Positions 1-64,000 of a stretch of DNA of 64,000 bases are shown piece after piece (position 1 is the stretch's first letter; the number at the start of each line of letters is the position of its first letter). A model generated the notes under the pieces. That model was not told the origin of the DNA. It ran no database searches and was given only the letters and a program-made list of their open reading frames with translations. The position numbers and the translations under genes are program-made. Source of the DNA: Halomonas sp. 54_146 (lineage in GTDB: Bacteria; Pseudomonadota; Gammaproteobacteria; Pseudomonadales; Halomonadaceae); NCBI RefSeq assembly GCF_001507855.1, contig NZ_LGEN01000007.1, forward strand, positions 1 to 64,000, written 5' to 3'.

Positions 1-9
1 CAGAGGAAC

Positions 10-114
10 TCAACTACGGAGTCGATCTATCAACCATCTGAGGGTGGTATCAGATTGATGGGGTGAAGGTGCCCCATCAACCATTAAATCCGTATACCCG
101 ATAATATTACGCAT
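10..114 (-). CDS. Possible 34-residue small protein or truncated gene start, unknown
   Basis: A 34-codon frame starts with ATG at 114 and is preceded on the minus strand by a near-perfect ribosome binding site (AAGGAG, six bases before the ATG). It begins MRNIIGYTDLMVDG and ends in TGA at 10-12. The start loosely recalls RibD/dihydrofolate-reductase-like proteins, which often open with a similar MR-x-II motif, so this could be the 5' stub of a truncated gene rather than a true small protein. That comparison is inference only. No other gene is visible before 269, so this frame and its Shine-Dalgarno sequence are all I can see in the first 200 bases. Confidence 0.25.
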   Translation of the reverse strand: MRNIIGYTDLMVDGAPSPHQSDTTLRWLIDRLRS

Positions 115-225
115 AGGGCACTCCTTGCTTATTGCGTTTTAGGGAAATCAAGGGCTTGCTTAGCCTTGAAGTAACCTTTCCAGAGTAGCAGCCCTTTGTG
201 TGTTTTACCTAATCAGGCACCATAG

Positions 226-268
226 CACGAGGCACTCAATCCACGAGGTGCTCAATCCACGAGGTACT
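226..268. repeat. Tandem 16-bp repeat just upstream of the serine hydrolase
   Basis: Two copies of a 16-bp unit (CACGAGGCACTCAATC and CACGAGGTGCTCAATC) are followed by a partial third copy whose GAGGT lies where the ribosome binding site of the next gene would be. Each unit therefore carries a Shine-Dalgarno-like GAGG, but only the last is correctly spaced from an ATG. Confidence 0.8.
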
Positions 269-271
269 ATG

Positions 272-1291
272 ATGCGCTCGCTCCTATTGCTGATGTTTGC
301 CGCTTTTGCCTTATCAAGCACGTCGCTGATTCATGCTGAAGCGCCTACGCCTTCAACCCTGGCAGCACTCGACAGTGAAACGGCAGCACTTGAGCGCGTA
401 CACAGCGTGGTGGTGGCCTACGATGGTGAAATCATTCATGAGCTTCACCTGGGCGGGCCGGGCGTGGCCTCACTGACTAACATCAAGTCGCTGTCTAAAA
501 CCGTGCTGGCCGCTATTACCGGTGCGGCGATTGAGGCGGGCATCATCGAATCCGTTGAGCAGCCCATGGTTGAGCTATTGGGTGACCAACTCCCTAGCGG
601 CGCAGACCCCAAAATTACTGAGATCACCGTAGCGCATCTGCTGGCTCAACAGGCGGGGCTTGAGCGTACCTCGGGCAGCAACTATGGCGTTTGGGTGGCC
701 AGCGCCAACTGGGTCCACAATGCCATTACCCGCCCATTCGTGGATGAACCCGGCGGGGAAATGCTCTACTCCACCGGCACCAGTCACCTGCTTTCAGCCG
801 CCCTTACCCATGCCAGCGGCGAATCTACCCACGCACTTGCCCAACGCTTGCTGGGTGATCCGCTCAATATCAACATTCCACCCTGGCTACGCGACCCACA
901 AGGGATCTATTTTGGCGGCAATGATATGCAGCTTTCACCGCGGGCGCTGATTGAAGTGGGCGAGCTGTATCGCAACGATGGCATCGTATTGGATGAGACC
1001 GGAGAAAGGCTGCGCGTTTTGCCTGAGGGCTGGGTAAAAACGTCGTGGCAGCCGCGAGGTGAATCGCGCTGGACGGGCGATGGTTACGGCTTTGGCTGGT
1101 TTATTACTCAATTGGCAGGCGAAGATGTTTACTACGGACGTGGCTACGGCGGCCAGGCGTTATATGTCATTCCTGAACGTAAAATGACCGTGGTGATCAC
1201 CTCAAACCCCAACCCGCCTTCACCGGGCGGGCAGTTCCAACAGCAGTTAAATAAGCTAGTCGTGGGGTTATTGTCGCCAAACGAGCCATAA
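272..1291 (+). CDS. Serine hydrolase, class C beta-lactamase / penicillin-binding-protein family
   Basis: Predicted secreted serine hydrolase of the beta-lactamase-like (S12) superfamily, 339 residues. The N-terminus is a signal peptide (short basic start, hydrophobic stretch to about residue 20, likely cut near A-x-A before EAPTP). The nucleophile motif S-L-S-K sits at about residues 73-76, a YST sequence is in the position of the usual Y-x-N, and a glycine-rich G-x-GGQ segment lies near the C-terminus. Two ATG codons (269 and 272) follow a GAGGT; 272 has the better spacing. A longer frame opening at 200 would bury the signal peptide. Members act on peptides, esters or beta-lactams, so the substrate cannot be told from sequence. 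The gene stands alone and converges on yqhA. Confidence 0.8.
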   Translation: MRSLLLLMFAAFALSSTSLIHAEAPTPSTLAALDSETAALERVHSVVVAYDGEIIHELHLGGPGVASLTNIKSLSKTVLAAITGAAIEAGIIESVEQPMVELLGDQLPSGADPKITEITVAHLLAQQAGLERTSGSNYGVWVASANWVHNAITRPFVDEPGGEMLYSTGTSHLLSAALTHASGESTHALAQRLLGDPLNINIPPWLRDPQGIYFGGNDMQLSPRALIEVGELYRNDGIVLDETGERLRVLPEGWVKTSWQPRGESRWTGDGYGFGWFITQLAGEDVYYGRGYGGQALYVIPERKMTVVITSNPNPPSPGGQFQQQLNKLVVGLLSPNEP

Positions 1292-1311
1292 TCTCACTGG
1301 ATCAACGCCGA

Positions 1312-1872
1312 TTACTCGCCTTTGTGGCCAAGGCTCATCAAATAGAGCGCTGCGGCAAGAGCCAGTACCGAAATAGCTAAATAAATAGCCTCCAATGGGG
1401 TAGCGAAACGGATATCGACCACGGCGCGGAAAAACTCAATAATCACCGCCAGAATCACCACCCGGGCAATTTTGTCTTTAAGCTGATCGAGAGACGCGAC
1501 ATTAAAGGGGTGGCGCAAGTTACTCGCTTCAGCTTGATCAATGCGCGATACAAACAGCCGGTATACGCCCAGCGCAAAAATCAGCAGTACGATGGCAATG
1601 AGATAGATATCCACCGCAATAATGATGTCGGGTACCAGGCTGTCGTGAATATCTTGAACACTCCCCAAAAGGTAGTAGCCGATCACGTCAGTGACGACCT
1701 TCAAAATATCCACAGTGCCCACGATAAACAGCATTAATGACCCCAGCAGGCTGGGCACAACCGCTAACATCACCAAAAAGCGTGAATTCCACAGCGCCGA
1801 CTCTATGCGACGCTCCCAGTGATTCTGGTGCTCCGCGGGCTTAGGTGGCGGCGGTGAAACCGGATCAGACAT
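1312..1872 (-). CDS. YqhA family (UPF0114) inner-membrane protein
   Basis: A 186-residue membrane protein of the YqhA/UPF0114 family, whose function is unknown. A proline-rich cytoplasmic N-terminus (residues 5-14) precedes the family segment beginning around WNSRFLVMLAVVPSLLGS. Four hydrophobic segments follow, at about residues 33-53, 83-103, 137-150 and 160-178. It is the last gene before the convergent serine hydrolase and lies 44 bases downstream of the exoD-like gene, on the same strand. It may be co-transcribed with that gene, although a palindrome sits in the gap. Confidence 0.8.
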   Translation of the reverse strand: MSDPVSPPPPKPAEHQNHWERRIESALWNSRFLVMLAVVPSLLGSLMLFIVGTVDILKVVTDVIGYYLLGSVQDIHDSLVPDIIIAVDIYLIAIVLLIFALGVYRLFVSRIDQAEASNLRHPFNVASLDQLKDKIARVVILAVIIEFFRAVVDIRFATPLEAIYLAISVLALAAALYLMSLGHKGE

Positions 1873-1890
1873 GACGGCACTCCTTTTTCA

Positions 1891-1907
1891 TATAACATCT
1901 TGTTATA
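1891..1907. promoter_or_regulatory. 17-bp palindrome upstream of yqhA-like gene
   Basis: TATAACA-TCT-TGTTATA is a perfect 7-bp inverted repeat around three bases, in an AT-rich gap between two minus-strand genes and about 20 bases before the yqhA-like start codon. It could be a protein-binding site or part of a promoter; the TATAAC and TATACA strings are near -10 sequences. No T-run makes it a convincing terminator. Confidence 0.4.
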
Positions 1908-1916
1908 CAATGTTTT

Positions 1917-2510
1917 TTATACAAGACTCATCGCAATAAACGCACCGGTAGCGCCGAAAAGTGCAAACCCCAGCAGCAGCGCGATGCCATCGCGAGCAAC
2001 CAAGCCTAACCCCAGCAGCGTCAGTGCCAGCCCCGCACCGTTGGCCGAAAAAGGAATAAACTCCATCGGCGGCATAGCCAAGGCAATCAACAAACAGACC
2101 ACAGCGGTCACGCGGATACCGATATAACCCGTTAGCCAAGGTAAGCGTACCCGCAAAAGCCCATCGATCCAGCGGGCGGGCTTTTTCATCAGCTTGATAC
2201 TTTTATCAAACTTCTGCCGCGAAAGTGAGCGTTTCAGCAGCCAGCCAGGTAACCAAAACGCCTCTCGCCCCGCGAGCAGTTGTACTGAAACCAACAGCAC
2301 CAGCGCGGCCATTAGCGTCGGCATTCCCGGTATATCGCCAATAATCGGGGTGAGCGTAATTATCCCAGCGACCAACAGCAGCGGCCCAAATGAGCGCCGC
2401 CCCACGGCATGAACCACATCGTCAACGCTAACCCGTGAAGCGTCCTGCTCCATGTTCTCGATTGAGCCAATTAAGTCCATTAACGTCAGGTTTTCGTTGC
2501 GGTTATGCAT
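1917..2510 (-). CDS. ExoD family exopolysaccharide synthesis membrane protein
   Basis: A 197-residue protein of the ExoD family, named after a Rhizobium protein involved in exopolysaccharide production and alkaline tolerance. The biochemical activity is not known. A soluble N-terminal segment of about 35 residues is followed by a hydrophobic part with the GRRSFGPLLLVAGI motif and the P-IGDIPGMPT segment typical of the family. Several more membrane segments run to the end. It overlaps the upstream TerB-like gene by 8 bp (2503-2510), which implies translational coupling. The family assignment is good; a role in envelope or osmotic stress is inference. Confidence 0.8.
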   Translation of the reverse strand: MHNRNENLTLMDLIGSIENMEQDASRVSVDDVVHAVGRRSFGPLLLVAGIITLTPIIGDIPGMPTLMAALVLLVSVQLLAGREAFWLPGWLLKRSLSRQKFDKSIKLMKKPARWIDGLLRVRLPWLTGYIGIRVTAVVCLLIALAMPPMEFIPFSANGAGLALTLLGLGLVARDGIALLLGFALFGATGAFIAMSLV

Positions 2511-2967
2511 TGTGGTTATTGCGCTCCTCAGTGATCAGTTTGGTGCGGATAAAGTCACTGTGGCTGACGTGCAATAGATCTGCCAAGCGGCGAATGCGGT
2601 GCTCTTCCAACGGATCAACACTGCCATCTGCCCAGGCCAATTGCCACATTAGCGCCACCAGCTCGCAGCGTTGATCGTAATGGTAGTGCTCTTTGATAAG
2701 GCTAACGAACTGGTAGTGATCGACAGCGTCTTCTACTTCCTCTTCGGCCATTGCCATCAGTTCTTCTACGGCGCTTTCGCTTAAACGGTAGCGAGTCACT
2801 AGCATTTGGCGCAGCGCAGCGCGCTCGGCATCGCTTGTGTCATAGTCAGCACGCATGACTTCACACAGTAACGCAGCGGTAGCCAGCTCCAGGGTGAGCG
2901 TTTGATTTTCGCGCTGCTCAGGCTGGGACAACGTGCGCTGAAAAAATTGGCTAATAGCATCCAACAT
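2503..2967 (-). CDS. TerB-like tellurite resistance domain protein
   Basis: A 154-residue cytoplasmic helical protein with a TerB-like fold. Conserved parts are the first helix pair with LATAALLCEVMRAD (about residues 27-40), the D-x-SDAERAAL segment, and the second half with LVALMWQLAWADGSVDPLEE. The acidic Asp/Glu positions are those that bind metal in TerB proteins. The gene is first in a minus-strand unit with the overlapping exoD-like gene. Members with this TerB layout are widespread and do not require a tellurite operon; no other ter gene is present here. Confidence 0.8.
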   Translation of the reverse strand: MLDAISQFFQRTLSQPEQRENQTLTLELATAALLCEVMRADYDTSDAERAALRQMLVTRYRLSESAVEELMAMAEEEVEDAVDHYQFVSLIKEHYHYDQRCELVALMWQLAWADGSVDPLEEHRIRRLADLLHVSHSDFIRTKLITEERNNHNA

Positions 2968-3016
2968 GGGTGTTCTCCTTAGTGAGAGTCAGCGGCATCT
3001 TTGCTTCCGTTGTTTT

Positions 3017-4048
3017 TCAATCCTGCTTGGTAAGCTGCTCTCTTAACTGTTTGGGTACTTGCTTGATAATTAAGCGATCTTGGGCGGCGTCATACTCAAC
3101 ACTTGAGCCCAGCAGGTGGGAATCAAAGCTAATTGATACGCCACCCGCTCGCCCGGTAAAACGGCGGAACTGGCTTAGCGTGCGCTTGTCAGGCGGGATC
3201 TCTGGCGAAAGGCCGTAATCGGCGTTGCGAATATGCTCGTAAAACGCTTTGGGCTGCTGTTCGTTAACCAGCCCGGAAAGCTCTTCCAGCGTCATCGGCT
3301 CGCCGCGGCGCAGCTGCTCGTTGGCGTAGTCCACCAGCGTGTCGGTTTTTTCACGACTCACCTCGTCGTCGAAATCCTCTTTCTCAACGTAATCGCTAAA
3401 CGCTTTCAGCAGCGTGCGAGTTTCCGCTGGGGCATCGACGCCTTCTTCCATGCCCAGCAAGGCCACCAAACCCTCGGCGAGTTTTTTGCCGCCACGATCT
3501 TTTAAGAACGAGACATACTGCGCGCTCGGCGCATCGCTCTGCCACTGGGTAAGGTTGATACGCGCTGCCAAGGTAAGCTGGCTGGTATTGAGCTGGGCAG
3601 CGGGCACCGCGTGGTGCTCAGAATTAATGCCAATCCCTTCCCGCTGGTGAACCAGTGCTATTAACAGGGTTTCGGTATCGCCCTGGCGCTGGTGGCTGAT
3701 CACTAAGTAACCACTGACTGACAGCTGCTCTTGAAGCTGCTTGGCGAGCCGTTCAGCCAGCGCAACGGAAAGCTCGGCAAAGCTTTTTTCACCGGCCAAA
3801 TAATCGCGCAGCCACATGGCCAGCGGCCCGGCCTGTTCACCCTCGTCAGCGAAGCGCCCCCAGCCTTTGGGCTTGGTGTTGTAGGTGTCGTTGAGCGCAC
3901 CCACCAGGCTCGCCATTACGGGGTCGTCGCTGGGTGTAGCCTGTTCTGAGTTCGTATGCTCTGAGAAACTAGGCGCGGCGGTTAAGGTTAGGCGCTCACC
4001 GTCAAGCGTCGGGTCAAGGCGGTGCACAATACTTTGCAGTAACGGCAT
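3017..4048 (-). CDS. yejK: Nucleoid-associated protein YejK (NdpA)
   Basis: A 343-residue protein matching the YejK/NdpA family (about 335 residues in E. coli), a nucleoid-associated protein. The N-terminus MPLLQSIVHRLD fits the family's short first strand before a variable linker. The conserved central and C-terminal parts are present, including the region around GGKKLAEGLVALLGMEEGVD (about residues 189-208) and LSPEIPPDKRTLSQFRRFTG near the end. It is a single gene between the ABC permease gene and the terB-like gene, with a 19-bp tandem repeat behind its start side. The assignment is firm at family level; the cellular role is known only as DNA binding. Confidence 0.9.
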   Translation of the reverse strand: MPLLQSIVHRLDPTLDGERLTLTAAPSFSEHTNSEQATPSDDPVMASLVGALNDTYNTKPKGWGRFADEGEQAGPLAMWLRDYLAGEKSFAELSVALAERLAKQLQEQLSVSGYLVISHQRQGDTETLLIALVHQREGIGINSEHHAVPAAQLNTSQLTLAARINLTQWQSDAPSAQYVSFLKDRGGKKLAEGLVALLGMEEGVDAPAETRTLLKAFSDYVEKEDFDDEVSREKTDTLVDYANEQLRRGEPMTLEELSGLVNEQQPKAFYEHIRNADYGLSPEIPPDKRTLSQFRRFTGRAGGVSISFDSHLLGSSVEYDAAQDRLIIKQVPKQLREQLTKQD

Positions 4049-4070
4049 AGGGGTTTACTAGCGTCCAGGG

Positions 4071-4108
4071 TTTAAAAAATGAGTCAGGATTTAAAAAATG
4101 AATCAGGG
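4071..4108. repeat. Tandem 19-bp repeat between yejK and ABC permease genes
   Basis: Two near-identical 19-bp units (TTTAAAAAATGAGTCAGGA then TTTAAAAAATGAATCAGGG) fill the short gap. The second copy contains the TGA stop of the minus-strand permease gene (TCA at 4103-4105), so the duplication extends over the gene end. Confidence 0.8.
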
Positions 4109-4864
4109 TTTTAGGCGGTAACCGGTACGGAAAATCCAGCCAATAGCGACCAGGCAAGCCACAAGAAATAGCGCAATCATGCCCACGCTTGCCGCTAGGC
4201 TCACGTCGCTGATGCCGTAAAAACTCCAGCGAAAGCCGCTCACCAAGTACACCACGGGGTTGGCTAATGTGACGGTTTGCCAAAATGGCGGCAGCATATC
4301 AATGGAGTAGAAGCTGCCACCCAAAAAGGTCAGCGGAGTAATTACTAACAGCGGCACCAGCTGCAGGCGGTCAAAGCCATCGGCCCAAATGCCGATGATA
4401 AAGCCAAGCAGGCTAAAGGTGACGGCGGTGAGCACCAGAAACGTCAGCATCCAGAACGGATGGGCGATTTCCAGCGGTACAAACAAGTTTGAGGTGGCCA
4501 AAATAATCAGCCCCAGCAGAATCGATTTCGAAGCCGCCGCGCCTACATAGCCAATCACGATTTCTAAATGCGAGATAGGTGCCGACAGCAGCTCGTAAAT
4601 GCTGCCGGAAAACTTGGGAAAAAAGATGCCGAACGAAGCGTTTGAAACACTCTGGGTGAGCAGCATCAGCATAATCAACCCAGGCACAATAAAAGCGCCG
4701 TAGCTGACGCCGTTGATCTCACTGATGCGTGAACCGATAGCGGCACCAAACACCACAAAGTAGAGCGAGGTTGAAATCACCGGCGAGACAATACTCTGCA
4801 GCAACGTGCGGCGAGTGCGCGCTATTTCTGCCATATAAATAGCGCGAATAGGATGGAGGTTCAT
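4103..4864 (-). CDS. yadH: ABC-2 type transporter permease, YadH-like
   Basis: A 253-residue ABC-2 family permease with about six transmembrane helices, similar in length and N-terminal sequence to E. coli YadH. The N-terminus carries the cytoplasmic elbow ([20 protein letters not shown]) and the [15 protein letters not shown] segment lies around residues 153-167. It overlaps the upstream ATPase gene by 4 bp (ATGA, 4861-4864), so the two are translated together and form the exporter. The substrate is unknown; this pair is often left as a putative exporter in Enterobacteria. Confidence 0.85.
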
Positions 4865-5796
4865 GCCCGCTCCTTAACCAAATCGACGAAAATATCCTCA
4901 AGCGAGCTTTGCCGCGTATGTAAGTCTTTAAAGGTAATCGCTTCACGCTCAAGCGCGGCCAACAGCTCTGAAATACCGTGGCCGTCCTCTTCCTGGCTGC
5001 CGTCATAGCTATAAATCAGCTCAGCCCCTTCAGCGGCCAAACTCAGTTCAAAGCGCTGCAGAGCAGCGGGCACGACCGTTAACGGCGTGTGAAGATTGAG
5101 CGTTAGCTGTTTGCTGCCCAGCTTGCTCATTAATGCAGCCTTCTCTTCAACCAGCACTAACTCACCGCGATTGATGACACCGATACGGTCGGCCATCTCT
5201 TCGGCTTCTTCGATATAGTGGGTGGTCAAAATAATCGTCACGCCTTCGTCGCGCAGTTGACGCACGACTTCCCACATTTCCCGGCGCAGCTCAACGTCAA
5301 CGCCGGCGGTGGGCTCATCCAAAAATAGAATGCGCGGCTCATGAGAGAGCGCTTTGGCAATCAGCACCCGGCGCTTCATGCCGCCTGAAAGCGTCATCAA
5401 GCGATTGTTGCGCTTATCCCACAGCGCCAGCGACTTAAGCACTTTTTCGATACGCGCAGGGTTAGGAGCTTTGCCAAACAAACCACGGCTAAAACTGACG
5501 GTGTTCCAGACCGTTTCAAACGCCTCGTTGGTCAATTCCTGCGGCACCAGCCCAATGCGCTCGCGGGCCTGGCGGTAGTGGGTAATATTATCGAACCCGT
5601 CTACCAGCACATGGCCAGCGGTGGGGTTAACCAATCCGCATACCACGCTAATCAGCGTGGTTTTACCTGCCCCGTTGGGGCCAAGCAGGGCAAAAATCTC
5701 ACCGCGCTGAATGGTTAAATCGATGTGAGTTAACGCCTGAAAGCCACCCTCGTAGGTTTTATTCAGGCCGTTAATAGCAATAATCGGATCGTTCAA
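4861..5796 (-). CDS. yadG: ABC transporter ATP-binding protein, YadG-like
   Basis: A 311-residue ABC ATPase (E. coli YadG is about 308). The Walker A motif GPNGAGKTT is at residues 39-47, the signature LSGGMKRR at about 138, and the Walker B with catalytic Glu is RILFLDEP, followed by a D-loop and the switch His in [16 protein letters not shown]. The C-terminal 70 residues after the nucleotide-binding domain are a small extension common in ABC-2 export ATPases. It pairs with the overlapping permease. The export substrate cannot be deduced. Confidence 0.9.
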
Positions 5797-5869
5797 GGCG
5801 CACTCCTCACACCGCGACGCTATCGTTTCGACATCAAGGTCGCGGCGCTTGACGGCCTTTTAGGCGAAA

Positions 5870-6148
5870 TTAACTGCGTTCGGTAATTTCCAGCAGATGG
5901 TAGCCAAACTGGGTTTTCACCGGGCCGTGAACCTGGCCCACTTCACCACTGAACACGACTTTATCAAACTCAGGCACCATCTGGCCTGGGCCAAAGCTGC
6001 CAAGGTCGCCGCCTTGACGGCTAGAGGGGCAGCTGGAGTGCTGCTTGGCGACTTCAGCAAAATCGCTGCCGTTCTCGATTTCTTTCTTAAGTGCTAGGCA
6101 CTGCTCTTCACTGCTGACTAAAATGTGGCGGGCGCTGGCGCGTGTCAT
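5870..6148 (-). CDS. ppiC: Peptidyl-prolyl cis-trans isomerase PpiC (parvulin)
   Basis: A 92-residue single-domain parvulin, the length of E. coli PpiC, with no signal peptide, so a cytoplasmic prolyl isomerase. Family residues are visible: ARHILVSSEE at the start (first catalytic-site His), GDLGSFGPGQMVPEFDKVVF in the middle, and the terminal TQFGYHLLEI with the second conserved His. It lies between two unrelated minus-strand genes and is cut off from the upstream gene by a strong terminator (6175-6209), so it probably has its own promoter. Confidence 0.92.
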   Translation of the reverse strand: MTRASARHILVSSEEQCLALKKEIENGSDFAEVAKQHSSCPSSRQGGDLGSFGPGQMVPEFDKVVFSGEVGQVHGPVKTQFGYHLLEITERS

Positions 6149-6174
6149 AGGTGTCTCCTGACGGGGTTTAGGGT

Positions 6175-6209
6175 TAAAAAAAGCGTTGCCTGAACATAAC
6201 AGGCAACGC
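6175..6209 (-). terminator. Rho-independent terminator after the 6267-7376 gene
   Basis: A 10-bp perfect stem (GCGTTGCCTG with CAGGCAACGC) around a 7-base loop is followed, on the minus strand, by a run of about seven U residues (A run at 6175-6182 on the plus strand). It lies between the end of the acyltransferase-like gene and the start of ppiC. Confidence 0.9.
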
Positions 6210-6248
6210 CTGAGGGGCGATAGTTTATCATGGCCTCCCCTGAGCCTT

Positions 6249-6276
6249 GCTATTAACGACGGGCTATTAACGATGG
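6249..6276. repeat. Tandem 14-bp repeat over a stop codon
   Basis: GCTATTAACGACGG is followed directly by GCTATTAACGATGG. The duplication includes the TAA stop of the minus-strand gene (TTA at 6267-6269), so a second in-phase-looking TAA copy lies immediately downstream of the true stop. Confidence 0.8.
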
Positions 6277-7376
6277 GCTACCACCCAACGGGCCAGCCAA
6301 ATCCACGCCGCAGCGCCTAGTATCAACAGCCCGCTAACACCAAGCGCCTGTGGATAGCTATACACCACCTCGCCTTCCCATAGAAAACGCAGCACTAGAA
6401 AAATCATCACAATATGGAAAATAAACGCTTTAAGGGCATCAGAGCCGACAATCGTCAGCGGCATAAATGCTTTTGCTGCCTTGACGCCGCCCGCAAGTGC
6501 AAGCGCTAGCAACACCAACGCACCGCCCAGGCTAAACAGCATAAACGCCAACCCAGGCGGGTGTTTTCCGACATTGTTAGCCACCGCCCACATCGCCGTA
6601 TACACATCGCCACTGGCAAACGCTAAGGCATAAAATCCAACGATCATTAACGCGCCCAGCCCCAGCAGAGCCAGCACTAAACGACGCCGCATAACGGGTT
6701 CAAAGTAACAGCGCAGCAACGCCTCACCGATTAACAGGCCGGCTAACATTAACGGCGCACGGCTAATCTGCCCCCAGGTGTAGTGGTCTTCATGGTCGAC
6801 CAGCAGCGCTTTCAGAATGTCGTTACCACCGAACGTAAGGCGCTGCAGCCAAACGGTTAGCGCAATTAACACGCCAATAGTGGCAAGGCGGCTCCAAAGC
6901 GGCGCCCGCGACCAAAGCGGCAGTATCAGCGGCACCCATAGCAGGGCAATGGCATAAAACCCTAAGATCTCGACCCAAATCGCAAAGCGCCCATAGAGCA
7001 AGGCATCGACGATCTCGCTGGGGTTATAAAACGGCAGCATTTCAATAACGGTCAGCACTTTGTACCAGCACCACACTTCGATGGCGCGCAGCCACAGCGT
7101 TAATCGCCGCTTAGGCCAATCGTCACGCTGGGCGTGAGGGAGAAACGCCACCGCGAGCGCAATCCCAAACACCAGAATAAACAGCGAAGAGGAGAATTTT
7201 GTCAGCAAATGAACGGGCACCATACCCCAGTCAGGCACATTGCGAATGCCGACCAATCCACTCACCGAGTGGCTTACGATCATCAAGCTAATGGCGACGC
7301 CACGGGCTAAATCAATCGCTTCTATCCGGCCTTCGGCTTTGGGAAGCTGGGGAGTTTCCATCCATTTCAGTGGCAT
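6267..7376 (-). CDS. Heparan-alpha-glucosaminide N-acetyltransferase-like / DUF1624 membrane protein
   Basis: A 369-residue polytopic membrane protein with about ten hydrophobic segments. The start of the conserved region, RIEAIDLARGVAISLMIVSH, is typical of the DUF1624 and acyltransferase-3-like superfamily: an Asp-x-x-Arg-Gly before the first helix and a His at its end. Such proteins move acyl groups across the membrane onto sugars or glycans, or are of unknown role. The ATG at 7376 is preceded by AAGGA at a suitable distance. The gene is monocistronic: its own terminator lies downstream and a divergent operon upstream. The substrate is unknown. Confidence 0.7.
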   Translation of the reverse strand: MPLKWMETPQLPKAEGRIEAIDLARGVAISLMIVSHSVSGLVGIRNVPDWGMVPVHLLTKFSSSLFILVFGIALAVAFLPHAQRDDWPKRRLTLWLRAIEVWCWYKVLTVIEMLPFYNPSEIVDALLYGRFAIWVEILGFYAIALLWVPLILPLWSRAPLWSRLATIGVLIALTVWLQRLTFGGNDILKALLVDHEDHYTWGQISRAPLMLAGLLIGEALLRCYFEPVMRRRLVLALLGLGALMIVGFYALAFASGDVYTAMWAVANNVGKHPPGLAFMLFSLGGALVLLALALAGGVKAAKAFMPLTIVGSDALKAFIFHIVMIFLVLRFLWEGEVVYSYPQALGVSGLLILGAAAWIWLARWVVAHR

Positions 7377-7514
7377 CGAGATATCCTTGCTAAGGCCTTA
7401 GGACCTTCGTCACTCAGTATGGAAGTAACGCTACGTAAAGATAGCTCTAATCAAGAGAGCCTTAACTAAACCCTTTGCGCTACTAAGTGTTAAGGTGAAA
7501 CTACTTAACAAACG

Positions 7515-7988
7515 ATGGAGCAGATTGCCTTGACTACGCCAACCGTCACGAGCGGCATTACCGCCGCCGAGCTATATCGCCTAGTAAACCAGCCTGCGAC
7601 CACGACAGGGGAAGTAGCAGCCATTGAGTGGCCCGCAGGCGCGATCAGCCTGGATGAGGCTAATCAAACGCTGATCTGGGAGCTTAGCGATTACGGCAAC
7701 TTGCCTATTACCCTCTCACGCAGCGAAAATGAGTGGATCGCGATGGCACCTATCGTTGCCGTGGAAAGCGTTAACAATACCGCTGAGCTAAACGACGTGC
7801 TGCTGCGCCAGGGCATTTCGCTACCGCTGGCCTCCGTGGGTATTGTCGACATCGATGGCCACGACTTTTATGTGGCTTACGGGCAGCTGTTTGGCGATTC
7901 CAAACTGGAATCGATTTGCGCCGAACTGCACGCCACGGCGGGTGCTGCCATGGAAGTCGCTGAACTGATACAGACACATTTCGTCTAA
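7515..7988 (+). CDS. yjfI: YjfI family protein (DUF2170)
   Basis: A 157-residue DUF2170 protein, similar to E. coli YjfI (133 residues). Shared features are the DYGNLPI segment (about residue 61), LLRQGISLPLASVGI (about 97-111) and a C-terminal acidic helix. It is the first gene of an operon in the same order as E. coli yjfIJKLMC. The ATG at 7515 has no clear ribosome binding site, whereas a GGAG just inside it would serve a TTG at about 7530. The true start is therefore uncertain and the first five residues may not be translated. Function is not established; the family accompanies PspA-like proteins. Confidence 0.8.
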   Translation: MEQIALTTPTVTSGITAAELYRLVNQPATTTGEVAAIEWPAGAISLDEANQTLIWELSDYGNLPITLSRSENEWIAMAPIVAVESVNNTAELNDVLLRQGISLPLASVGIVDIDGHDFYVAYGQLFGDSKLESICAELHATAGAAMEVAELIQTHFV

Positions 7989-8050
7989 GGGTTTCTCTCT
8001 TAAGAGCTTCTCTAAGGGCTTCTCTCAGTTTTGGTGTCGCCACCCTTATA

Positions 8051-8114
8051 GTTAGTGATAGATGCAGTTAGTGATAGCTGTAGTTAGTGATAGCTGTAGT
8101 TAGTGATAGATAAT
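8051..8114. repeat. Four tandem 16-bp repeats between yjfI and the pspA-like gene
   Basis: Four consecutive 16-bp units all begin GTTAGTGATAG (8051, 8067, 8083 and 8099). Units 2 and 3 are identical (GTTAGTGATAGCTGTA) and units 1 and 4 differ only in the last bases. They end 44 bases before the ATG of the pspA-like gene. Just before them (7988-8030) is a looser repeat of TTCTCT-containing units. Confidence 0.9.
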
Positions 8115-8157
8115 GAGTGGCGCTTTAACGTCAGTTTTTTTTACAAAGAGATTATTT

Positions 8158-8853
8158 ATGTTAAGCAAAATTATGACTGCCCTACGCGGTAAAGCCAATG
8201 AAACCGGTCAAGCCGTGGTGGATTCTCAAGCGCTGCGCATTTTAGACCAGGAAATTCGCGATTCAGAAAATCACCTGAGCCAGTCTAAAACCGAGCTTAC
8301 CCGGCTGATGGGCCAGCGCCAGCTGAACAGCAATAAAGCCGATACGCTGGAAAGCAAAATCGCCGAGCTGGAAAAAAGCGCTGAAGCCGCGCTGGATAAA
8401 GGCGAAGAAGCCCTGGCGGTGGAAGTCGCTGAGCGCATGGTGGCGCTGCAGGATGACCTGGAAGCCGAGCGCGCGATTGTGGGCGAGTACGATGCCAGCA
8501 TCGAAAAACTGCGCGGCGCGATTCGCGGCACCGACAACCAGCTTCGCCAGCTCAAGCAGCAGGTCAGCGTGGTAAAAGCGACAGAATCGGCGCAAAAAGC
8601 CCAGTCCGCCGTGGCATCTCGCCACTCGGGCCAAAACAGCGCGATGAGCAGCGCCATGGAATCGCTAGAGCGCATTAAAGAGCGCCAGCAGCTTAACTCC
8701 GCGCAAATGCACGCCGCCGATGAAATGGCCGCCGAAGAGAGCGGCAGCTCGCTGGAAGCGCGCCTGAAAGCCGCGGGCATTGGCGGCACGCAGCGCAAAG
8801 CAGACGATGTGTTAGCGCGCCTGAAAGCGAAGAAAAGCGCTGCTCAAGAGTAA
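8158..8853 (+). CDS. yjfJ: PspA/IM30 family protein, YjfJ
   Basis: A 231-residue PspA/IM30 (ESCRT-III-like) protein, almost entirely alpha-helical coiled coil. Expected role: binds the inner face of the cytoplasmic membrane and protects or remodels it under stress. The start MLSKIMTALRGKANETG is the amphipathic helix 0/1 of the family; the long coiled coil runs over residues 25-145. A conserved LEARLKAAGIG and a short helix close the protein. I chose the ATG at 8158 rather than an upstream frame at 8113 because the family N-terminus begins there. In E. coli the equivalent YjfJ sits in the same operon context, separate from the pspABC operon. Confidence 0.9.
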   Translation: MLSKIMTALRGKANETGQAVVDSQALRILDQEIRDSENHLSQSKTELTRLMGQRQLNSNKADTLESKIAELEKSAEAALDKGEEALAVEVAERMVALQDDLEAERAIVGEYDASIEKLRGAIRGTDNQLRQLKQQVSVVKATESAQKAQSAVASRHSGQNSAMSSAMESLERIKERQQLNSAQMHAADEMAAEESGSSLEARLKAAGIGGTQRKADDVLARLKAKKSAAQE

Positions 8854-8886
8854 GCTCAGCGCTTAAATAGATGAGGGAGCCAGGCC

Positions 8887-9609
8887 ATGCTTAATACGCT
8901 GAAAGCACTTTTTCGTGCCACCACGGAGAAACCACCCGAGCCGCCTACAGGCCGCCCGGTAGCCGCGGGCTTACCCGTGGGCGTCAGCCAGGAAGACCTT
9001 GAAGGCTTGCGGCTAGATGGCCGAGTCAACATTAAGCTGATTGGCCTGCGCGCCCACCCCGATGCGCTGTTTCGCTGGGACGACGACGCCTACCACCATA
9101 TTGCCGCTGTCGGGCACGTTGACTTAGGCCAAGGGGCGCACTTAGTGCGCTTCTACCTAGATAACGACACCTGGCTGCAGGCCAATATCGAACATGGCAA
9201 GGTGCTTGAATATAAGCTGTTCGATTTTTACCGTGTTGCCCATCTTTCGGATGCCGAATTTGATAATGTGATCAACGGTGACGACAAGCAGCCCGACAGC
9301 ATTGGTGCCCAAACGATTAGCCTCGCCGCCACCTCAGACGAATCGCGCAGCTGTACCTATCAGCGGGTATGGGGCAGTAGCGACAGCCTGTGGTCGCCGC
9401 CAGTGATTTTCGAAGAGCAGGTGATGACCACCGAGAGCGTAGCCACTCGCCAGGTAACCCATCACGCGATGCTGTATGAACGCACCATTGCAGGCACTGA
9501 GCGTATGGAATACTTGCTGATGAGCGCTGAAAACGATGGCGAAGGCAGCTTTATGGTGGTGCACAACGTAGGGGTTGATGTGGCTTCTGTCGATATCGAC
9601 GCAATGTAA
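8887..9609 (+). CDS. yjfK: YjfK family protein (DUF2491)
   Basis: A 240-residue DUF2491 protein corresponding to E. coli YjfK. After a short polar start with proline-rich linker (residues 17-25), the conserved domain runs from about residue 45 (RVNIKLIGLRAHPDALFRWDD). It is rich in beta-strand sequence with WLQANIEHGKVLEYKLFDFY and the closing region with YERTIAGTERMEYLL. No signal peptide or membrane segment. It has a good GAGGGAG ribosome binding site. Function unknown; context links it to PspA-like membrane stress. A 17-bp tandem repeat begins at its stop codon. Confidence 0.85.
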   Translation: MLNTLKALFRATTEKPPEPPTGRPVAAGLPVGVSQEDLEGLRLDGRVNIKLIGLRAHPDALFRWDDDAYHHIAAVGHVDLGQGAHLVRFYLDNDTWLQANIEHGKVLEYKLFDFYRVAHLSDAEFDNVINGDDKQPDSIGAQTISLAATSDESRSCTYQRVWGSSDSLWSPPVIFEEQVMTTESVATRQVTHHAMLYERTIAGTERMEYLLMSAENDGEGSFMVVHNVGVDVASVDIDAM

Positions 9610-9631
9610 ATGTAGACGAAATGTAATGTTT
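9598..9631. repeat. Imperfect tandem 17-bp repeat across the yjfK stop
   Basis: GACGCAATGTAAATGTA (containing the TAA stop of yjfK) is followed by GACGAAATGTAATGTTT. The duplicate carries a second ATGTAA in the intergenic gap before yjfL. Confidence 0.6.
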
Positions 9632-9648
9632 ACGAGGAAACCAACACG

Positions 9649-10062
9649 ATGGTGAATTATCTCTACGGCCTGCCGTCATTTTTAGCCTATTTAGTGACGG
9701 CGATTATTATGCTTGCCGCCTTTATGTACTGCTACAGCCGGCTTACCCCGCACCACGAGTGGACCCTGATTCGTGAAGGCAATGCAGCGGCGGCCACCGC
9801 CTACGGCGGCTCCATTCTAGGGTTTACCATTCCGCTGTATAGCGCGATGGCGAACTCAATCAACTTTATCGATTTTGTGCTGTGGGGCGTGGTCGCGTTT
9901 ATCGTGCAGCTGGCAACGTTCTTCGGCGTTAAGCTGTTTTTGCGCAAGCAGGGTGAAAGCCTTTCTCAGCACATCACCGAAGGCCACCAGGCCTACGGCA
10001 TTTTAATGGCCAGCGTGGCCGTGGCAGTCGGCTTGCTCAACGCCGCTTCGATGACTTGGTAA
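9649..10062 (+). CDS. yjfL: YjfL family inner-membrane protein (DUF350)
   Basis: A 137-residue DUF350 protein with four hydrophobic segments, at about residues 10-29, 47-70, 75-95 and 112-133, matching E. coli YjfL. The family pattern of two duplicated two-helix units is visible (YGGSILGFTIPLYSA in the second segment; AYGILMASVAVAVGLLNAA in the last). It sits in the inner membrane next to PspA and ATP-grasp genes. No biochemical function is known. GAGG precedes the ATG by eleven bases. Confidence 0.88.
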   Translation: MVNYLYGLPSFLAYLVTAIIMLAAFMYCYSRLTPHHEWTLIREGNAAAATAYGGSILGFTIPLYSAMANSINFIDFVLWGVVAFIVQLATFFGVKLFLRKQGESLSQHITEGHQAYGILMASVAVAVGLLNAASMTW

Positions 10063-10090
10063 CGACGACGTGGTAAAGGAGAGAGCCGGT

Positions 10091-10711
10091 ATGTCTACAC
10101 ACGATCACCCCCACCTGCCCCGCCGTAAGCGCAGCGGGCGCTTGACGCTGGCGATGATGGGTGCCAGCGCCTTTGGCCTCACCGCCTGTGGCCAGCCGCC
10201 CCAGGAAGAGCAAATCACTGAGATTGAGTTCGATCAGCCGCGCAGCTTTCAAAGCGTTGAAGATTGCGTGGCAGAAAATGTCTATACCCGCAGCGCCTGC
10301 GAAGACGCCTACCAAGCCTCACTAGAAGCGGTACCGCGCTATAGCACCCTGGAAGAGTGCGAAGCTGAGAACGGTGAAGGTGCCTGTACCGCACCGACCG
10401 AAGAGCAGTCCCAGGCCGCGACCGGCAGCACAGGTGGCAACTGGTTTATGCCTGCGATGATGGGTTATATGGTCGGCAGCATGATGTCCAACACCAACCG
10501 CGGGCGCTCCTTCGAGCGGGTTTATCAAGAGCCGGTCTACCGCAATCGCCAAAACCAGGGTAACTGGAACACGGCGACCAATCAGGCGACCCAGCGCGTT
10601 ACCCAGCGCAACGATGCGATGCGCAGCTCAGTCGCTCAGAACCGCCAAGCAGCCTCTCAGCGCAGCGGTTTTGGCTCGCGCTCATCAGCACGAGGCGGCT
10701 GGGGCTCCTAG
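10091..10711 (+). CDS. yjfM: DUF1190 lipoprotein, YjfM
   Basis: A 206-residue DUF1190 protein equivalent to E. coli YjfM. It has a basic N-terminus (RRKRSGR) and a hydrophobic stretch ending in the lipobox-like LTAC at about residue 31, which suggests a lipoprotein. Two Cys-containing repeats follow (SVEDCVAENVYTRSACEDAY and TLEECEAENGEGACT). The rest is a Gly/Met-rich segment with MGYMVGSMM and an Arg/Gln/Ser-rich, disordered tail ending RGGWGS. The ATG at 10091 follows AAAGGAG; a GTG at 10070 is in frame but has no such site. Confidence 0.85.
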   Translation: MSTHDHPHLPRRKRSGRLTLAMMGASAFGLTACGQPPQEEQITEIEFDQPRSFQSVEDCVAENVYTRSACEDAYQASLEAVPRYSTLEECEAENGEGACTAPTEEQSQAATGSTGGNWFMPAMMGYMVGSMMSNTNRGRSFERVYQEPVYRNRQNQGNWNTATNQATQRVTQRNDAMRSSVAQNRQAASQRSGFGSRSSARGGWGS

Positions 10712-10729
10712 CCATTATTGGATACCACC

Positions 10730-11896
10730 ATGCTGCGAATTGAGATCCCTGAACGAAGCAATTGGAAGGCCCTGGCCCACGAGCTGGGCTTTCATTTTCA
10801 CACCATCGACGGGGAGCCCTACTGGAAAGAGGATGCCTACTACCAGTTCACCATGGAGCAGGTAGAGCGCGATATCGAAGCACCTACCGAGGAAGTGCAC
10901 GAGATGTGCATGGAGCTGGTCGATAAAGTCTGTCACTCCAATGCGCTCATGCAGCGCTTAGCGCTACCCGAACATATGTGGGACAGCATTCATAACTCGT
11001 GGAAATCGGGTCAGCCACACCTCTATGGGCGGATGGACTTTGCCTACGCAGGCGATGGTCCGGCGAAACTTTTAGAGCTCAATTACGACACCCCCACCTC
11101 GCTTTATGAAGCGGGCTTTTTCCAGTGGGTGTGGCTGGAACAGGCGATTGCGCAGGGTATCCTTCCCCGCCATGCTGACCAGTACAACTCGATTCAAGAA
11201 CGCTTGGTCAATGCCATGGCGCACCTTGGCGACCGTATTGAAGACCGCACCCTGTACTTTTCCTGTATCAAAGATAATGCCGAAGAGCGCGCCACCGTCC
11301 ATTACCTGCAGGACGTAGCGGTGCAAGCCGGCCTTAAAGCACCGTTTATTTACACCGAAGATATTGGCCTACGTGCTGGTGCCGAGCACTTCGTTGACCT
11401 TGAAGACCAGCCGATCCACGCGATTTTCAAGCTCTATCCCTGGGAGGAAATGGCCGACGATGCCTTTGGCGAACATATCCCTGAATTAAACACCCACTGG
11501 TTTGAGCCACCCTGGAAAGCGATTCTCTCTAACAAGGGGATTTTGCCCCTGCTGTGGGAGCATTTTAAGGGTCACCCCAATCTGCTACCGGCGTTTTTCG
11601 AGGATGCCAACAGCCCGCCGCTGCCTGCTGGCTGGGTGCGTAAGCCGTTTTTCTCCCGGGAAGGCAGTAACATCGAACTGATTACCCCAGCGGGGCAGCG
11701 CGAAGCCGTGGACGGCCCCTATACCGACAGCCCCTGGATTCGACAGGCCTACCACCCTATGCCGCGCTTTGGTCATAACCACGCCCTCATCGGTAGCTGG
11801 GTAGTGGGCGACCGTGCCTGTGGCATGGGCATTCGCGAAGACGTTGGCCGCATCACCAAAGACTCCTCCTGCTTTGTTCCCCACGCAATCGTTTAA
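10730..11896 (+). CDS. yjfC: Glutathionylspermidine synthase-like ATP-grasp protein, YjfC
   Basis: A 388-residue protein closely resembling E. coli YjfC/YgiC, of the glutathionylspermidine synthase C-terminal ATP-grasp family. Landmarks: YGRMDFAYAGDGPAKLLELN (residues about 98-117) with the acidic metal ligands, NYDTPTSLYEAGFFQW, ILSNKGILPLLWE, and the C-terminal RKPFFSREGSNIE and GSWVVGDRACGMGIRED. It lacks the N-terminal amidase domain of true bifunctional enzymes. YjfC/YgiC proteins are thought to ligate amines to peptides by an ATP-dependent reaction, but their substrates are not settled. The ATG at 10730 fits the family; a TTG four codons upstream is possible. Last gene of the operon. 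Confidence 0.88.
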   Translation: MLRIEIPERSNWKALAHELGFHFHTIDGEPYWKEDAYYQFTMEQVERDIEAPTEEVHEMCMELVDKVCHSNALMQRLALPEHMWDSIHNSWKSGQPHLYGRMDFAYAGDGPAKLLELNYDTPTSLYEAGFFQWVWLEQAIAQGILPRHADQYNSIQERLVNAMAHLGDRIEDRTLYFSCIKDNAEERATVHYLQDVAVQAGLKAPFIYTEDIGLRAGAEHFVDLEDQPIHAIFKLYPWEEMADDAFGEHIPELNTHWFEPPWKAILSNKGILPLLWEHFKGHPNLLPAFFEDANSPPLPAGWVRKPFFSREGSNIELITPAGQREAVDGPYTDSPWIRQAYHPMPRFGHNHALIGSWVVGDRACGMGIREDVGRITKDSSCFVPHAIV

Positions 11897-11970
11897 GCGC
11901 AAGTACCCAAACACACTGATATCGCGCTAGACAGCCCTCATAAAAAAAGCTGAAATCGTTGCCACTAAAC

Positions 11971-11994
11971 TAAGTAAAGTGGTAAGTAGAGTGG
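11971..11994. repeat. Tandem 12-bp repeat at the left arm of a terminator
   Basis: TAAGTAAAGTGG is followed by TAAGTAGAGTGG. The second copy provides the left arm of the terminator stem at 11986-12009. Confidence 0.6.
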
Positions 11995-12014
11995 CAAGCA
12001 TCACTCTACTTTTT
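11986..12014 (+). terminator. Rho-independent terminator of the yjf operon
   Basis: GTAGAGTG pairs with CACTCTAC around an 8-base loop (stem extendable by two A-T pairs), followed by TTTTT at 12010-12014. It lies 90 bases after yjfC and before the chemoreceptor gene, so it separates the two operons. Confidence 0.85.
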
Positions 12015-12075
12015 ACCCTGAGCGCTACTCAGCAGCGCCGTTAGGGACACCGTTCACTTTGGAGCAACGGCAAAC

Positions 12076-14115
12076 ATGATGGCGCGTTGGAAATCCCTAC
12101 CTCTACGGCTTCGTTTATTTCTCTCTTTTGGAACCGTCTTAGCGCTCGCCATGCTCTTGGCGCTTTACCTCCAAGCGCGCTCCCACGGCCAAGCGCAGCT
12201 GAACAACCTGCTCAATGAAGAGTTACCCGCACAAGTCGAAGGGCTAGCGGCGCATGTCAACCTTAGCCTAAGCCAAGATTTGGCCATCTCAGAAAGCCTT
12301 GCTAACAATTATTTTATTGAGCAATGGGTTCGCGACGGGCTGCCCGAAGAACAAAGAAACGGCATTGCCAGCTACCTTGCGCGCTTAATGACGCAGCTAG
12401 ACACCGAGCTGCTGTTTATCGCCACCCACTACCAGGGGCGCGGCTACTACTTTCAGCTACGTGACGGCGAATTTCTACAGCGCCCGCTGCAACCGTCAGG
12501 CAGTGAAGATGACTGGTACTACCGCTTTACTGACAGCGAAGACGCTTATGAACTGAATTTAGATACCGACACTTTCTCGCCAGATGAAGCCTTTGTATTT
12601 ATTAATTACCGTAGCGCCGCAACCGCCAACGGCCGCCCGCTCGTTGTCGCCGGGGCGGGGCTTGATCTCTCCCACATGGCTTCCTTAATTGACGACTTTC
12701 GCCTAGGCCAAATGGGGCGTGCTTCGCTGCTCAGCGCCGAAGGTGAGCTGCTCGTTCGCAGCGGTGAAACCGTTCACAGCACTGAAACCGTTCTTAGCAG
12801 AGAAACCACAGCGCAGACCCTGCCTGACCAAGCGCCGCAAGACCTGCTGGAAAATGAGCAGCTGCAGACACATGAAGTAAACCGCGACGGCCAAACGCTG
12901 CTAGTCAGTACGCTTTGGCTGCCCGAGTTACAGCGCTATTTAATGGTCGAAGTCGACAAAGAAGCGTATCTGACCTCAACCCGTGAGCGCTTTTTGGAAT
13001 CCAGCGGCCTAGGTTTACTCATTTTGCTCGTTGGGTTGCTAGTGCTCTACCCGCTGACCGGCAGCTTGATCCGCCCGCTGGTGCATTTTCAACGTCAGCT
13101 TAAAGACATTACCCATAGTTTAGATCTCTCGCGACGCGTCAGCACCGACGACAAAGCAGAGCTTGGCGACTTAGCCAATCAAACCAATGAGCTACTTGAG
13201 CGGCTTTCCCGCGCCATTGCCGCAGTGGGTAAGAATTCCCAAGCGCTGACCCACGTCGCCGACCGGCTGGCAAAAACGGCGGGGCTTTCCGGTGTGCACG
13301 GCAGCGACATTGACCACGAAGCAAGCCAAACCATGGCGGCGGCCGTTGAAGAAATGGCCTCTTCGGTGGCTGAAATCACCTCTACCATGGAAGAACTCTC
13401 CACCTCTTCTACCCAAATCGCTGACCACTCTCAATCAGTGGTCGATGTCGCCAATCAAACGCTGGAGCGCAGCCGCAAAGGCAGTACGGCGATGCAGCTT
13501 TTGCAGTCAAAAATGCAGGATATCCGCAGCGACAGCGAACAAAGCCTGGCAGAGATCATGACCCTGGGGGCAAAATCCAAACAGATCAACAAAGTCATGG
13601 AGCTGATCAACACCCTAGCCGCTCAAACCAAGCTGATCGCCTTTAATGCTGCTTTAGAAGCGTCAAGCGCCGGGGATGCTGGCCGACGTTTTTCCGTTGT
13701 TGCCAGCGAAATACGCCGCCTGGCTGACAGCGTGACCGACTCTACCCAAGAGATTGAAGAGCATACCGATGATATTCAAACGGCGATTAATCGCTTAGTG
13801 GTGGCCTCTGAAAAAGGTGCTTCTTCTATCGAGCAAGGCGTTGAAGTGAGTATTAACACCGCCCAGGATTTGGAAGCGCTGCTCAAAGCCGCCAGCCAAA
13901 CCAGCAGCGCCGCCCAGCAAATATCGCTGTCTACCCAGCAGCAAAAAACAGCCAGTAGCCAAGTGGTGATGGCGCTACGCGATATCGATACGGCCAGTTC
14001 ACGCAACGCGCACTCCGTGCGCAGTATTACTGACATCAGCCAAGATATGATTCATATGTCAGCCGAGCTGAACGCTTTGGTTCAGGAGTTCACCCTAACA
14101 AATAAAAACCGCTGA
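12076..14115 (+). CDS. Methyl-accepting chemotaxis protein (receptor of a Wsp-like pathway)
   Basis: A 679-residue transmembrane chemoreceptor. TM1 is at about residues 9-29, followed by a roughly 280-residue periplasmic ligand domain, probably dCache (the DDWYYRF and FVFINYRSAA segments are typical). TM2 is at about 309-328, a HAMP domain at 329-385, and the cytoplasmic signalling helices run from about 400 to the end. The hairpin tip reads LAAQTKLIAFNAALEAS, differing from the usual QTN-x-LALNAA-x-EA. There is no C-terminal NWETF-type tether for CheR/CheB. Directly followed by cheB, it heads the chemosensory operon and is the only receptor in it. Two adjacent ATGs (12076, 12079) follow GGAG. 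Confidence 0.93.
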   Translation: MMARWKSLPLRLRLFLSFGTVLALAMLLALYLQARSHGQAQLNNLLNEELPAQVEGLAAHVNLSLSQDLAISESLANNYFIEQWVRDGLPEEQRNGIASYLARLMTQLDTELLFIATHYQGRGYYFQLRDGEFLQRPLQPSGSEDDWYYRFTDSEDAYELNLDTDTFSPDEAFVFINYRSAATANGRPLVVAGAGLDLSHMASLIDDFRLGQMGRASLLSAEGELLVRSGETVHSTETVLSRETTAQTLPDQAPQDLLENEQLQTHEVNRDGQTLLVSTLWLPELQRYLMVEVDKEAYLTSTRERFLESSGLGLLILLVGLLVLYPLTGSLIRPLVHFQRQLKDITHSLDLSRRVSTDDKAELGDLANQTNELLERLSRAIAAVGKNSQALTHVADRLAKTAGLSGVHGSDIDHEASQTMAAAVEEMASSVAEITSTMEELSTSSTQIADHSQSVVDVANQTLERSRKGSTAMQLLQSKMQDIRSDSEQSLAEIMTLGAKSKQINKVMELINTLAAQTKLIAFNAALEASSAGDAGRRFSVVASEIRRLADSVTDSTQEIEEHTDDIQTAINRLVVASEKGASSIEQGVEVSINTAQDLEALLKAASQTSSAAQQISLSTQQQKTASSQVVMALRDIDTASSRNAHSVRSITDISQDMIHMSAELNALVQEFTLTNKNR

Positions 14116-14127
14116 TAAGGATGCCGA

Positions 14128-15225
14128 ATGAGTGGAATTCGGGTAGTAATCGCCGACGATAGCCAAGTAGCCCGTGACGTGCTGCGCGCCATCCTCAGCC
14201 AAGACGACGCTATTGAGATCGTCGGTGAAGCTACTAACGGCCGCGAGGCGGTGGAACTGGCCAAGCGCCTAGCACCGCAGCTGGTCACCATGGACCTCAA
14301 CATGCCGGTGATGGACGGCCTAAGCGCCATTGAAGAAATCATGTACACCAAAGGCGTACCGATTTTGGTGATCAGTGACCGCTCTGACGCACAAACCGCC
14401 TATCGAGCGCTGGAAGTGGGGGCGCTGGAAGTGATGCCAAAACCCTCGTTAGACACCGCAGACGCCGAATACTTGTTAGAGCGTGTTCGGCTGCTGGCAG
14501 GGGTGGCGGTAATTACTCGCCTGCGCCGGCGCACTAGCGTGCCAGCACCGCCTACCGCCGCTTCAACGCCACCTGCTTTACCGACACACTCGCTACAGCC
14601 GCTCTCTCTACCGCAAGCGGTGCCCCGCGACTTCCAACGCATTGTGGCCATTGCCTGTTCGACCGGCGGCCCCCAAGCCTTAGTGCACCTGTTGCGAATG
14701 CTGCCGCCCTCCTTTCCCGCGCCCATTGTGATCGCCCAGCATATCAGCCATGGGTTTATTAACGGCATGGCGCAATGGCTGGCATCGCTGTGTGCAATGC
14801 CGGTCAGCGTTGGCCAAGAAGGCGAGCACCTATGCCCAGGGCATATATATTTATCGCCTTCAGAAAGTAATTTATGCGTCACCCCACGCCACCGCTTTCA
14901 GCTGCACCCCAGCCCCGAGCGCGCTCTTTATCGCCCTAGCTGCGATGTACTGCTGCAAAGTGTCGCGGATGTTTACAGTGCCGATGCCATTGGCGTTATT
15001 TTGACCGGCATGGGGCGCGATGGCGTTAATGGTATGCGTGCCATTTATCAAGCAGGTGGCACCACGCTCGCTCAGGATGAAGCCAGTTCTGTTATCTATG
15101 GCATGAACCAAGAGGCCGTCAACGCCGGTGTTATTCAACACGTGTTGCCACTCAACGACCTGCCCGAGCGATTACTGCGCGACGTTTATGTCAGCGCCTA
15201 TTCAAGGCCGGAGCCATTAACATGA
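14128..15225 (+). CDS. cheB: Chemotaxis protein-glutamate methylesterase CheB (WspF-like)
   Basis: A 365-residue CheB: N-terminal receiver (residues 1-125, phospho-acceptor D56 in VTMDLNMPVMDG), a proline-rich linker of about 40 residues, and the C-terminal methylesterase. The catalytic triad region is visible: Ser in IACSTGGPQAL, His in IAQHISHGF, and Asp in ILTGMGRDGVNGM. It demethylates and deamidates receptor glutamates, resetting the pathway. The start follows AAGGATG; the stop overlaps the cheR start by 4 bp (ATGA). By domain content it corresponds to WspF. Confidence 0.95.
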   Translation: MSGIRVVIADDSQVARDVLRAILSQDDAIEIVGEATNGREAVELAKRLAPQLVTMDLNMPVMDGLSAIEEIMYTKGVPILVISDRSDAQTAYRALEVGALEVMPKPSLDTADAEYLLERVRLLAGVAVITRLRRRTSVPAPPTAASTPPALPTHSLQPLSLPQAVPRDFQRIVAIACSTGGPQALVHLLRMLPPSFPAPIVIAQHISHGFINGMAQWLASLCAMPVSVGQEGEHLCPGHIYLSPSESNLCVTPRHRFQLHPSPERALYRPSCDVLLQSVADVYSADAIGVILTGMGRDGVNGMRAIYQAGGTTLAQDEASSVIYGMNQEAVNAGVIQHVLPLNDLPERLLRDVYVSAYSRPEPLT

Positions 15226-16706
15226 GTGCGCTCACGGCCTTTAAAAACCTGGTGCATCAGCGCTGTGGTTTACACCTGGAAGGCCTGGCAGAAGCACGAT
15301 TAGACCGCGCCGTGGCCTCCCTACAAGCCACCACCAGGCTAACAGACACCACGCAGCTACTCACGCACTTAACCAGCGACCCGGCGCTGTTTGACCACTT
15401 TGTCAGCCAGCTGACCGTCAATGAAACCTATTTTTACCGCGAACCGGACGCCCTGAACTGGCTGGTCAACACTTACCTGCCCGAACGCTTAGCGGCGGGG
15501 GCGGCAGCGCTGTCTATTTTTAGTGCCGGCTGCTCTTCCGGCGAAGAGCCCTACAGCGTGGCCATGCTGCTGGCTGAACGCTTTGGCGAACATGCCAAAG
15601 CGCTATTTACTATCGCCGGCGGCGACGTAGACCAGCAAATACTCGCTAAAGCGCGCCAAGGGCTTTACAGCGGCATGGCCTTTCGCGCCTTACCGCCCAC
15701 CCTTAAAGAGCGCTACTTTAGCCCTGATGGGCAGTATTTTAAGGTCAATGAGTCACTGCGCCAGTGGGTCAGCTTTCGCACGTTGAACTTACTCGATACC
15801 GATGAAAGCAGCGTGGGCGGCCCTTTTGATGTCATTCTCTTTCGCAATGTGTCGATCTACTTTGATGAGCAAACACGCCGACGTATACAGCAGACGCTTC
15901 GCCAGTTACTCGCCCCGAACGGCATCTTGCTATGTGGCATTACCGAAACCCTAGGCAATGACCTAGGCGTTTTTGAGTTAGTACACGCGCAAGAGATTTT
16001 TTACTTTCAACCTCGCGAGCAAGCAACAGAGCGCGCTGACGATCAACCGCCCCCTCCTCTAGCGGCCTTGGCCACTGGCAGCGATGCTGAGAGCGATATT
16101 AAGAACGATATTAAAAACGATAAACATGTGGCCAGCTTCACTGCCCGAACTGGCGTACCGCCGGCCACGCTGGCTGAAAAGCAGTCAGAAAAGCAGGTTG
16201 AAGAACAGCCAGAAGAACAGCTTGAAGAACAGCCAGAGCGCGCCACAGCAGAAGGCTTTAGCCAACAGCTACTCAACGCCCACCAATTGCTCAACCAAAA
16301 TGCCTTTGCCGATGCCGCCGCGCTGTTACACAGCCTGCTAGAGCAGCGGCCTTGGTCCATTGATGCGCTGGTGCTGGCGGGCTTGGTCGCCCGTTGGCAG
16401 CAACAGCCGCAGCTTGCTTACGACTACTTCAAACGAGCCATTTACACAGCGCCGGAATGCTGGCCTGCGCACTTTTATTTAGCGGAGCTATATCGCCAGG
16501 GCGAATTAGCCGACGAGCCCGCACAGCGCCAACGTGGCTATGCCGCTGTGGTGCGTTTATTGGCTGCCGCGCCAACGGCAAGCGGCGGGCTAGACACCAT
16601 TGAGCCACCGCTACCGCCGGGCGATGCCCGTTTTCTTGCCGAACGTTACCTGGCGGCCGTCAATACTATGCCGGTGTCGCCCAGTACCACACAGGGAGTG
16701 GGTTAA
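15222..16706 (+). CDS. cheR: CheR methyltransferase with C-terminal TPR region (WspC-like)
   Basis: A 494-residue protein: CheR N-terminal helical domain (1-75), SAM-dependent methyltransferase (about 80-265; VNETYFYREP, FSAGCSSGEEPYS and DVILFRNVSIYFD), a low-complexity acidic linker (about 285-340 with DIKNDIKND and repeated EEQ/PEEQ units), and two or three TPR-like helices (about 345-440). The tethered TPR domain is characteristic of WspC-type CheR proteins acting on receptors that lack a pentapeptide tether, which fits the neighbouring receptor. The linker has grown by tandem duplication of 9-12 bp units. Translationally coupled to cheB. Confidence 0.93.
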   Translation: MSALTAFKNLVHQRCGLHLEGLAEARLDRAVASLQATTRLTDTTQLLTHLTSDPALFDHFVSQLTVNETYFYREPDALNWLVNTYLPERLAAGAAALSIFSAGCSSGEEPYSVAMLLAERFGEHAKALFTIAGGDVDQQILAKARQGLYSGMAFRALPPTLKERYFSPDGQYFKVNESLRQWVSFRTLNLLDTDESSVGGPFDVILFRNVSIYFDEQTRRRIQQTLRQLLAPNGILLCGITETLGNDLGVFELVHAQEIFYFQPREQATERADDQPPPPLAALATGSDAESDIKNDIKNDKHVASFTARTGVPPATLAEKQSEKQVEEQPEEQLEEQPERATAEGFSQQLLNAHQLLNQNAFADAAALLHSLLEQRPWSIDALVLAGLVARWQQQPQLAYDYFKRAIYTAPECWPAHFYLAELYRQGELADEPAQRQRGYAAVVRLLAAAPTASGGLDTIEPPLPPGDARFLAERYLAAVNTMPVSPSTTQGVG

Positions 16707-16707
16707 T

Positions 16708-18837
16708 ATGGCGCTGGATATTCGCCGATTTATTGAGCGCTTTGTGGAAGAAGCCGCTGACCACCTTCCCCGTCTGCGCGCGGGCATTAGCGCCTTGGAG
16801 CAGGGGCGCGCCGATGGTGAACAGATCAATGAGTTATTTCGCGCCGCCCATACGTTGAAAGGCTCATCACGAATGCTCAAGCTGGTGCCGATTACGGCCC
16901 TGGCGCACAGTACCGAAGAGCTGTTAAGTGCGCTACGCGAAGAAACGCTAAGTGCAACGCCAGACATTACCAGCCTGCTCAGCCAAGCCGTTGATGGGCT
17001 GGAAGACTTAGTAAGGCGGCTGGCAGAAGGCGAGCCGCCCGAGGCATTACCCGAAGCCGATGCAGCGCTGTGCAGCGGGTTAGAAAACGCCGCTAGTGGC
17101 CAAGCGCCCGTACAGTCGGCTTTATCAGCGGCAGATGTATCAGCAGCAGTTTCATCGACGACATCTTCGGCAACACTGCCCGCCACTACCGACAGCGAAC
17201 TGCGCCTTAGCGACACCGTGCGCGTTCGGTTAGACCGCCTGGATGATGTTATCCGCCTGATGGGCGAAGTGCTTTCCGGCCACCACCATTTACATAGCTT
17301 AGCGAGCCAGGCCAGAGCGCTGGGCGCTACGCTTCCCGTTGAGCAACAGGCTCCTTTTAATGCCTTTAGCCGTGAGCTAAAAGATAGCATTCTGGCTCAC
17401 GAATCACTGATGGGCGACCTGCATGACCGCGCCCTGCAGATGCGTATGCTGCCGCTCAGCGTGGTATTTGAGCCGCTTGCGCACATGTCCCGTGAACTGG
17501 CTCAGTCGCTTGGCAAACAGGTCGACTGCCGCGTGCGGGGCAGCGAGATTGAGCTGGATCGCCAGATGATTGACCGCCTGTCAGACCCGCTGATTCACCT
17601 ACTGCGCAATGCCCTGGACCACGGCCTGGAACTGCCCGCAGAGCGCCAGGCAGCCGGCAAATCGCCCCGTGGGCAATTAGTGATTGAAGCGTGGCAGGAC
17701 GCCGGCTGGGTGATGGTAGAAATGCGCGACGACGGAGCAGGCATTTGCCTGAAAAACGTGCGCAAGAAAGCCCTCGCCAAACAGCTGCTTACCGAGGAGC
17801 AGCTAAATGCACTCAGCGAACAAGAAACGCTTGAACTGATTTTTCTACCCGGCTTTTCCACCAAAAGCATGATTACCGACTTTTCTGGGCGCGGTGTGGG
17901 CATGGATGTCGTCAAACGCACGGTGGTGGATGAACTCAACGGCGACCTGCAGCTCGCCAGTGAGCTTGGCAGCGGCTCACGCTTTACCCTGCGCCTGCCA
18001 CTTTCGCTGGCCATGATGCGGGTGCTGCTGGTGAGCGTTGGCGGGGTCAACCTAGCCGTCACCGCGCCCTATGTGTCGGAGCTTGTGGAATGCTCAGCCG
18101 AATCGTTTATTGATGCCGCCGGCCAGCGCACGCTTATTTTACGCAATGAATTTGTGCCCGTGGCATCGCTTGCTCAGCTGCTTGAACTGCCCAGCGCCGA
18201 ACCATTCAAAGAGCCACGCAAGGAGCCTACCCTGCTGCTGGTTGTCCACCTGCGCCAACAGAAACTGGCCTTAATCATTGATACGCTGATTGATGAACGC
18301 GACATGGTGATCAAACCGCTGCCCGGGCATTTACGCCACTTACCGCTGGTGTCTGGCATGGTGTCGATGGGGCGCAATACGCTCGTTAGCCTGCTGCATG
18401 TGCCTGCCTTGCTGGAGTTAACACAGCGTAAAACGCAGCGGCCGGCGGGCGAACAGGCATCTGCCACCGCTAGGCCACGCATCCTGGTGGTCGATGATTC
18501 ACTGAATACCCGCGAAATAGAAAAAGACGTACTCGAAGCCTGGGGCTACCACGTCACCCTGGCTGAAAACGGCCGCGACGGTTTAGCCAAAGCGTTAGCA
18601 GAGCCGTTTGATGCGGTACTTACCGACGTTGAGATGCCGGTAATGGACGGTTTTGCGCTGACTGCCCAACTGCGCGAAAATGAGCTTTACCGTTACCGGC
18701 CGATTATTATCATCACCTCGCGGGAAAAAGAGGCGGATCGCCGACGCGGTATTGAGGTCGGTGCCGACGCTTATATCGTCAAGGGCAGTTTTGATCAAAA
18801 TAATTTAGTCGCGACGCTGCAAGCCCTGCTGGGCTAA
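16708..18837 (+). CDS. cheA: Hybrid chemotaxis histidine kinase CheA-REC (WspE-like)
   Basis: A 709-residue CheA. Hpt/P1 has the phosphorylated His48 in FRAAHTLKGSS. A short variable linker follows (about 130-200), then the dimerisation helices (about 205-290) and the HATPase domain: N-box HLLRNALDHGLELP, G1 MRDDGAG, G2 GRGVGMDVV. The CheW-like regulatory domain is at about 430-565 and the C-terminal receiver at about 585-705 with Asp in VLTDVEMPVMDG. No obvious CheY-binding P2 domain is present. The ATG at 16708, two bases after the cheR stop, is preceded by GGAGTGG; an out-of-frame-looking extension from 16600 would overlap cheR and lacks family sequence. Kinase of the pathway, equivalent in layout to WspE. 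Confidence 0.95.
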   Translation: MALDIRRFIERFVEEAADHLPRLRAGISALEQGRADGEQINELFRAAHTLKGSSRMLKLVPITALAHSTEELLSALREETLSATPDITSLLSQAVDGLEDLVRRLAEGEPPEALPEADAALCSGLENAASGQAPVQSALSAADVSAAVSSTTSSATLPATTDSELRLSDTVRVRLDRLDDVIRLMGEVLSGHHHLHSLASQARALGATLPVEQQAPFNAFSRELKDSILAHESLMGDLHDRALQMRMLPLSVVFEPLAHMSRELAQSLGKQVDCRVRGSEIELDRQMIDRLSDPLIHLLRNALDHGLELPAERQAAGKSPRGQLVIEAWQDAGWVMVEMRDDGAGICLKNVRKKALAKQLLTEEQLNALSEQETLELIFLPGFSTKSMITDFSGRGVGMDVVKRTVVDELNGDLQLASELGSGSRFTLRLPLSLAMMRVLLVSVGGVNLAVTAPYVSELVECSAESFIDAAGQRTLILRNEFVPVASLAQLLELPSAEPFKEPRKEPTLLLVVHLRQQKLALIIDTLIDERDMVIKPLPGHLRHLPLVSGMVSMGRNTLVSLLHVPALLELTQRKTQRPAGEQASATARPRILVVDDSLNTREIEKDVLEAWGYHVTLAENGRDGLAKALAEPFDAVLTDVEMPVMDGFALTAQLRENELYRYRPIIIITSREKEADRRRGIEVGADAYIVKGSFDQNNLVATLQALLG

Positions 18838-18877
18838 GCGCAAGCACCCATGAATCATCATTACCACGAGGTTAGAC

Positions 18878-19246
18878 ATGCATATCCTGGTCGTAGACGA
18901 CGATCCACTGGCAGGGGAAATGACCGCCGCACTGCTTGAATCACAAGGTCATCACACCTTGCTGGCCAATGATGCGATGGAAGCCGTTGATCGGCTAGAC
19001 ACTCACAGCGATATCGGCCTGATTGTGAGCGATATGCATATGCCCCTGATCAGTGGATTAGCGCTGTTGGATATGCTGCGCGAGCAAGGCAATGATCTGC
19101 CGTTTATTTTACTTACTGGCGATATTCCCGATGCAGCACTTCGCCAACGGCCAGGTTTGGATGCCTGCTTAAGCAAAGATGCAGAATTAATGTCGACACT
19201 AGAACAAGCCGTTAACCAAGCGCTTAACCAGCGTGGAAGACAGTAA
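18878..19246 (+). CDS. Stand-alone response regulator receiver (CheY-like)
   Basis: A 122-residue single-domain receiver with all core residues: DDD at 7-9, phospho-acceptor D52 (SDMHMPLISG), T85 in ILLTGD and K105 in CLSKD. No output domain. A GAGG ribosome binding site lies six bases upstream. Wsp operons lack such a protein, so it is an additional phosphate acceptor or shuttle between CheA-REC and the Hpt-containing cyclase. It could also be a sink, or contact another target; sequence alone does not decide. Confidence 0.88.
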   Translation: MHILVVDDDPLAGEMTAALLESQGHHTLLANDAMEAVDRLDTHSDIGLIVSDMHMPLISGLALLDMLREQGNDLPFILLTGDIPDAALRQRPGLDACLSKDAELMSTLEQAVNQALNQRGRQ

Positions 19247-19252
19247 TTGCAT

Positions 19253-19315
19253 GGTTAGTTATAGTTATGGCTCTGGCTGTAGTAGTTCTGGTTATAGTTC
19301 TGGCTATGGTTAGGG
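19253..19315. repeat. Imperfect tandem repeat before the diguanylate cyclase gene
   Basis: Repeated units of the type TTATAGTT and CTGGCTATGG or CTGGCTGTAG (period about 18 with slippage) fill the 124-base gap between the receiver and the cyclase genes. No hairpin with a T-run is present, so it is not a terminator. Confidence 0.6.
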
Positions 19316-19370
19316 AAAAAATAGCCAATGATATGGATCGCCGCTTCCGATCACTTACTCAGGTAGTTTG

Positions 19371-21050
19371 ATGTCAAAGCCCGCCCCCTCGCTGCACAAT
19401 AAGCTAAATCAGCTGCGTGAGCGCTTTATAGAGCAGCTTCCTTCCCGCTTAGCGAAAGCAGCCGAGCAGTGGCAGCAAAGCCGCCTGTCTGCCGATGAGC
19501 ACTCACGGCTAGCGCCAGAGCTGCACCGCTTCTTTCACAGCTTGAAAGGAACCGGGCGTTCGCTAGGCTTTGAACGACTCGCCCTGCTCGCAGATCAAGC
19601 AGAAGACGCCCTTACCACGGCTCCCGCTCGCGCCGATCTTGATGCTTATATTCAGCACCTGTTACGCCAGCTGCACCGCGAACAGCAGCATCTGAGTTCC
19701 CACCATGGCCAAAAGCAAGCGCTGGCGGCCATGAACAGCTTTGAGTTTACCCACCACGCTGAGCCAGTGCGTAATAAGCGCCAGCGGCTGGTTTACCTGT
19801 GTGACGATGAGCCTGAACAAGTCGATCAACTGATCCATCACTTGCGCTGCTTTGGCCATGAAGTAGTGCATTTTATCGACACCGAGACGTTCTTTAATGC
19901 GGCGCTCGCCCGTCGCCCTGACGCGGTGATCATGGATGTGCAGTTCCCCCAGGGTCAGACCGCCGGGACAGAAACCCTGGCCAACTTGAACAAACTAACC
20001 AACCAACCCCTGCCTGCTATCGTGCTGTCAGCCCACCGCGATTTCCACTCGCGCCTAAGCGCCGTTCGCGCGGGCAGCGGCGGCTACTTTACCAAACCGG
20101 TGAAGCCACTGGACTTAATGCTGGCGGTAGATGAACTCACCGCGCCCATTTCCGAAGAGCCGCTGCGGGTGCTGGTAGTGGACGATGAGCCGGAAGCGGC
20201 GGCTTACCACGCCCTGCTGCTTGAACAAGCCGGTATGACTACCCAGCAGGTTCATCACCCTGCTGATGCACTCACCGCACTGGAACGTTTTAGCCCCGAT
20301 TTACTGCTGGTAGATATGTATATGCCGGTGTGTTCTGGCAAGGAGCTTGCGACCATTATTCGTCAACAGCCGGAATACATAGGGCTACCGATTATCTATC
20401 TTTCCAGTGAAACCGACAGCCAAAAGCAGATGTCTGCCATGGCCGCCGGCGTTGAAGCTTTTCTGACCAAACCGGTAAAGCCAGATGAGCTCGTCTCTGC
20501 TGTTCAACTGCGTGCCGAGCGCCTGCGCTTACTGCGCTCGTTAATGACCCGCGACAGCATGACGGGCCTTTATAACCACAGCACCACCACCGAGCTCATC
20601 AGTAAAACCCTCGCCCAGGCTCACCGCGAAAATAGCCAGCACGCCATGGCGATGATCGATATCGATAACTTCAAACAGGTGAACGACACTTACGGCCACC
20701 TAGCGGGTGACCAAGTGATTATCACCTTGGCGAGGCTACTAAAGAGCCGCCTGCGGCTCTCTGATATTATTGGCCGCTACGGCGGTGAAGAGTTTGTGGT
20801 GCTGCTAAAAGGCGTGAGCGCCGAGAAAGCCGCCACATTAATCGACAGCTTGCGCGAGGATTTTGCCCTGGTCGATTTTCACGCCGGTGACGTGCACTTT
20901 CGCTGCACCTTTAGCGCAGGCATCAGCAGCTTCCCCGAGCAATTCTCCACCGAGTCGCTGCGCTTAAGCGCCGACCAAGCGCTCTACCGTGCCAAAAGCC
21001 AAGGGCGCAATCAGGTAGTGATATCGACGGAGCGCGCCGATGCCCCCTGA
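19371..21050 (+). CDS. Diguanylate cyclase with Hpt-REC-REC-GGDEF layout (WspR counterpart)
   Basis: A 559-residue protein. Hpt domain at about 1-110 with His56 in FHSLKGTG; REC1 at about 140-255 with a lone Asp in VIMDVQFPQG; REC2 at about 262-380 (VVDDEP, LLVDMYMPVCSG, TKP). The GGDEF domain at about 390-555 has an intact GGEEF active site and an RLSD inhibitory-site motif five residues before it. It should make c-di-GMP from two GTP and be product-inhibited. It is the likely output of the upstream CheA. ATG 19371 is preferred over the TTG directly before it. Unlike WspR it adds an Hpt and a second receiver, implying a longer phosphorelay. Its stop overlaps the next cheW start by 11 bases. 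Confidence 0.92.
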   Translation: MSKPAPSLHNKLNQLRERFIEQLPSRLAKAAEQWQQSRLSADEHSRLAPELHRFFHSLKGTGRSLGFERLALLADQAEDALTTAPARADLDAYIQHLLRQLHREQQHLSSHHGQKQALAAMNSFEFTHHAEPVRNKRQRLVYLCDDEPEQVDQLIHHLRCFGHEVVHFIDTETFFNAALARRPDAVIMDVQFPQGQTAGTETLANLNKLTNQPLPAIVLSAHRDFHSRLSAVRAGSGGYFTKPVKPLDLMLAVDELTAPISEEPLRVLVVDDEPEAAAYHALLLEQAGMTTQQVHHPADALTALERFSPDLLLVDMYMPVCSGKELATIIRQQPEYIGLPIIYLSSETDSQKQMSAMAAGVEAFLTKPVKPDELVSAVQLRAERLRLLRSLMTRDSMTGLYNHSTTTELISKTLAQAHRENSQHAMAMIDIDNFKQVNDTYGHLAGDQVIITLARLLKSRLRLSDIIGRYGGEEFVVLLKGVSAEKAATLIDSLREDFALVDFHAGDVHFRCTFSAGISSFPEQFSTESLRLSADQALYRAKSQGRNQVVISTERADAP

Positions 21051-21603
21051 AACGCCAGATCAACGCCAAACGCCAGACCAACAGCAGAAGCTGCAGACAT
21101 TAGATGAAGCATTCGCAAGCCACAGCGATGCTGATGAGGCCGTGGTGGATGTTGAAGAGCCGACCCAGCAGCTGGTGATTTTTCGCAGTGGCGGCCAGCG
21201 TTTTGCGCTACCCGGCAGTGCCGTGAATGAAATTTTACCCAGCGACCAGCCTGTTTATTACGTACCGGGGCTGCCCACCTCCACCGAGGGCGTACTGCAC
21301 CTACGTGGCAGGGTTGAGTCAGTGATTAGCCTGCATCAGCTGCTTAATTTGCCGCCACCTGACGGTGAGCCTTGCGGCGTGATACTGCTGGTCAGCGCCG
21401 CGGGTATGCGCAGCGGTGTCCGCATCGAACAGCTTGACGATGTTTGCGAGGTTCCCCAAAGCGCGCTGCAATCTCCTCCTGAAACCATGCCCACTGCGCT
21501 ACGGCCTTATGTCAGCGCACTGTGGCAAGTCGATGAGCAACATGCATTAGCCCTGCTAGACCCTGAAGCGCTGTTCAGCGCCTACCAAGAAGGCTTAGGC
21601 TAA
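21040..21603 (+). CDS. cheW: CheW-domain adaptor protein
   Basis: A 187-residue protein: about 40 residues of Gln/Asp-rich N-terminal extension (with PDQRQTPDQQQ, a small duplication) and then a CheW domain (about 45-185) with LVIFRSGGQRFALP at its start, LHLRGRVESVISLHQLL in the middle and LALLDPEALF at the end. It couples the receptor to CheA. The start lies inside the cyclase gene (11-base overlap). One of two CheW-like products, like WspB and WspD. Confidence 0.88.
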   Translation: MPPETPDQRQTPDQQQKLQTLDEAFASHSDADEAVVDVEEPTQQLVIFRSGGQRFALPGSAVNEILPSDQPVYYVPGLPTSTEGVLHLRGRVESVISLHQLLNLPPPDGEPCGVILLVSAAGMRSGVRIEQLDDVCEVPQSALQSPPETMPTALRPYVSALWQVDEQHALALLDPEALFSAYQEGLG

Positions 21604-21604
21604 C

Positions 21605-22030
21605 GTGGCCGACCCACGCCATAGCAGCGAACAACCAACGCAAGCTCGCGTTGCGCTGGTGCTGTTTCAGGTCGCTGATTACCGTGTTGCCCTTGAAGCA
21701 CGCCATGTGCTTTCGATGACCGACCACCCCAACACCCCGCGCACCTCGGCTGCTCAAGCGCTGCTTTATGAAGCTCCACTTTGTGAAACCCCGACTAGCC
21801 CCCCCTCGACACCGCCTACGTCATGGCTAACCTTACGCGACGCACAAGGCCAGTGGCAGCTGGGCGTGAACGGCGAAATAACGCTGCAGCAGCTTCCCGC
21901 TACTTCCCTTTACCCATTGCCTGCACTGCTAGCAGCTCGCCGTTTTTCACCCGCGCTATGCGGCTTCGCCTTCGACCAGAAGCAGCTGGTGCTGCTGCTG
22001 GATGCGCGCAAGCTTGCGCCGATTTGCTAG
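21605..22030 (+). CDS. Divergent CheW-like protein
   Basis: A 141-residue protein with a reduced CheW-like fold: LVLFQVADYRVALEARHVLS at the start and LCGFAFDQKQLVLLLDARKLAP at the end. The middle is shortened and proline/serine/threonine-rich. It starts with GTG two bases after the preceding stop and closes the operon. Likely second scaffold component (WspD position), but sequence similarity to CheW is weak in the centre, so binding to CheA is inferred from context. Confidence 0.65.
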   Translation: MADPRHSSEQPTQARVALVLFQVADYRVALEARHVLSMTDHPNTPRTSAAQALLYEAPLCETPTSPPSTPPTSWLTLRDAQGQWQLGVNGEITLQQLPATSLYPLPALLAARRFSPALCGFAFDQKQLVLLLDARKLAPIC

Positions 22031-22091
22031 TGGCTGGCATTGAACGACGAGCACCGAACAACAAGCACTTAGCGACGAGCGCGTAAAATCT

Positions 22092-23321
22092 CTAGCGACC
22101 TAGCCATAAACAGCTAATAGTATCGCCTTGGGCAATTTCGCTATTGGGCGGAATCACCGCAAAGGCATCGGCGCTTATGCACGACGAAAGCACACCAGAA
22201 TTTTGGTCATCAAAGGCCATCGCCGTCACCCCGCTGGGCGTAAACTGCAGCGTCACGCGCATATAGTGCTCGCGCGGGCCGGTGGAAGTCGTAAACCCAG
22301 CGTTGGCCGCCACCGTTGGCAGCGTGTTTAGCGCCGGGCAGCCAAGCATTTCGCCCATCAACGGGCGCAGAAAAAGCCAGGCACCCACAAAACTAGACAC
22401 CGGGTTCCCCGGAAGCCCGACAAACCGTGCTTGACTATCATCACCGCGAGGCAAGCGGCCAAGCGCTAACGGCTTACCGGGGCGAATCGCAAGCTTCCAC
22501 ATATCCAGCTGGCCGATCGCTTCTAGCGCGGTTTTCACGTGGTCCTCTTCGCCAACGCTTACGCCGCCGGTGCTAACCACTACGTCGGCTTCTGCAGCCG
22601 CTTGGGTTAGCAGCGCCACGGTTTGGGCGTAGTCATCAGGCACGCTGACAGTGCTGATCACCTCGGCACCAAAGTTTTCTAACAGCCGCTTAAGCATGGG
22701 TCGGTTGGAGTTATAAAGCTGGCCCGGTTTTAGCGGTGTGCCGGGGTCAATAATCTCATCGCCGGTAGACAGTAGCGCCACCCGAGGCCGACGGCGCACG
22801 CTAACCTGGGTAATCCCCTGGCCTGCCAAGTGGCCTAGCGCGGCGGCCTCAAGCCGCTCACCGGCATTGAGCAGCACACTGCCCTGGCGAACGTCGCGCC
22901 CCTGGCGGCGGACATTATCACCCGCGGGAATATCGGCGGGTATCAACACCTGCGCGCCTTCAACCTCCACGCGCTCTTGCATAACGACGCAGTCAGCGCC
23001 GGCTGGAATCTCGCCGCCGGTAAAAATGCGCGCACAGCTGCCTGGTGCCAGCGCGTTCGCCTGCGTGCCCGCCGCAATGCGTTGGCTCACTGGCAGCCAC
23101 TGCCCGGCATCGGCGGCGCGCAGCGCATAGCCATCCATCGCGCTGTTATCAAACGGCGGCACATCCAGCTGGGCGGTCACTGTTTCGGCCAGCACGCGCC
23201 CTGCTGCCGCTTGCAGCGCTACTGTCTCTGAACCGATGGGCTGAACACCGGCTAACAGCGCTTCCAGCGCGGCTGAAATCGGCTGTAGCTTAGTCATCGA
23301 CCCAGTCATAAATTCAGCCAT
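22092..23321 (-). CDS. moeA: Molybdopterin molybdenumtransferase MoeA (first copy)
   Basis: A 409-residue MoeA that inserts molybdate into adenylylated molybdopterin. Landmarks: FDNSAMDGYALRAAD (about 55-70), RIFTGGEIPAGADCVVMQE, the LLSTGDEI motif, STGGVSVGEEDHVK and GLPGNPVSSFVGA. The C-terminal part (GPREHYMRVTL) differs from that of E. coli MoeA. The start at 23321 overlaps the moaB stop by 8 bp (ATGGCTGA), and GAGGT precedes it; a 50-residue upstream extension inside moaB is not family-like. A second, more E. coli-like MoeA is at 34721. Confidence 0.92.
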   Translation of the reverse strand: MAEFMTGSMTKLQPISAALEALLAGVQPIGSETVALQAAAGRVLAETVTAQLDVPPFDNSAMDGYALRAADAGQWLPVSQRIAAGTQANALAPGSCARIFTGGEIPAGADCVVMQERVEVEGAQVLIPADIPAGDNVRRQGRDVRQGSVLLNAGERLEAAALGHLAGQGITQVSVRRRPRVALLSTGDEIIDPGTPLKPGQLYNSNRPMLKRLLENFGAEVISTVSVPDDYAQTVALLTQAAAEADVVVSTGGVSVGEEDHVKTALEAIGQLDMWKLAIRPGKPLALGRLPRGDDSQARFVGLPGNPVSSFVGAWLFLRPLMGEMLGCPALNTLPTVAANAGFTTSTGPREHYMRVTLQFTPSGVTAMAFDDQNSGVLSSCISADAFAVIPPNSEIAQGDTISCLWLGR

Positions 23322-23832
23322 GTTGACCTCGGCCTGGAATGACCAGATTAGCGAAGTTACAGGGTTTATGGCGGCTATCGAGCTGTTCGGCAAGAATGCC
23401 GTCCCACCCTGTGCGGCAGGCACCGGTAGAGCCTGGCAAACAGAACACCACCGTGGCGTTGGCAAACCCACCCAGGCTGCGGCTTTGAATGGTCGAACTG
23501 CCGATCTCGTCGCCGCTTAGCTGGCGAAAGCGCTCGCCAAACCCTTCGATGCGCTTATCCAGCAGCACCGAAATAGCCTCGGGGGTAGAGTCGCGGCCGG
23601 TAAAACCCGTGCCGCCGGTGGTTAGCACCACCTGAACACCGGGGTCGGCAATCCACTGAGCGACCACCGCGCGGATTTGGTACACGTCGTCCTGCACGAT
23701 ACGTTTTTCCGCCAGCCGGTGGCCTGCCTCGGTTAGCCGTTGCACCAGCGTTTGGCCGGAGCGGTCAGTGTCTTCTGTGCGAGTGTCCGAGATGGTTAAC
23801 ACCGCGATGTTGAGCGCTTGCATTGGTTCCAT
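23314..23832 (-). CDS. moaB: Molybdenum cofactor biosynthesis protein MoaB
   Basis: A 172-residue MoaB/MogA-fold protein; the closing QLDSRHKPCNF segment and length point to MoaB rather than MogA. It contains the TTGGTGFTGRDSTPEA motif (molybdopterin binding) and PGSTGACRTGWD. The ATG at 23832 is preceded by AAGGAG seven bases away. An in-frame Arg/Pro/Lys-rich extension back to 23907 lies in the end of the previous gene and is not credible. Role: adenylylation step of cofactor synthesis, or tungsten use, by family. Tightly coupled to moeA downstream. Confidence 0.9.
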   Translation of the reverse strand: MEPMQALNIAVLTISDTRTEDTDRSGQTLVQRLTEAGHRLAEKRIVQDDVYQIRAVVAQWIADPGVQVVLTTGGTGFTGRDSTPEAISVLLDKRIEGFGERFRQLSGDEIGSSTIQSRSLGGFANATVVFCLPGSTGACRTGWDGILAEQLDSRHKPCNFANLVIPGRGQHG

Positions 23833-23836
23833 GACA

Positions 23837-24199
23837 TTACTCCTTATTTTCGGCCTTGTTCTCGGCCTTATTTTTGGCCTTGGCCTTTTGCTGGGCTTGA
23901 CGGGCATTCAGCGCGGACAGCTGCGCAGGCGTTGCCTCGCCCTGATAGTGCGCTTTCCACTCGCTGTAGGGCATACCGTAGACATACTCGCGGGCGGCCT
24001 CCATCTCAAGCGGTGTGCCCTGCTGCTCGGCCGCCGTTACCAGCCACTTTGAGAGGCAGTTGCGGCAAAAATCGGCCAGGATCATCAGGTCGATATTTTG
24101 CACGTCTTTGTTGTCGTCCAGATGCTTCAGCAGCCGGCGAAACGCCGCCGCTTCAAGCTCGGTACGGGTGGTGGCATCCAGCTCGTCAAATGTTGCCAT
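23837..24199 (-). CDS. DUF1244 domain protein
   Basis: A 120-residue DUF1244 protein. The first 95 residues are the family domain (FRRLLKHLDDNKDVQNIDLM, then ILADFCRNCLSKW with a Cys pair, and YGMPYSEWKAHYQ). The last 25 are a low-complexity Lys/Ala/Glu/Asn tail created by repeated AAG/GCC/GAA-type codons (AENKAENKE at the end). Function unknown. It is first in a unit with moaB and moeA; its stop is four bases from the moaB start. Whether it has a role in molybdenum metabolism is not known. Confidence 0.85.
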   Translation of the reverse strand: MATFDELDATTRTELEAAAFRRLLKHLDDNKDVQNIDLMILADFCRNCLSKWLVTAAEQQGTPLEMEAAREYVYGMPYSEWKAHYQGEATPAQLSALNARQAQQKAKAKNKAENKAENKE

Positions 24200-24238
24200 G
24201 TTGATTCCTCTTTAAAAACGGGTTTGGGAAAGCATAAC

Positions 24239-24264
24239 AAAAGACACCGCCCGAGGGCGGTGTC
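24239..24264 (-). terminator. Rho-independent terminator of the formate dehydrogenase operon
   Basis: A 9-bp GC-rich stem (GACACCGCC with GGCGGTGTC) and 4-base loop lies downstream of the cytochrome b subunit gene. On the minus strand it is followed by UUUUGUU (A run at 24239-24242 of the plus strand). Confidence 0.85.
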
Positions 24265-24302
24265 AAAAGGGGGTCGCACGTATCAATTAACGCACGTATT
24301 AA

Positions 24303-25400
24303 TCAACTGGGCTTCGCCGCCGAGGGCTCACCGCTGCCACCCGCTTTACGCGCTGCCAGCTCTTCTTCGCTGATCGCCTGGTCTTTGACTTCTTCGTACC
24401 ACAGGTTGTGGTGCTCTTTGGCCCAGGTTTCATCCACGTAGCCGGTGGTCATGGCCTCAAGCGAACCTTCGGTTCCCACCGTACCAATATAGATATGGCC
24501 CAGCGCCACGGCGGTTAACCCAAGCGCACCTACCGCATGGATAATATTGGCCCATTGCATGGTGTCGCGGCTTTGGCCGTAGTTGGGGAAGTCGAGTACA
24601 AAGCCGCTGGCAATAACCACAATGCCTGCGGTGGCCAACAGCCAGTACCAGGCTTTTTCGCCGCCGTTAGCAAAACCTGCATCGGGGTGGCCTTTGCCCA
24701 CTAGCCCGCCCCCCTTTTTGAACCACTGCAGGTCGTGCTTTTTGGGAATATTGTCTTTGATCAAACTGATCAGCAGTATCACCAGCAGAACGCCAAAGAT
24801 CGGCCCCAAATAGTTATGCAGCACTTTGGAAGCCGAGATCATCCAGCCCCACACCGCATCACCAAACAAGCCGCGGAAGACAAACTTACCAAACAGCAGG
24901 TTGAGACCGGTCAGAGCAAGGGTGATAAACAGCGTCGCTACTGTCCAGTGCAAGGAGCGGATCAATAGCGACCAACGGAACAGCTTGCGACCGGTGCGCG
25001 GCTCCCCTAATTTCTTGCGGCCGATAATCAGGTAGAACAGGGTGATAATAGCCACCATGCCGAATACAGCAATTAAGCCAAACGGCGATACCCAGCGGTT
25101 ACGGATCTGCCGCCAGGTTTCACCGCTTGAATTAATCAAGTTGTAGTTACTGTCAGCACGTGAATCACGGTAGTTAGGCCCCGTCTCGCCGCTGCGCACC
25201 TGACGCCACTGGTCGGCGGTAATGCCGGGCGCTGCGGTGGTCATTTCGCGGTCAGGGTCAGCCTGAGCCACCGCCACGTGGGTGAAGCCGAGGCTAAGCA
25301 CCAGCACCAGCGCTACTAACATAAAACGCCAAATGCCCAGGGCGAGCCCTCTGCCTGAGTGCGGCACCCTACCGGGTGCCTGTACTGTCAACAGGTTCAT
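24303..25400 (-). CDS. Formate dehydrogenase cytochrome b (gamma) subunit
   Basis: A 365-residue membrane cytochrome b subunit that accepts electrons from the Fe-S subunit and reduces quinone. An N-terminal hydrophobic segment (about residues 25-45, ending AVAQA, possibly a signal peptide) is followed by a soluble stretch and one TM (about 101-121). The four-helix cytochrome b561-type domain starts with LFRWSLLIRSLHWTVATLF; His in LHW and later YLG, HAVGALGLTAVALGHIY are the haem-ligand regions. The ATG at 25400 follows AGGAGG; a GTG at 25415 overlaps the upstream stop but lacks this site. Last gene of the fdh operon. Confidence 0.9.
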   Translation of the reverse strand: MNLLTVQAPGRVPHSGRGLALGIWRFMLVALVLVLSLGFTHVAVAQADPDREMTTAAPGITADQWRQVRSGETGPNYRDSRADSNYNLINSSGETWRQIRNRWVSPFGLIAVFGMVAIITLFYLIIGRKKLGEPRTGRKLFRWSLLIRSLHWTVATLFITLALTGLNLLFGKFVFRGLFGDAVWGWMISASKVLHNYLGPIFGVLLVILLISLIKDNIPKKHDLQWFKKGGGLVGKGHPDAGFANGGEKAWYWLLATAGIVVIASGFVLDFPNYGQSRDTMQWANIIHAVGALGLTAVALGHIYIGTVGTEGSLEAMTTGYVDETWAKEHHNLWYEEVKDQAISEEELAARKAGGSGEPSAAKPS

Positions 25401-25411
25401 GACACGCCTCC

Positions 25412-26026
25412 TCACCCTTTATGGGCAGCATCATAGGCTAGGTTGTCGGCACTGGCCTGAGGGTTATTGGACCAACCACCATCTTTGTGCCCGCGATGAA
25501 CAACGCGCTGGCGGAAGATGTCGGCTACGTCTTGGGCATCACCCGCCAGCAACGCTTTGGTGGAACACATTTCGGCACACAGCGGCAGCTTGCCTTCGGC
25601 AATACGGTTGGAGCCGTACTTCTGGTACTCCTCTTCTTTGCTTTCGGCAGGGCCGCCGGCGCAGAAGGTGCATTTATCCATCTTGCCGCGCTCGCCAAAG
25701 GCATCCTGCTGGGGAAACTGCGGAGCGCCAAACGGGCAGGCGTAGAGGCAATAGCCGCAGCCAATGCACAGGTCTTTGTCGTGTAGAACAATGCCGTCAT
25801 CGGTTTTGTAGAAGCAGTCGGTGGGACACACCGCCATGCAGGGCGCATCGTCACAGTGCATACAAGCGACGGAAATAGACATTTCATTCGCTTCGCCGTC
25901 GTTGAGCGTGACAACGCGGCGGCGCTGGATGCCCCACTCAACATCGTTGGCGTTTTTACAGGCGGTGACGCAGCCGTTGCATTCAATGCAGCGTTCGGCG
26001 TCACACATAAATTTCATTTGAGCCAT
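25412..26026 (-). CDS. Formate dehydrogenase iron-sulfur (beta) subunit
   Basis: A 204-residue ferredoxin-type subunit with four [4Fe-4S] motifs: CIECNGCVTAC (about 15-25), CMHCDDAPCMAVCP (about 55-68), CIGCGYCLYACPFG (about 88-101), and a split fourth site with CTFC near 114 and CAEMC near 146. It carries electrons from the catalytic subunit to cytochrome b. It has no Tat signal of its own and no C-terminal membrane helix; it is probably exported with the alpha subunit. A stem-loop separates it from the alpha-subunit gene. Confidence 0.92.
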   Translation of the reverse strand: MAQMKFMCDAERCIECNGCVTACKNANDVEWGIQRRRVVTLNDGEANEMSISVACMHCDDAPCMAVCPTDCFYKTDDGIVLHDKDLCIGCGYCLYACPFGAPQFPQQDAFGERGKMDKCTFCAGGPAESKEEEYQKYGSNRIAEGKLPLCAEMCSTKALLAGDAQDVADIFRQRVVHRGHKDGGWSNNPQASADNLAYDAAHKG

Positions 26027-26042
26027 GGTGTTCTCCTCATGC

Positions 26043-26066
26043 CGGTGCGGGATGGCTCCCGCACCG
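26043..26066 (-). promoter_or_regulatory. Intergenic stem-loop between alpha and beta subunit genes
   Basis: CGGTGCGGG and CCCGCACCG form a perfect 9-bp stem around a 6-base loop in the 76-base gap. No T-run follows on either strand. A structure in this place can act as partial attenuator or as an RNA processing/stability element for the upstream alpha-subunit message; the role here is inferred from position. Confidence 0.55.
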
Positions 26067-26102
26067 TCGTGCTGTCAGGTCGGTCGCGACGTCTCTCTAA
26101 AC

Positions 26103-28955
26103 TCAGGCGCGCTCAATGCGGCAGATGGTGCACTTGGTCTCTTGCATCAGTGTCACCGGGTCGTAGCCATACGTGGTGGCGGTGTTGGCCGCTTCACCGA
26201 TAACGTAGGGGTCAGACCCATCCGGGTAACGGTCACGCAGGCTTTCGCCCTGGAACATGCCGCCAAAGTGGAACGGCATAAACGCCACGTTACGGTCGAC
26301 ACGAGGCGTCACCAGGGCTTTGACTTTCACACGCCCTCCTTCAGCCCCTTCAACCCAGACATCGTCGCCATCTTTGATGCTCAGATCGTTGGCATTGGCC
26401 GGGTTAATCTCGACAAACATCTCCTGCTGCAGCTCGGCAAGCCACGACATAGAGCGCGTTTCTTCACCGCCGCCTTCGTACTCAACCAAACGGCCTGAGG
26501 TGAGAATGATCGGGTAGTCGGCGCTGTTGTCGCGGTCTTGGATGGTTTTGTACAGCGTTGGTAAGCGCATGATGGAGTCGAAATCGTCCCAGGTGGGGAA
26601 GCGTTCAACCAAGTCACGGCGCGTGGTGTAAAGTGGCTCGCGGTGTTTCGGCACCTGATCAGGGAAAGTCCAGACCACGGCGCGAGCCTTGGCGTTGCCG
26701 TAGGGCGCGCAGCCATGCTCAATCGTCACCCGCTGGATGCCGCCGGAAAGGTCGGTTTTCCAGTTTTTGCCTTCCGCCGCCTGCTTTTCTTCGGCGGTAA
26801 GGTCGTCCCACCAGCCCAAATCTTTCAGCAGCTGATCATTGAACTCGGGGTAGCCGTCGTCGATGTCGCCGCCTACCGGCGCAGAATCTTCCGCCAGAAG
26901 ATTGACACCGTCACGCTCAATCCCGAAACGGGCGCGGAAGCCCATGCCGCCTTCCATTACCGGCACGCTGACGTCGTAAAGGTTGGGCGAACCGGGGTGC
27001 TTAAACTCCGGGGTGCCCCAGCAAGGCCACGGCAAGCCGTAATAGTCGCCATCTGCCGGGCCACCTTCAGCACGCAGGTTCTGGAAGCTGAACGTGTGCC
27101 AGTTTTGCTGGTGCTCTTTGAGACGTTCGGGGCTTTGTCCGGTGTAGCCTACTGTCCACATTCCGCTGTTGATTTCGCGCAGAATATCGTCGATCAGCGG
27201 CTCGTCGCCGTTCATCTGGTAGTTTTTCACCAGCTCATTACCGAAGCCCAGCTTACGAGCAAACAGGTACATGATTTCGTGGTCGGGCTTGGACTCAAAC
27301 AGCGGCTCAATCACGCGGTCGCGCCACTGAATCGAGCGGTTTGTCGCGGTAACACTGCCGGTGGTTTCAAACTGGGTCGCCGCTGGCAGCAGATAAACGC
27401 CGTCGCTGCGGTCGTGCATAACAGAGGCAACCGTTGGATAAGGGTCAACGATGACCATCATCTCAAGCTTCTGCATGGCTTTTTGCATTTCGACGCCGCG
27501 GGTCTGGGAGTTAACCGCGTGACCCCAGTAGAACATCGCTTTCAGCGCGGTACGCTGGGAGATATTCTCGTCGTCTTCGAGCACGCCATCGACCCAGCGG
27601 GAAACGGTAATGCCGCTGGTATACATGGGCTTGCCATCGGCGTACTCGGTATCGTCAAAGCGGCCTTTGATCCACTCGTAATCCAGATCCCAGACCTGCG
27701 CCCAGTGCTGCCAGGCACCTTCCGCCAGGCCGTAGTAACCCGGCAGCGAATCAGAACCCAGCCCCAGGTCGGTGGCACCCTGTACGTTATCGTGGCCGCG
27801 CAGAATGTTAGCGCCGCCACCGGATTTACCGATATTACCCAGCGCCAGCTCAAGGATGCAGTAAGCGCGGGTATTGTTGTTGCCGGTGGTGTGCTGGGTG
27901 CCACCCATGCACCACACCACGCAACCTGGGCGGTTGTCGGAGAGGCGCTTGGCAACATCGAACATCTCAGCTTCAGATACGCCGGTGATGTCTTCTACGA
28001 CGCTAGGCGGGAAGTTGGCGACTTCGGCGCGCACTTCATCCATGCCGTAAACGCGCTGGCTGATGTACTCACTGTCTTCCCAGCCGTTTTCAAAGATGTG
28101 CCATAGCAAGCCCCAAATATAGGCCACGTCTGAACCAGGACGAATACGCACATACTTGTTGGCTTTAGCGGCCGTGCGGGTAAAGCGCGGGTCAGCGACG
28201 ATGATGTCGCAGTTGTTGCGCTCTTTAGCGATCAAGATGTGCTGCATCGCTACCGGGTGGGCTTCACTGGGGTTAGAGCCGATGAACAGAATCGCCTTGC
28301 TGTTCTGCATGTCATTGAGCGAGTTGGTCATCGCTCCATAACCCCAGGTATTGGCCACGCCGGCAACCGTGGTGGAGTGACAAATACGCGCTTGGTGGTC
28401 GGTGTTGTTGGTGCCCCACAGCGACGCAAGCTTGCGCATTAAATACGCCTGCTCGTTGCTGAACTTAGCAGAACCCAGCCAGTAAACGCTGTCTGGGCCG
28501 TGTTCTTCGCGCAGTTCTAGCAGTTTGTCGCCAATTTCGTTGATGGCGTCGTCCCAGCTCATGCGCTCCCATTCGCCCGCCACCAGCTTCATCGGGTATT
28601 TGAGACGCCGCGTGGAGTGGCCGTGCTGGCGCAGCGAGGCACCTTTCGCGCAGTGCGCGCCACGGTTAATGGGGTGGTCAAACGCCGGTTCTTGCTTGGT
28701 CCAAATGCCCTCTTGAACTTCCGCGTAAACGCCGCAACCCACTGAACAGTGAGAGCAAATAGTGCGCTTGGTTTCTACCGGCGAATCCAGCACGGGGGTT
28801 TTATTAGCGGCTTCTGAACGCTGCATCATCGGAGCGCCCATAAACCCAACCGCGGCTACACCGCCTGTCGCTGCACCGGTGCGCTTGAGGAACTGGCGGC
28901 GGGAAATACCCAGCCCAGAGGCCTTAGGGGTGTCTGTTTTGCGAGTTAAACGCAT
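26103..28955 (-). CDS. Formate dehydrogenase catalytic (alpha) subunit, molybdenum, Tat-exported
   Basis: A 950-residue member of the DMSO-reductase superfamily, oxidising formate to CO2 on a bis-molybdopterin-guanine-dinucleotide Mo or W cofactor. A twin-arginine signal (RR at residues 19-20, RRQFLKRTGA) implies a periplasmic enzyme. The [4Fe-4S] cluster ligands are C67, C70, C74 and C102. The active-site pair is C192-H193 in ARICHSTTVAG; this is a cysteine, not selenocysteine, enzyme. The C-terminal MopB domain (from about residue 800, SGRLVEYEGGGEETRS) is complete. The operon holds the Fe-S and cytochrome subunits downstream and maturation proteins upstream. Confidence 0.95.
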   Translation of the reverse strand: MRLTRKTDTPKASGLGISRRQFLKRTGAATGGVAAVGFMGAPMMQRSEAANKTPVLDSPVETKRTICSHCSVGCGVYAEVQEGIWTKQEPAFDHPINRGAHCAKGASLRQHGHSTRRLKYPMKLVAGEWERMSWDDAINEIGDKLLELREEHGPDSVYWLGSAKFSNEQAYLMRKLASLWGTNNTDHQARICHSTTVAGVANTWGYGAMTNSLNDMQNSKAILFIGSNPSEAHPVAMQHILIAKERNNCDIIVADPRFTRTAAKANKYVRIRPGSDVAYIWGLLWHIFENGWEDSEYISQRVYGMDEVRAEVANFPPSVVEDITGVSEAEMFDVAKRLSDNRPGCVVWCMGGTQHTTGNNNTRAYCILELALGNIGKSGGGANILRGHDNVQGATDLGLGSDSLPGYYGLAEGAWQHWAQVWDLDYEWIKGRFDDTEYADGKPMYTSGITVSRWVDGVLEDDENISQRTALKAMFYWGHAVNSQTRGVEMQKAMQKLEMMVIVDPYPTVASVMHDRSDGVYLLPAATQFETTGSVTATNRSIQWRDRVIEPLFESKPDHEIMYLFARKLGFGNELVKNYQMNGDEPLIDDILREINSGMWTVGYTGQSPERLKEHQQNWHTFSFQNLRAEGGPADGDYYGLPWPCWGTPEFKHPGSPNLYDVSVPVMEGGMGFRARFGIERDGVNLLAEDSAPVGGDIDDGYPEFNDQLLKDLGWWDDLTAEEKQAAEGKNWKTDLSGGIQRVTIEHGCAPYGNAKARAVVWTFPDQVPKHREPLYTTRRDLVERFPTWDDFDSIMRLPTLYKTIQDRDNSADYPIILTSGRLVEYEGGGEETRSMSWLAELQQEMFVEINPANANDLSIKDGDDVWVEGAEGGRVKVKALVTPRVDRNVAFMPFHFGGMFQGESLRDRYPDGSDPYVIGEAANTATTYGYDPVTLMQETKCTICRIERA

Positions 28956-28979
28956 GGCAAATCTCCTGGCATTCCGCCG

Positions 28980-29180
28980 TCAATCACGCAATGAGGCGTA
29001 ATAAGCACGGATGTGGTCAGTCTCACGGTAGTTAACCGTTTGTTTTTCGTCTTTTACCGGGGGGGTATCCGCCTGAGCCAGGGTGACATGGCCTACTGCT
29101 GCCACGGCGCCAGCAGCGGCGGTTCCCAGCCCTACGGTTTTCATAAACCGGCGGCGCTCAGGATTATGTGATTTGTGCAT
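28980..29180 (-). CDS. Small twin-arginine protein of formate dehydrogenase operons
   Basis: A 66-residue protein of the type annotated as formate dehydrogenase region Tat target. ERRRFMKTVGLGTAAAGA is a Tat signal (RRR at about residues 9-11) and the hydrophobic segment runs to AVGHVTLAQA. Only about 30 residues remain after it, closing with YRETDHIRAYYASLRD. Position directly before the catalytic subunit is conserved in this operon type. It may be a small stabilising subunit or co-exported partner, but the role is unknown. The ATG at 29180 follows AGAGGAGG; an in-frame start six codons earlier has no such site. Confidence 0.85.
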   Translation of the reverse strand: MHKSHNPERRRFMKTVGLGTAAAGAVAAVGHVTLAQADTPPVKDEKQTVNYRETDHIRAYYASLRD

Positions 29181-29270
29181 GAGATCCTCCTCTAGCATGC
29201 TTTTATGCAGGGTCTTTTATGCCGTTTCTTATACTGTTTTACTTTTTACTGATTTTTTATTGAGCCTTCA

Positions 29271-29885
29271 TTAAAGCTCGACAATACGCACTGGCGTTTG
29301 GCCCGCATCAATGCTTAAGCGAGCCTGTTCACTCTCCATAAAAGCGCCACCCAACTGCCCCAGCGCTGCATAGAAAGCGGTGTCTACTTGCCCCAGGTCG
29401 GCAAAACAGCTGGCCGCCCAGGGGGCTAAATGCTGGCTGAAGAAATAGGCTTGCTCTTGGCTTGCGGATTCAATGAGCATTGCCATCACTTCACACAGCG
29501 CAGCAAGGTGGTCTTCGGGGTCACGGGTATGCTCACTGCGCTCAAAGCCAAGAACGCGCAAGTCCTGGCGCAGCGCGACCAGCGCGGCCTCCATTAATTC
29601 GCCGTTGCGGTACCAAGAGGCATAAGGCACCACCTCGCCTTGAATCACGCCGACCAAATGGCGAAAGTGAGCACTCTGCAGCCGCCCGTGTTCAGCATCA
29701 GCGGCGGCGGCCGCCAACGCCTGCCAGCATTCTGCTAGGCGGCTGCCGTCTTGCTCAATGGCTAGCTCAGCTAACCAATTGAGCAGCTCTGCATCCGGCG
29801 CTTGGCGCAACAGCGTGGCAAGCAGCTGGTAGATATCGGCGCGTAGCGCATCCGCTTCTTTAAGCGTGGGCAGTGCATCCGTCAT
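29271..29885 (-). CDS. TorD/DmsD-family maturation chaperone
   Basis: A 204-residue all-helical chaperone of the TorD family. It starts with the family pattern LRADIYQLLATLLRQAPDAELLNWL (given here as two parts, residues 14-25 and 26-38). Further marks are VVPYASWYRNGELM (about 104-117) and RDPEDHLAALCEVMAML, including the E-x(0-1)-D-H motif. It probably binds the Tat signal of the catalytic subunit until the molybdenum cofactor is inserted. Stop and start are close to the 4Fe-4S protein gene upstream (4 bases), and a 90-base gap separates it from the small Tat gene. Confidence 0.88.
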   Translation of the reverse strand: MTDALPTLKEADALRADIYQLLATLLRQAPDAELLNWLAELAIEQDGSRLAECWQALAAAAADAEHGRLQSAHFRHLVGVIQGEVVPYASWYRNGELMEAALVALRQDLRVLGFERSEHTRDPEDHLAALCEVMAMLIESASQEQAYFFSQHLAPWAASCFADLGQVDTAFYAALGQLGGAFMESEQARLSIDAGQTPVRIVEL

Positions 29886-29889
29886 CGGC

Positions 29890-31659
29890 TTATACCTTCA
29901 GTTGCGCGTCGGGATCGCGAATCATGGTTTTCCAAACATCTTTTACCCGGCAGTCTTCGCACATTTCCAGGCGGATCATTGCCTCACCGGCAAAGTAGGG
30001 GTGGTTGGCAAGCTTTTGTTTAATGGTAGCTACCGTGCTCACCGTGGCAAACGGCTTGCCGCAGTTGATGCACTCGAAGGCCGCCTCTTCGTGGCAGATA
30101 TGGCGCGTTTCGCGGGCACCATCAGCCAGGAAGCCGAGGAGCAGCGTAATGGCATTTTCTGGGCAGGCTTGCTCGCACAAGCCGCATTGCACGCAGTCTG
30201 CCTCAAGGAAGCTAAGCGCAGGCGTGTTGCCACCTGACTTTAACGCCGGCGTTGGGCAGTTGCTGACACAGGCGTGGCACAGCGTGCAGGCATCGCTATC
30301 GACTGCAATGGCACCGTAAGCAGCGCCTGCTGGCATTGCAGCCCGTTCACCGCTGGGGTTGCCTAATTCAGCTAGCCGCGCCAGCACACGGTTCAAGCGC
30401 GCACGCTTTTCCGGCTCGGGCAGGCTTAGTGGTTCATCCGTTAAGGGCGTTAGCGCGGGCAGCGCATCGCGGGAAGCGGTATCCGCTACCTCAACCAGCT
30501 GCACGCGGGCGCGATCATGGCCCAGGGCGTCTAACAGCGCGTGTGCTTGCGCCACTTGGTCGTTCAAAAATGTGCTCAAACGAGCCGGCATATTGGGGTG
30601 CAGCTGGATACGCACTTCGGCGGCACCGGCGGCCAGGGCGGTTAACCACTGGTCGTGACCCGCAGCACCTAGCTCTTCTAGCGGGGCATCAATCACGTGG
30701 CCTGCGGGCACCGCGCCTAAAGCGCGCTCGGCGTTTTGGGAATCGTGGGTAATAAAGCGCAGCACCGGCGCTTGGCCGCCTGCTTCGCGATAGGCACTCA
30801 GCCAAGCAGAAAGGGTATCTTGCTGGCGGCGCGTTTCCGGCAGGCGAAATTCAATCGCCCCGGTGGGGCAGGCGCTGGTGCAGCTACCCACGCCTTGGCA
30901 GAGGTAAGGGTCAATCTCAATGCGGGATTCAATGCGGCCCTGAAAGCTGGTAATCGCATCCGCCGGGCAAACATCCAAACAGCGGGTGCAGCCAATATTG
31001 CCGCTGGTGGAATGGGCGCATAAGTCGCTGTTGACTTGAAAATAGCGCGGCTTATCGAATTCGCCCACTAGCCCTACGAAGCTGTCGAGGGTTTCAACGC
31101 GGTCGAGGGTTTCACTACGGCCGAGGGTTTCGCTGCGCTGCTCATCGCTCTGCCACTGCATGGCGACGTAGCCAGGGGGCGCTAGCTCCCAGCGCTGGGT
31201 ATGAGGGTTCGCCGCAAGATCGAGAATCAGATCAAAGCTATCGCGTTCAATCAGTGCGCGGGCAAGATCCAGCGGGGCATCGCCATCGTCAAGCTGAACG
31301 CTAAACGCACCCAGATACCCCTTAATGCGCAGCGTTTCGGCTTGGGCACGGGTCAGTGCTTGGGTGGTGAGCATCTCGGTGGCCGCGAGCAAGTCGCTAT
31401 CGTTGGTCTCATCGTCAGCATTCACCGCATTGGGCGCAGTAAACACCAGTGTTAATGAAGCCAAACCACGCCCTTGCAGGGCACGTGCTGCCTGCCGGGT
31501 ATCGCGCTCACTGCCAAGCAACAGCGCATGGCCACGGCTGTGGTAGGTCACATTGGCGGGCGTTAGGTTAGCAGGCCAGGAGATACGTTGGCGCACGCGC
31601 TCTCGAGCTTCGGCATTGCGCTGGTCGTCTATCGACGCCAGTTGGATTCGTTGGTTCAT
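29890..31659 (-). CDS. Multi-cluster 4Fe-4S binding protein of formate dehydrogenase operon
   Basis: A 589-residue protein with several ferredoxin motifs: CTRCLDVCPADAI (about 224-236), CQGVGSCTSACPTGAI (about 254-269), CTLCHACVSNCPTPAL (about 457-472) and CVQCGLCEQACPENAI (about 489-504). Further Cys pairs near 520-535 (CHEEAAFECINC) and near 565 (CEDC) may bind another metal site. No Tat signal, so cytoplasmic. Residues 185-205 contain a small duplication (SETLGRSETLDRVETLDS). Proteins of this kind sit in respiratory formate dehydrogenase operons of Pseudomonas, Shewanella and Halomonas; they may feed electrons in the cytoplasm or help assembly. Role not established. Confidence 0.85.
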   Translation of the reverse strand: MNQRIQLASIDDQRNAEARERVRQRISWPANLTPANVTYHSRGHALLLGSERDTRQAARALQGRGLASLTLVFTAPNAVNADDETNDSDLLAATEMLTTQALTRAQAETLRIKGYLGAFSVQLDDGDAPLDLARALIERDSFDLILDLAANPHTQRWELAPPGYVAMQWQSDEQRSETLGRSETLDRVETLDSFVGLVGEFDKPRYFQVNSDLCAHSTSGNIGCTRCLDVCPADAITSFQGRIESRIEIDPYLCQGVGSCTSACPTGAIEFRLPETRRQQDTLSAWLSAYREAGGQAPVLRFITHDSQNAERALGAVPAGHVIDAPLEELGAAGHDQWLTALAAGAAEVRIQLHPNMPARLSTFLNDQVAQAHALLDALGHDRARVQLVEVADTASRDALPALTPLTDEPLSLPEPEKRARLNRVLARLAELGNPSGERAAMPAGAAYGAIAVDSDACTLCHACVSNCPTPALKSGGNTPALSFLEADCVQCGLCEQACPENAITLLLGFLADGARETRHICHEEAAFECINCGKPFATVSTVATIKQKLANHPYFAGEAMIRLEMCEDCRVKDVWKTMIRDPDAQLKV

Positions 31660-31701
31660 GCGTTCTCACGGTCAGAGAGTAATTTTTATTATTATTTTTA
31701 A

Positions 31702-31733
31702 TAATCGTTTTAATTGATAATCGTTTTAATTGC
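31702..31733. repeat. Tandem 16-bp repeat upstream of the 4Fe-4S protein gene
   Basis: TAATCGTTTTAATTGA is followed by TAATCGTTTTAATTGC in the AT-rich 242-base gap between DUF3306 and the 4Fe-4S protein gene. I looked for an FNR-type TTGAT-N4-ATCAA site here and see only half sites. Confidence 0.85.
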
Positions 31734-31901
31734 CGTTTTGCTGTTTTAGTCAATTAGCATCATAACGTTCATAGCGGCTAACCTCAGCCTATGCCGTTCA
31801 CGGCTTTTTGCCAACCTCATTGCCATCAACGCAAGCGGGGCCAGCGGAGCTAACTATATCAAACTAAATTTAACAAGTTGATTTTTATAGCATTAACAAT
31901 G

Positions 31902-32573
31902 CTAGCATGTTTTCGTAGCGGTGTTAGAAACATAATCAGACTGGTCGTCTAGTGAGCCATTCTGGCGCGCTGACTGGTGTTCTTTTTCTGGAGCTGCTGT
32001 TTTTTCTGCGGCCTCGCTTGCTTCTGCTTTTCCTGCTTCCGTTTTTTCTATTGCTTCAACGTCTTCTACTTTTTCCGTCTCTGTTACTTTTTCAACGTCT
32101 TGGGTTTCAACGTCCTGGGTTTCAACGTCATGAGCTTCAACGTCATGAGTCCAGCGGCGCAGTTTACCGGCAAGCTCCGATGCCATGGGCTTCAACAATT
32201 TGTGGTAGTCGGCATCGTAATCATCTAAGCCGTCGCGCACGTTGTAGTTACCGGTAGCCCACAGCCGCTTCAAGGCACGACGGCGTAGCGCGCCGCTAAC
32301 GCCTGGCAGCATAAAAGCGCTGAAGTCGCTGCCCGCTGCCAGCGTTTCGGGGTCTGGCAGGGTGTGGTCGAGGCTTCCGGGTTCCGGCGTTTGCTCAGTT
32401 GCTTGCTCGGATACGTGTTCAGCTGCTTGCTCGGGCGTTGGCAATGCCTCCGCCGCGCTGTGCTCGGCTGCCAGTTCATCAACAGGCTCTTCAACAGGCG
32501 GCGACGCTGGCGGCGCATCCTGCTCTTGGGGAACATTGCGTTTTAGTCGCGACCAGCGCTCCAGGCGGCTCAT
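31902..32573 (-). CDS. DUF3306 protein, formate dehydrogenase-associated
   Basis: A 223-residue DUF3306 protein. Family segments: the N-terminal FLERW-like motif (MSRLERWSRLK), and the core DFSAFMLPGVSGALRRRALK and WATGNYNVRDGLDDYDADY (about 79-125). The N-terminal third and the C-terminal 80 residues are highly acidic, low-complexity Glu/Ala/Val; the C-terminal stretch holds a 15-bp tandem repeat giving repeated DVET(Q/H) units. It overlaps DUF3305 by 4 bp. The pair accompanies formate dehydrogenase operons in several proteobacteria, so a maturation role is plausible but unproven. Confidence 0.85.
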   Translation of the reverse strand: MSRLERWSRLKRNVPQEQDAPPASPPVEEPVDELAAEHSAAEALPTPEQAAEHVSEQATEQTPEPGSLDHTLPDPETLAAGSDFSAFMLPGVSGALRRRALKRLWATGNYNVRDGLDDYDADYHKLLKPMASELAGKLRRWTHDVEAHDVETQDVETQDVEKVTETEKVEDVEAIEKTEAGKAEASEAAEKTAAPEKEHQSARQNGSLDDQSDYVSNTATKTC

Positions 32574-33025
32574 TGCGGCTGCTCCTTAGTGGGCGTGTGC
32601 TTGGTCGGCGTGTCTTTGGCGCGCCCCGCCCCTTTGCGTTTTTTCTTGCGCATTTCCACCGGCGCTTCGCCGTGGCGGGCAAGGTAGCTCTCAATCCACA
32701 CCTGAATGGCCATGGGCATCGGCGCTTCAAGCACCTGCTGCTCGCCATCCATCCACCCGGCGGCAACATCTTGGCTGGCGGTGATCGCATCCGGCGTGGG
32801 TGTTTGCCCGGTAAAGCCCGCCCGCACAAACAGCCGCGGCGTGGTGGAGGTTAGGTTGAAACGGTAGGCAGCGCGCTCGGTCATCGACAGCTGCAGGTTA
32901 AGCACGTTAGAGCCTTGATCACTCAGGGCAAGCTCGGCAATACGCCACTGGGTCAGCGTAAAGCGTTTCACCTGCTTCGGTTCAGCGACCAGAGTAATGC
33001 TCAGTGAACGTAAATTATCAGACAT
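32570..33025 (-). CDS. DUF3305 protein, formate dehydrogenase-associated
   Basis: A 151-residue DUF3305 protein. Family core: W-R-IAELAL (about residues 23-30), LQLSMTERAAYRFNLTSTTP and RLFVRAGFTG, then GEQQVLEAPMPMAIQVWIES and a basic tail (KKKRKGAGR, with TPTKHTPTKE duplicated). The start at 33025 is an ATG with GAGGGG nine bases upstream; an upstream GTG at 33082 lies in the tandem repeat and is less likely. It is first in the minus-strand transcription unit leading into the formate dehydrogenase genes. Function unknown. Confidence 0.82.
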   Translation of the reverse strand: MSDNLRSLSITLVAEPKQVKRFTLTQWRIAELALSDQGSNVLNLQLSMTERAAYRFNLTSTTPRLFVRAGFTGQTPTPDAITASQDVAAGWMDGEQQVLEAPMPMAIQVWIESYLARHGEAPVEMRKKKRKGAGRAKDTPTKHTPTKEQPQ

Positions 33026-33052
33026 CGCATTAAACCCCTCAGCGAAACACCT

Positions 33053-33104
33053 TAGACTTTTAACAAACGTTAGACTTTTCACAAACGTGAGACTTTTAAC
33101 AAAT
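33053..33104. repeat. Three tandem 18-bp repeats in the divergent DUF3305-fdhD promoter region
   Basis: TAGACTTTTAACAAACGT, TAGACTTTTCACAAACGT and a third partial copy (GAGACTTTTAACAAAT) lie between the divergent DUF3305 and fdhD genes. The 18-bp period is not a full number of helical turns, but each copy carries ACTTTT-AACAAA, so multiple binding of a regulator cannot be excluded. Confidence 0.85.
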
Positions 33105-33216
33105 AGTCGTTGAACGGCTATCCGTTGAACAGGTAGACAAGTAAGCCCCCCAGCGCCATCATCGTCAACTCTGACTTTTTTACTCAGGTATTTTATTTTA
33201 GTAGCGAGGATTGCGG

Positions 33217-34092
33217 ATGCCCGCCCTTCAGTTAAGCCGAGCCCGCTTACCGGCCACCACCGAGATCAGCATTGTTGACGAGTATGGCGATGCACGCCAG
33301 CAGGCGATCGCCGCTGAAAGAGCGTTGACGGTGTACCTCAACAAGCGTGAAATTGTCACGTTAATGACCTTGGGCGACGACCCTGAAGCGTTGGTGGTCG
33401 GCTACCTGCGTAATCAAGGGCTGCTGAACGCCGCGGCTGATTTAGACGTTGTGCAAGTCGATTGGGACGTAGAAGCCGCGGTCGTGGTGACCCGCCACCT
33501 GCCTGAAGGCCTAGAAACGCGCTTAAGCACCCGCACGGTCACCACCGGCTGCGGCCAGGGCACGGTGTTTGGCAAACTGCTTGATCAAACCGCGCTGAAG
33601 GCATTGCCGGATACGCCACTCGCGCAATCCACACTTTATCAATTGCTGCAAAACCTCAACGCCTACAACGAGACCTATCGCAGCGCGGGTGCCGTTCACG
33701 GCTGCGCGCTGTGCCAGCAAACTGCGGTGCTCGACTTCGTCGAAGATGTAGGCCGGCATAACGCGGTGGATACCCTGGCGGGGCGTCAATGGCTGCAGCA
33801 GGCCGACAGCGCCAATGCGGATATTTTTTACACCACCGGAAGGCTGACCTCCGAGATGGTGCTCAAAGTGGCGCAAATGGGCATCAGCGTACTGGTATCG
33901 CGTTCAGGCGTTACCCAAAAAGGCGTTGAACTGGCCGAACGCTTTGGCGTGATGTTAATCGCCCGCGCCAAAGGGCGGCATTTCCAGGCGATCAACGCCC
34001 ACAACCGCTTAGCGTTGGATGCGATACCTAAGCGCCCGCCCCAAGCCCGTTCATCGAAAGCGTTAGACTTATCAAAAGAGACACGCTCATGA
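33217..34092 (+). CDS. fdhD: Formate dehydrogenase accessory sulfurtransferase FdhD
   Basis: A 291-residue FdhD, which transfers sulfur from IscS to the molybdenum cofactor, required for formate dehydrogenase activity. The catalytic loop HGCALC (CxxC, about residues 169-174) and the cofactor-binding VGRHNAVDTLAGRQW and TGRLTSEMVLKVAQMGI segments are visible. It starts at the ATG at 33217 behind GAGG. It is the first gene of the plus-strand unit divergent to the formate dehydrogenase operon, and its stop overlaps mobA by 4 bp. Confidence 0.93.
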   Translation: MPALQLSRARLPATTEISIVDEYGDARQQAIAAERALTVYLNKREIVTLMTLGDDPEALVVGYLRNQGLLNAAADLDVVQVDWDVEAAVVVTRHLPEGLETRLSTRTVTTGCGQGTVFGKLLDQTALKALPDTPLAQSTLYQLLQNLNAYNETYRSAGAVHGCALCQQTAVLDFVEDVGRHNAVDTLAGRQWLQQADSANADIFYTTGRLTSEMVLKVAQMGISVLVSRSGVTQKGVELAERFGVMLIARAKGRHFQAINAHNRLALDAIPKRPPQARSSKALDLSKETRS

Positions 34093-34724
34093 TCCCTACT
34101 CACGAACTCACCGGCATGGTGCTCGCAGGCGGTGAAGGTCGCCGAATGGGCGGTCGCGACAAAGGGCTTGAGCCTTTCGCCGGTTTGCCGCTGGTTGCCC
34201 ATTTAGTGAAGCGCTTAGAAGGCCAAGTAGCCGAGCTGCTGGTTAACGCCAACCGCAATGCCGACGCCTACCGGTTGTTTGCTGACCGGGTGATTGCTGA
34301 TCTCGTTATGGAGGGTGCCGAAGGCGGCTTTAAAGGCCCGCTGATGGGGATTTATAGCGGCCTACGCGCGGCAAAAACGCCCTGGCTACTCGTTGTTCCC
34401 TGCGACTCGCCCGCCCTACCCAATGATTTAGTAGCGCGCATGGTGGCCGGCATTGCGTCAGCGAACGGCGAGCATGACATCGCCGTGGCCTTTGACGGCG
34501 AACGGCTGCACCCCGTGGTAGCGTTGCTGCGCACCTCGCTGGCTGATGATCTGGCCGCCACCCTGGCCGAGGGCGAGCGAAAAATCGACCGCTGGTACGC
34601 GCGCCACGGCTGGTGCAAGGTTGATATGTCGGACTGCCCCGATGCCTTCGCCAACCTGAATACCGAGGAAGAAAAGCAACGCCTGGAAAGCGTGTTCATC
34701 GACGCTTCCAAGGAGACACAATGA
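34089..34724 (+). CDS. mobA: Molybdenum cofactor guanylyltransferase MobA
   Basis: A 211-residue MobA, which attaches GMP to molybdopterin to give the bis-MGD cofactor used by DMSO-reductase family enzymes such as the adjacent formate dehydrogenase. The nucleotide-binding LAGGEGRRMGGRDKGL (about 12-27) and the VVPCDSPALP segment with metal-binding Asp are intact. Overlaps fdhD and moeA by 4 bp on each side. Confidence 0.94.
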   Translation: MIPTHELTGMVLAGGEGRRMGGRDKGLEPFAGLPLVAHLVKRLEGQVAELLVNANRNADAYRLFADRVIADLVMEGAEGGFKGPLMGIYSGLRAAKTPWLLVVPCDSPALPNDLVARMVAGIASANGEHDIAVAFDGERLHPVVALLRTSLADDLAATLAEGERKIDRWYARHGWCKVDMSDCPDAFANLNTEEEKQRLESVFIDASKETQ

Positions 34725-35992
34725 CACTTTCCTGCTTTGATTTAGGCGAGCAGATGCTTAGCGTAGACGAGGCGCGCCAAGCACTCGCCACGCTGATTGA
34801 GCGCCCGCTGGGTCGCGAACATATCCCCCTGGCGCAAGCCCATGGCCGCCGTTTGGCAGCCGCCGTGCAGGCACCGATTAACGTGCCGCAAAATACCAAC
34901 GCCGCGATGGATGGCATCGCGCTGGCCTTGCCTCGCGAAGGCGTTGGGGCCAAGCAAACCCATTGGCCGTTGGCCGGTGAGGTGTTGGCCGGGCAGTATC
35001 GCAGCGAATTAGTACCTGCCGGTTACTGCGTGCGTATCACCACCGGCGCGCCATTGCCGCCGGGCACCGATACCGTGGTGATGAGTGAACAGCTGCGCGA
35101 ACCATTAGATGAACAGCCTGAGCATGTGACCATTGACTCTCCTGAGCTCCTCAAACACGGCCAGAACGTGCGCCAGGCCGGTGAGGATATTGCGCTCGGT
35201 GCAACGGCGCTTCCCGCAGGCACGCGGCTCGATGCCGCCTCGCTGGGGCTTTTGGCATCACTGGGGTATGCCGAGGTAGCCGTCTACCAGCGCCCGAAGG
35301 TGGCGATTTTCTCTACCGGCAATGAAGTCACTGCCCCCGGCGAGCCGCTGCCCCAAGCAGGTATTTACGACGCTAATCGCTTTACGCTGATGGGGCTGCT
35401 TAGCGAATATGGTGCAGAGGTTATTGATCTTGGCATTCTGCCAGACGACCTAGCTACTACCCGAACAGCCCTTGGACAGGCCGCCAAACAGAACGACTTG
35501 GTGATTACCAGCGGCGGCGTTTCCGTTGGCCAGGCAGATTTTACCCGCGATGCGCTGGAGCAGTTAGGCCGCTTGGCTTTCTGGCGCGTGGCGCTGCGCC
35601 CGGGCCGGCCAATGGCCTGTGGCTGGCTGGGTGACACACGCACACCGTTTGTTGGCTTGCCCGGTAATCCTGTGGCGGTCATGGTAACCTTTCTGCAGTT
35701 TGTGACAGCGCTGCTCGACCGGCTTCACGAAAGCCCCATATTGCCGCCACGCCGCCTCAGTGCGATTACCGATGACACCTTAAAAAGCCGCCTGAAGCGA
35801 ACTGACTTTATTCGCGGCATTTACCATACTGATGCGAAGGGACAGCTCCACGTGCGCAGCACCGGCGCCCAGGGTTCGGGCATTTTAACCTCGATGGTGG
35901 CTGCTAACTGTTTGATTGAGCTTGCCGATGACCAGGCAGGTGCCCAACCAGGCGAGGTAGTCAGCATCCAACCACTAACGGGATGGCTATGA
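34721..35992 (+). CDS. moeA: Molybdopterin molybdenumtransferase MoeA (second copy)
   Basis: A 423-residue MoeA that is closer to E. coli MoeA than the copy at 22092. Marks are [58 protein letters not shown] and a C-terminal [13 protein letters not shown] and [13 protein letters not shown]. One difference from the first copy is GNE instead of GDE in the STG-x-E motif. Start overlaps mobA and stop overlaps moaA. It probably serves the same pathway; why two are kept is not known. Confidence 0.93.
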
Positions 35993-37011
35993 CCGAGCAA
36001 CGATCCGCACAGCAACGATCTGCACAGCAGCTGATTGACGACTTTGGTCGACGCATTAGTTACGTGCGCATTTCGATAACCGATCGCTGCGATTTCCGCT
36101 GCGTGTACTGCATGAGCGAGGAAATGACCTTTCTGCCCCGCGCCCAAGTACTCACGCTGGAAGAGATCGCCATGGTGGCGCGCGCCTTCACTGAGCTTGG
36201 CGTGGAAAAAATTCGCCTTACCGGCGGCGAGCCGCTGGTGCGCCGCGGCGTAGAACAACTGGTCGATGAAATTGGTGCCCTGCCAGGCCTTAACGACTTC
36301 ACCATGACCACCAACGGTGCCAGCCTGCGTAAGTACGCCAAGCAGCTTTATGCCGGCGGCTTAAGGCGTCTCAATATCAGCCTTGATTCCCTGGATGCCG
36401 AACGCTTCAAGCAGCTCACCCGCACCGGTGATTTATCCAAGGTCATCGACGGCATTCACGCCGCCCAGGAAGCGGGCTTTAAGCGCATCAAGCTCAACGC
36501 GGTGATCTTAAAAGGGCGCAACGACGATGAAGTGATCGATCTGGTCACCTTTGCCCGCCGTGAAGGTCTCGATATCAGCTTTATCGAAGAGATGCCGCTG
36601 GGCGATGTGTCTGACCACTCACGGGCAGAAACTTTTTACTCAAGCGATGACGTACAGGCGCTAATTGAATCCCGTTACCCGCTGATTCCCACGACTGAAA
36701 CCACGCCCGGGCCTTCGCGCTATTTCAAAATGGCCGATAGCGACAGCCGCGTGGGGTTTATCTCGCCCCATAGCCACAATTTCTGCGACACCTGCAACCG
36801 CGTGCGCGTGACCGTAGAAGGCCGTTTGTTGCTGTGTTTAGGCAACGAACACTCGGTGGACCTTCGTGCCGTGCTGCGCCGCCACCCCGGCAATATGCAG
36901 GCGCTGAAAGAGGCGATTATCAACGCCCTGCCGCTGAAGCCGGAACGCCACCATTTCACCACCGATGGCGATGTGCAGGTAGTGCGCTTTATGAACATGA
37001 CGGGGGGCTAA
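35989..37011 (+). CDS. moaA: GTP 3',8-cyclase MoaA
   Basis: A 340-residue radical-SAM enzyme, first step of molybdopterin synthesis. The N-terminal SAM cluster motif CDFRCVYC and C-terminal second cluster [19 protein letters not shown] are present, as is the functional terminal Gly-Gly (MTGG). The start at 35989 gives an ATGA overlap with moeA. The first residues ([13 protein letters not shown]) come from a 15-bp tandem duplication, at 35998-36027, ahead of the conserved [11 protein letters not shown]. MoaC, MoaD and MoaE are not in the window. Confidence 0.94.
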
Positions 37012-37014
37012 TCG

Positions 37015-38082
37015 TTGGCAGCATCTGAACAGTTGGTAGCATCAACATCAACATCAATATCAGCACCAAAACCAAAAGTACCGGTGCATATCATCACCGG
37101 CTTTTTAGGCAGCGGCAAAACCACGCTTATCCACAGCCTGATTGAGCAGAAGCCTGTGGATGAAAAGTGGGCCATTCTGGTGAATGAGTTTGGTCAAATC
37201 GGTATCGACCAGGCCATGTTTGATGCCCGCGATGACGTGGTCATTAAGGGCCTGCCCGGTGGCTGCCTGTGCTGCCAGCTGGCCTTTGTGCTGCAAGCGG
37301 CGCTGGTTAATTTACTGGCGCGCAGCAAACCCGACCGGGTGATTATCGAACCCTCAGGCCTTGGCCACCCCGCCGGCCTGCTTGATCTGCTGCGCGGCGA
37401 GGCTTTTCGTGACGTGGTCGATGTGCGCGATATTATTGCCACTCTCGACCCCCGCCGCCTGGATGACGCCCGCGCTCTGCAGCACGATACCTTCCGCGAC
37501 CAGCTCGACATGGCCGATGCCGTGGCGATCACCATGCTTGACCACAGCACGCCCGAACAGCTCAACGCTGCCCATACCTTTGTGGCGCAGCGCTGGCCGC
37601 CGCGTAAATGGGTGCAGGAAGCCCCGCAAGGCAAACTGCCGATAACCCTGTTAACCCAAAGCGGAAACGCCGAAGCAAACGATATAAGCGTGCCTGCCCA
37701 CCACCAGCAGCTGGCGGCACCCAGCTTAGCAGTCGCGCCCAGCTTAGAAGGGTCGTTTTTTGATTTTCCGCCCCCGCCCGGCAAACCACAGCGTGAAACC
37801 GGCACGGCGCTGGGCTACACCAGCACAGGGTTGCGCTGGCACCCAAGCGATTGCTTCGATTTGGATCGCCTCGCGGCGTATGTGGGTGAGCTGCCCCGTG
37901 AAGCGCGCATTAAAGGCGTATTCCATACCGACAGCGGCTGGAAACGCCTTAACCGCGCCGATGGTGCGCTGAGCATCGAAAGCAGCGCATGGCGGCAAGA
38001 CTCTCGCTTGGAAGTGATCCTTCCCGATACGCTGGCCACCCCCTGCCTAGCACTCGATGCCTGTATGATCTCAGCGGGCTAA
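37015..38082 (+). CDS. CobW-family (COG0523) GTP-binding metallochaperone-like protein
   Basis: A 355-residue G3E GTPase. P-loop TGFLGSGKTT (about 28-37), the metal-binding GGCLCC motif (CxCC, about 81-86), EPSGLGHP, and a C-terminal CobW_C domain with IKGVFHTDSGWKRLNRADG. The CxCC binds zinc or other transition metals in this family. No ATG exists before the P-loop; TTG at 37015 (or at 37033, or a GTG at 37084) must start it. The first 20 residues are a Ser/Thr/Pro/Lys low-complexity stretch. It follows moaA by three bases, so it belongs to the Moco unit. Metal and client are unknown. Confidence 0.85.
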   Translation: MAASEQLVASTSTSISAPKPKVPVHIITGFLGSGKTTLIHSLIEQKPVDEKWAILVNEFGQIGIDQAMFDARDDVVIKGLPGGCLCCQLAFVLQAALVNLLARSKPDRVIIEPSGLGHPAGLLDLLRGEAFRDVVDVRDIIATLDPRRLDDARALQHDTFRDQLDMADAVAITMLDHSTPEQLNAAHTFVAQRWPPRKWVQEAPQGKLPITLLTQSGNAEANDISVPAHHQQLAAPSLAVAPSLEGSFFDFPPPPGKPQRETGTALGYTSTGLRWHPSDCFDLDRLAAYVGELPREARIKGVFHTDSGWKRLNRADGALSIESSAWRQDSRLEVILPDTLATPCLALDACMISAG

Positions 38083-38083
38083 C

Positions 38084-38109
38084 TGGCTTACACGTGTGGC
38101 TTACACGTG
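38084..38109. repeat. Tandem 13-bp repeat at the end of the PAS-GGDEF-EAL gene
   Basis: TGGCTTACACGTG is repeated directly. The second copy includes the TAA stop of the minus-strand gene (TTA at 38101-38103), so the repeat lies in the 18-base gap between two convergent genes and partly inside one. Confidence 0.75.
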
Positions 38110-40830
38110 CTCGCTGGCTAGGAGCAGCTCCTCAAACTCTTTAACTTCCAAAGGCCGCCCAAACAGGTAGCCTTGATAAGCTCGGCAGTTGTGGGAAAGC
38201 AGCCACGCCTGCTGGGCTTTGGTTTCTACCCCTTCGGCAATGACTTCCAGGTTAAGGCTCTCTGCCATGGCAATCGTACTCTCTACAATCGCCGCGTTGG
38301 CCTGGCTTTCCAGCACTTGTTGAACAAACGATTGATCGATTTTTAATTGATCCAACGGCAGTTGCGCCAGATACGCCAGCGACGAATACCCCGTGCCAAA
38401 ATCATCCAGCGAGAAGCGCACGCCTTTGGCTTTTAGGGCAAGCATTTTATCGCGAGCATCGTCTCGCGCTTCCACAAATAGCGATTCCGTTACTTCCAGT
38501 TTTAAGCGGTGGAGCGGTGCCCGAGTGCGCGAGAAAACGCCTTCTACGCGGGATATAAACGCGTCATCATGAAACTGCAGCGGGCTAATATTGACCGATA
38601 CCGTCAACTCGCGAAGCCGAGGGTGCTGCGCCCAGCGCGCTAATTGATAGCAGGCGTTTTCCAACACCCATTCGCCCACATCGTTAATGAGCCCGGTGCT
38701 TTCCAACAGCGGAATAAACTCGCCGGGCGATACCATGCCGCGCTCTGGGTGCTGCCAGCGCAGCAGTGCTTCTACCCCGGTGATGGTGCCCTGGTGATCC
38801 ACCTGCGGCTGATAATAAAGCAGCCACTGATGATAGGCCTGAGCCAGGCGCAAGTCTGTCTCTAGTTTGACATGAGCCAACAGCTCGGCCTGCATGGAAG
38901 GATCAAAAAAGCACACGCTATTACGGCCATTACTCTTAGCTTGAAAGAGCGCCATATCCACTTGCTGCAGATAATCATCAGCATTGTGCTTATCGCTCAC
39001 CATGATCGTAATACCGATACTGCTGGTGATCGTGACGCTTTCCTCTGCCAGCGCGATGGGTTCAGCAAATGCTGACAGCAACTTATCGGCGATTTTTTTG
39101 GCAAGCTGCGTCGCTTGCCCAACGCTGCTATCAATACTCTCGATTAATACCGCAAACTCATCGCTACCTAAGCGGGCTAACGTATCGGTATCGCGCAACA
39201 TTCGCCCGATGCGCCGCGCAACCCCCTTCAGCAGCTGGTCGCCCATGTAGTGGCCAAGGGTGTCATTGATTTGCTTGAAGTTGTCGATATCAACAAACAG
39301 CAGGGCACCGCAGCGCTGATGGCGATGAATCTCTTTAAGCGCATTTTCCATACGATCCATAAACAGCCGGCGGTTCGCCAACCCCGTTAACGGGTCGTAA
39401 AATGCCAGCTGGTGAATCTCTTGCTCAGCGGCTTTTCGCTCGCGGATATCGCTCATGGTGGCCACGTAGTTAGTGAGTACGCCCTCGGTATTACGCACAG
39501 CACTGATAGACAGCCATTCAGGAAACAGCTCGCCATTCTTGCGCTGGTTCCATATCTCGCCTTCCCAATTGCCAGTAGTGAGCACTTGTTTCCACAAACG
39601 GCGGTAAAATTCTGCGCTTTGTAGCCCCGAGCTAAACATACGCGGGTTGTTACCGATGATTTCGTCTTCGTCATAGCCGGTAATCCGGCTGAAGGTTTCG
39701 TTAACCTTGAGAATCGTGCCCTCTGGGTCGGCAATCAGAATACCTAAATGCGTTTGGAAAGCGGCGGCGGCAATCTGCGCCTCGGCGCGCGCCTGCTCAC
39801 GCTCTTCAATACGTCGCTGCAATTGATACGCCAATGCAATTCGGCTTAAGTGGTGGCGCACGCCCCAAGCGCCTAACAGGGCGATGACCACCATCACCAA
39901 GGTTAAGACCAACGCTCGCTGCCGCCAGCTTGCCAGCAGTTCGTGAAGATCAACGTCTACCACGGCCAGCATGGGAGACTCCCCAACCTTTTGTATGCGC
40001 AGCAGCTGCTTGCGGCCATCAATGTTGGAACGAACACTGATTGACCAAGGCGGCGCGTCGTTTGCCGCCCACTCGGCGGTGTCAACATTGTCAATTTTAC
40101 TGCCGATTGATAACGGCTCACTTGGCACCGGGTGCCTAGCGATTAGCTTTAAATCAGGGTCGACCAGCGTAATGCGCTCACCGTCATAGACTCTCATCTG
40201 CTCCAGCGAGTCGGAAAATACGTCAGGCACAATGCTAGAAATAACCGCACCGGCAAACTCGCCCGTCGGCGTCTCTAACCGCCGGCCGTGGTAAAGGTAG
40301 TAGCGCTGATCGTTTTCAGACCAGTAAAGCGGGGTAATCAGCTCTTCTTGCCCGGCTTGTTTAAGCGCCTCGAATAACGATGTGTCGCTGGTATCAGCCG
40401 GCGTGCGCCATTGACCGCTACCGCTTGCCAGCACGCGGCCTTCAGGGTCTAGCACAGCGATCTTGTCCACCATAGGAATATACAGGGTGAGGTTTTCTAA
40501 CAAGCGCTGAAACGCCTGGGGATTATTGTCATTACCCTCGCCGTCAGGCATGCCCTGCAACTCAAGCAGCTCCGCCAGCCCAAACAACGCTTGGCCACTT
40601 TGTGCAAACACCCCCTTTGCCCACTCGGTCACCACGTTAGCCCGTGCGCTAATGCGCGACTCAGCAGACTCAATTTCTTTCTCATACTGCTCGTTAAGCA
40701 GCCAACCAAATAGCACCATCACGACGAAAAGCGCGAGCAGATATAACGCGACCAAGTTTCTTCGCTGACGGCGGTAGGTAATCGTCGTTTTCAGAGTATT
40801 CTCGTTTATTTCAGAGGGGGGGAGCGACAT
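38101..40830 (-). CDS. Membrane PAS-GGDEF-EAL protein (c-di-GMP turnover)
   Basis: A 909-residue sensor. TM1 at about 27-47; periplasmic sensory domain (CHASE or dCache type) at about 48-300; TM2 at about 305-322; a PAS domain at about 348-465 (ILIADPEGTILKVNETFSRITGY). The GGDEF domain at about 468-635 has the motif RLGSDEF instead of GGDEF. The EAL domain at about 645-900 has intact EALLRW, DDFGTGYSS and the later conserved residues. Likely a phosphodiesterase degrading c-di-GMP; the altered GGDEF may bind GTP or still be active. ATG 40830 (preceded by in-frame GTG at 40833) is the likely start. Monocistronic. Confidence 0.9.
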   Translation of the reverse strand: MSLPPSEINENTLKTTITYRRQRRNLVALYLLALFVVMVLFGWLLNEQYEKEIESAESRISARANVVTEWAKGVFAQSGQALFGLAELLELQGMPDGEGNDNNPQAFQRLLENLTLYIPMVDKIAVLDPEGRVLASGSGQWRTPADTSDTSLFEALKQAGQEELITPLYWSENDQRYYLYHGRRLETPTGEFAGAVISSIVPDVFSDSLEQMRVYDGERITLVDPDLKLIARHPVPSEPLSIGSKIDNVDTAEWAANDAPPWSISVRSNIDGRKQLLRIQKVGESPMLAVVDVDLHELLASWRQRALVLTLVMVVIALLGAWGVRHHLSRIALAYQLQRRIEEREQARAEAQIAAAAFQTHLGILIADPEGTILKVNETFSRITGYDEDEIIGNNPRMFSSGLQSAEFYRRLWKQVLTTGNWEGEIWNQRKNGELFPEWLSISAVRNTEGVLTNYVATMSDIRERKAAEQEIHQLAFYDPLTGLANRRLFMDRMENALKEIHRHQRCGALLFVDIDNFKQINDTLGHYMGDQLLKGVARRIGRMLRDTDTLARLGSDEFAVLIESIDSSVGQATQLAKKIADKLLSAFAEPIALAEESVTITSSIGITIMVSDKHNADDYLQQVDMALFQAKSNGRNSVCFFDPSMQAELLAHVKLETDLRLAQAYHQWLLYYQPQVDHQGTITGVEALLRWQHPERGMVSPGEFIPLLESTGLINDVGEWVLENACYQLARWAQHPRLRELTVSVNISPLQFHDDAFISRVEGVFSRTRAPLHRLKLEVTESLFVEARDDARDKMLALKAKGVRFSLDDFGTGYSSLAYLAQLPLDQLKIDQSFVQQVLESQANAAIVESTIAMAESLNLEVIAEGVETKAQQAWLLSHNCRAYQGYLFGRPLEVKEFEELLLASEHV

Positions 40831-41668
40831 CACGCAGGGGCCTTATCCAGGCATCTCATCAGGACACCTTATACAGTGAAAAAATAACCAGAAAGGATAT
40901 ACCAAACTCATCGATACATAAATTTACTCAATAACAGCGTAGCATTTTAATGATTTATATCAGTTTTTATCACAGGTGATGCATTAAAAAGCGCTAGGTT
41001 ACGCATTAATTGCCTGTCTACCCAGAAATGATTAACACACCGCTAGGCCAAAACACTTAGCTGAACGGTCAATACCCAGCGGCAATGCTGAGAGAAACAG
41101 GCGATGGTAATAAGCCAACGTTGCTAAACGGCGCACTCACGCTCGTTCAGCAAACTGCTTGCGGGAGGGTTTAAAGCCTACCCCTGGCGGCCAGACCAGC
41201 CTTCGTCGTTCAGTGCTGGGTCAATCACGCCGTTACTCAAATAGCCACAGAATAGTGTCTCGCCGCGCACCTGTATTTCACTGTCGACTACTCTGACTAG
41301 CGGCCTGCCGACGACACCCGGTGCAGTGGGAATACCGGTGCAGACCTGGCTGGCCATTTCCGATAGCCCATAGCTGGCTTTCGGCGTCAGGCCTAGGGCT
41401 GACGTCGATATGCAGGAGAATTCCTGGAAAGCAAAGAGGGTGACGATGGCAAACGACTCTGCGGCATGGTGCCCCTAAATCCTTATCGTTATGCTTTAAA
41501 GCAAACAAACGTCTTATTACGTGCCAAGACGGTGGCGTATGCTACGGCGTGAAAGTGTCAGTGTTATCGACAATTAGATTGGATATAAAATTGATTTACA
41601 ACGTAATCGCGTTATTAGCGCACTATTTTTGTTTGGGAGCCCCCGACATTTAAGGATGGAACCACCAC
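40831..41668. other. 838-base non-coding region with a decayed gene fragment
   Basis: Between the PAS-GGDEF-EAL gene (minus) and the LysR gene (plus). The first part, to about 41130, is AT-rich with no frame I can recognise and would hold the promoter of the minus-strand gene. From 41178 to about 41410 the minus strand encodes a fragment of an AMP-binding enzyme (listed separately). The last 150 bases are AT-rich and should hold the LysR-gene promoter. Confidence 0.6.
41178..41412 (-). pseudogene. Remnant of an AMP-binding acyl-CoA synthetase / MenE-like ligase
   Basis: Read on the minus strand from about 41412 to the TAG at 41178-41180, the frame contains ALGLTPKASYGLSEMASQV, then VVGRPL, EIQVRGETLFCGYLSNG and IDPALNDEGW. 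This is the adenylation-domain core of AMP-forming acyl-CoA ligases (the A5-A7 type motifs YG-SE and the RGE-LF-GY-x(10)-GW block), closest in feel to o-succinylbenzoate-CoA ligase MenE. The following TGD motif is lost (GWSGRQG then stop), and the first two thirds of a normal protein are missing upstream. So it is a degraded internal fragment. A different frame (41278-41508, 76 codons) has no such similarity. Confidence 0.75.
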
Positions 41669-42574
41669 ATGCCCACCCTAGGTCAAATGAGCGACTACGA
41701 AATACGTTTAGTACGTATCTTTAAAACGGTTGTAGAGTGCGGGGGCTTCACCGCCGCAGAAACCGCCTTAGGTATTAGCCGCTCGGCCATTAGCCAACAT
41801 ATGAATGATTTAGAGGGCAGGCTGGGCTTTTCACTTTGCCAGCGCGGGCGCGGTGGATTTAGTTTAACCGAAGAGGGAAAAGAGATTTATCAGGCGGGCC
41901 TGACACTGCTGACGGCGCTTGAAACATTTAAGAGCGACGTGAACGCCCTTCACCACAGCATTAAGGGCGAGCTGAATATTGGCATTACCGATAACTTAGT
42001 GACCCTGCCCGACATGCACGTGACGCACGCATTGGCCGAGCTAACTGCTCCCCACCACAGCGTCACGGTCAATATTCACATGGAGCCCTCCGATGCTGTC
42101 ATCCGCGGGGTGATGGACGGTCACTTACAGGTAGGCGTAGTCCCCGCCGTCAACCTACCAACCAGCTTGGAAACGCGCCTGCTTTACGATGAACCTTCCT
42201 ATCTCTACTGCTCAGCCGATCATGCGCTTTATGCACAACCTGATGACGCTATAAGCGCGGCACAGATTGCCCATGCGCCCGCCATTACTCCCCGCTACCC
42301 ACTACCAAGCGATGCACGGAAAGCACACGATACGCTAAATCCACAGGCGTCAGCGTCTGATCGTGAGGGCGCTGCGTTTTTGATTCTCACCGGGCGCTTT
42401 ATCGGCTTTTTGCCGGAACACGTTGCCGCCCAATGGGTGGCAGTGGGAAAGATGCGAGCACTCCGCGCCACCACGCAGTATTACCGTACTCCTTTTGTGT
42501 TGATCACCCGCCATGACCGTCGCCCTAACCGGGTTGTCGATGCTTTTTTGAGTTTTCTCAAACACCCTGAGTAA
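41669..42574 (+). CDS. LysR-family transcriptional regulator
   Basis: A 301-residue LysR regulator. The winged HTH is at about residues 8-68 (FKTVVECGGFTAAETALGIS then RSAISQHMNDLE) and the substrate-binding domain from about 95 to the end. It lies tail-to-tail with the NCS1 transporter gene, with a shared terminator between, and 2.2 kb before the pyrimidine catabolic operon. Control of those genes is plausible, but LysR proteins more often regulate a divergent neighbour. An ATG at 41687 is an alternative start. Confidence 0.88.
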   Translation: MPTLGQMSDYEIRLVRIFKTVVECGGFTAAETALGISRSAISQHMNDLEGRLGFSLCQRGRGGFSLTEEGKEIYQAGLTLLTALETFKSDVNALHHSIKGELNIGITDNLVTLPDMHVTHALAELTAPHHSVTVNIHMEPSDAVIRGVMDGHLQVGVVPAVNLPTSLETRLLYDEPSYLYCSADHALYAQPDDAISAAQIAHAPAITPRYPLPSDARKAHDTLNPQASASDREGAAFLILTGRFIGFLPEHVAAQWVAVGKMRALRATTQYYRTPFVLITRHDRRPNRVVDAFLSFLKHPE

Positions 42575-42578
42575 AACC

Positions 42579-42609
42579 GACAACGCCCAACCAAAGGCTG
42601 GGCGTTGTC
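42579..42609. terminator. Bidirectional terminator between LysR and NCS1 transporter genes
   Basis: An 11-bp perfect stem (GACAACGCCCA with TGGGCGTTGTC) surrounds a 9-base loop. Short T-runs lie on both sides (TTT on plus; GGTTTTAC on minus), in the 61-base gap between convergent genes. Confidence 0.85.
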
Positions 42610-42635
42610 TTTGCTGGTAAAGCGTTAATTAAGCA

Positions 42636-44153
42636 TCACGGTTGCTTAACTGCTTCATTCGCGGCCAATGGCTCAGGCCCAACTTGAGGTGAGCTGGCTA
42701 ATGCTTGGCTTGCAATGTAATAAACAATGGCACCCAGCGCCGAACCCGTGAACCACCCGTAGTCATAGAACCAGTTCATGGTGCCCGTTAACAGCGACAA
42801 CAGCGTCAGCGCCACCGGCACCCCGAAAGCGATAAACCCTGCCATATTCACCGCAGGATAAGCATGGTTATCCATGTACAAGCTTGGCACGTCCAGACGC
42901 TGCTTTTTAATCAGAAAGTAATCAACTGCCATAATACCCGCTATCGGCCCCAGAAGACTGGAATAGCCCAGCAGCCAGTTAGAGTACATTTGCTCCAACG
43001 ACACCCCCTGGGTAATCACCCCGGCTTTTTGCAACAGGTCATAGCCCATCAACAGCACACCGACTGCCCCGGTCATCAGCACACCGCGCGTCTGATTGAT
43101 AAATTTAGGCGCTATGTTCTGAAAATCATTCGTCGGTGAAACAATATTCGAGGCCGTATTCGTGGAAATCGTCGCGATGATGATAAATAGCATGGCTAAC
43201 ACCACCCAGAAAGGGCTGTCGATATAGCCGATCAGGCGCACGGGGTCAGCAACGGTTTGACCCACTAGCGTCTCAGACGCAGCGGTGAGCACAACACCCA
43301 AGGAGGCAAAAAAGAACATGGTCAGCGGCAAGCCCATCACTTGCCCTACAATTTGGTCTTTTTGGCTTTTCGCGAAACGGCTGAAGTCGGGAATATTCAG
43401 CGACAACGTGGCCCAAAACCCCACCATGGCGGTTAAGCCAGCAAAGAAGTAACCATAAACCGACGCGCCTTCAGGGCGCGATGGCGGCTGAGCCAGCAGC
43501 TCTGTCATCGACATATGCGGCCATGCCCACATCATAAGCCCAATACCGACGGCCAACAGCAACGGCGCCGCAAGCGTTTCCAGCCATTTGATTGACTCAG
43601 CGCCACGAATCACCACATACAGATTCATCGCCCCAAAGACAAAAAAGCCGATGACTTCACCAACGCCCCCTAAGGCTGCCCAGGCAGGAATCAACGCGGA
43701 GAGCAACAGGTGAATAGCTAGACCGCCAAACATGGTTTGGATACCAAACCAGCCACAGCCTACCAACGCTCGAACTAAACACGGCACGTTAGAGCCTAAA
43801 ATACCAAACGATGAGCGCAGTACGACGGGAAAGGGAATGCCAAATTTCGTGCCAGGGAAGGCGTTTAAGGTAAGAGGAATCAACACGATGATATTGGCCA
43901 AGAGAATGGCAAATAGCGCCTCCCCTACGCTTAAGCCAAAATAGGCGGTGAGTACACCCCCCAGCGTATAGGTCGGTACACAGATCGACATGCCTACCCA
44001 CAGCGCGCCAATATTCCATTTGCTCCAGGTTCGCTCAGCCGCCTTTGTGGGTGCAATATCCTCATTAAAGCGCGGGCTATCACGAACGTCCTTTCCTACA
44101 TCGAGTTCAATTAACCCCTCTCTATCCACCATTTGGGAGGTTCGTTCAGTCAT
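42636..44153 (-). CDS. NCS1-family nucleobase/hydantoin:cation symporter
   Basis: A 505-residue membrane transporter with about twelve helices, of the NCS1 family (cytosine, uracil, allantoin, hydantoin permeases). The family N-terminal pattern RTWSKWNIGALWVGMSICVP opens TM1; GILGSNVPCLVRALVGCGWFGIQ (given as GILGSNVPCLVRALVGCGWF) and NTASNIVSP are further typical segments. The ATG at 44153 is preceded by GAGGAG; an upstream in-frame ATG at 44192 adds 13 non-family residues. It lies divergent to the pyrimidine catabolic operon, so uracil, thymine or a hydantoin is the likely substrate. Confidence 0.88.
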   Translation of the reverse strand: MTERTSQMVDREGLIELDVGKDVRDSPRFNEDIAPTKAAERTWSKWNIGALWVGMSICVPTYTLGGVLTAYFGLSVGEALFAILLANIIVLIPLTLNAFPGTKFGIPFPVVLRSSFGILGSNVPCLVRALVGCGWFGIQTMFGGLAIHLLLSALIPAWAALGGVGEVIGFFVFGAMNLYVVIRGAESIKWLETLAAPLLLAVGIGLMMWAWPHMSMTELLAQPPSRPEGASVYGYFFAGLTAMVGFWATLSLNIPDFSRFAKSQKDQIVGQVMGLPLTMFFFASLGVVLTAASETLVGQTVADPVRLIGYIDSPFWVVLAMLFIIIATISTNTASNIVSPTNDFQNIAPKFINQTRGVLMTGAVGVLLMGYDLLQKAGVITQGVSLEQMYSNWLLGYSSLLGPIAGIMAVDYFLIKKQRLDVPSLYMDNHAYPAVNMAGFIAFGVPVALTLLSLLTGTMNWFYDYGWFTGSALGAIVYYIASQALASSPQVGPEPLAANEAVKQP

Positions 44154-44777
44154 AGTGTTCTCCTCAGCAGTGCTGTCGCCCGTTGCATTCACGGTATCGC
44201 TATATGTGTAGCAATAAGCGTGCCTAAATCAATCACAAGGCCATTAACTTGTTGATCAAGAAGCTGACTTACCCGGCAGGCATACAGACACTGTTAGCGT
44301 GATTGTTATTATTCGCCTTATGGTTTTAAAAACCACTAATTAGCGTAGTTCTTTCATAAAAATTCGCACCAAAAAAATGCTTTAAAATTTCAAAAAATTC
44401 TAAAAACAACATATAAAGCACTGTTTAATATAAATTTAATTAAAACACCATTACTGTGCAGGCGTTCACCAATTTAGTAAAAACATCCATAAACGCCATA
44501 AAAAATTTAACAAATCAAAGAGTTAAATAAATTTCAAAAACTTCTTGAAACAACACTGCATAACAGTCTATGTTCAAAAAGCTGTCAAACATGACAACTT
44601 TACAAAACAACAATAATCGCTGCCTCTTACGCTCTATAGAAAAGCAAAGGGCGGCGGCAATGCACGCCACGCAGCCATCGTATCGGAGGAGTTAATTATC
44701 CACTCCTTCACTAGACCGGTAACGAACCGACATGCGCCCGCATGCGGTTGGCGCGTATGAGAAGAGAGGGCTGTAAC
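44154..44777. other. 624-base AT-rich divergent regulatory region
   Basis: Lies between the NCS1 transporter (minus) and the beta-ureidopropionase gene (plus). It holds no credible gene. The middle (about 44330-44540) is a run of A-rich and T-rich tracts. TGTCA-AACA-TGACA at 44583-44596 is an inverted repeat that could be an operator. GGAGGAGT near 44684 can pair with ACTCC about 12 bases later, placing a small hairpin in the leader. The gap is much longer than other promoter gaps in the window, which suggests complex control. Confidence 0.5.
44583..44596. promoter_or_regulatory. Inverted repeat, candidate operator
   Basis: TGTCA-AACA-TGACA, 5-bp arms with a 4-base spacer, lies 182 bases before the beta-ureidopropionase ATG. 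It could serve a LysR (41669) or TetR/RutR-like (61279) regulator. It is short enough to occur by chance. Confidence 0.3.
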
Positions 44778-47116
<2,339 letters not shown>

Positions 47117-47155
47117 CTCGCCCTCACTGCAAAACAGAACAATGGAGAAACGACC

Positions 47156-48535
47156 GTGACCCACTCACTTGATCACCTGCCTAACGCAAAAGAGGTCGGC
47201 ACCTACGACCCAGATACGTTGGCGCATAATTTCAGCGATCTGCACCCGCCGCTAACGCCGCGCCAAGCGATCATTGAAAGCCAGCGCTGCCTCTACTGCT
47301 ATGACGCGCCCTGCATCGAGGCATGCCCGTCGGAAATCGATATTCCAAGCTTTATCCGCCAAATCAGCGAAAGCAACGTCAACGGCGCGGCTGAAACCAT
47401 TCTGGAAGCCAACATTCTTGGCGGCAGCTGCGCCCGGGTATGCCCCACCGAAATCCTCTGCGAACGCAGCTGCGTGCGTAACCATGATGCCGAGTGCCAG
47501 CCGGTGCTCATCGGTTTATTACAGCGCCACGCCACCGACAACATGCAGTTTGAGGGCCACCCGTTTAAGCGGGCGGCTAACAGCGGCCGACATATCGCCG
47601 TGGTAGGCGCGGGCCCCGCTGGCCTTTCTTGTGCTCACCGCTTGGCAATGCTGGGCCACCAAGTGACGATATTTGAAGCCGAGCAAAAGCCCGGTGGTCT
47701 CAACGAATACGGCATTGCCCGTTACAAAATGACCGACGACTTCGCCCGTAAGGAAGTCGAGTTTTTGCTCGAAATCGGTGGCATCGACATCCAGTACGGC
47801 CAGCGCCTGGGCGATAACCTAACCCTCGACACCCTGCACCAGCAGTACGACAGTGTCTTTCTAGGCCTGGGTCTAGGTGCCAGCCGAGCGTTAGGGCTCA
47901 CCGGGGAAAACGCCCCTGGCCTGATGCCTGCGGTGGATTACATCAAAACCCTGCGCCAAGCCGATGATTTGGGCACTCTTGCGGTCGCTAAGCGCTGTAT
48001 TGTGATCGGCGCCGGTAATACCGCCATTGATATGGCGACCCAAATGGCCCGCTTAGGCGCCAGTGAAGTAACGCTCGTTTACCGCCGTGGTGTCGAGGCG
48101 ATGTCCGCCACCGACCACGAACAGGAGATCGCCAAGGCCAACGGCGTGCGCATGGTCACCTGGGCACAGCCCGACGAAATTCTGCTGAATGAGCAAGGGC
48201 AAGTAGCCGGTATGCGCTTTGCCAATACCTCTGAACAAGCGGGGCGCTTAGCCCCCACAGGCGAGACGTTTGAGATTGCCGCTGATGCGATCTTCAAAGC
48301 CATTGGCCAAGGCTTTGACGCGGCTAGCCTGCATGATGCCACCGCCGCCGAGTTAGCCCGCGACGGCGAGCGCATTCACGTTAATGAGATGTTCCAAACC
48401 TCCATGCCTAACGTTTACGCCGGGGGCGACTGCGTTAAACCCGGCCAAGACCTGACCGTACAGGCCGTGCAGCACGGCAAACTGGCGGCCCACGCCATTC
48501 ATCAAGCGCTTACCGCCAAGCAGGAGGCCGCATGA
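47156..48535 (+). CDS. preT: Dihydropyrimidine dehydrogenase subunit PreT
   Basis: A 459-residue NAD(P)H/FAD/Fe-S subunit of bacterial dihydropyrimidine dehydrogenase. N-terminal cluster region with CLYCYDAPCIEACPSEID and a second set CARVCPTEILCERSC; FAD-binding VVGAGPAGLSCAHRLA (about 146-161); NAD-binding VIGAGNTAIDMATQM (about 283-297); and terminal FAD motif VYAGGDCVKPGQDLT. It starts with GTG behind GGAG; there is no nearby ATG. Overlaps preA by 4 bp. Confidence 0.93.
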   Translation: MTHSLDHLPNAKEVGTYDPDTLAHNFSDLHPPLTPRQAIIESQRCLYCYDAPCIEACPSEIDIPSFIRQISESNVNGAAETILEANILGGSCARVCPTEILCERSCVRNHDAECQPVLIGLLQRHATDNMQFEGHPFKRAANSGRHIAVVGAGPAGLSCAHRLAMLGHQVTIFEAEQKPGGLNEYGIARYKMTDDFARKEVEFLLEIGGIDIQYGQRLGDNLTLDTLHQQYDSVFLGLGLGASRALGLTGENAPGLMPAVDYIKTLRQADDLGTLAVAKRCIVIGAGNTAIDMATQMARLGASEVTLVYRRGVEAMSATDHEQEIAKANGVRMVTWAQPDEILLNEQGQVAGMRFANTSEQAGRLAPTGETFEIAADAIFKAIGQGFDAASLHDATAAELARDGERIHVNEMFQTSMPNVYAGGDCVKPGQDLTVQAVQHGKLAAHAIHQALTAKQEAA

Positions 48536-49866
48536 GCACCTTACCGCTTACCCCACCCGGCAAGAAAAACAGCGGCGACAGCGTGGTTAATGGCATTGAT
48601 CTTTCGGTGAATTTTGCCGGCATCAAAGCCCCCAACCCCTTCTGGTTGGCCTCGGCTCCCCCTACCGATAAAGCCTATAACGTGGTGCGCGCCTATGAAG
48701 CGGGCTGGGGCGGCGTGGTCTGGAAAACCCTCGGCGAAGAGCCACCAGCGGTGAACGTCTCTTCCCGTTACTCGGCCCACTACGGCAAAAACCGTGAAGT
48801 TATTGGTTTTAATAATATCGAGCTGATTACCGACCGCTCACTGGAGATCAATCTTCAAGAGATCACCCAAGTGAAAAAGGATTGGCCTGACCGCGCGCTG
48901 ATCGTCTCCATCATGGTGCCCTGCAACGAAGAAGCCTGGGCGTATATCTTACCGCTGGTGGAAGCCACCGGCGCGGACGGCATCGAGCTCAACCTAGGCT
49001 GCCCCCACGGCATGCCAGAGCGCGGTATGGGCGCGGCGGTCGGCCAAAACCCCGATCTGATCGAAAAAGTCACCTACTGGTGCAAAAAGCACTACTCCAA
49101 GCCGGTAATTGTGAAACTCACCCCCAACATCACCGATATTCGTGTGGGTGCACAGGCGGCGCTGCGTGGCGGCGCGGATGCAGTCTCGCTGATCAACACT
49201 ATCAACTCCATCACCAGCATTGACTTGGACAACATGGTCGCTAAACCCACCGTGGGGCACCAGAGCACCCACGGCGGCTACTGCGGCAGCGCCGTTAAGC
49301 CCATTGCGATGAATATGGTGGCGGAAATCGCCCGCGACCCAGCCACCCCAACGCTGCCCATTTCCGGCATTGGCGGCATCTCCACCTGGCGCGATGCCGC
49401 GGAGTTTATCGCCCTCGGCTCCGGCAGCGTACAGGTGTGCACTGCCGCTATGCTCAACGGCTTCCGTATCGTGGAGGAGATGAAAGACGGCCTCTCCCGC
49501 TGGATGGCGGAAAAGGGCTACGACTCCATCGAGGCGTTTTCCCGCAAGGCGGTGCCGCAAACTACCGATTGGAAACACCTGGATATTAACTTCAAGACCA
49601 TTGCCCACATCGATCAGGATTTGTGTATTGAGTGTGGCCGCTGCTATATCGCCTGCGAAGATACCTCCCATCAGTCGATTGCCAAGCTTACCGAGCAGGA
49701 CGGCGCCCGCCGCTATGAGGTCATTGAAGAGGAGTGCGTTGGCTGTAACCTCTGCCAGATCACCTGCCCGGTAGAAAACTGCATCACCATGGTGCCGCAA
49801 GAGACCGGCAAACCGTTCCTCGCCTGGGACAACGACCCACGCAACCCCTTCCGCGTCGCCTCGTAA
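48532..49866 (+). CDS. preA: Dihydropyrimidine dehydrogenase subunit PreA
   Basis: A 444-residue FMN subunit that reduces uracil or thymine to the dihydro form (or the reverse). The dihydroorotate-dehydrogenase-like barrel (about 20-330) has NLGCPHGMPERGMGAAVGQ with the active-site Cys. The C-terminal ferredoxin domain has CIECGRCYIAC and CVGCNLCQITCPVENC. Last gene of the operon, translationally coupled to preT. A stem-loop lies downstream. Confidence 0.94.
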   Translation: MSTLPLTPPGKKNSGDSVVNGIDLSVNFAGIKAPNPFWLASAPPTDKAYNVVRAYEAGWGGVVWKTLGEEPPAVNVSSRYSAHYGKNREVIGFNNIELITDRSLEINLQEITQVKKDWPDRALIVSIMVPCNEEAWAYILPLVEATGADGIELNLGCPHGMPERGMGAAVGQNPDLIEKVTYWCKKHYSKPVIVKLTPNITDIRVGAQAALRGGADAVSLINTINSITSIDLDNMVAKPTVGHQSTHGGYCGSAVKPIAMNMVAEIARDPATPTLPISGIGGISTWRDAAEFIALGSGSVQVCTAAMLNGFRIVEEMKDGLSRWMAEKGYDSIEAFSRKAVPQTTDWKHLDINFKTIAHIDQDLCIECGRCYIACEDTSHQSIAKLTEQDGARRYEVIEEECVGCNLCQITCPVENCITMVPQETGKPFLAWDNDPRNPFRVAS

Positions 49867-49895
49867 ACCGTTCTCCCCCATCCAATGCTCGATAT

Positions 49896-49926
49896 GACAC
49901 CGCCCTCTTTAGTGAGGGCGGCTGTC
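49896..49926. terminator. Stem-loop between convergent preA and RND pump genes
   Basis: CGCCCTC and GAGGGCG pair around a 6-base loop, with an outer GACA/TGTC extension across a small bulge. There is no T-run on either strand, so termination is inferred from its place between convergent genes. Confidence 0.55.
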
Positions 49927-49970
49927 ATTATGCATTCAGATAGTGTCACTTATGATCGGCAAAGACTGCC

Positions 49971-52900
49971 TTACTCCTCATGAATCTTGATCTGATAAAG
50001 CACGCAGTAAATCACCGGCAGCACGATAAGGGTGAGCAGCGTGGCCACCCCAAGCCCACCAATCAGCGCGACCGCCATGCTGGCAAAGAAGGCATCACTG
50101 ATCAGTGGAATCAGCCCTAGCATGGTCGTCAGGGCGGCCATGGATACGGGCCGAACACGGCTAATGGCAGCGCGCACCACGGCGTGATAGCGATCTTTGT
50201 GCAGCGGCAGCTGCACATTGATCTCTTCTACCAGAACGATGGCATTCTTAATCACCATCCCGATCAAGCTCAACGTACCCAGCAGCGCCATAAACGAGAA
50301 AGGCATTCCCGTTACGAGAAGAGCCGCAACGACCCCGACGATAGTCAGCGGTACCAAAAACCAGATCGCCAGCGGCTGACGGAAGTTGTTAAACAGCACC
50401 ACCGTAATAATAAACATCATCACCAAGCCAAGCGGCAGCGACGAAAACAGGCCGCTCTGAGCCTCACCGGCGGTCTCAAACTCACCGCCCCACTCCAGCC
50501 GGTAACCGGGTGGTAATTCCAGCGCCTCTACCTGAGGCCGCACTTGGGCCAATACGCTTGCTGCCGTCACCCCGCTGAGCGGGTCAGGCTCGCCATATAC
50601 CGCCAGCATACGCTCGCGGTCGCGGCGCATTATCAGCGGGTCAGCGACCTGGGTCGTTACATCGCGCATCACTTGATCCGCCGTAATGTAACGCCCCTGT
50701 TCAGCGCTCCATACATTCAACGATCCTAGGTTGTCGATATCGTTGCGCTGCTCCGGTATCGCTCTGGCAACAATCGGAATCAGGTCGCTGCCGTCACGGT
50801 AGAGGCCCACTTGGCTACCACTGGTACTCAGCGCCAGCGTCGCCGCCAAATTCTCACGCGTAACGCCCAGCCGTCGTGCGGTGTCTTCGGCGAAAATAGG
50901 CACCACAGCCTGTACACGATTGCGCCAGTTGGTGCGCACGCTGACCATATTGGACGTATCGCTAAACAGGGCTTCAACTTGCTCACCGAGCTGGCGTAAT
51001 ACGGCTGGGTCGCTGCCGTACAGCCTGGCTTCAATCTTGGCTTTTGGCGCGGGCCCCACTTCCAGCGGGGCAATTTTATAGTCGATATCGCTGTGATCGC
51101 GCTCCAGCACGGCTTCGACATCCGCCATGCGCGCTTGCTGCGTCGCTTTGTCATGGGTCTCGACAATTAGCTGTGAGTAGCTGGCAAAGCGGTCTTCCGG
51201 CGCATAGGTCAAGGTAAAGCGCTGGGCACCACCGCCGACAACCGTGGTGAGGTGGTGAACACCCTCCATGTCCATCACCAACTCTTCTAACTCTGCCACC
51301 CGCCGCTGGGTTTCCAGAATATCGGTGCCTTCCGGCGTGCGATAATCGACAAAGAAAATGGGCGTATTCGAGGCCGGGAAAAAGGCATTCTTGACTGACC
51401 CAAAGCCAAACACGGCGCCCGCCAGTATGGCCATCACCAGGCCAAGCGTTAGCCAACGCAGCCGAATACCGGCCACAATCACACGGCTAAACAGGCGATA
51501 CACCGCACCTTTGTAAGGATCTTCATCTGTGCTGCTTGGAGCCACATTGCGAAACAGCAGTTTGAAATAGAACGGCGTGAGCGTCAGGGCCGTCAGCCAG
51601 CTCAGCAGCAGCGAATAGAGCAACACATAGAACAGCGAGCCGATAAATTCACCGGTGGTATCCGGCGATAGCCCAATCGGTGCAAAGGCAGCCACCGCAA
51701 TCAGCGTCGCGGCCAGTAGCGGCCATGCGTTTTGCCGAACCACCTGATGTGCCGATTCTCGTATGCTTTGGCCACGTTTCAGGCCCACCAGCATGCCTTC
51801 AGTGACCACAATGGCGTTATCGACCAGCATGCCCAGCGCGATAATCAGCGCCCCCAGCGAGATTTTCTCCAGCTGCAAGCCGTGGATGCGCATCAGCATA
51901 AAGGTGCCAATAATCGTAATCAGCAGAATAAAGCCCATCAGCAGGCCGCTGCGCCAGCCCATAAACAGCATGAGCACTACGATCACAATGGCCACCGCCT
52001 GAATCAGGCTAACGAGGAAGCCGGATACCGCCTCATCCACCACGCTCGGCTGGTCATAGACCACGTTGAGCTCCATGCCTAACGGTGTGCGCGCTTCTAG
52101 CTCCTCTAGCCGTTGATCAAGGCGGGCACCTACTTCGACCACGTTAACGCCGCTTTCAAACGAGATGCCCAGGGAAATAGCCGGCCGCCCCATATCGCGG
52201 TAAAGCTGCTGGGGTTGCTCGGTTAAGCCACGGGAAATCTCCGCAATATCGCTCAGCCTGACCAGCTCGCCATTACCTTCACTGACGATTAGCGCACGCA
52301 AATCATCAATATTGGCGGAACTACCCGACGGCGTTATTCGGAAACGCCGACCTCCCTGTTTCAAGTGCCCCGAGTCCGCTACGGCATTTTGCGTATCCAG
52401 CAGTTGCTGAAGTGAACTTAACGGGATGTTCAGCGCACGCAGCTGTTCTCGGTCCACTTCTATAAAAATGCGCTCTTCTCTTACCCCCGCCAGCGATACC
52501 TTTTCAACGCCATCTACCAGTGCAAGCTCACGCTTAAGAAACTCGGCATGGCCTTTTAAGTCGGGCATGGCATAGCCGTCACCGGTCAGGTTAATCATCA
52601 GACCGAAGACATCGCCAAAATCGTCGTTAACCCGTGACTGGCTCGCTCCTGGCGGCAGGGCCGCTTGAGCATCGCCTACTTTGCGGCGTAATGAATCCCA
52701 CAGCTGTTGAAGCTCATCGTTTTGCACCGTGCTTTGCAGCTCGATGGTGATCTGAGAAAACCCATCAGAACTTACCGAGCTGATGCGCTTAATCGCGGGC
52801 ATTTCTTGAATAGCTTCTTCCAGCGTCGAGGTGACTTCCTGCTCCACCTCTTCTGGCGTAGCACCGGGGTACTGGGTGGTGACCAGCGCATTGCGGATGG

Positions 52901-53015
52901 TAAATTCAGGGAACTCAAGCTGCCCCATGCCGGTGAAAGCGAGCGACCCACCCACTAGCAGCACCACAGTCATTAAGTAACTAGCAGCCCGATGGCGTAA
53001 GAAGTAGTCAACCAT
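49971..53015 (-). CDS. RND efflux transporter permease (HAE1-like)
   Basis: A 1014-residue RND pump protomer with the normal two-fold layout: TM1 at about 10-30, a large periplasmic loop (about 32-330), TM2-7, a second periplasmic loop (about 555-850) and TM8-12. The TM4 proton-relay motif reads GMLVDNAIVV, with Asp-Asn where AcrB has Asp-Asp. Its partner adaptor is immediately upstream (one base between stop and start). No outer-membrane channel gene is present, so it must use a TolC encoded elsewhere. Substrate range unknown. Confidence 0.9.
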   Translation of the reverse strand: MVDYFLRHRAASYLMTVVLLVGGSLAFTGMGQLEFPEFTIRNALVTTQYPGATPEEVEQEVTSTLEEAIQEMPAIKRISSVSSDGFSQITIELQSTVQNDELQQLWDSLRRKVGDAQAALPPGASQSRVNDDFGDVFGLMINLTGDGYAMPDLKGHAEFLKRELALVDGVEKVSLAGVREERIFIEVDREQLRALNIPLSSLQQLLDTQNAVADSGHLKQGGRRFRITPSGSSANIDDLRALIVSEGNGELVRLSDIAEISRGLTEQPQQLYRDMGRPAISLGISFESGVNVVEVGARLDQRLEELEARTPLGMELNVVYDQPSVVDEAVSGFLVSLIQAVAIVIVVLMLFMGWRSGLLMGFILLITIIGTFMLMRIHGLQLEKISLGALIIALGMLVDNAIVVTEGMLVGLKRGQSIRESAHQVVRQNAWPLLAATLIAVAAFAPIGLSPDTTGEFIGSLFYVLLYSLLLSWLTALTLTPFYFKLLFRNVAPSSTDEDPYKGAVYRLFSRVIVAGIRLRWLTLGLVMAILAGAVFGFGSVKNAFFPASNTPIFFVDYRTPEGTDILETQRRVAELEELVMDMEGVHHLTTVVGGGAQRFTLTYAPEDRFASYSQLIVETHDKATQQARMADVEAVLERDHSDIDYKIAPLEVGPAPKAKIEARLYGSDPAVLRQLGEQVEALFSDTSNMVSVRTNWRNRVQAVVPIFAEDTARRLGVTRENLAATLALSTSGSQVGLYRDGSDLIPIVARAIPEQRNDIDNLGSLNVWSAEQGRYITADQVMRDVTTQVADPLIMRRDRERMLAVYGEPDPLSGVTAASVLAQVRPQVEALELPPGYRLEWGGEFETAGEAQSGLFSSLPLGLVMMFIITVVLFNNFRQPLAIWFLVPLTIVGVVAALLVTGMPFSFMALLGTLSLIGMVIKNAIVLVEEINVQLPLHKDRYHAVVRAAISRVRPVSMAALTTMLGLIPLISDAFFASMAVALIGGLGVATLLTLIVLPVIYCVLYQIKIHEE

Positions 53016-53016
53016 C

Positions 53017-54108
53017 TTATAGCCCCTGTTCCTTTTCCCATGGCGTTACCCGCATATCAGCACTGACGCGATGAGCGCCCGCTGCGACGACACGATCATC
53101 AGCGTCTAACTCGCCGCTTACTTCTAATCCCCTAGACGTTAAGCGCCCCACCTCGACGGGCACCGCTTCTAAACGATCAGGTGCCTGAAAACGCCACACC
53201 ACCGCTTGCTCTGGGCTGTCACCACGGTAGCTAACCGCCTCGGGAGGCAAATGCCAGACAGCGCCCTCAGACGCGGGTAAAAGCTGGCCTAAATCAAGTC
53301 GCACGGTGGCACTCATGCCATCGAGCAGCGTGATATCGTCTGGCTGCGGTAGCCGAAGTGTTACTTCATAAGCAAGGCTCTGGGCACTGGCCTGGGTGGT
53401 ATAAGACGCGAGTTGCGCAAGGTAAGGTTTTTCGCTGTTGCCAAACCGCACCTCAAAGGCCATTGCCGTTTCAAACGGTGTCACCTCATCATTGCGCGGT
53501 ATTTGCTGAACGATCTGCTGGGGTAGATGGAAGATCACATCAAGCTGCCCTGGCTGCTGAATCACCGCCACGGTCTCCTGCACCTGAACAATCTGCCGGT
53601 TATCGACCGGCACCTGGGCAATGACACCATCATAAGGGGCGCGCAGTTGGGTATTTTCCAGCTGCTCTTCAGCCTGCTCAAAGGTCGCCCGAGCAGCACG
53701 CAGCTCCGCTTCTGATTCATCAAACCGCGCCTGGCTGATTGCCCCACGCTCGAGGGTATAACGCATGCGTTCGTGAGTTGCCTGCGCCAAATCTAACCGC
53801 GAACGGGCGCTATCTAATTCACTACGCATCGCCCGATCATCAATACGCGCGATTAAGGTGCCTTCTGTTACCCGCTGGCCTGGGCTCACGTTAAGTTCTA
53901 ACAGCTCGCCTGCCATGCGAAACGATAGGTTGCTACGCGTGGTGGCTTCAACCCGCGCAGGGAATTGGCGCTGTAGTGAAGCACTCGATGCTTCCAGTGT
54001 GATCAGCTTCACCGGCCGAGGAGGAGGTTCATTCTGGCTTTCAGCATCACCTGCTGTCAGCAGCAAGGCCAGCACTACTGGAAGCAATCGAATCAAAGGG
54101 TTACGCAC
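53017..54108 (-). CDS. RND efflux periplasmic adaptor (membrane fusion protein)
   Basis: A 363-residue adaptor. An N-terminal signal sequence (about 1-24, LLPVVLALLLTAGDAES, with no lipobox Cys) is followed by a beta-barrel/lipoyl half, a helical hairpin (about 95-155 with ALTERGAISQARFDESEAEL-like heptads) and the second lipoyl half (LRAPYDGVIAQVPVDNRQIV). It connects the pump to an outer-membrane channel. First gene of the pump operon, divergent from its presumed TetR regulator across an operator. Confidence 0.9.
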   Translation of the reverse strand: MRNPLIRLLPVVLALLLTAGDAESQNEPPPRPVKLITLEASSASLQRQFPARVEATTRSNLSFRMAGELLELNVSPGQRVTEGTLIARIDDRAMRSELDSARSRLDLAQATHERMRYTLERGAISQARFDESEAELRAARATFEQAEEQLENTQLRAPYDGVIAQVPVDNRQIVQVQETVAVIQQPGQLDVIFHLPQQIVQQIPRNDEVTPFETAMAFEVRFGNSEKPYLAQLASYTTQASAQSLAYEVTLRLPQPDDITLLDGMSATVRLDLGQLLPASEGAVWHLPPEAVSYRGDSPEQAVVWRFQAPDRLEAVPVEVGRLTSRGLEVSGELDADDRVVAAGAHRVSADMRVTPWEKEQGL

Positions 54109-54154
54109 AGCGGACTCCTCGGCGGTGTTATCAATACGCAGTCATGAGAATTTC

Positions 54155-54176
54155 ACTGACATTCATGAATGTCAGT
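54155..54176. promoter_or_regulatory. Perfect 22-bp palindrome, presumed TetR operator of the RND pump
   Basis: The central 20 bases, CTGACATTCATGAATGTCAG, are a perfect palindrome, and one more A-T pair flanks it. It lies 47 bases before the adaptor start and 79 bases before the TetR gene start. The AT-rich TATACT at 54184-54189 may be a -10 element for the TetR gene, so a bound dimer pair would block both directions. The shape resembles the known operator of E. coli AcrR upstream of acrAB, which matches the AcrR-like regulator next to it. Confidence 0.8.
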
Positions 54177-54254
54177 TAAAATGTATACTAATCGCCTCGT
54201 GGCGACTTTGCCATTCAGTCATGTCAAATATGGTCATTTTTCTTAGGAGCTGCT

Positions 54255-54878
54255 ATGTCACGCCGCAAAGCTGAGGCTGAACGCACCCGCGAGTCCATTC
54301 TTGATGCTGCAGAAACCCAGTTTCTCGCTCAAGGCGTGTCGCGCACCACCTTGGCCCACATTGCCACAGCGGCTGGCGTTACCCGCGGTGCGATTTACTG
54401 GCATTTTGAGGATAAAGCGGCGGTATTCGATGCTCTGCTAGAACGCGTTCGCGTGCCGCTCGATGAAATTGTCGATGAGGCGGTGCTCCGTTTAGGCCAC
54501 GCTCCCGCCCAGTGCTTACAAGGGATAGCCCTAAGCGCGCTCAGCGCTATCTGCTATAACGTACCCCTACAACGTGCCGCGACCATTGTGCTACACCGCT
54601 GCGAAAAATTAGACGATGAACATCCCCGCATGAGTATGATTACTCAGCTGTCAGAGCATTCGAAAGCGCGAGTAGAGCAGCTGTTCGAGCAGGCGAAGCT
54701 GAATGGCCAGCTACGCCGGGGACTTAGCCCTGCCAGTGCCCGACTTCACTTTCATGGCTTCTTAATCGGCATTTGTTTTGACTGGCTACAAGACCCGCAG
54801 CAATTTTCATTGGCAGACGAGTACGAGGGTATGGTCGAAACGTTAATGCGGGGATTGCTAGTGGAGAGCACGCCCTAA
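54255..54878 (+). CDS. TetR-family repressor, AcrR/TtgR-like
   Basis: A 207-residue TetR protein. The HTH region (about residues 10-55) reads LAHIATAAGVTRGAIYWHFE, as in AcrR, TtgR and MtrR. The C-terminal ligand domain fits the same group (length, ALERVRVPLDEI-type helix 4). It is divergent from the pump operon, with a palindromic operator between, so it most likely represses the pump and itself until a drug-like ligand binds. Confidence 0.9.
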   Translation: MSRRKAEAERTRESILDAAETQFLAQGVSRTTLAHIATAAGVTRGAIYWHFEDKAAVFDALLERVRVPLDEIVDEAVLRLGHAPAQCLQGIALSALSAICYNVPLQRAATIVLHRCEKLDDEHPRMSMITQLSEHSKARVEQLFEQAKLNGQLRRGLSPASARLHFHGFLIGICFDWLQDPQQFSLADEYEGMVETLMRGLLVESTP

Positions 54879-54920
54879 GTGCTACGGGTTCAGGAGAAAT
54901 AGCTGTCTAGCTCACGTGTT

Positions 54921-55370
54921 TTACTCAATATCGAGCAAATAGCCGTAAAACGCCGTATTGCGCTGCCAGCCCAGCGATTCATATAAGCGCTGGGCGCGCT
55001 CATTTTCGACCTGCGTCATCAATACCAAACGCGCGACGCCATGTTCACGGGCCAGCTGGGTGGCGGCTTCCATCAGCGCTCGGCCCGTTCCTTTCTCACG
55101 GCACTCTAGCAGCACAAAGAGATCGTTTAGCGTCCAGCGTGAATTTAAACCCACTGTGGAGACGCCAGGGTAGAGCTGGACGAAGCCTGTTATTGCGCCA
55201 TCAACGCCTTCACTCACCAAAATTCGGGAGTCCACCTGCCCAAAGCGCTGGCGCAAAAAGTTACGTGCTGCTTGAATATCACTTGGCTGTTGATAAAACT
55301 GCCGATAGCCATCCAGCAGTTCGGTTAACACTTCAAGATCGTCAATGGTCGCTGCGCGAATCGTGGCCAT
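54921..55370 (-). CDS. GNAT family N-acetyltransferase
   Basis: A 149-residue GNAT acetyltransferase. The acetyl-CoA binding motif A is REKGTGRALMEAATQLA (R-x-x-G-x-G), and the C-terminal ENERAQRLYESLGWQRNTAF is the usual motif B. It starts at ATG 55370 with AGGAGGTGGCC upstream. Substrate unknown. It stands alone between the TetR and Tag genes. Confidence 0.85.
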   Translation of the reverse strand: MATIRAATIDDLEVLTELLDGYRQFYQQPSDIQAARNFLRQRFGQVDSRILVSEGVDGAITGFVQLYPGVSTVGLNSRWTLNDLFVLLECREKGTGRALMEAATQLAREHGVARLVLMTQVENERAQRLYESLGWQRNTAFYGYLLDIE

Positions 55371-55495
55371 AAGGCCACCTCCTGAACGTATTACGTAATG
55401 GGCGGGCTACTTTCCAACACGGGCATTCCAAACATTCAGTAAACAACGTATTGCCAATGGAATACAGTGTGTTTAACACAATTTGAGGCGTTACT

Positions 55496-56101
55496 ATGCC
55501 CGACTTTATTGGCCCCGGTGGTCTTCCACGCTGCCAGTGGTGCGGCGGCGCAGCGGAATTTCTGCCTTACCACGACAACGAGTGGAGCTTTCCGGTAGCT
55601 GATGACCAACGGCTATTTGAGAAACTTTGTCTGGAGAGTTTTCAATCGGGCTTAAGCTGGCGCACCATTCTCAACAAACGCGAGAACTTCCGCGCCGCGT
55701 TTCATCACTTTGACTTTCATCAGGTTGCCCGCTTTAGCGAAGGACATGTGCAACGCTTACTGCAAGATGCAGGCATTATTCGCCATCGTGGCAAAATCGA
55801 AGCAGTGATTAATAACGCCCAGCGGGCACAGGAAATGGTCGTACAGGAAGGCTCACTAGCCGCCTTCTTCTGGCGTTTCGAGCCAGTGCCAGATCCATTG
55901 ACCGCGCCTCAGACGCAAACCACCTCGCCTGAATCCATCGCACTTTCCAAAGAGCTAAAAAAGCGCGGCTGGAAATTCGTTGGCCCAACTACCGCGTTTG
56001 CCTTTATGCAGGCCATGGGGCTGCTCAATGATCACTCGCTAACATGCATCTCTCGGGAGCAGGTGGAACAAGCGCGGCAACAATTTCAGAGGCCCGTGTA
56101 A
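55496..56101 (+). CDS. tag: DNA-3-methyladenine glycosylase I (Tag)
   Basis: A 201-residue Tag-family glycosylase that removes 3-methyladenine from DNA. Zinc ligands fit the family: Cys in RCQWCGG, His in PYHDNEW, and the C-terminal NDHSLTCISRE (His and Cys). SGLSWRTILNKRENFRAAF is the conserved middle. The promoter should lie in the 125-base gap behind the divergent GNAT gene. Confidence 0.92.
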   Translation: MPDFIGPGGLPRCQWCGGAAEFLPYHDNEWSFPVADDQRLFEKLCLESFQSGLSWRTILNKRENFRAAFHHFDFHQVARFSEGHVQRLLQDAGIIRHRGKIEAVINNAQRAQEMVVQEGSLAAFFWRFEPVPDPLTAPQTQTTSPESIALSKELKKRGWKFVGPTTAFAFMQAMGLLNDHSLTCISREQVEQARQQFQRPV

Positions 56102-56200
56102 CAACAAAGGCGCAAGGCACTATACTTCTTGGATCACTGGCAAACGAGCGCGCCAGATGACTCGCCTGCGTATTCGCTGGGTGTCTTCTTGTAGTAGGGT

Positions 56201-56989
56201 ATGATTTTTACACACTTATCAATACACCGAACAGCACGGGGACAACACGTTCCCAATGGGGTCAACGTGGTTCAATCGCTCTCTTCGCACACAGAATCCC
56301 GCGCTTCGATATGTAAGGCATGGAGCGTACACATATTGACGGCCAGTGGCGTACTGCTCGGTACCATGGCGCTTCTCGCGCTGGTCGATAATAACCCCGT
56401 TGCCTGCCTACTCTGGCTAGGCGCAGCGATGATGATCGATGGTGTCGATGGCACCTTAGCGCGCAAGTATGACGTGAAAACCTTACTGCCTCATTTCGAT
56501 GGTTCCACGCTAGATATGGTCATCGACTATCTGACGTGGGCCTTCATTCCTGCCCTTTTCATCTATTACTTCATTGAATTACCGGCTAATTTTGGGCTAT
56601 TGGCAGTGTTCATCATTCTGCTGTCATCCATGTTTTGCTTCTGCAACACGAATATGAAAAGCCAGGATAATTACTTCGTTGGCTTTCCCGCTGCCTGGAA
56701 TATCGCCGCCGCCTATTTCTATATCCTCGATTTACCACCGTTCATCACCTTTGCCGCTATCGCCTTTCTAGCGATTCTCACCGTGACGAAGATGAAGTTC
56801 CTCCATCCGTTTCGGGTACGCCAGTTCATGCCGTTCAATATTGCCGTCACGCTAGTATGGTGCGCTTGTACAACGTCGTTAGTACTTTCCAGCCCCGAGC
56901 ATGCCGCCTGGGCACTATGGGGCTGGGGGATTGCATCCGTTTACTTCATTGGTATGTGCGTATGGCGTACCGCTCAAGAGGCGTTTTGA
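56201..56989 (+). CDS. pcs: Phosphatidylcholine synthase (CDP-alcohol phosphatidyltransferase)
   Basis: A 262-residue integral membrane enzyme. The CDP-alcohol phosphotransferase signature is split over residues 86-120: DGTLAR, then GSTLDMVID, giving D-G-x2-A-R and G-x3-D-x3-D. The pattern NFGLLAVFIILLSSMFCFCN, NTNMKSQDNYFVGFPAAWNI and the eight hydrophobic segments match phosphatidylcholine synthase, which joins choline to CDP-diacylglycerol. The start is uncertain: ATG 56201 has a poor binding site, and a GTG at 56267 behind GGGG would begin just before the conserved part. No neighbour shares the pathway. Confidence 0.85.
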   Translation: MIFTHLSIHRTARGQHVPNGVNVVQSLSSHTESRASICKAWSVHILTASGVLLGTMALLALVDNNPVACLLWLGAAMMIDGVDGTLARKYDVKTLLPHFDGSTLDMVIDYLTWAFIPALFIYYFIELPANFGLLAVFIILLSSMFCFCNTNMKSQDNYFVGFPAAWNIAAAYFYILDLPPFITFAAIAFLAILTVTKMKFLHPFRVRQFMPFNIAVTLVWCACTTSLVLSSPEHAAWALWGWGIASVYFIGMCVWRTAQEAF

Positions 56990-57013
56990 TTCAGCTATAG
57001 CAAACAACAATGC

Positions 57014-58456
57014 TCACTTCAGCGCCCCCTCATGCTGCTGAGCTTCTTCTACCATCTCGATGGCGAGTTCTCCCACGGTGCGCACGGCATCTTCAATGGT
57101 AGGGGTTAGCGTAAAGGCATAGTTCAACCGCAAACACTGGCGAAACTTTCCCGAGGCTGAAAATAGTGAGCCAGGAGCCACATGGATAGCGCGCTGAGCC
57201 AAGCGTTCATTTAGATGAACACAGTCCACTGCGGCAGGTAACTCTACCCATAACAAAAAACTGCCTTGCGGATAGCTGATGCCCGAGCCTTTAGGGAAAT
57301 AGCGCTGCACCCAGCTGATCATAATGTCCCGTTGGCGCTGATACTGACGAGTGGCATAGCGAAGGTGGCGCTCGTAGTGCCCTTTGGCAACGAATTCTGC
57401 CACCGCCAGCTGTGGCAATGTGGCCGAGGCACCGGTAGAGACATACTTCATATGCAGCGCCTTGTCTCGGTAACACCCCGGTGCCAGCCAGCCCACCCTC
57501 AGCCCTGGCCACACCGTTTTGGAAAAGCCGCTACACAACAACACACGCCCATCGTCATCGAAGGATTTAATCGTCAGCGGCCTAGGTTGGGTGTACGCCA
57601 AATCCCCATAAATATCGTCTTCAATAATAGCCACGTCGAAGCGTTGAGCGAGTTTAAATAGCGCCTGTTTCCGCGCCTCGCTCATGGTGTAGCCCAGCGG
57701 ATTGTTATAGGTTGGGGTGACCTGAATGGCGCGGATTGGCCACTGTTCCAGCGCCATTTCCAATGCTTCCAAACTGATACCTGTTTGCGGATCAGTAGGG
57801 ATTTCTAACGCCTTTAGGCCATTGGCTTTTAGGATTTGCATCGTGCCGTAAAAGCTAGGCGAGTCCACGGCGACCACGTCGCCGGGCTGAGTCAGGGTAC
57901 GCAGCGCAATCGATAGCGCTTCCTGACAGCCAGTGGTAATGATGATGTCATCCGGGTGCAGCAAACAGCCGGAGGCAATGGCCAGCCGTGCTACCTGTTG
58001 ACGTAGTTCAGGGCTGCCACTCAGTTTGTCGTAGTTAAAACCGTTCAAATCATTGTTGCGATGCAGCCCCGCCAGTATTTTCGACAGCGGCTTAAGCGTC
58101 TCGTAAGCCAAGTTCGGCACACCGCGCCCCAGCAGAAGCCGACTATCGTCACGCTGTGTAGCGACCAGCTCTAATACCTGATCCCATTGGGATACATCCA
58201 GTGGGCACTGAGCAGGTCGAGAGACAGAAGGCAGCACCGAAGGCACTCTGCTTGGAAGTACGAAGTAGCCCGATTTAGGTCGCGATTCAATCAGCGACAC
58301 ATCCATCAGTTGCCGGTAGGCTTCCTGAGCGGTCGAGATACTGACGTCAAGCTCCTGACATACCGCTCGAATAGAAGGCAAACGGTCGCCCACGCGGTAA
58401 ATACCGTGCTCAATTCGCTCGCGCAAAATGCCAGCAACTTCCTCGTAGCGCGTCAT
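57014..58456 (-). CDS. MocR-type GntR/aminotransferase transcriptional regulator
   Basis: A 480-residue regulator: GntR winged-helix (residues 1-72; GDRLPSIRAVCQELDVSIST) joined to a fold-type I aminotransferase domain (about 90-470) that binds PLP as a sensor. The PLP-lysine motif is GFSKTVWPGLRVGW, and YNNPLGYTMSEARK and IIEDDIYGDLAYT are typical. It is divergent to DUF1127-phzF. A set of ATACAG half-sites between the two (58502-58614) is its likely binding region. The metabolite it senses is unknown. Confidence 0.9.
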   Translation of the reverse strand: MTRYEEVAGILRERIEHGIYRVGDRLPSIRAVCQELDVSISTAQEAYRQLMDVSLIESRPKSGYFVLPSRVPSVLPSVSRPAQCPLDVSQWDQVLELVATQRDDSRLLLGRGVPNLAYETLKPLSKILAGLHRNNDLNGFNYDKLSGSPELRQQVARLAIASGCLLHPDDIIITTGCQEALSIALRTLTQPGDVVAVDSPSFYGTMQILKANGLKALEIPTDPQTGISLEALEMALEQWPIRAIQVTPTYNNPLGYTMSEARKQALFKLAQRFDVAIIEDDIYGDLAYTQPRPLTIKSFDDDGRVLLCSGFSKTVWPGLRVGWLAPGCYRDKALHMKYVSTGASATLPQLAVAEFVAKGHYERHLRYATRQYQRQRDIMISWVQRYFPKGSGISYPQGSFLLWVELPAAVDCVHLNERLAQRAIHVAPGSLFSASGKFRQCLRLNYAFTLTPTIEDAVRTVGELAIEMVEEAQQHEGALK

Positions 58457-58501
58457 CCCCCTACCTCCTGTTGCTTAAAGACGATCTTCAAAACGGCCTA
58501 C

Positions 58502-58615
58502 AATACAGTTTTAAAGAAAAGCTCCCAAACAATACAGATCACTTCACTAGCACGCATACAGAGGTATAACACAGGCCATCTGTATCTTTAAAATAGAAAA
58601 GTCTATATCTGTATT
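58502..58615. promoter_or_regulatory. Array of five ATACAG/CTGTAT half-sites, putative MocR operator region
   Basis: ATACAG occurs at about 58503, 58532 and 58556; the inverted form CTGTAT at 58580 and 58609. The outer pair AATACAGAT (58531-58539) and ATCTGTATT (58607-58615) are perfect inverted copies. In MocR regulators, direct and inverted half-sites of this kind are normal. The sites span the gap between the MocR gene and the DUF1127-phzF genes, so both promoters would be controlled. Confidence 0.7.
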
Positions 58616-58670
58616 GCTTAAGCACGGCTGCGTAATCTGGATGAGCACACCGCCACCAAGGAGAGCCGCC

Positions 58671-58871
58671 ATGCCACGCTTCAGCCTCACCCAGTTTCGC
58701 TGCCAATTACGTCAATTCCATCAGCGCCGTCGCAGCCGCCGTCAGTTATTAACCCTCGATGACCGACTGTTGGAAGATATCGGTATTACCCGCGCTCAGG
58801 CGCTAAAAGAGGGGTGTAAACCGTTCTGGCAGCACTCGTCATTCAAAAGAGGTCCATATGAACACTGCTGA
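58671..58871 (+). CDS. Small DUF1127 protein
   Basis: A 66-residue protein with a very basic, Arg/Gln-rich first half (RCQLRQFHQRRRSRRQ) and the DUF1127 (YjiS-like) core LLTLDDRLLEDIGITRAQAL, ending KPFW-type. The ATG at 58671 follows AAGGAG; frames opening earlier (TTG 58614) are unlikely. Its last 14 bases overlap the start of the phzF-like gene, so the two are translated together. DUF1127 proteins in other bacteria bind RNA, or regulate phosphate or other metabolism; here the role is unknown. Confidence 0.85.
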   Translation: MPRFSLTQFRCQLRQFHQRRRSRRQLLTLDDRLLEDIGITRAQALKEGCKPFWQHSSFKRGPYEHC

Positions 58872-59733
58872 GTATTACCTATTGGATGTGTTTACCGATA
58901 AGCCTTTTTCGGGCAATCAGTTGGCGGTTTTTTTAAATACCGATGGGCTTGAAACCAGCACCATGCAGGCAATTGCCAATGAGCTTAACTTGGCTGAAAC
59001 GGTATTTTTAGGCGCGGCGACAACGGCTAATCACTACCTTATGCGGATTTTCACACCGACGACTGAGCTGCCGTTTGCTGGCCACCCCACCGTGGGTACC
59101 GCGCATCTACTGGCAGAGTTAAGCCTCGTCAACCGCGAGCAAGGCATTGTGCTACAGCCACCTGTCGGCGAATTAGCGGTTAATTATGAAAAAGAGGGAG
59201 CAGCGTTTAAGACCGCCCAACCCGTCATGATCACGAGCAGCACGATTGATCGCCTTACTGCCGTTGAGCTTCTGGGGCTGGACATTCACCAAGTCATTGG
59301 CGATCCCATCATTGCCTCTTTCGGGCTGCCCTTTCATCTTATTGAGCTAGCCGACCTAGCAGCTCTTGAGCAGATACAAATCGCCGGTGCAGTATGGGCG
59401 GATGCTGTTACGCGCAGCGGCACTGAGCAGATATACCTTTATGTGGTGGAACAGCAACACAACGAAGAAACAATTGTACGGAGCCGTATGTTCTGCATGC
59501 ACGCCAGTATTTGCGAAGACCCCGCCACTGGCAGCGCTGCAGCAGCTTTAACCGGCTATTTAGCGTCACTCAAACCAGATCCCCTACACTGCAAGATTCA
59601 TCAAGGAGTTGAAATGGGGCGACCCAGCGTTATCTACACCGCCGCCAATGGTGAGATTAAGTCTGGCTATGTCAATGTGGGCGGTAAGGCAATCATCGTG
59701 GGTAGGGGTGAATTTAATCACCTGGGTCGATGA
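58858..59733 (+). CDS. PhzF family isomerase-like protein
   Basis: A 291-residue PhzF-fold protein (diaminopimelate-epimerase-like). Family marks: the catalytic Glu in LNLAETVFL (about residue 45), ELPFAGHPTVGTAHLL (about 71-86) and CEDPATGSAAAALTGYL (about 220-236). Most members are uncharacterised; no other phenazine genes are here. It is the main gene controlled with the DUF1127 leader, presumably by the MocR regulator. The stop overlaps the convergent transporter by 16 bases. Confidence 0.88.
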   Translation: MNTAEYYLLDVFTDKPFSGNQLAVFLNTDGLETSTMQAIANELNLAETVFLGAATTANHYLMRIFTPTTELPFAGHPTVGTAHLLAELSLVNREQGIVLQPPVGELAVNYEKEGAAFKTAQPVMITSSTIDRLTAVELLGLDIHQVIGDPIIASFGLPFHLIELADLAALEQIQIAGAVWADAVTRSGTEQIYLYVVEQQHNEETIVRSRMFCMHASICEDPATGSAAAALTGYLASLKPDPLHCKIHQGVEMGRPSVIYTAANGEIKSGYVNVGGKAIIVGRGEFNHLGR

Positions 59734-60686
59734 TGAGGTGATTTATTCTTCACCGTAGCTTTGGGCCAACGGGCAATTATCGCGGTGACAATAACCGCAA
59801 AGAGGAGCCGTGCCCATAAGATGCCCGTTATATCGGCTCCAAGCATTAAGATCAGCAGCGTATCTTCTATAACGCTATGGCAGAGGCCGAGAAAACACAG
59901 CGCTAGCGTGCTGTCGCGCTTGCTAAGCACCCCGTTTTGCACGTCACGAATCAGCAGCCCTGCGCCATAGCTTAGTCCCAGCGTAAAACCAATGACCGTC
60001 ACATTCGCTGCCGAACGGCCAATGCCTAATAGCTTGAGCAACGGTAGCAAGCCAAGATGAATCCAACGCTCTAGACCCAGCCTTTTTAAAAGTTTTAAGA
60101 GCACAATCAGCGCTAAAATAATCACAAAAATAAGCGCTAACGTTTCCAACTGTGCCAATGCCCAACTGCTGAGCGTTGGTGCTGATGAAAAACTTGGCTG
60201 CCAGACCCATTCAACGGGAGCTTGCAACAAACCAAAATACGAATAGAAGCAGTGTAAAAGCCAAGCCAGCAGTAAAGCCCCGCCGACACGCAGAACCAGC
60301 GTCCCCCACCAAGGTACGCCAGCGCGCTTGGCTACCGCTCCCTCAACGGGAAGCGAATGCCCTACCAGCATCAATGCCCCTAGTACCGTTACCTGCTCAA
60401 CACTCAAAGGCGTTTCACCGACGACTTGGAAAAACACCGCAATGGCGGTGTACAAATTGGTGAAGAGCGCCGCCGCCCACACAACACCCATTTGTTCAGG
60501 CAAACCGAGTGTGCTCATTAAAGGAGCTAATACCGCCCCCAGCCACTCGATCATACCGAGTCGTTCTAATCCTTTGACGATGAGCAAAGCAGGTATCAGG
60601 ATTTTGAGTAATGTCACATACACGCGCAGCGCGTCTTGCAGTACACGACTTACCACCGCCAATAAATAGTGAATTGTGATCCGCAT
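59718..60686 (-). CDS. Nucleoside-recognition (GATE) domain membrane protein
   Basis: A 322-residue membrane protein with about eight helices and two GATE/nucleoside-recognition regions, the first near ALFTNLYTAIAVFFQVVGET and the second near SYGAGLLIRDVQNGVLSKRD. Such proteins transport nucleosides, amino acids or are of unknown function. I chose the ATG at 60686 (GGAGGG upstream) because residues before it, from frames opening at 60875, are not membrane-like and lie in the divergent promoter. It faces an Lrp-family gene, which probably regulates it. Confidence 0.75.
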   Translation of the reverse strand: MRITIHYLLAVVSRVLQDALRVYVTLLKILIPALLIVKGLERLGMIEWLGAVLAPLMSTLGLPEQMGVVWAAALFTNLYTAIAVFFQVVGETPLSVEQVTVLGALMLVGHSLPVEGAVAKRAGVPWWGTLVLRVGGALLLAWLLHCFYSYFGLLQAPVEWVWQPSFSSAPTLSSWALAQLETLALIFVIILALIVLLKLLKRLGLERWIHLGLLPLLKLLGIGRSAANVTVIGFTLGLSYGAGLLIRDVQNGVLSKRDSTLALCFLGLCHSVIEDTLLILMLGADITGILWARLLFAVIVTAIIARWPKATVKNKSPHHRPR

Positions 60687-60812
60687 CAAGCCCTCCATTG
60701 CCATCGTTTTAACAAACGTTATGATAATGGAGATGACGCAGAATCTTCTTTCCAATACGGTGCCTACAATCACTATTCGTTCTTTATTAACATAGAAAGA
60801 GAATCTTATTTC

Positions 60813-61271
60813 ATGGACGCTATTGATCGAAGAATTCTTGACCAGCTTCAACGCGATTCCAGCCTGACCAATCAAGCGTTAGCGGATGAAATAGGGCTTT
60901 CCCCCTCTGCCTGTTTAAAGCGGGTTAATCGATTACGCGATGCTGGAGTCATTGAGCGTGAAGTGGCGCTACTCAACCCTGATGCCTTAGGCCAGCGCCT
61001 ACACATGGTGGTGGAAGTCACTATGGAGCGGGATAACAAGTTACTCTACCAGCAGTTCTTAACATCAGCGGTCAACGCCCCTGAAGTGAAGCAGTGCTAT
61101 CAAGTAACGGGCGAGTGTGACTTTGTGTTGATCGTGGCAGTCGCTGATTTAGATGAGTACGACCGCTTTTGCGACAGCGTGCTTTATGCCGACGACAACC
61201 TGCGCAAGTTCCGCACGTTACTGTCGCGAAAACGGCATAAGTTTGATACGTCTGTGCAACTCAGTCGTTGA
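60813..61271 (+). CDS. Lrp/AsnC family transcriptional regulator
   Basis: A 152-residue Lrp/AsnC regulator. N-terminal HTH (about residues 3-50: DRRILDQLQRDSSLTNQALADEIG) given here in two parts, with SPSACLKRVNRL as the recognition helix; C-terminal RAM domain (about 66-145). The ATG at 60813 matches the family N-terminus MDAIDRRIL; a frame opening at 60669 runs through the promoter. It is divergent from the GATE-domain transporter and converges on the RutR-like gene with 7 bases between. Confidence 0.9.
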   Translation: MDAIDRRILDQLQRDSSLTNQALADEIGLSPSACLKRVNRLRDAGVIEREVALLNPDALGQRLHMVVEVTMERDNKLLYQQFLTSAVNAPEVKQCYQVTGECDFVLIVAVADLDEYDRFCDSVLYADDNLRKFRTLLSRKRHKFDTSVQLSR

Positions 61272-61278
61272 GTACTGC

Positions 61279-61899
61279 TCACGCCGTCAGCCCAATGCCC
61301 CGTAAAATCACCGTGGTCACGGACTGGACGGCTTTTTCGAACTGCAGGTCGTCTAACGGCTGGTCATCGTTAAGCAGATAGATTTGGTAATCGAAGTCGG
61401 CGTAGTGCTGGGTGGAGGCCCAAATCATATAAAGCAGATAAGAGGGTTCCACGGGATTGATTTGGCCGGACTCTACCCATTCACGGATTTTCGTCTCTTT
61501 TAACTTGGCCCATTCGTAAAGATTATCGCGTAGCCGCTCTTTCAAAATGGGGGCGCCCTGCATCACCTCTGCGGCCCAAATTTTCGAGCCGTGAGCGCGA
61601 TAGCGGGAATGGTTCATCTTGGCACGGATATAGCTGGTGAGCACCACGCGAGGGTCATCGTATAGCTCAAAACAGAGTGCATCCTGCTTCCAGATTTCCA
61701 GCAACGCCAGCAGAACCTCCTGATAGAGCGCTTTTTTGGTAGAGAAGTAGTAGTGCACGTTAGATTTGGGAATATCAGCCAGTTGGGCAATTTCCCCCAT
61801 GGATGCACCGGCGTAGCCTTTCTTGGCAAACAGCTGCTCCGCCGCTTGAAGAATCTTCTTTACGTTCGTTTGCCGAATTTCGTCCTGTGTTCTCGCCAC
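61279..61899 (-). CDS. TetR-family regulator similar to RutR
   Basis: A 206-residue TetR regulator very similar in pattern to E. coli RutR, the uracil/thymine-sensing repressor. The HTH is followed by NVHYYFSTKKALYQEVLLAL and the C-terminal half contains MIWASTQHYADF, a hallmark of the RutR group. It lies next to the semialdehyde dehydrogenase and aminotransferase genes, which act on the products of pyrimidine breakdown, so it probably senses a pyrimidine or beta-alanine intermediate. The coding start at 61899 is preceded by AAGGGACGAGCAGCGTGG-type spacing. Confidence 0.85.
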   Translation of the reverse strand: MARTQDEIRQTNVKKILQAAEQLFAKKGYAGASMGEIAQLADIPKSNVHYYFSTKKALYQEVLLALLEIWKQDALCFELYDDPRVVLTSYIRAKMNHSRYRAHGSKIWAAEVMQGAPILKERLRDNLYEWAKLKETKIREWVESGQINPVEPSYLLYMIWASTQHYADFDYQIYLLNDDQPLDDLQFEKAVQSVTTVILRGIGLTA

Positions 61900-61941
61900 G
61901 CTGCTCGTCCCTTGCGACCCTGACCGCTAATAATACGCACC

Positions 61942-61972
61942 AAAAAATGCACCACCGCTTGGCGGTGGTGCA
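61942..61972 (-). terminator. Rho-independent terminator after the semialdehyde dehydrogenase
   Basis: An 11-bp stem (TGCACCACCGC with GCGGTGGTGCA) with a 3-base loop is followed on the minus strand by six U residues (A run at 61942-61947). It separates the dehydrogenase/aminotransferase unit from the RutR-like gene. Confidence 0.9.
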
Positions 61973-62000
61973 AAGAAGATGGCGCAGTTAGACCACGGCG

Positions 62001-63500
62001 TCAACGCTGGTTAGTGGGAAACGAGAACTCCGCCCGGGTGGCTTCACTCACGGAGGGCCAGCGTTGGGAGACCGCTTTGCGGCGGGTGTAGAAGCGCACA
62101 GAGTCAGGGCCGTAAGCGTGCAGGTCGCCAAACAGCGAGCGTTTCCAACCACCAAAACTGTGATAAGCCACCGGCACGGGCAGCGGTACGTTCACCCCCA
62201 CCATGCCCACTTCGATACCGTCGGTGAAGCGGCGAGCGGCCTCGCCATCGCGGGTGAACAGGCAGGTGCCGTTGCCGTATTCGTGGTCGTTAATCAGCTG
62301 CATGGCATCATCCAGGCTGCCGACCCGTACCACGCAGAGTACCGGCCCAAAGATCTCTTCCTGGTAAATCCGCATCTCCGCAGTCACGTGATCAAACAGG
62401 CAGCCGCCTACAAAGTAGCCCTCTTCATGGCCAGCCACGGTCAGGCCACGGCCATCTGCTACCAGCTTAGCCCCTGAGCCCACGCCATCTTCAATAAACC
62501 CAAGCACTTTATCGCGATGCTCGGCCGTCACCAATGGCCCCATATCCAGGCCTTTATCGGTGCCCGGGCCCACCTTGAGTTCGGCAATTTTAGGCAACAG
62601 GGTTTCAACTAAGCGATCTGCCGTTTCATCACCCACGCACACCGCTACCGAGATCGCCATACAACGCTCGCCGCAGCTGCCGTAGGCAGCGCCCATCAGC
62701 GTGTTGGCGGCGTTTTCCAGGTCGGCATCCGGCAGAATCACCGCGTGGTTCTTCGCCCCACCCAGGGCCTGAACGCGCTTGCCCGCCGCCGAGCCGCGGG
62801 AATAGATCGCTTCCGCCACGGGTGTGGAACCCACAAACGAAATGGCTTTCACGGCTTTGGCATCCAAGAGTGTTTCCACCGCTTCGCGACCGCCGTGAAT
62901 CACGTTCATCACGCCTTTGGGCAGCCCCGCTTCTTGCAGCAGTTCGGCCACGGCCATGGCCGCTGATGGGTCTTTTTCGGAAGGCTTAAGAATGAAGGTG
63001 TTACCGCAGGCAATCGCCATCGGGTACATCCACAGCGGCACCATGGCGGGGAAGTTAAACGGGGTAATACCCGCGACCACGCCCAGCGGCTGGAAGTTAG
63101 ACCACGCATCAATGCCCGGCCCCACGTTGTGGGAGTACTCGCCTTTTAACAGTTCCGGCACGCCACAGGCGTACTCGACGTTCTCAATGCCGCGCTTCAG
63201 CTCGCCCATGGCGTCTTCGACCGTTTTGCCATGCTCTTCGCTGACCAGTTGCACGAGGCGGTCCGCGTGCTCTTCCAGCAACTGCTTAAAGCGGTACATC
63301 ACCTGGGCGCGCTTGGCGGGCGGCGTATCGCGCCAGGCAGGAAAAGCGGCTTGAGCTGCGGCAATGGCACGCTCCACATCCGCCGCGCTGGCATCCGCCA
63401 CGTGGCGAATCACTTTTCCTGTAGAAGGATTGGTGACGTCCAGCGTGCGCTGGCTTTCCACTAGCTCACCGTTAATCAGGTGGGAAACAACACTCATCAT
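62001..63500 (-). CDS. mmsA: CoA-acylating (methyl)malonate-semialdehyde dehydrogenase
   Basis: A 499-residue aldehyde dehydrogenase of the MmsA/IolA type. Catalytic Cys280 is in YGSCGERCMAIS, with Glu and Asn in the VPLWMYPMAIACGNTFILKP-type cofactor region. FNFPAMVPLWMYP and GGAKNHAVILPDAD are typical. It converts methylmalonate- or malonate-semialdehyde to propionyl- or acetyl-CoA. ATG 63500 is followed by ATG 63497, which has better GGAG spacing. It is downstream of and co-directional with the aminotransferase gene. Confidence 0.93.
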   Translation of the reverse strand: MMSVVSHLINGELVESQRTLDVTNPSTGKVIRHVADASAADVERAIAAAQAAFPAWRDTPPAKRAQVMYRFKQLLEEHADRLVQLVSEEHGKTVEDAMGELKRGIENVEYACGVPELLKGEYSHNVGPGIDAWSNFQPLGVVAGITPFNFPAMVPLWMYPMAIACGNTFILKPSEKDPSAAMAVAELLQEAGLPKGVMNVIHGGREAVETLLDAKAVKAISFVGSTPVAEAIYSRGSAAGKRVQALGGAKNHAVILPDADLENAANTLMGAAYGSCGERCMAISVAVCVGDETADRLVETLLPKIAELKVGPGTDKGLDMGPLVTAEHRDKVLGFIEDGVGSGAKLVADGRGLTVAGHEEGYFVGGCLFDHVTAEMRIYQEEIFGPVLCVVRVGSLDDAMQLINDHEYGNGTCLFTRDGEAARRFTDGIEVGMVGVNVPLPVPVAYHSFGGWKRSLFGDLHAYGPDSVRFYTRRKAVSQRWPSVSEATRAEFSFPTNQR

Positions 63501-63527
63501 GAAACTCCAAAACAGGGTTGGCCAGGG

Positions 63528-64000
63528 TTACGCCAATGAATTCAGGGTGGTCGCAACGGCATCGAACAAACGCTCAAGCTCGGCTTCCGTAGTGCCAAAG
63601 GGAGGGCCGAACTGCAGGGTGTCGCCGCCGTAGCGCACGTAGAAGCCTGCTTCCCACAGCGCCATATGCGCATCGCGGGGGCGAATGGTGGGGTCGCCGT
63701 TGCGCGGCGCTAGCTGAAGGGCACCGGCCAAGCCGTAGTTGCGAATATCGACAATGTGGTTGTGGCCTTTTAGGGCGTGTAGCTTCTGCTCGAACACGGG
63801 AGAAATGGCATTTACCTGAGCGGGGAAGTTTTCACGCTCCATCATCTCCAGCGCCGCCAGCCCCGCCGCGCAGGCCACGGGGTGAGCGCTGTAGGTGTAG
63901 CCGTGGGGGAATTCAATGGCGTGCTGGGCACCGCCTGCGTGCATAAAGGTGTCGAAAATCTCACCAGTGGCAATCACAGCGCCCATGGGGATCGCGCCGT
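63528..64000 (-). CDS. Omega-amino acid:pyruvate aminotransferase, 3' part
   Basis: The last roughly 157 residues of a class III aminotransferase that runs past the window edge; the active-site Lys region is outside it. The visible part has AIPMGAV, FPHGYTYSAHPVACAAGLAALE, and the C-terminal VRYGGDTLQFGPPFG. With the adjacent MmsA it fits beta-alanine:pyruvate transaminase, making malonate semialdehyde. Other omega-aminotransferase activities are possible. Confidence 0.85.
   Translation of the reverse strand, partial: GAIPMGAVIATGEIFDTFMHAGGAQHAIEFPHGYTYSAHPVACAAGLAALEMMERENFPAQVNAISPVFEQKLHALKGHNHIVDIRNYGLAGALQLAPRNGDPTIRPRDAHMALWEAGFYVRYGGDTLQFGPPFGTTEAELERLFDAVATTLNSLA

Follow-up and report, generated by a model that had tools for sequence, protein, structure and literature searches.

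The second messenger c-di-GMP is a biofilm signal, and it is the output of the Wsp system of Pseudomonas (WspA-F, WspR), which responds to surface contact and in which WspE is taken to act directly on WspR. Tandem receivers ahead of a GGDEF domain are known from the PleD-type REC-REC-GGDEF cyclases. Moreover, stand-alone receivers, such as Spo0F, MrrA, SdrG, and Sma0114, have been proposed as phosphate carriers between a kinase and an Hpt domain; lack of an allosteric response in one intermediary receiver and variability at the aromatic switch position are described in PMC9981736. The closest described system is chemosensory cluster 2 of Halomonas (Vreelandella) titanicae KHS3 (Gasperotti et al. 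2018, PMC5907407). According to the accessible text of that paper, it comprises an Hpt-REC-REC-GGDEF cyclase (an architecture of which the authors knew no characterised example), the free receiver CheY2, CheA-REC, CheR-TPR, CheW3, and a receptor of the 40H length class, and its likeness to Wsp was noted by the authors as well. The receptor of the KHS3 pathway was described as purine-binding (Ramos Ricciuti et al., FEBS J 2025, doi 10.1111/febs.17320, as cited in the accessible part of PMC12843749).

In this study, a 64-kb stretch of DNA of Halomonas sp. 54_146 (64,000 nucleotides, hereafter the window) was analyzed. Its ORF list includes eight genes, all on the + strand, within positions 12076-22030 (Table 1). 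This operon is already known, as it is the ortholog of cluster 2: all eight proteins (8/8) have counterparts in V. titanicae BH1 with 64.7-88.5% identity, and the order MCP-cheB-cheR-cheA-cheY-dgc-cheW-cheW3, found also in locus L172, is the one given for cluster 2 in the accessible text of PMC5907407. The cyclase has the Hpt-REC-REC-GGDEF architecture with every phospho-site, and, as far as that text goes, the layout does not differ from that of KHS3, another genome of the same genus. The operon as such is one more genome for a system published from a sister species. What is new, judged from sequence comparison, is the resemblance of its output half to a relay cassette found elsewhere with ordinary histidine kinases. 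The accessible text of PMC5907407 contains no mention of ordinary-kinase versions of the gene pair, and no account of such a cassette was found in the literature searched (mostly titles and abstract openings, largely outside subscription journals).

Table 1. Genes of the chemosensory operon in the window.
Product	Coordinates	Strand	Basis
Chemoreceptor (MCP), 679 aa	12076..14115	+	Pfam; matches to PDB 9b9s and McpH 8bmv
CheB methylesterase with receiver domain	14128..15225	+	Pfam; NCBIfam NF001965 above cut-off
CheR methyltransferase with TPR-like C-terminal region	15222..16706	+	Pfam; TPR weak
CheA hybrid kinase, 709 aa; P1 His48, P3-P5, C-terminal REC Asp640	16708..18837	+	Pfam; residues
Free receiver protein, 122 aa, Asp52; aromatic switch residue replaced by Cys	18878..19246	+	Pfam; residues
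Diguanylate cyclase Hpt(His56)-REC1(Asp189)-REC2(Asp315)-GGEEF, RxxD I-site, 559 aa	19371..21050	+	Pfam; residues
CheW coupling protein	21040..21603	+	Pfam
Divergent CheW-like protein (CheW3 of the published cluster)	21605..22030	+	Profile match; same position as CheW3 in the accessible text of PMC5907407

The domain content that a preliminary description had read from the sequence was borne out for all eight genes by Pfam and a profile comparison. The receptor matched MCPsignal (2e-28), with dCache_1 and HAMP below the cut-off only, and two hydrophobic segments were recognized in it by eye. CheB was matched by the Pfam CheB (3.6e-59) and REC models and by NF001965 (338.8 bits, cut-off 293), CheR by the CheR model (2.4e-48) together with weak TPR matches (E 0.01-0.07), and CheA by the Hpt, H-kinase_dim, HATPase, CheW, and REC models, with no Pfam match for a P2 domain. 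The free receiver matched REC (4.8e-17), the cyclase Hpt (5.6e-9), two RECs, and GGDEF (6.7e-43), and the first of the two coupling proteins CheW (1.1e-27). The last ORF had no Pfam match; its profile aligned with that of the operon's CheW with an hhalign probability of 85.9%. The start of CheA was set at 16708, a TTG ORF beginning at 16600 being over-extended, and that of the cyclase at the ATG at 19371, which the residue numbering follows. The residue check agreed with the positions His48, Asp52, and His56 given earlier, and added Asp640 of CheA.

The sensor of the receptor matched PDB 9b9s (E 1.8e-138) and McpH 8bmv (E 3.7e-18). In McpH, the dCache_1PU purine motif consists of Y121, R129, W140, F167, and D169, and its variants listed in Table 2 of PMC11245519 include YRWFN. 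Aligned to McpH, the window receptor has precisely this variant (Y124, R136, W147, F175, and N177), and thus all five motif residues, the criterion being the residues alone, spacing aside; the BH1 receptor, in contrast, has YRWYN. A stretch of the chain of PDB 9b9s/9b9x/9ba3 shares 99.5% identity with V. titanicae BH1 and 81.9% with the window receptor, and we accordingly take these entries to be the purine-binding titanicae receptor, a link between entries and paper that we infer. The PDB matches, together with the motif, suggest that the input is probably a purine, outside the cell.

Reading the ligand, each transfer step, and the direction of control from the observed genes, domains, residues, conservation, gene order, and homologs, we propose with moderate confidence, as the best explanation, that the output of this cluster 2 operon is c-di-GMP and not flagellar switching, and that the CheA array drives a relay CheA His48 -> free-receiver Asp52 -> Hpt His56 -> REC2 Asp315. 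The receptor would bind purine outside the cell and control CheA autophosphorylation at His48; the phosphoryl group would be passed to Asp52 of the free receiver, acting as a passive shuttle, then to His56 of the cyclase Hpt, and finally to Asp315 of REC2, which adjoins the GGDEF domain, switching the cyclase on. REC1 may be a second acceptor or an adaptor, the CheA receiver may accept phosphate in parallel, either tuning CheA or serving as a drain, and CheR and CheB would adapt the receptor. Such a proposal would give a phosphotransfer order for a cyclase architecture that, according to the accessible text of PMC5907407, was without a known characterised example in 2018.

A multi-step relay had been suggested in the preliminary description as the likely mode, and the conservation of the putative phospho-sites supports it. 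Residues H56, D189, D315, free-receiver D52, and CheA D640 were present in 60/60 che-linked sets (many of them from one genus), and CheA H48 in 58/58 of those having that region, so phosphorylatable His and Asp residues are conserved in kinase, receivers, and Hpt. The serial chain given there (CheA-His48 -> CheA-REC Asp -> free-REC Asp52 -> His56) did not stand, since it contains an Asp-to-Asp step; His-Asp relays alternate His and Asp, and we know of no chemistry for phosphotransfer between two Asp residues. We therefore treat the receiver of CheA and the free one as parallel or alternative acceptors.

The aromatic switch residue (position K-3) is missing from the free receivers, with Cys in all 60 che rows having that column and Val/Leu in 28/29 non-che rows, whereas REC2 has Phe (78/79) and the CheA receiver Tyr (61/61). 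This fits a shuttle role, and Sma0114 likewise lacks the beta-5 aromatic residue (PMC9981736). The FATGUY motif is only partial, as the che free receivers have Asp after TG, not an aromatic residue, and the non-che ones have TAK. After the Lys, most che free receivers have Asp, and the other free receivers Pro. It should be stressed that the aromatic is also missing from 5/6 CheB receivers and from 16/17 second receivers of linked kinases; its loss is therefore not shuttle-specific, and this control lowered our confidence in the relay to the moderate level given above.

A search for the layout beside cheA in other genomes had been suggested earlier. The named-genome scan returned 71 loci, of which 13 were dropped, and in all 58 kept loci CheA and the free receiver adjoin the cyclase, which places the layout beyond chance. 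Among che loci, L056 has its free receiver 2.4 kb from the cyclase. The gene pair is also found without chemosensory genes. Domain calls in the large tables were made with HMMs built from the analyzed sequences and checked by Pfam for ten proteins. Within 57 non-che Hpt-REC-REC-GGDEF loci, which are the stronger matches and not a random draw, a HisKA kinase is linked in 28, and a free receiver accompanies it in 26 of them, against 4/29 of the loci with no kinase (Fisher p 7e-10, with no correction for relatedness); a paired test of free receiver against kinase was not significant (4 starred pairs, median p 0.5). Neither kinase nor free receiver was nearby in 25/57. Both Gamma- and Betaproteobacteria have kept the pair of free receiver and cyclase, and it is retained at one Solidesulfovibrio locus as well. 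A single-sequence query of viral contigs gave no pattern match for close relatives. As adjacency controls, a free receiver neighbours 1/30 other GGDEF ORFs of the same genome (only two of which have a receiver, the one being among them) and 2/15 REC-GGDEF genes (1.5 kb covered on each side), both samples being small.

From these sequence comparisons, the free receiver and the Hpt-REC-REC-GGDEF cyclase look like an output cassette used elsewhere with HisKA kinases, in which the CheA array fills the kinase slot here. The free receiver and the cyclase's Hpt and second receiver, described earlier as additions to Wsp, are indeed present; given the 26/28 kinase-linked loci, they are not simply embellishments of it. 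The che-linked cyclases form one clade (SH-aLRT 100) in the tree of the Hpt-REC-REC-GGDEF sample, which includes no Wsp protein. We see nearly even chances that the array was plugged essentially once into a ready-made cassette of shuttle receiver and cyclase, HisKA-driven elsewhere in Gammaproteobacteria, with CheA and HisKA as interchangeable inputs and the operon's 'CheY' as a dedicated Asp shuttle, not an allosteric CheY. If so, CheA arrays and ordinary histidine kinases feeding one cassette would exemplify natural input swapping onto a c-di-GMP relay, and the cyclase would not be activated by the operon's CheA without the Hpt. Shared descent of the che-linked and the other free receivers was considered and is not established, as receiver trees and AU tests allow the che-linked ones to group with other free receivers (p 0.587) or with CheA-REC (p 0.809).

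Two other routes to the cyclase have to be weighed against the relay through the free receiver. As ordinary hybrid kinases do, CheA might feed the Hpt from its own C-terminal receiver, leaving the free receiver as a phosphate sink or acting on another target. We regard this as unlikely, even though Asp640 and the active-site residues of this receiver are invariant (60/60) and 17 of the 28 linked HisKA kinases have two or more receivers, the second mostly without the aromatic switch, from which the Hpt could be fed. In seven free-receiver loci, no receiver was found in kinases within 6 kb (by Pfam in L107, by the HMMs built here in the other six), which leaves a free receiver as the necessary source for the Hpt there, provided that the Hpt draws on the cluster at all. 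In addition, the CheA receiver keeps the Tyr switch that the free receiver lacks, and the free receiver is present in each of the 58 scan loci, though absent from L070, a decayed copy whose deletion starts inside the CheA receiver and reaches into cyclase REC1. Together with L071, where a cyclase is kept in which no Hpt was found, and no cheA was found in the 17 kb covered, this locus was considered as a natural loss of Hpt and free receiver; both look like decay and were left unused.

Direct transfer of the Wsp type, from CheA to REC1 or REC2, as WspE is taken to act on WspR, would leave the Hpt and the free receiver on a side path, used for reverse flow or as a phosphate sink. The REC2 Asp is kept in 29/29 cyclases without a linked kinase, including nine that have lost the Hpt His, so phosphate can presumably reach REC2 by a route other than the Hpt. 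Nevertheless, this route seems rather improbable, since the Hpt His and the free-receiver Asp are invariant in the 60 che-linked sets and the gene pair is kept over the taxonomic range given above. All losses of the Hpt His fell in loci that lack both a kinase and a free receiver (9/29 without a kinase, 0/88 with one). The nine losses are two events on the tree, and a paired test against kinase linkage was not significant, 0.05 being out of reach with two events; retention of this His only where a kinase is linked was therefore dropped as a proven rule.

That the operon resembles Wsp in each component type but has another gene order, as pointed out in the preliminary description, was confirmed by Pfam, the profile match, and the coordinates. 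MCP, CheB, CheR-TPR (TPR weak), CheA with a C-terminal receiver, two CheW-like proteins (the second by profile match), and a cyclase are shared, and the accessible text of PMC5907407 states the likeness too. It is nonetheless very improbable that the operon is a true Wsp family member with extra parts, because the wspA-wspF synteny, which served as the criterion in PMC8552884, is not found in it, the cyclase has an Hpt and two receivers where WspR is only REC-GGDEF, and the che-linked cyclases form a clade of their own within the sample. The free receiver and the divergent second CheW are further differences from Wsp. As for PleD, its NCBIfam model was the best match of the cyclase, below the cut-off (200.6 vs 474 bits); in contrast to the PleD type, the window cyclase adds an Hpt domain and keeps the Asp in both receivers.

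The operon consists of eight genes of the same strand, and its widest intergenic gap (124 bases) is located 5' of the cyclase gene. Pfam searches gave matches for the receptor, CheB, CheR, CheA with its C-terminal receiver, the lone (free) receiver, the Hpt-REC-REC-GGDEF cyclase and CheW. The Pfam search with the last ORF gave no match, and a profile built of 18 homologs of this ORF matched a profile of 12 CheW homologs (probability 85.9%, E 5.2e-06). The phospho-sites were located in the proteins, and the residue numbers of the preliminary description were found to be correct. The operon is flanked upstream by a DUF1190 gene and a glutathionylspermidine-synthase-like gene, and downstream by moeA on the opposite strand. 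A second CheA of the same genome, devoid of a receiver, is encoded within a canonical-looking che cluster.

Location of the operon, its phospho-sites (read from sequence) and accompanying loci
Feature	Position	Strand	Details
Operon	12076-22030	+	receptor, CheB, CheR-TPR, CheA-REC, free receiver, cyclase, CheW, CheW-like
CheA	start 16708	+	709 aa; His48, Asp640
Free receiver		+	Asp52
Cyclase	start ATG 19371	+	Hpt His56, REC1 Asp189, REC2 Asp315
Region 3' of operon	22092-31659		moeA, molybdopterin oxidoreductase, 4Fe-4S protein
Second c-di-GMP gene of the window	38101-40833	-	dCache/PAS-GGDEF-EAL; dCache match below cut-off
Permease-family and Fe-S domain genes	42636-48535		nucleobase permease-family gene; gene with dihydropyrimidine-dehydrogenase-type Fe-S domain; about 20 kb or more from operon
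L255, further two-component c-di-GMP set, same genome	C69:135500-145739		histidine kinase, free REC, REC-GGDEF, histidine kinase
Decayed copy, congeneric genome	L070:8081-11447		one deletion, from CheA receiver into cyclase REC1
Decayed copy, congeneric genome	L071:4437-5858		cyclase without recognisable Hpt; no cheA nearby

This operon has already been published, as the 'chemosensory cluster 2' of Halomonas titanicae KHS3. PMC5907407 gives its order as MCP, CheB2, CheR2, CheA2, CheY2, an Hpt-bearing cyclase with a pair of receivers, CheW2 and the aberrant CheW3, which is identical to that in the window; it also likens cluster 2 to Wsp and reports it from Gamma-, Beta- and Alphaproteobacteria, and altered forms of it from Deltaproteobacteria. 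In V. titanicae BH1 the order is kept, and identity to the eight window proteins ranges over 64.7-88.5%. We class the operon as Wsp-like in function and place it outside the Wsp membership, because it departs both from the synteny required for Wsp in PMC8552884 and from the WspR layout.

Scanning of named genomes with the Hpt-REC-REC part of the cyclase yielded 71 loci, of which 13 were dropped (L190, truncated at the contig end; L203 and L204, whose genes are split over several frames; L207-L216, weak matches with other receivers). In all 58 kept loci, some of them shortened or frame-broken (e.g., L146, L153, L179, L191, and L202), CheA is encoded next to the cyclase, and immediately 5' of the cyclase there is a free receiver; for L163, L175, L177, and L193 this receiver was counted from the locus listing, as automatic scoring had missed it under overlapping, over-extended ORFs. 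According to the record titles, these loci belong to Vreelandella/Halomonas, Marinospirillum, Nitrincola, Denitrificimonas, Methylobacter, Methylovulum, Sulfuricella, Rhodoferax, Comamonas, Burkholderiaceae, Solidesulfovibrio, and unclassified Gammaproteobacteria. Within a class sample of 369 genomes, CheA of this kind (E <= 1e-120) was found in three, two being the genome studied and a congener, and a cyclase match (E <= 1e-80) in 45.

Cyclase loci without CheA were represented by 58 neighbourhoods, a part of all matches (18 distant and 40 stronger), reduced to 57 by removal of L129 (contig end). A HisKA-type kinase adjoins the cyclase in 28 of them (23 upstream, 5 downstream); the nearest one carries at least two receivers in 17/28, and in the 11 where no receiver was found, a receiver-bearing kinase lies one gene further in three. 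The free receiver is located immediately 5' of the cyclase in 26/28 loci with the kinase versus 4/29 without it (Fisher p 7e-10, which ignores kinship; paired test on the tree, four starred pairs, median p 0.5). A free receiver adjoins only 1/30 other GGDEF ORFs of the same genome (Fisher versus 30/57, 1.4e-6), although just two of these ORFs bear a receiver, the exception being one of them, and 2/15 REC-GGDEF genes, one from this genome (Fisher versus 30/57, 0.008). Pfam confirmed HisKA, HATPase, PAS, GAF, and CHASE domains, free receivers and Hpt-REC-REC-GGDEF in ten proteins. By title and abstract start, no description of this kinase - free receiver - cyclase cassette was found in the open-licence literature. 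The che-linked cyclases form one clade (29/86 rows, SH-aLRT 100, quick unrooted tree), and the distribution makes it likelier that CheA took the place of the HisKA kinase. That a CheA array reads into a ready-made relay-cyclase cassette, HisKA-driven elsewhere, is a nearly even call, which we place slightly on the doubtful side.

In the 60 che-linked sets (the window, L056 and the 58 kept loci, many sharing one genus), His56, Asp189, Asp315, Asp52, and Asp640 are all invariant, as is CheA His48 in the 58 sets having that region. Kinase-linked non-che cyclases retain the Hpt His in 28/28, the REC1 Asp in 25/28 and the REC2 Asp in 26/28 cases, and those without the kinase in 20/29, 22/29, and 29/29, respectively; non-che free receivers have the Asp in 29/30 (Glu in L117). 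Since the REC2 Asp is kept even without a kinase and REC2 adjoins GGDEF, REC2 is likely the output receiver. Loss of the Hpt His is confined to loci with neither kinase nor free receiver linked and represents two events on the tree, i.e., L131 and a clade of eight rows. In this kinase-less clade (L036, L038, L040-L043, L048, and L052), the His is replaced by Q, E, D or L and the REC2 Asp is kept; these are probably cyclases freed from the relay.

From this anatomy and conservation we infer a relay, with its ligand and sign of response, in which the receptor would act on CheA His48, followed by transfer to Asp52 of the free receiver, to His56 of the cyclase Hpt and to Asp315 of REC2, which would set cyclase activity. 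The preliminary description had run the chain serially through both Asp640 and Asp52; we reject this, as to our knowledge there is no chemistry for a step from one Asp to another. At seven loci (L037, L051, L107, L109, L119, L136, and L145) a free receiver is present and same-strand kinases within 6 kb show no receiver (Pfam check on L107 only), so that in these clusters a free receiver is the component able to supply the Hpt; nearby, L037 also encodes another free receiver and L119 a REC-GGDEF protein.

At the aromatic switch position (Lys -3), che free receivers have Cys (60/60 with that column) and non-che ones Val/Leu (28/29; 26 of 30 non-che rows are kinase-linked), with Phe in 78/79 REC2, Tyr/Phe in 77/79 REC1 and Tyr in 61/61 CheA receivers. 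An intermediary receiver without allosteric response, from a family varying at this position, is described in PMC9981736. The missing aromatic fits a shuttle and does not prove one, because it is also absent from 5/6 CheB receivers and 16/17 second receivers of linked kinases. This recount took some confidence from the relay through Asp52, towards which we still lean slightly, and as much from the cassette reading, previously evenly balanced; it raised direct transfer from CheA to the cyclase receivers, which nevertheless appears unlikely. The residue after Lys is mostly Asp in che free receivers and Pro in non-che ones, and the receiver tree allows either grouping of the che free receivers, with the non-che ones (AU p 0.587) or with the CheA receiver (AU p 0.809). 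Possibly unrelated receivers in one position would point to function over descent.

Among PDB structures, the receptor sensor domain was matched to 9b9s (E 1.8e-138) and to McpH, a purine receptor (8bmv, E 3.7e-18), and in the alignment to McpH, Y124, R136, W147, F175, and N177 (YRWFN) occupy the five motif positions of PMC11245519. In Table 2 of that paper, all four receptors with this variant (R1, R5, R8, and R15) bound purines. Ramos Ricciuti et al. 2025, by the title cited in PMC12843749, report that the receptor of this pathway binds purine derivatives, and PMC12843749 itself states that hypoxanthine promotes biofilm in an H. titanicae strain. YRW[FY]N is present in 28 of the 50 aligned operon receptors (the window and 49/58 scan loci, the others having no full-length receptor where searched). 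In two receptors of Methylobacter, and in those of Rhodoferax, Burkholderiaceae, Comamonas, and Solidesulfovibrio, the sensor domain is dissimilar (9-13% identity) and the signalling domain still 64-69% identical; the operon core is therefore constant while the input changes. Another sensor domain (14-19% identity) on a well-kept receptor body (74-78%) was also seen in Vreelandella massiliensis (L154), Marinospirillum perlucidum (L159), Denitrificimonas caeni (L173), and Nitrincola lacisaponensis (L206). Given the purine motif of the operon receptor, the presence of the nucleobase permease-family and Fe-S domain genes in the window, about 20 kb or more away, is possibly a coincidence.
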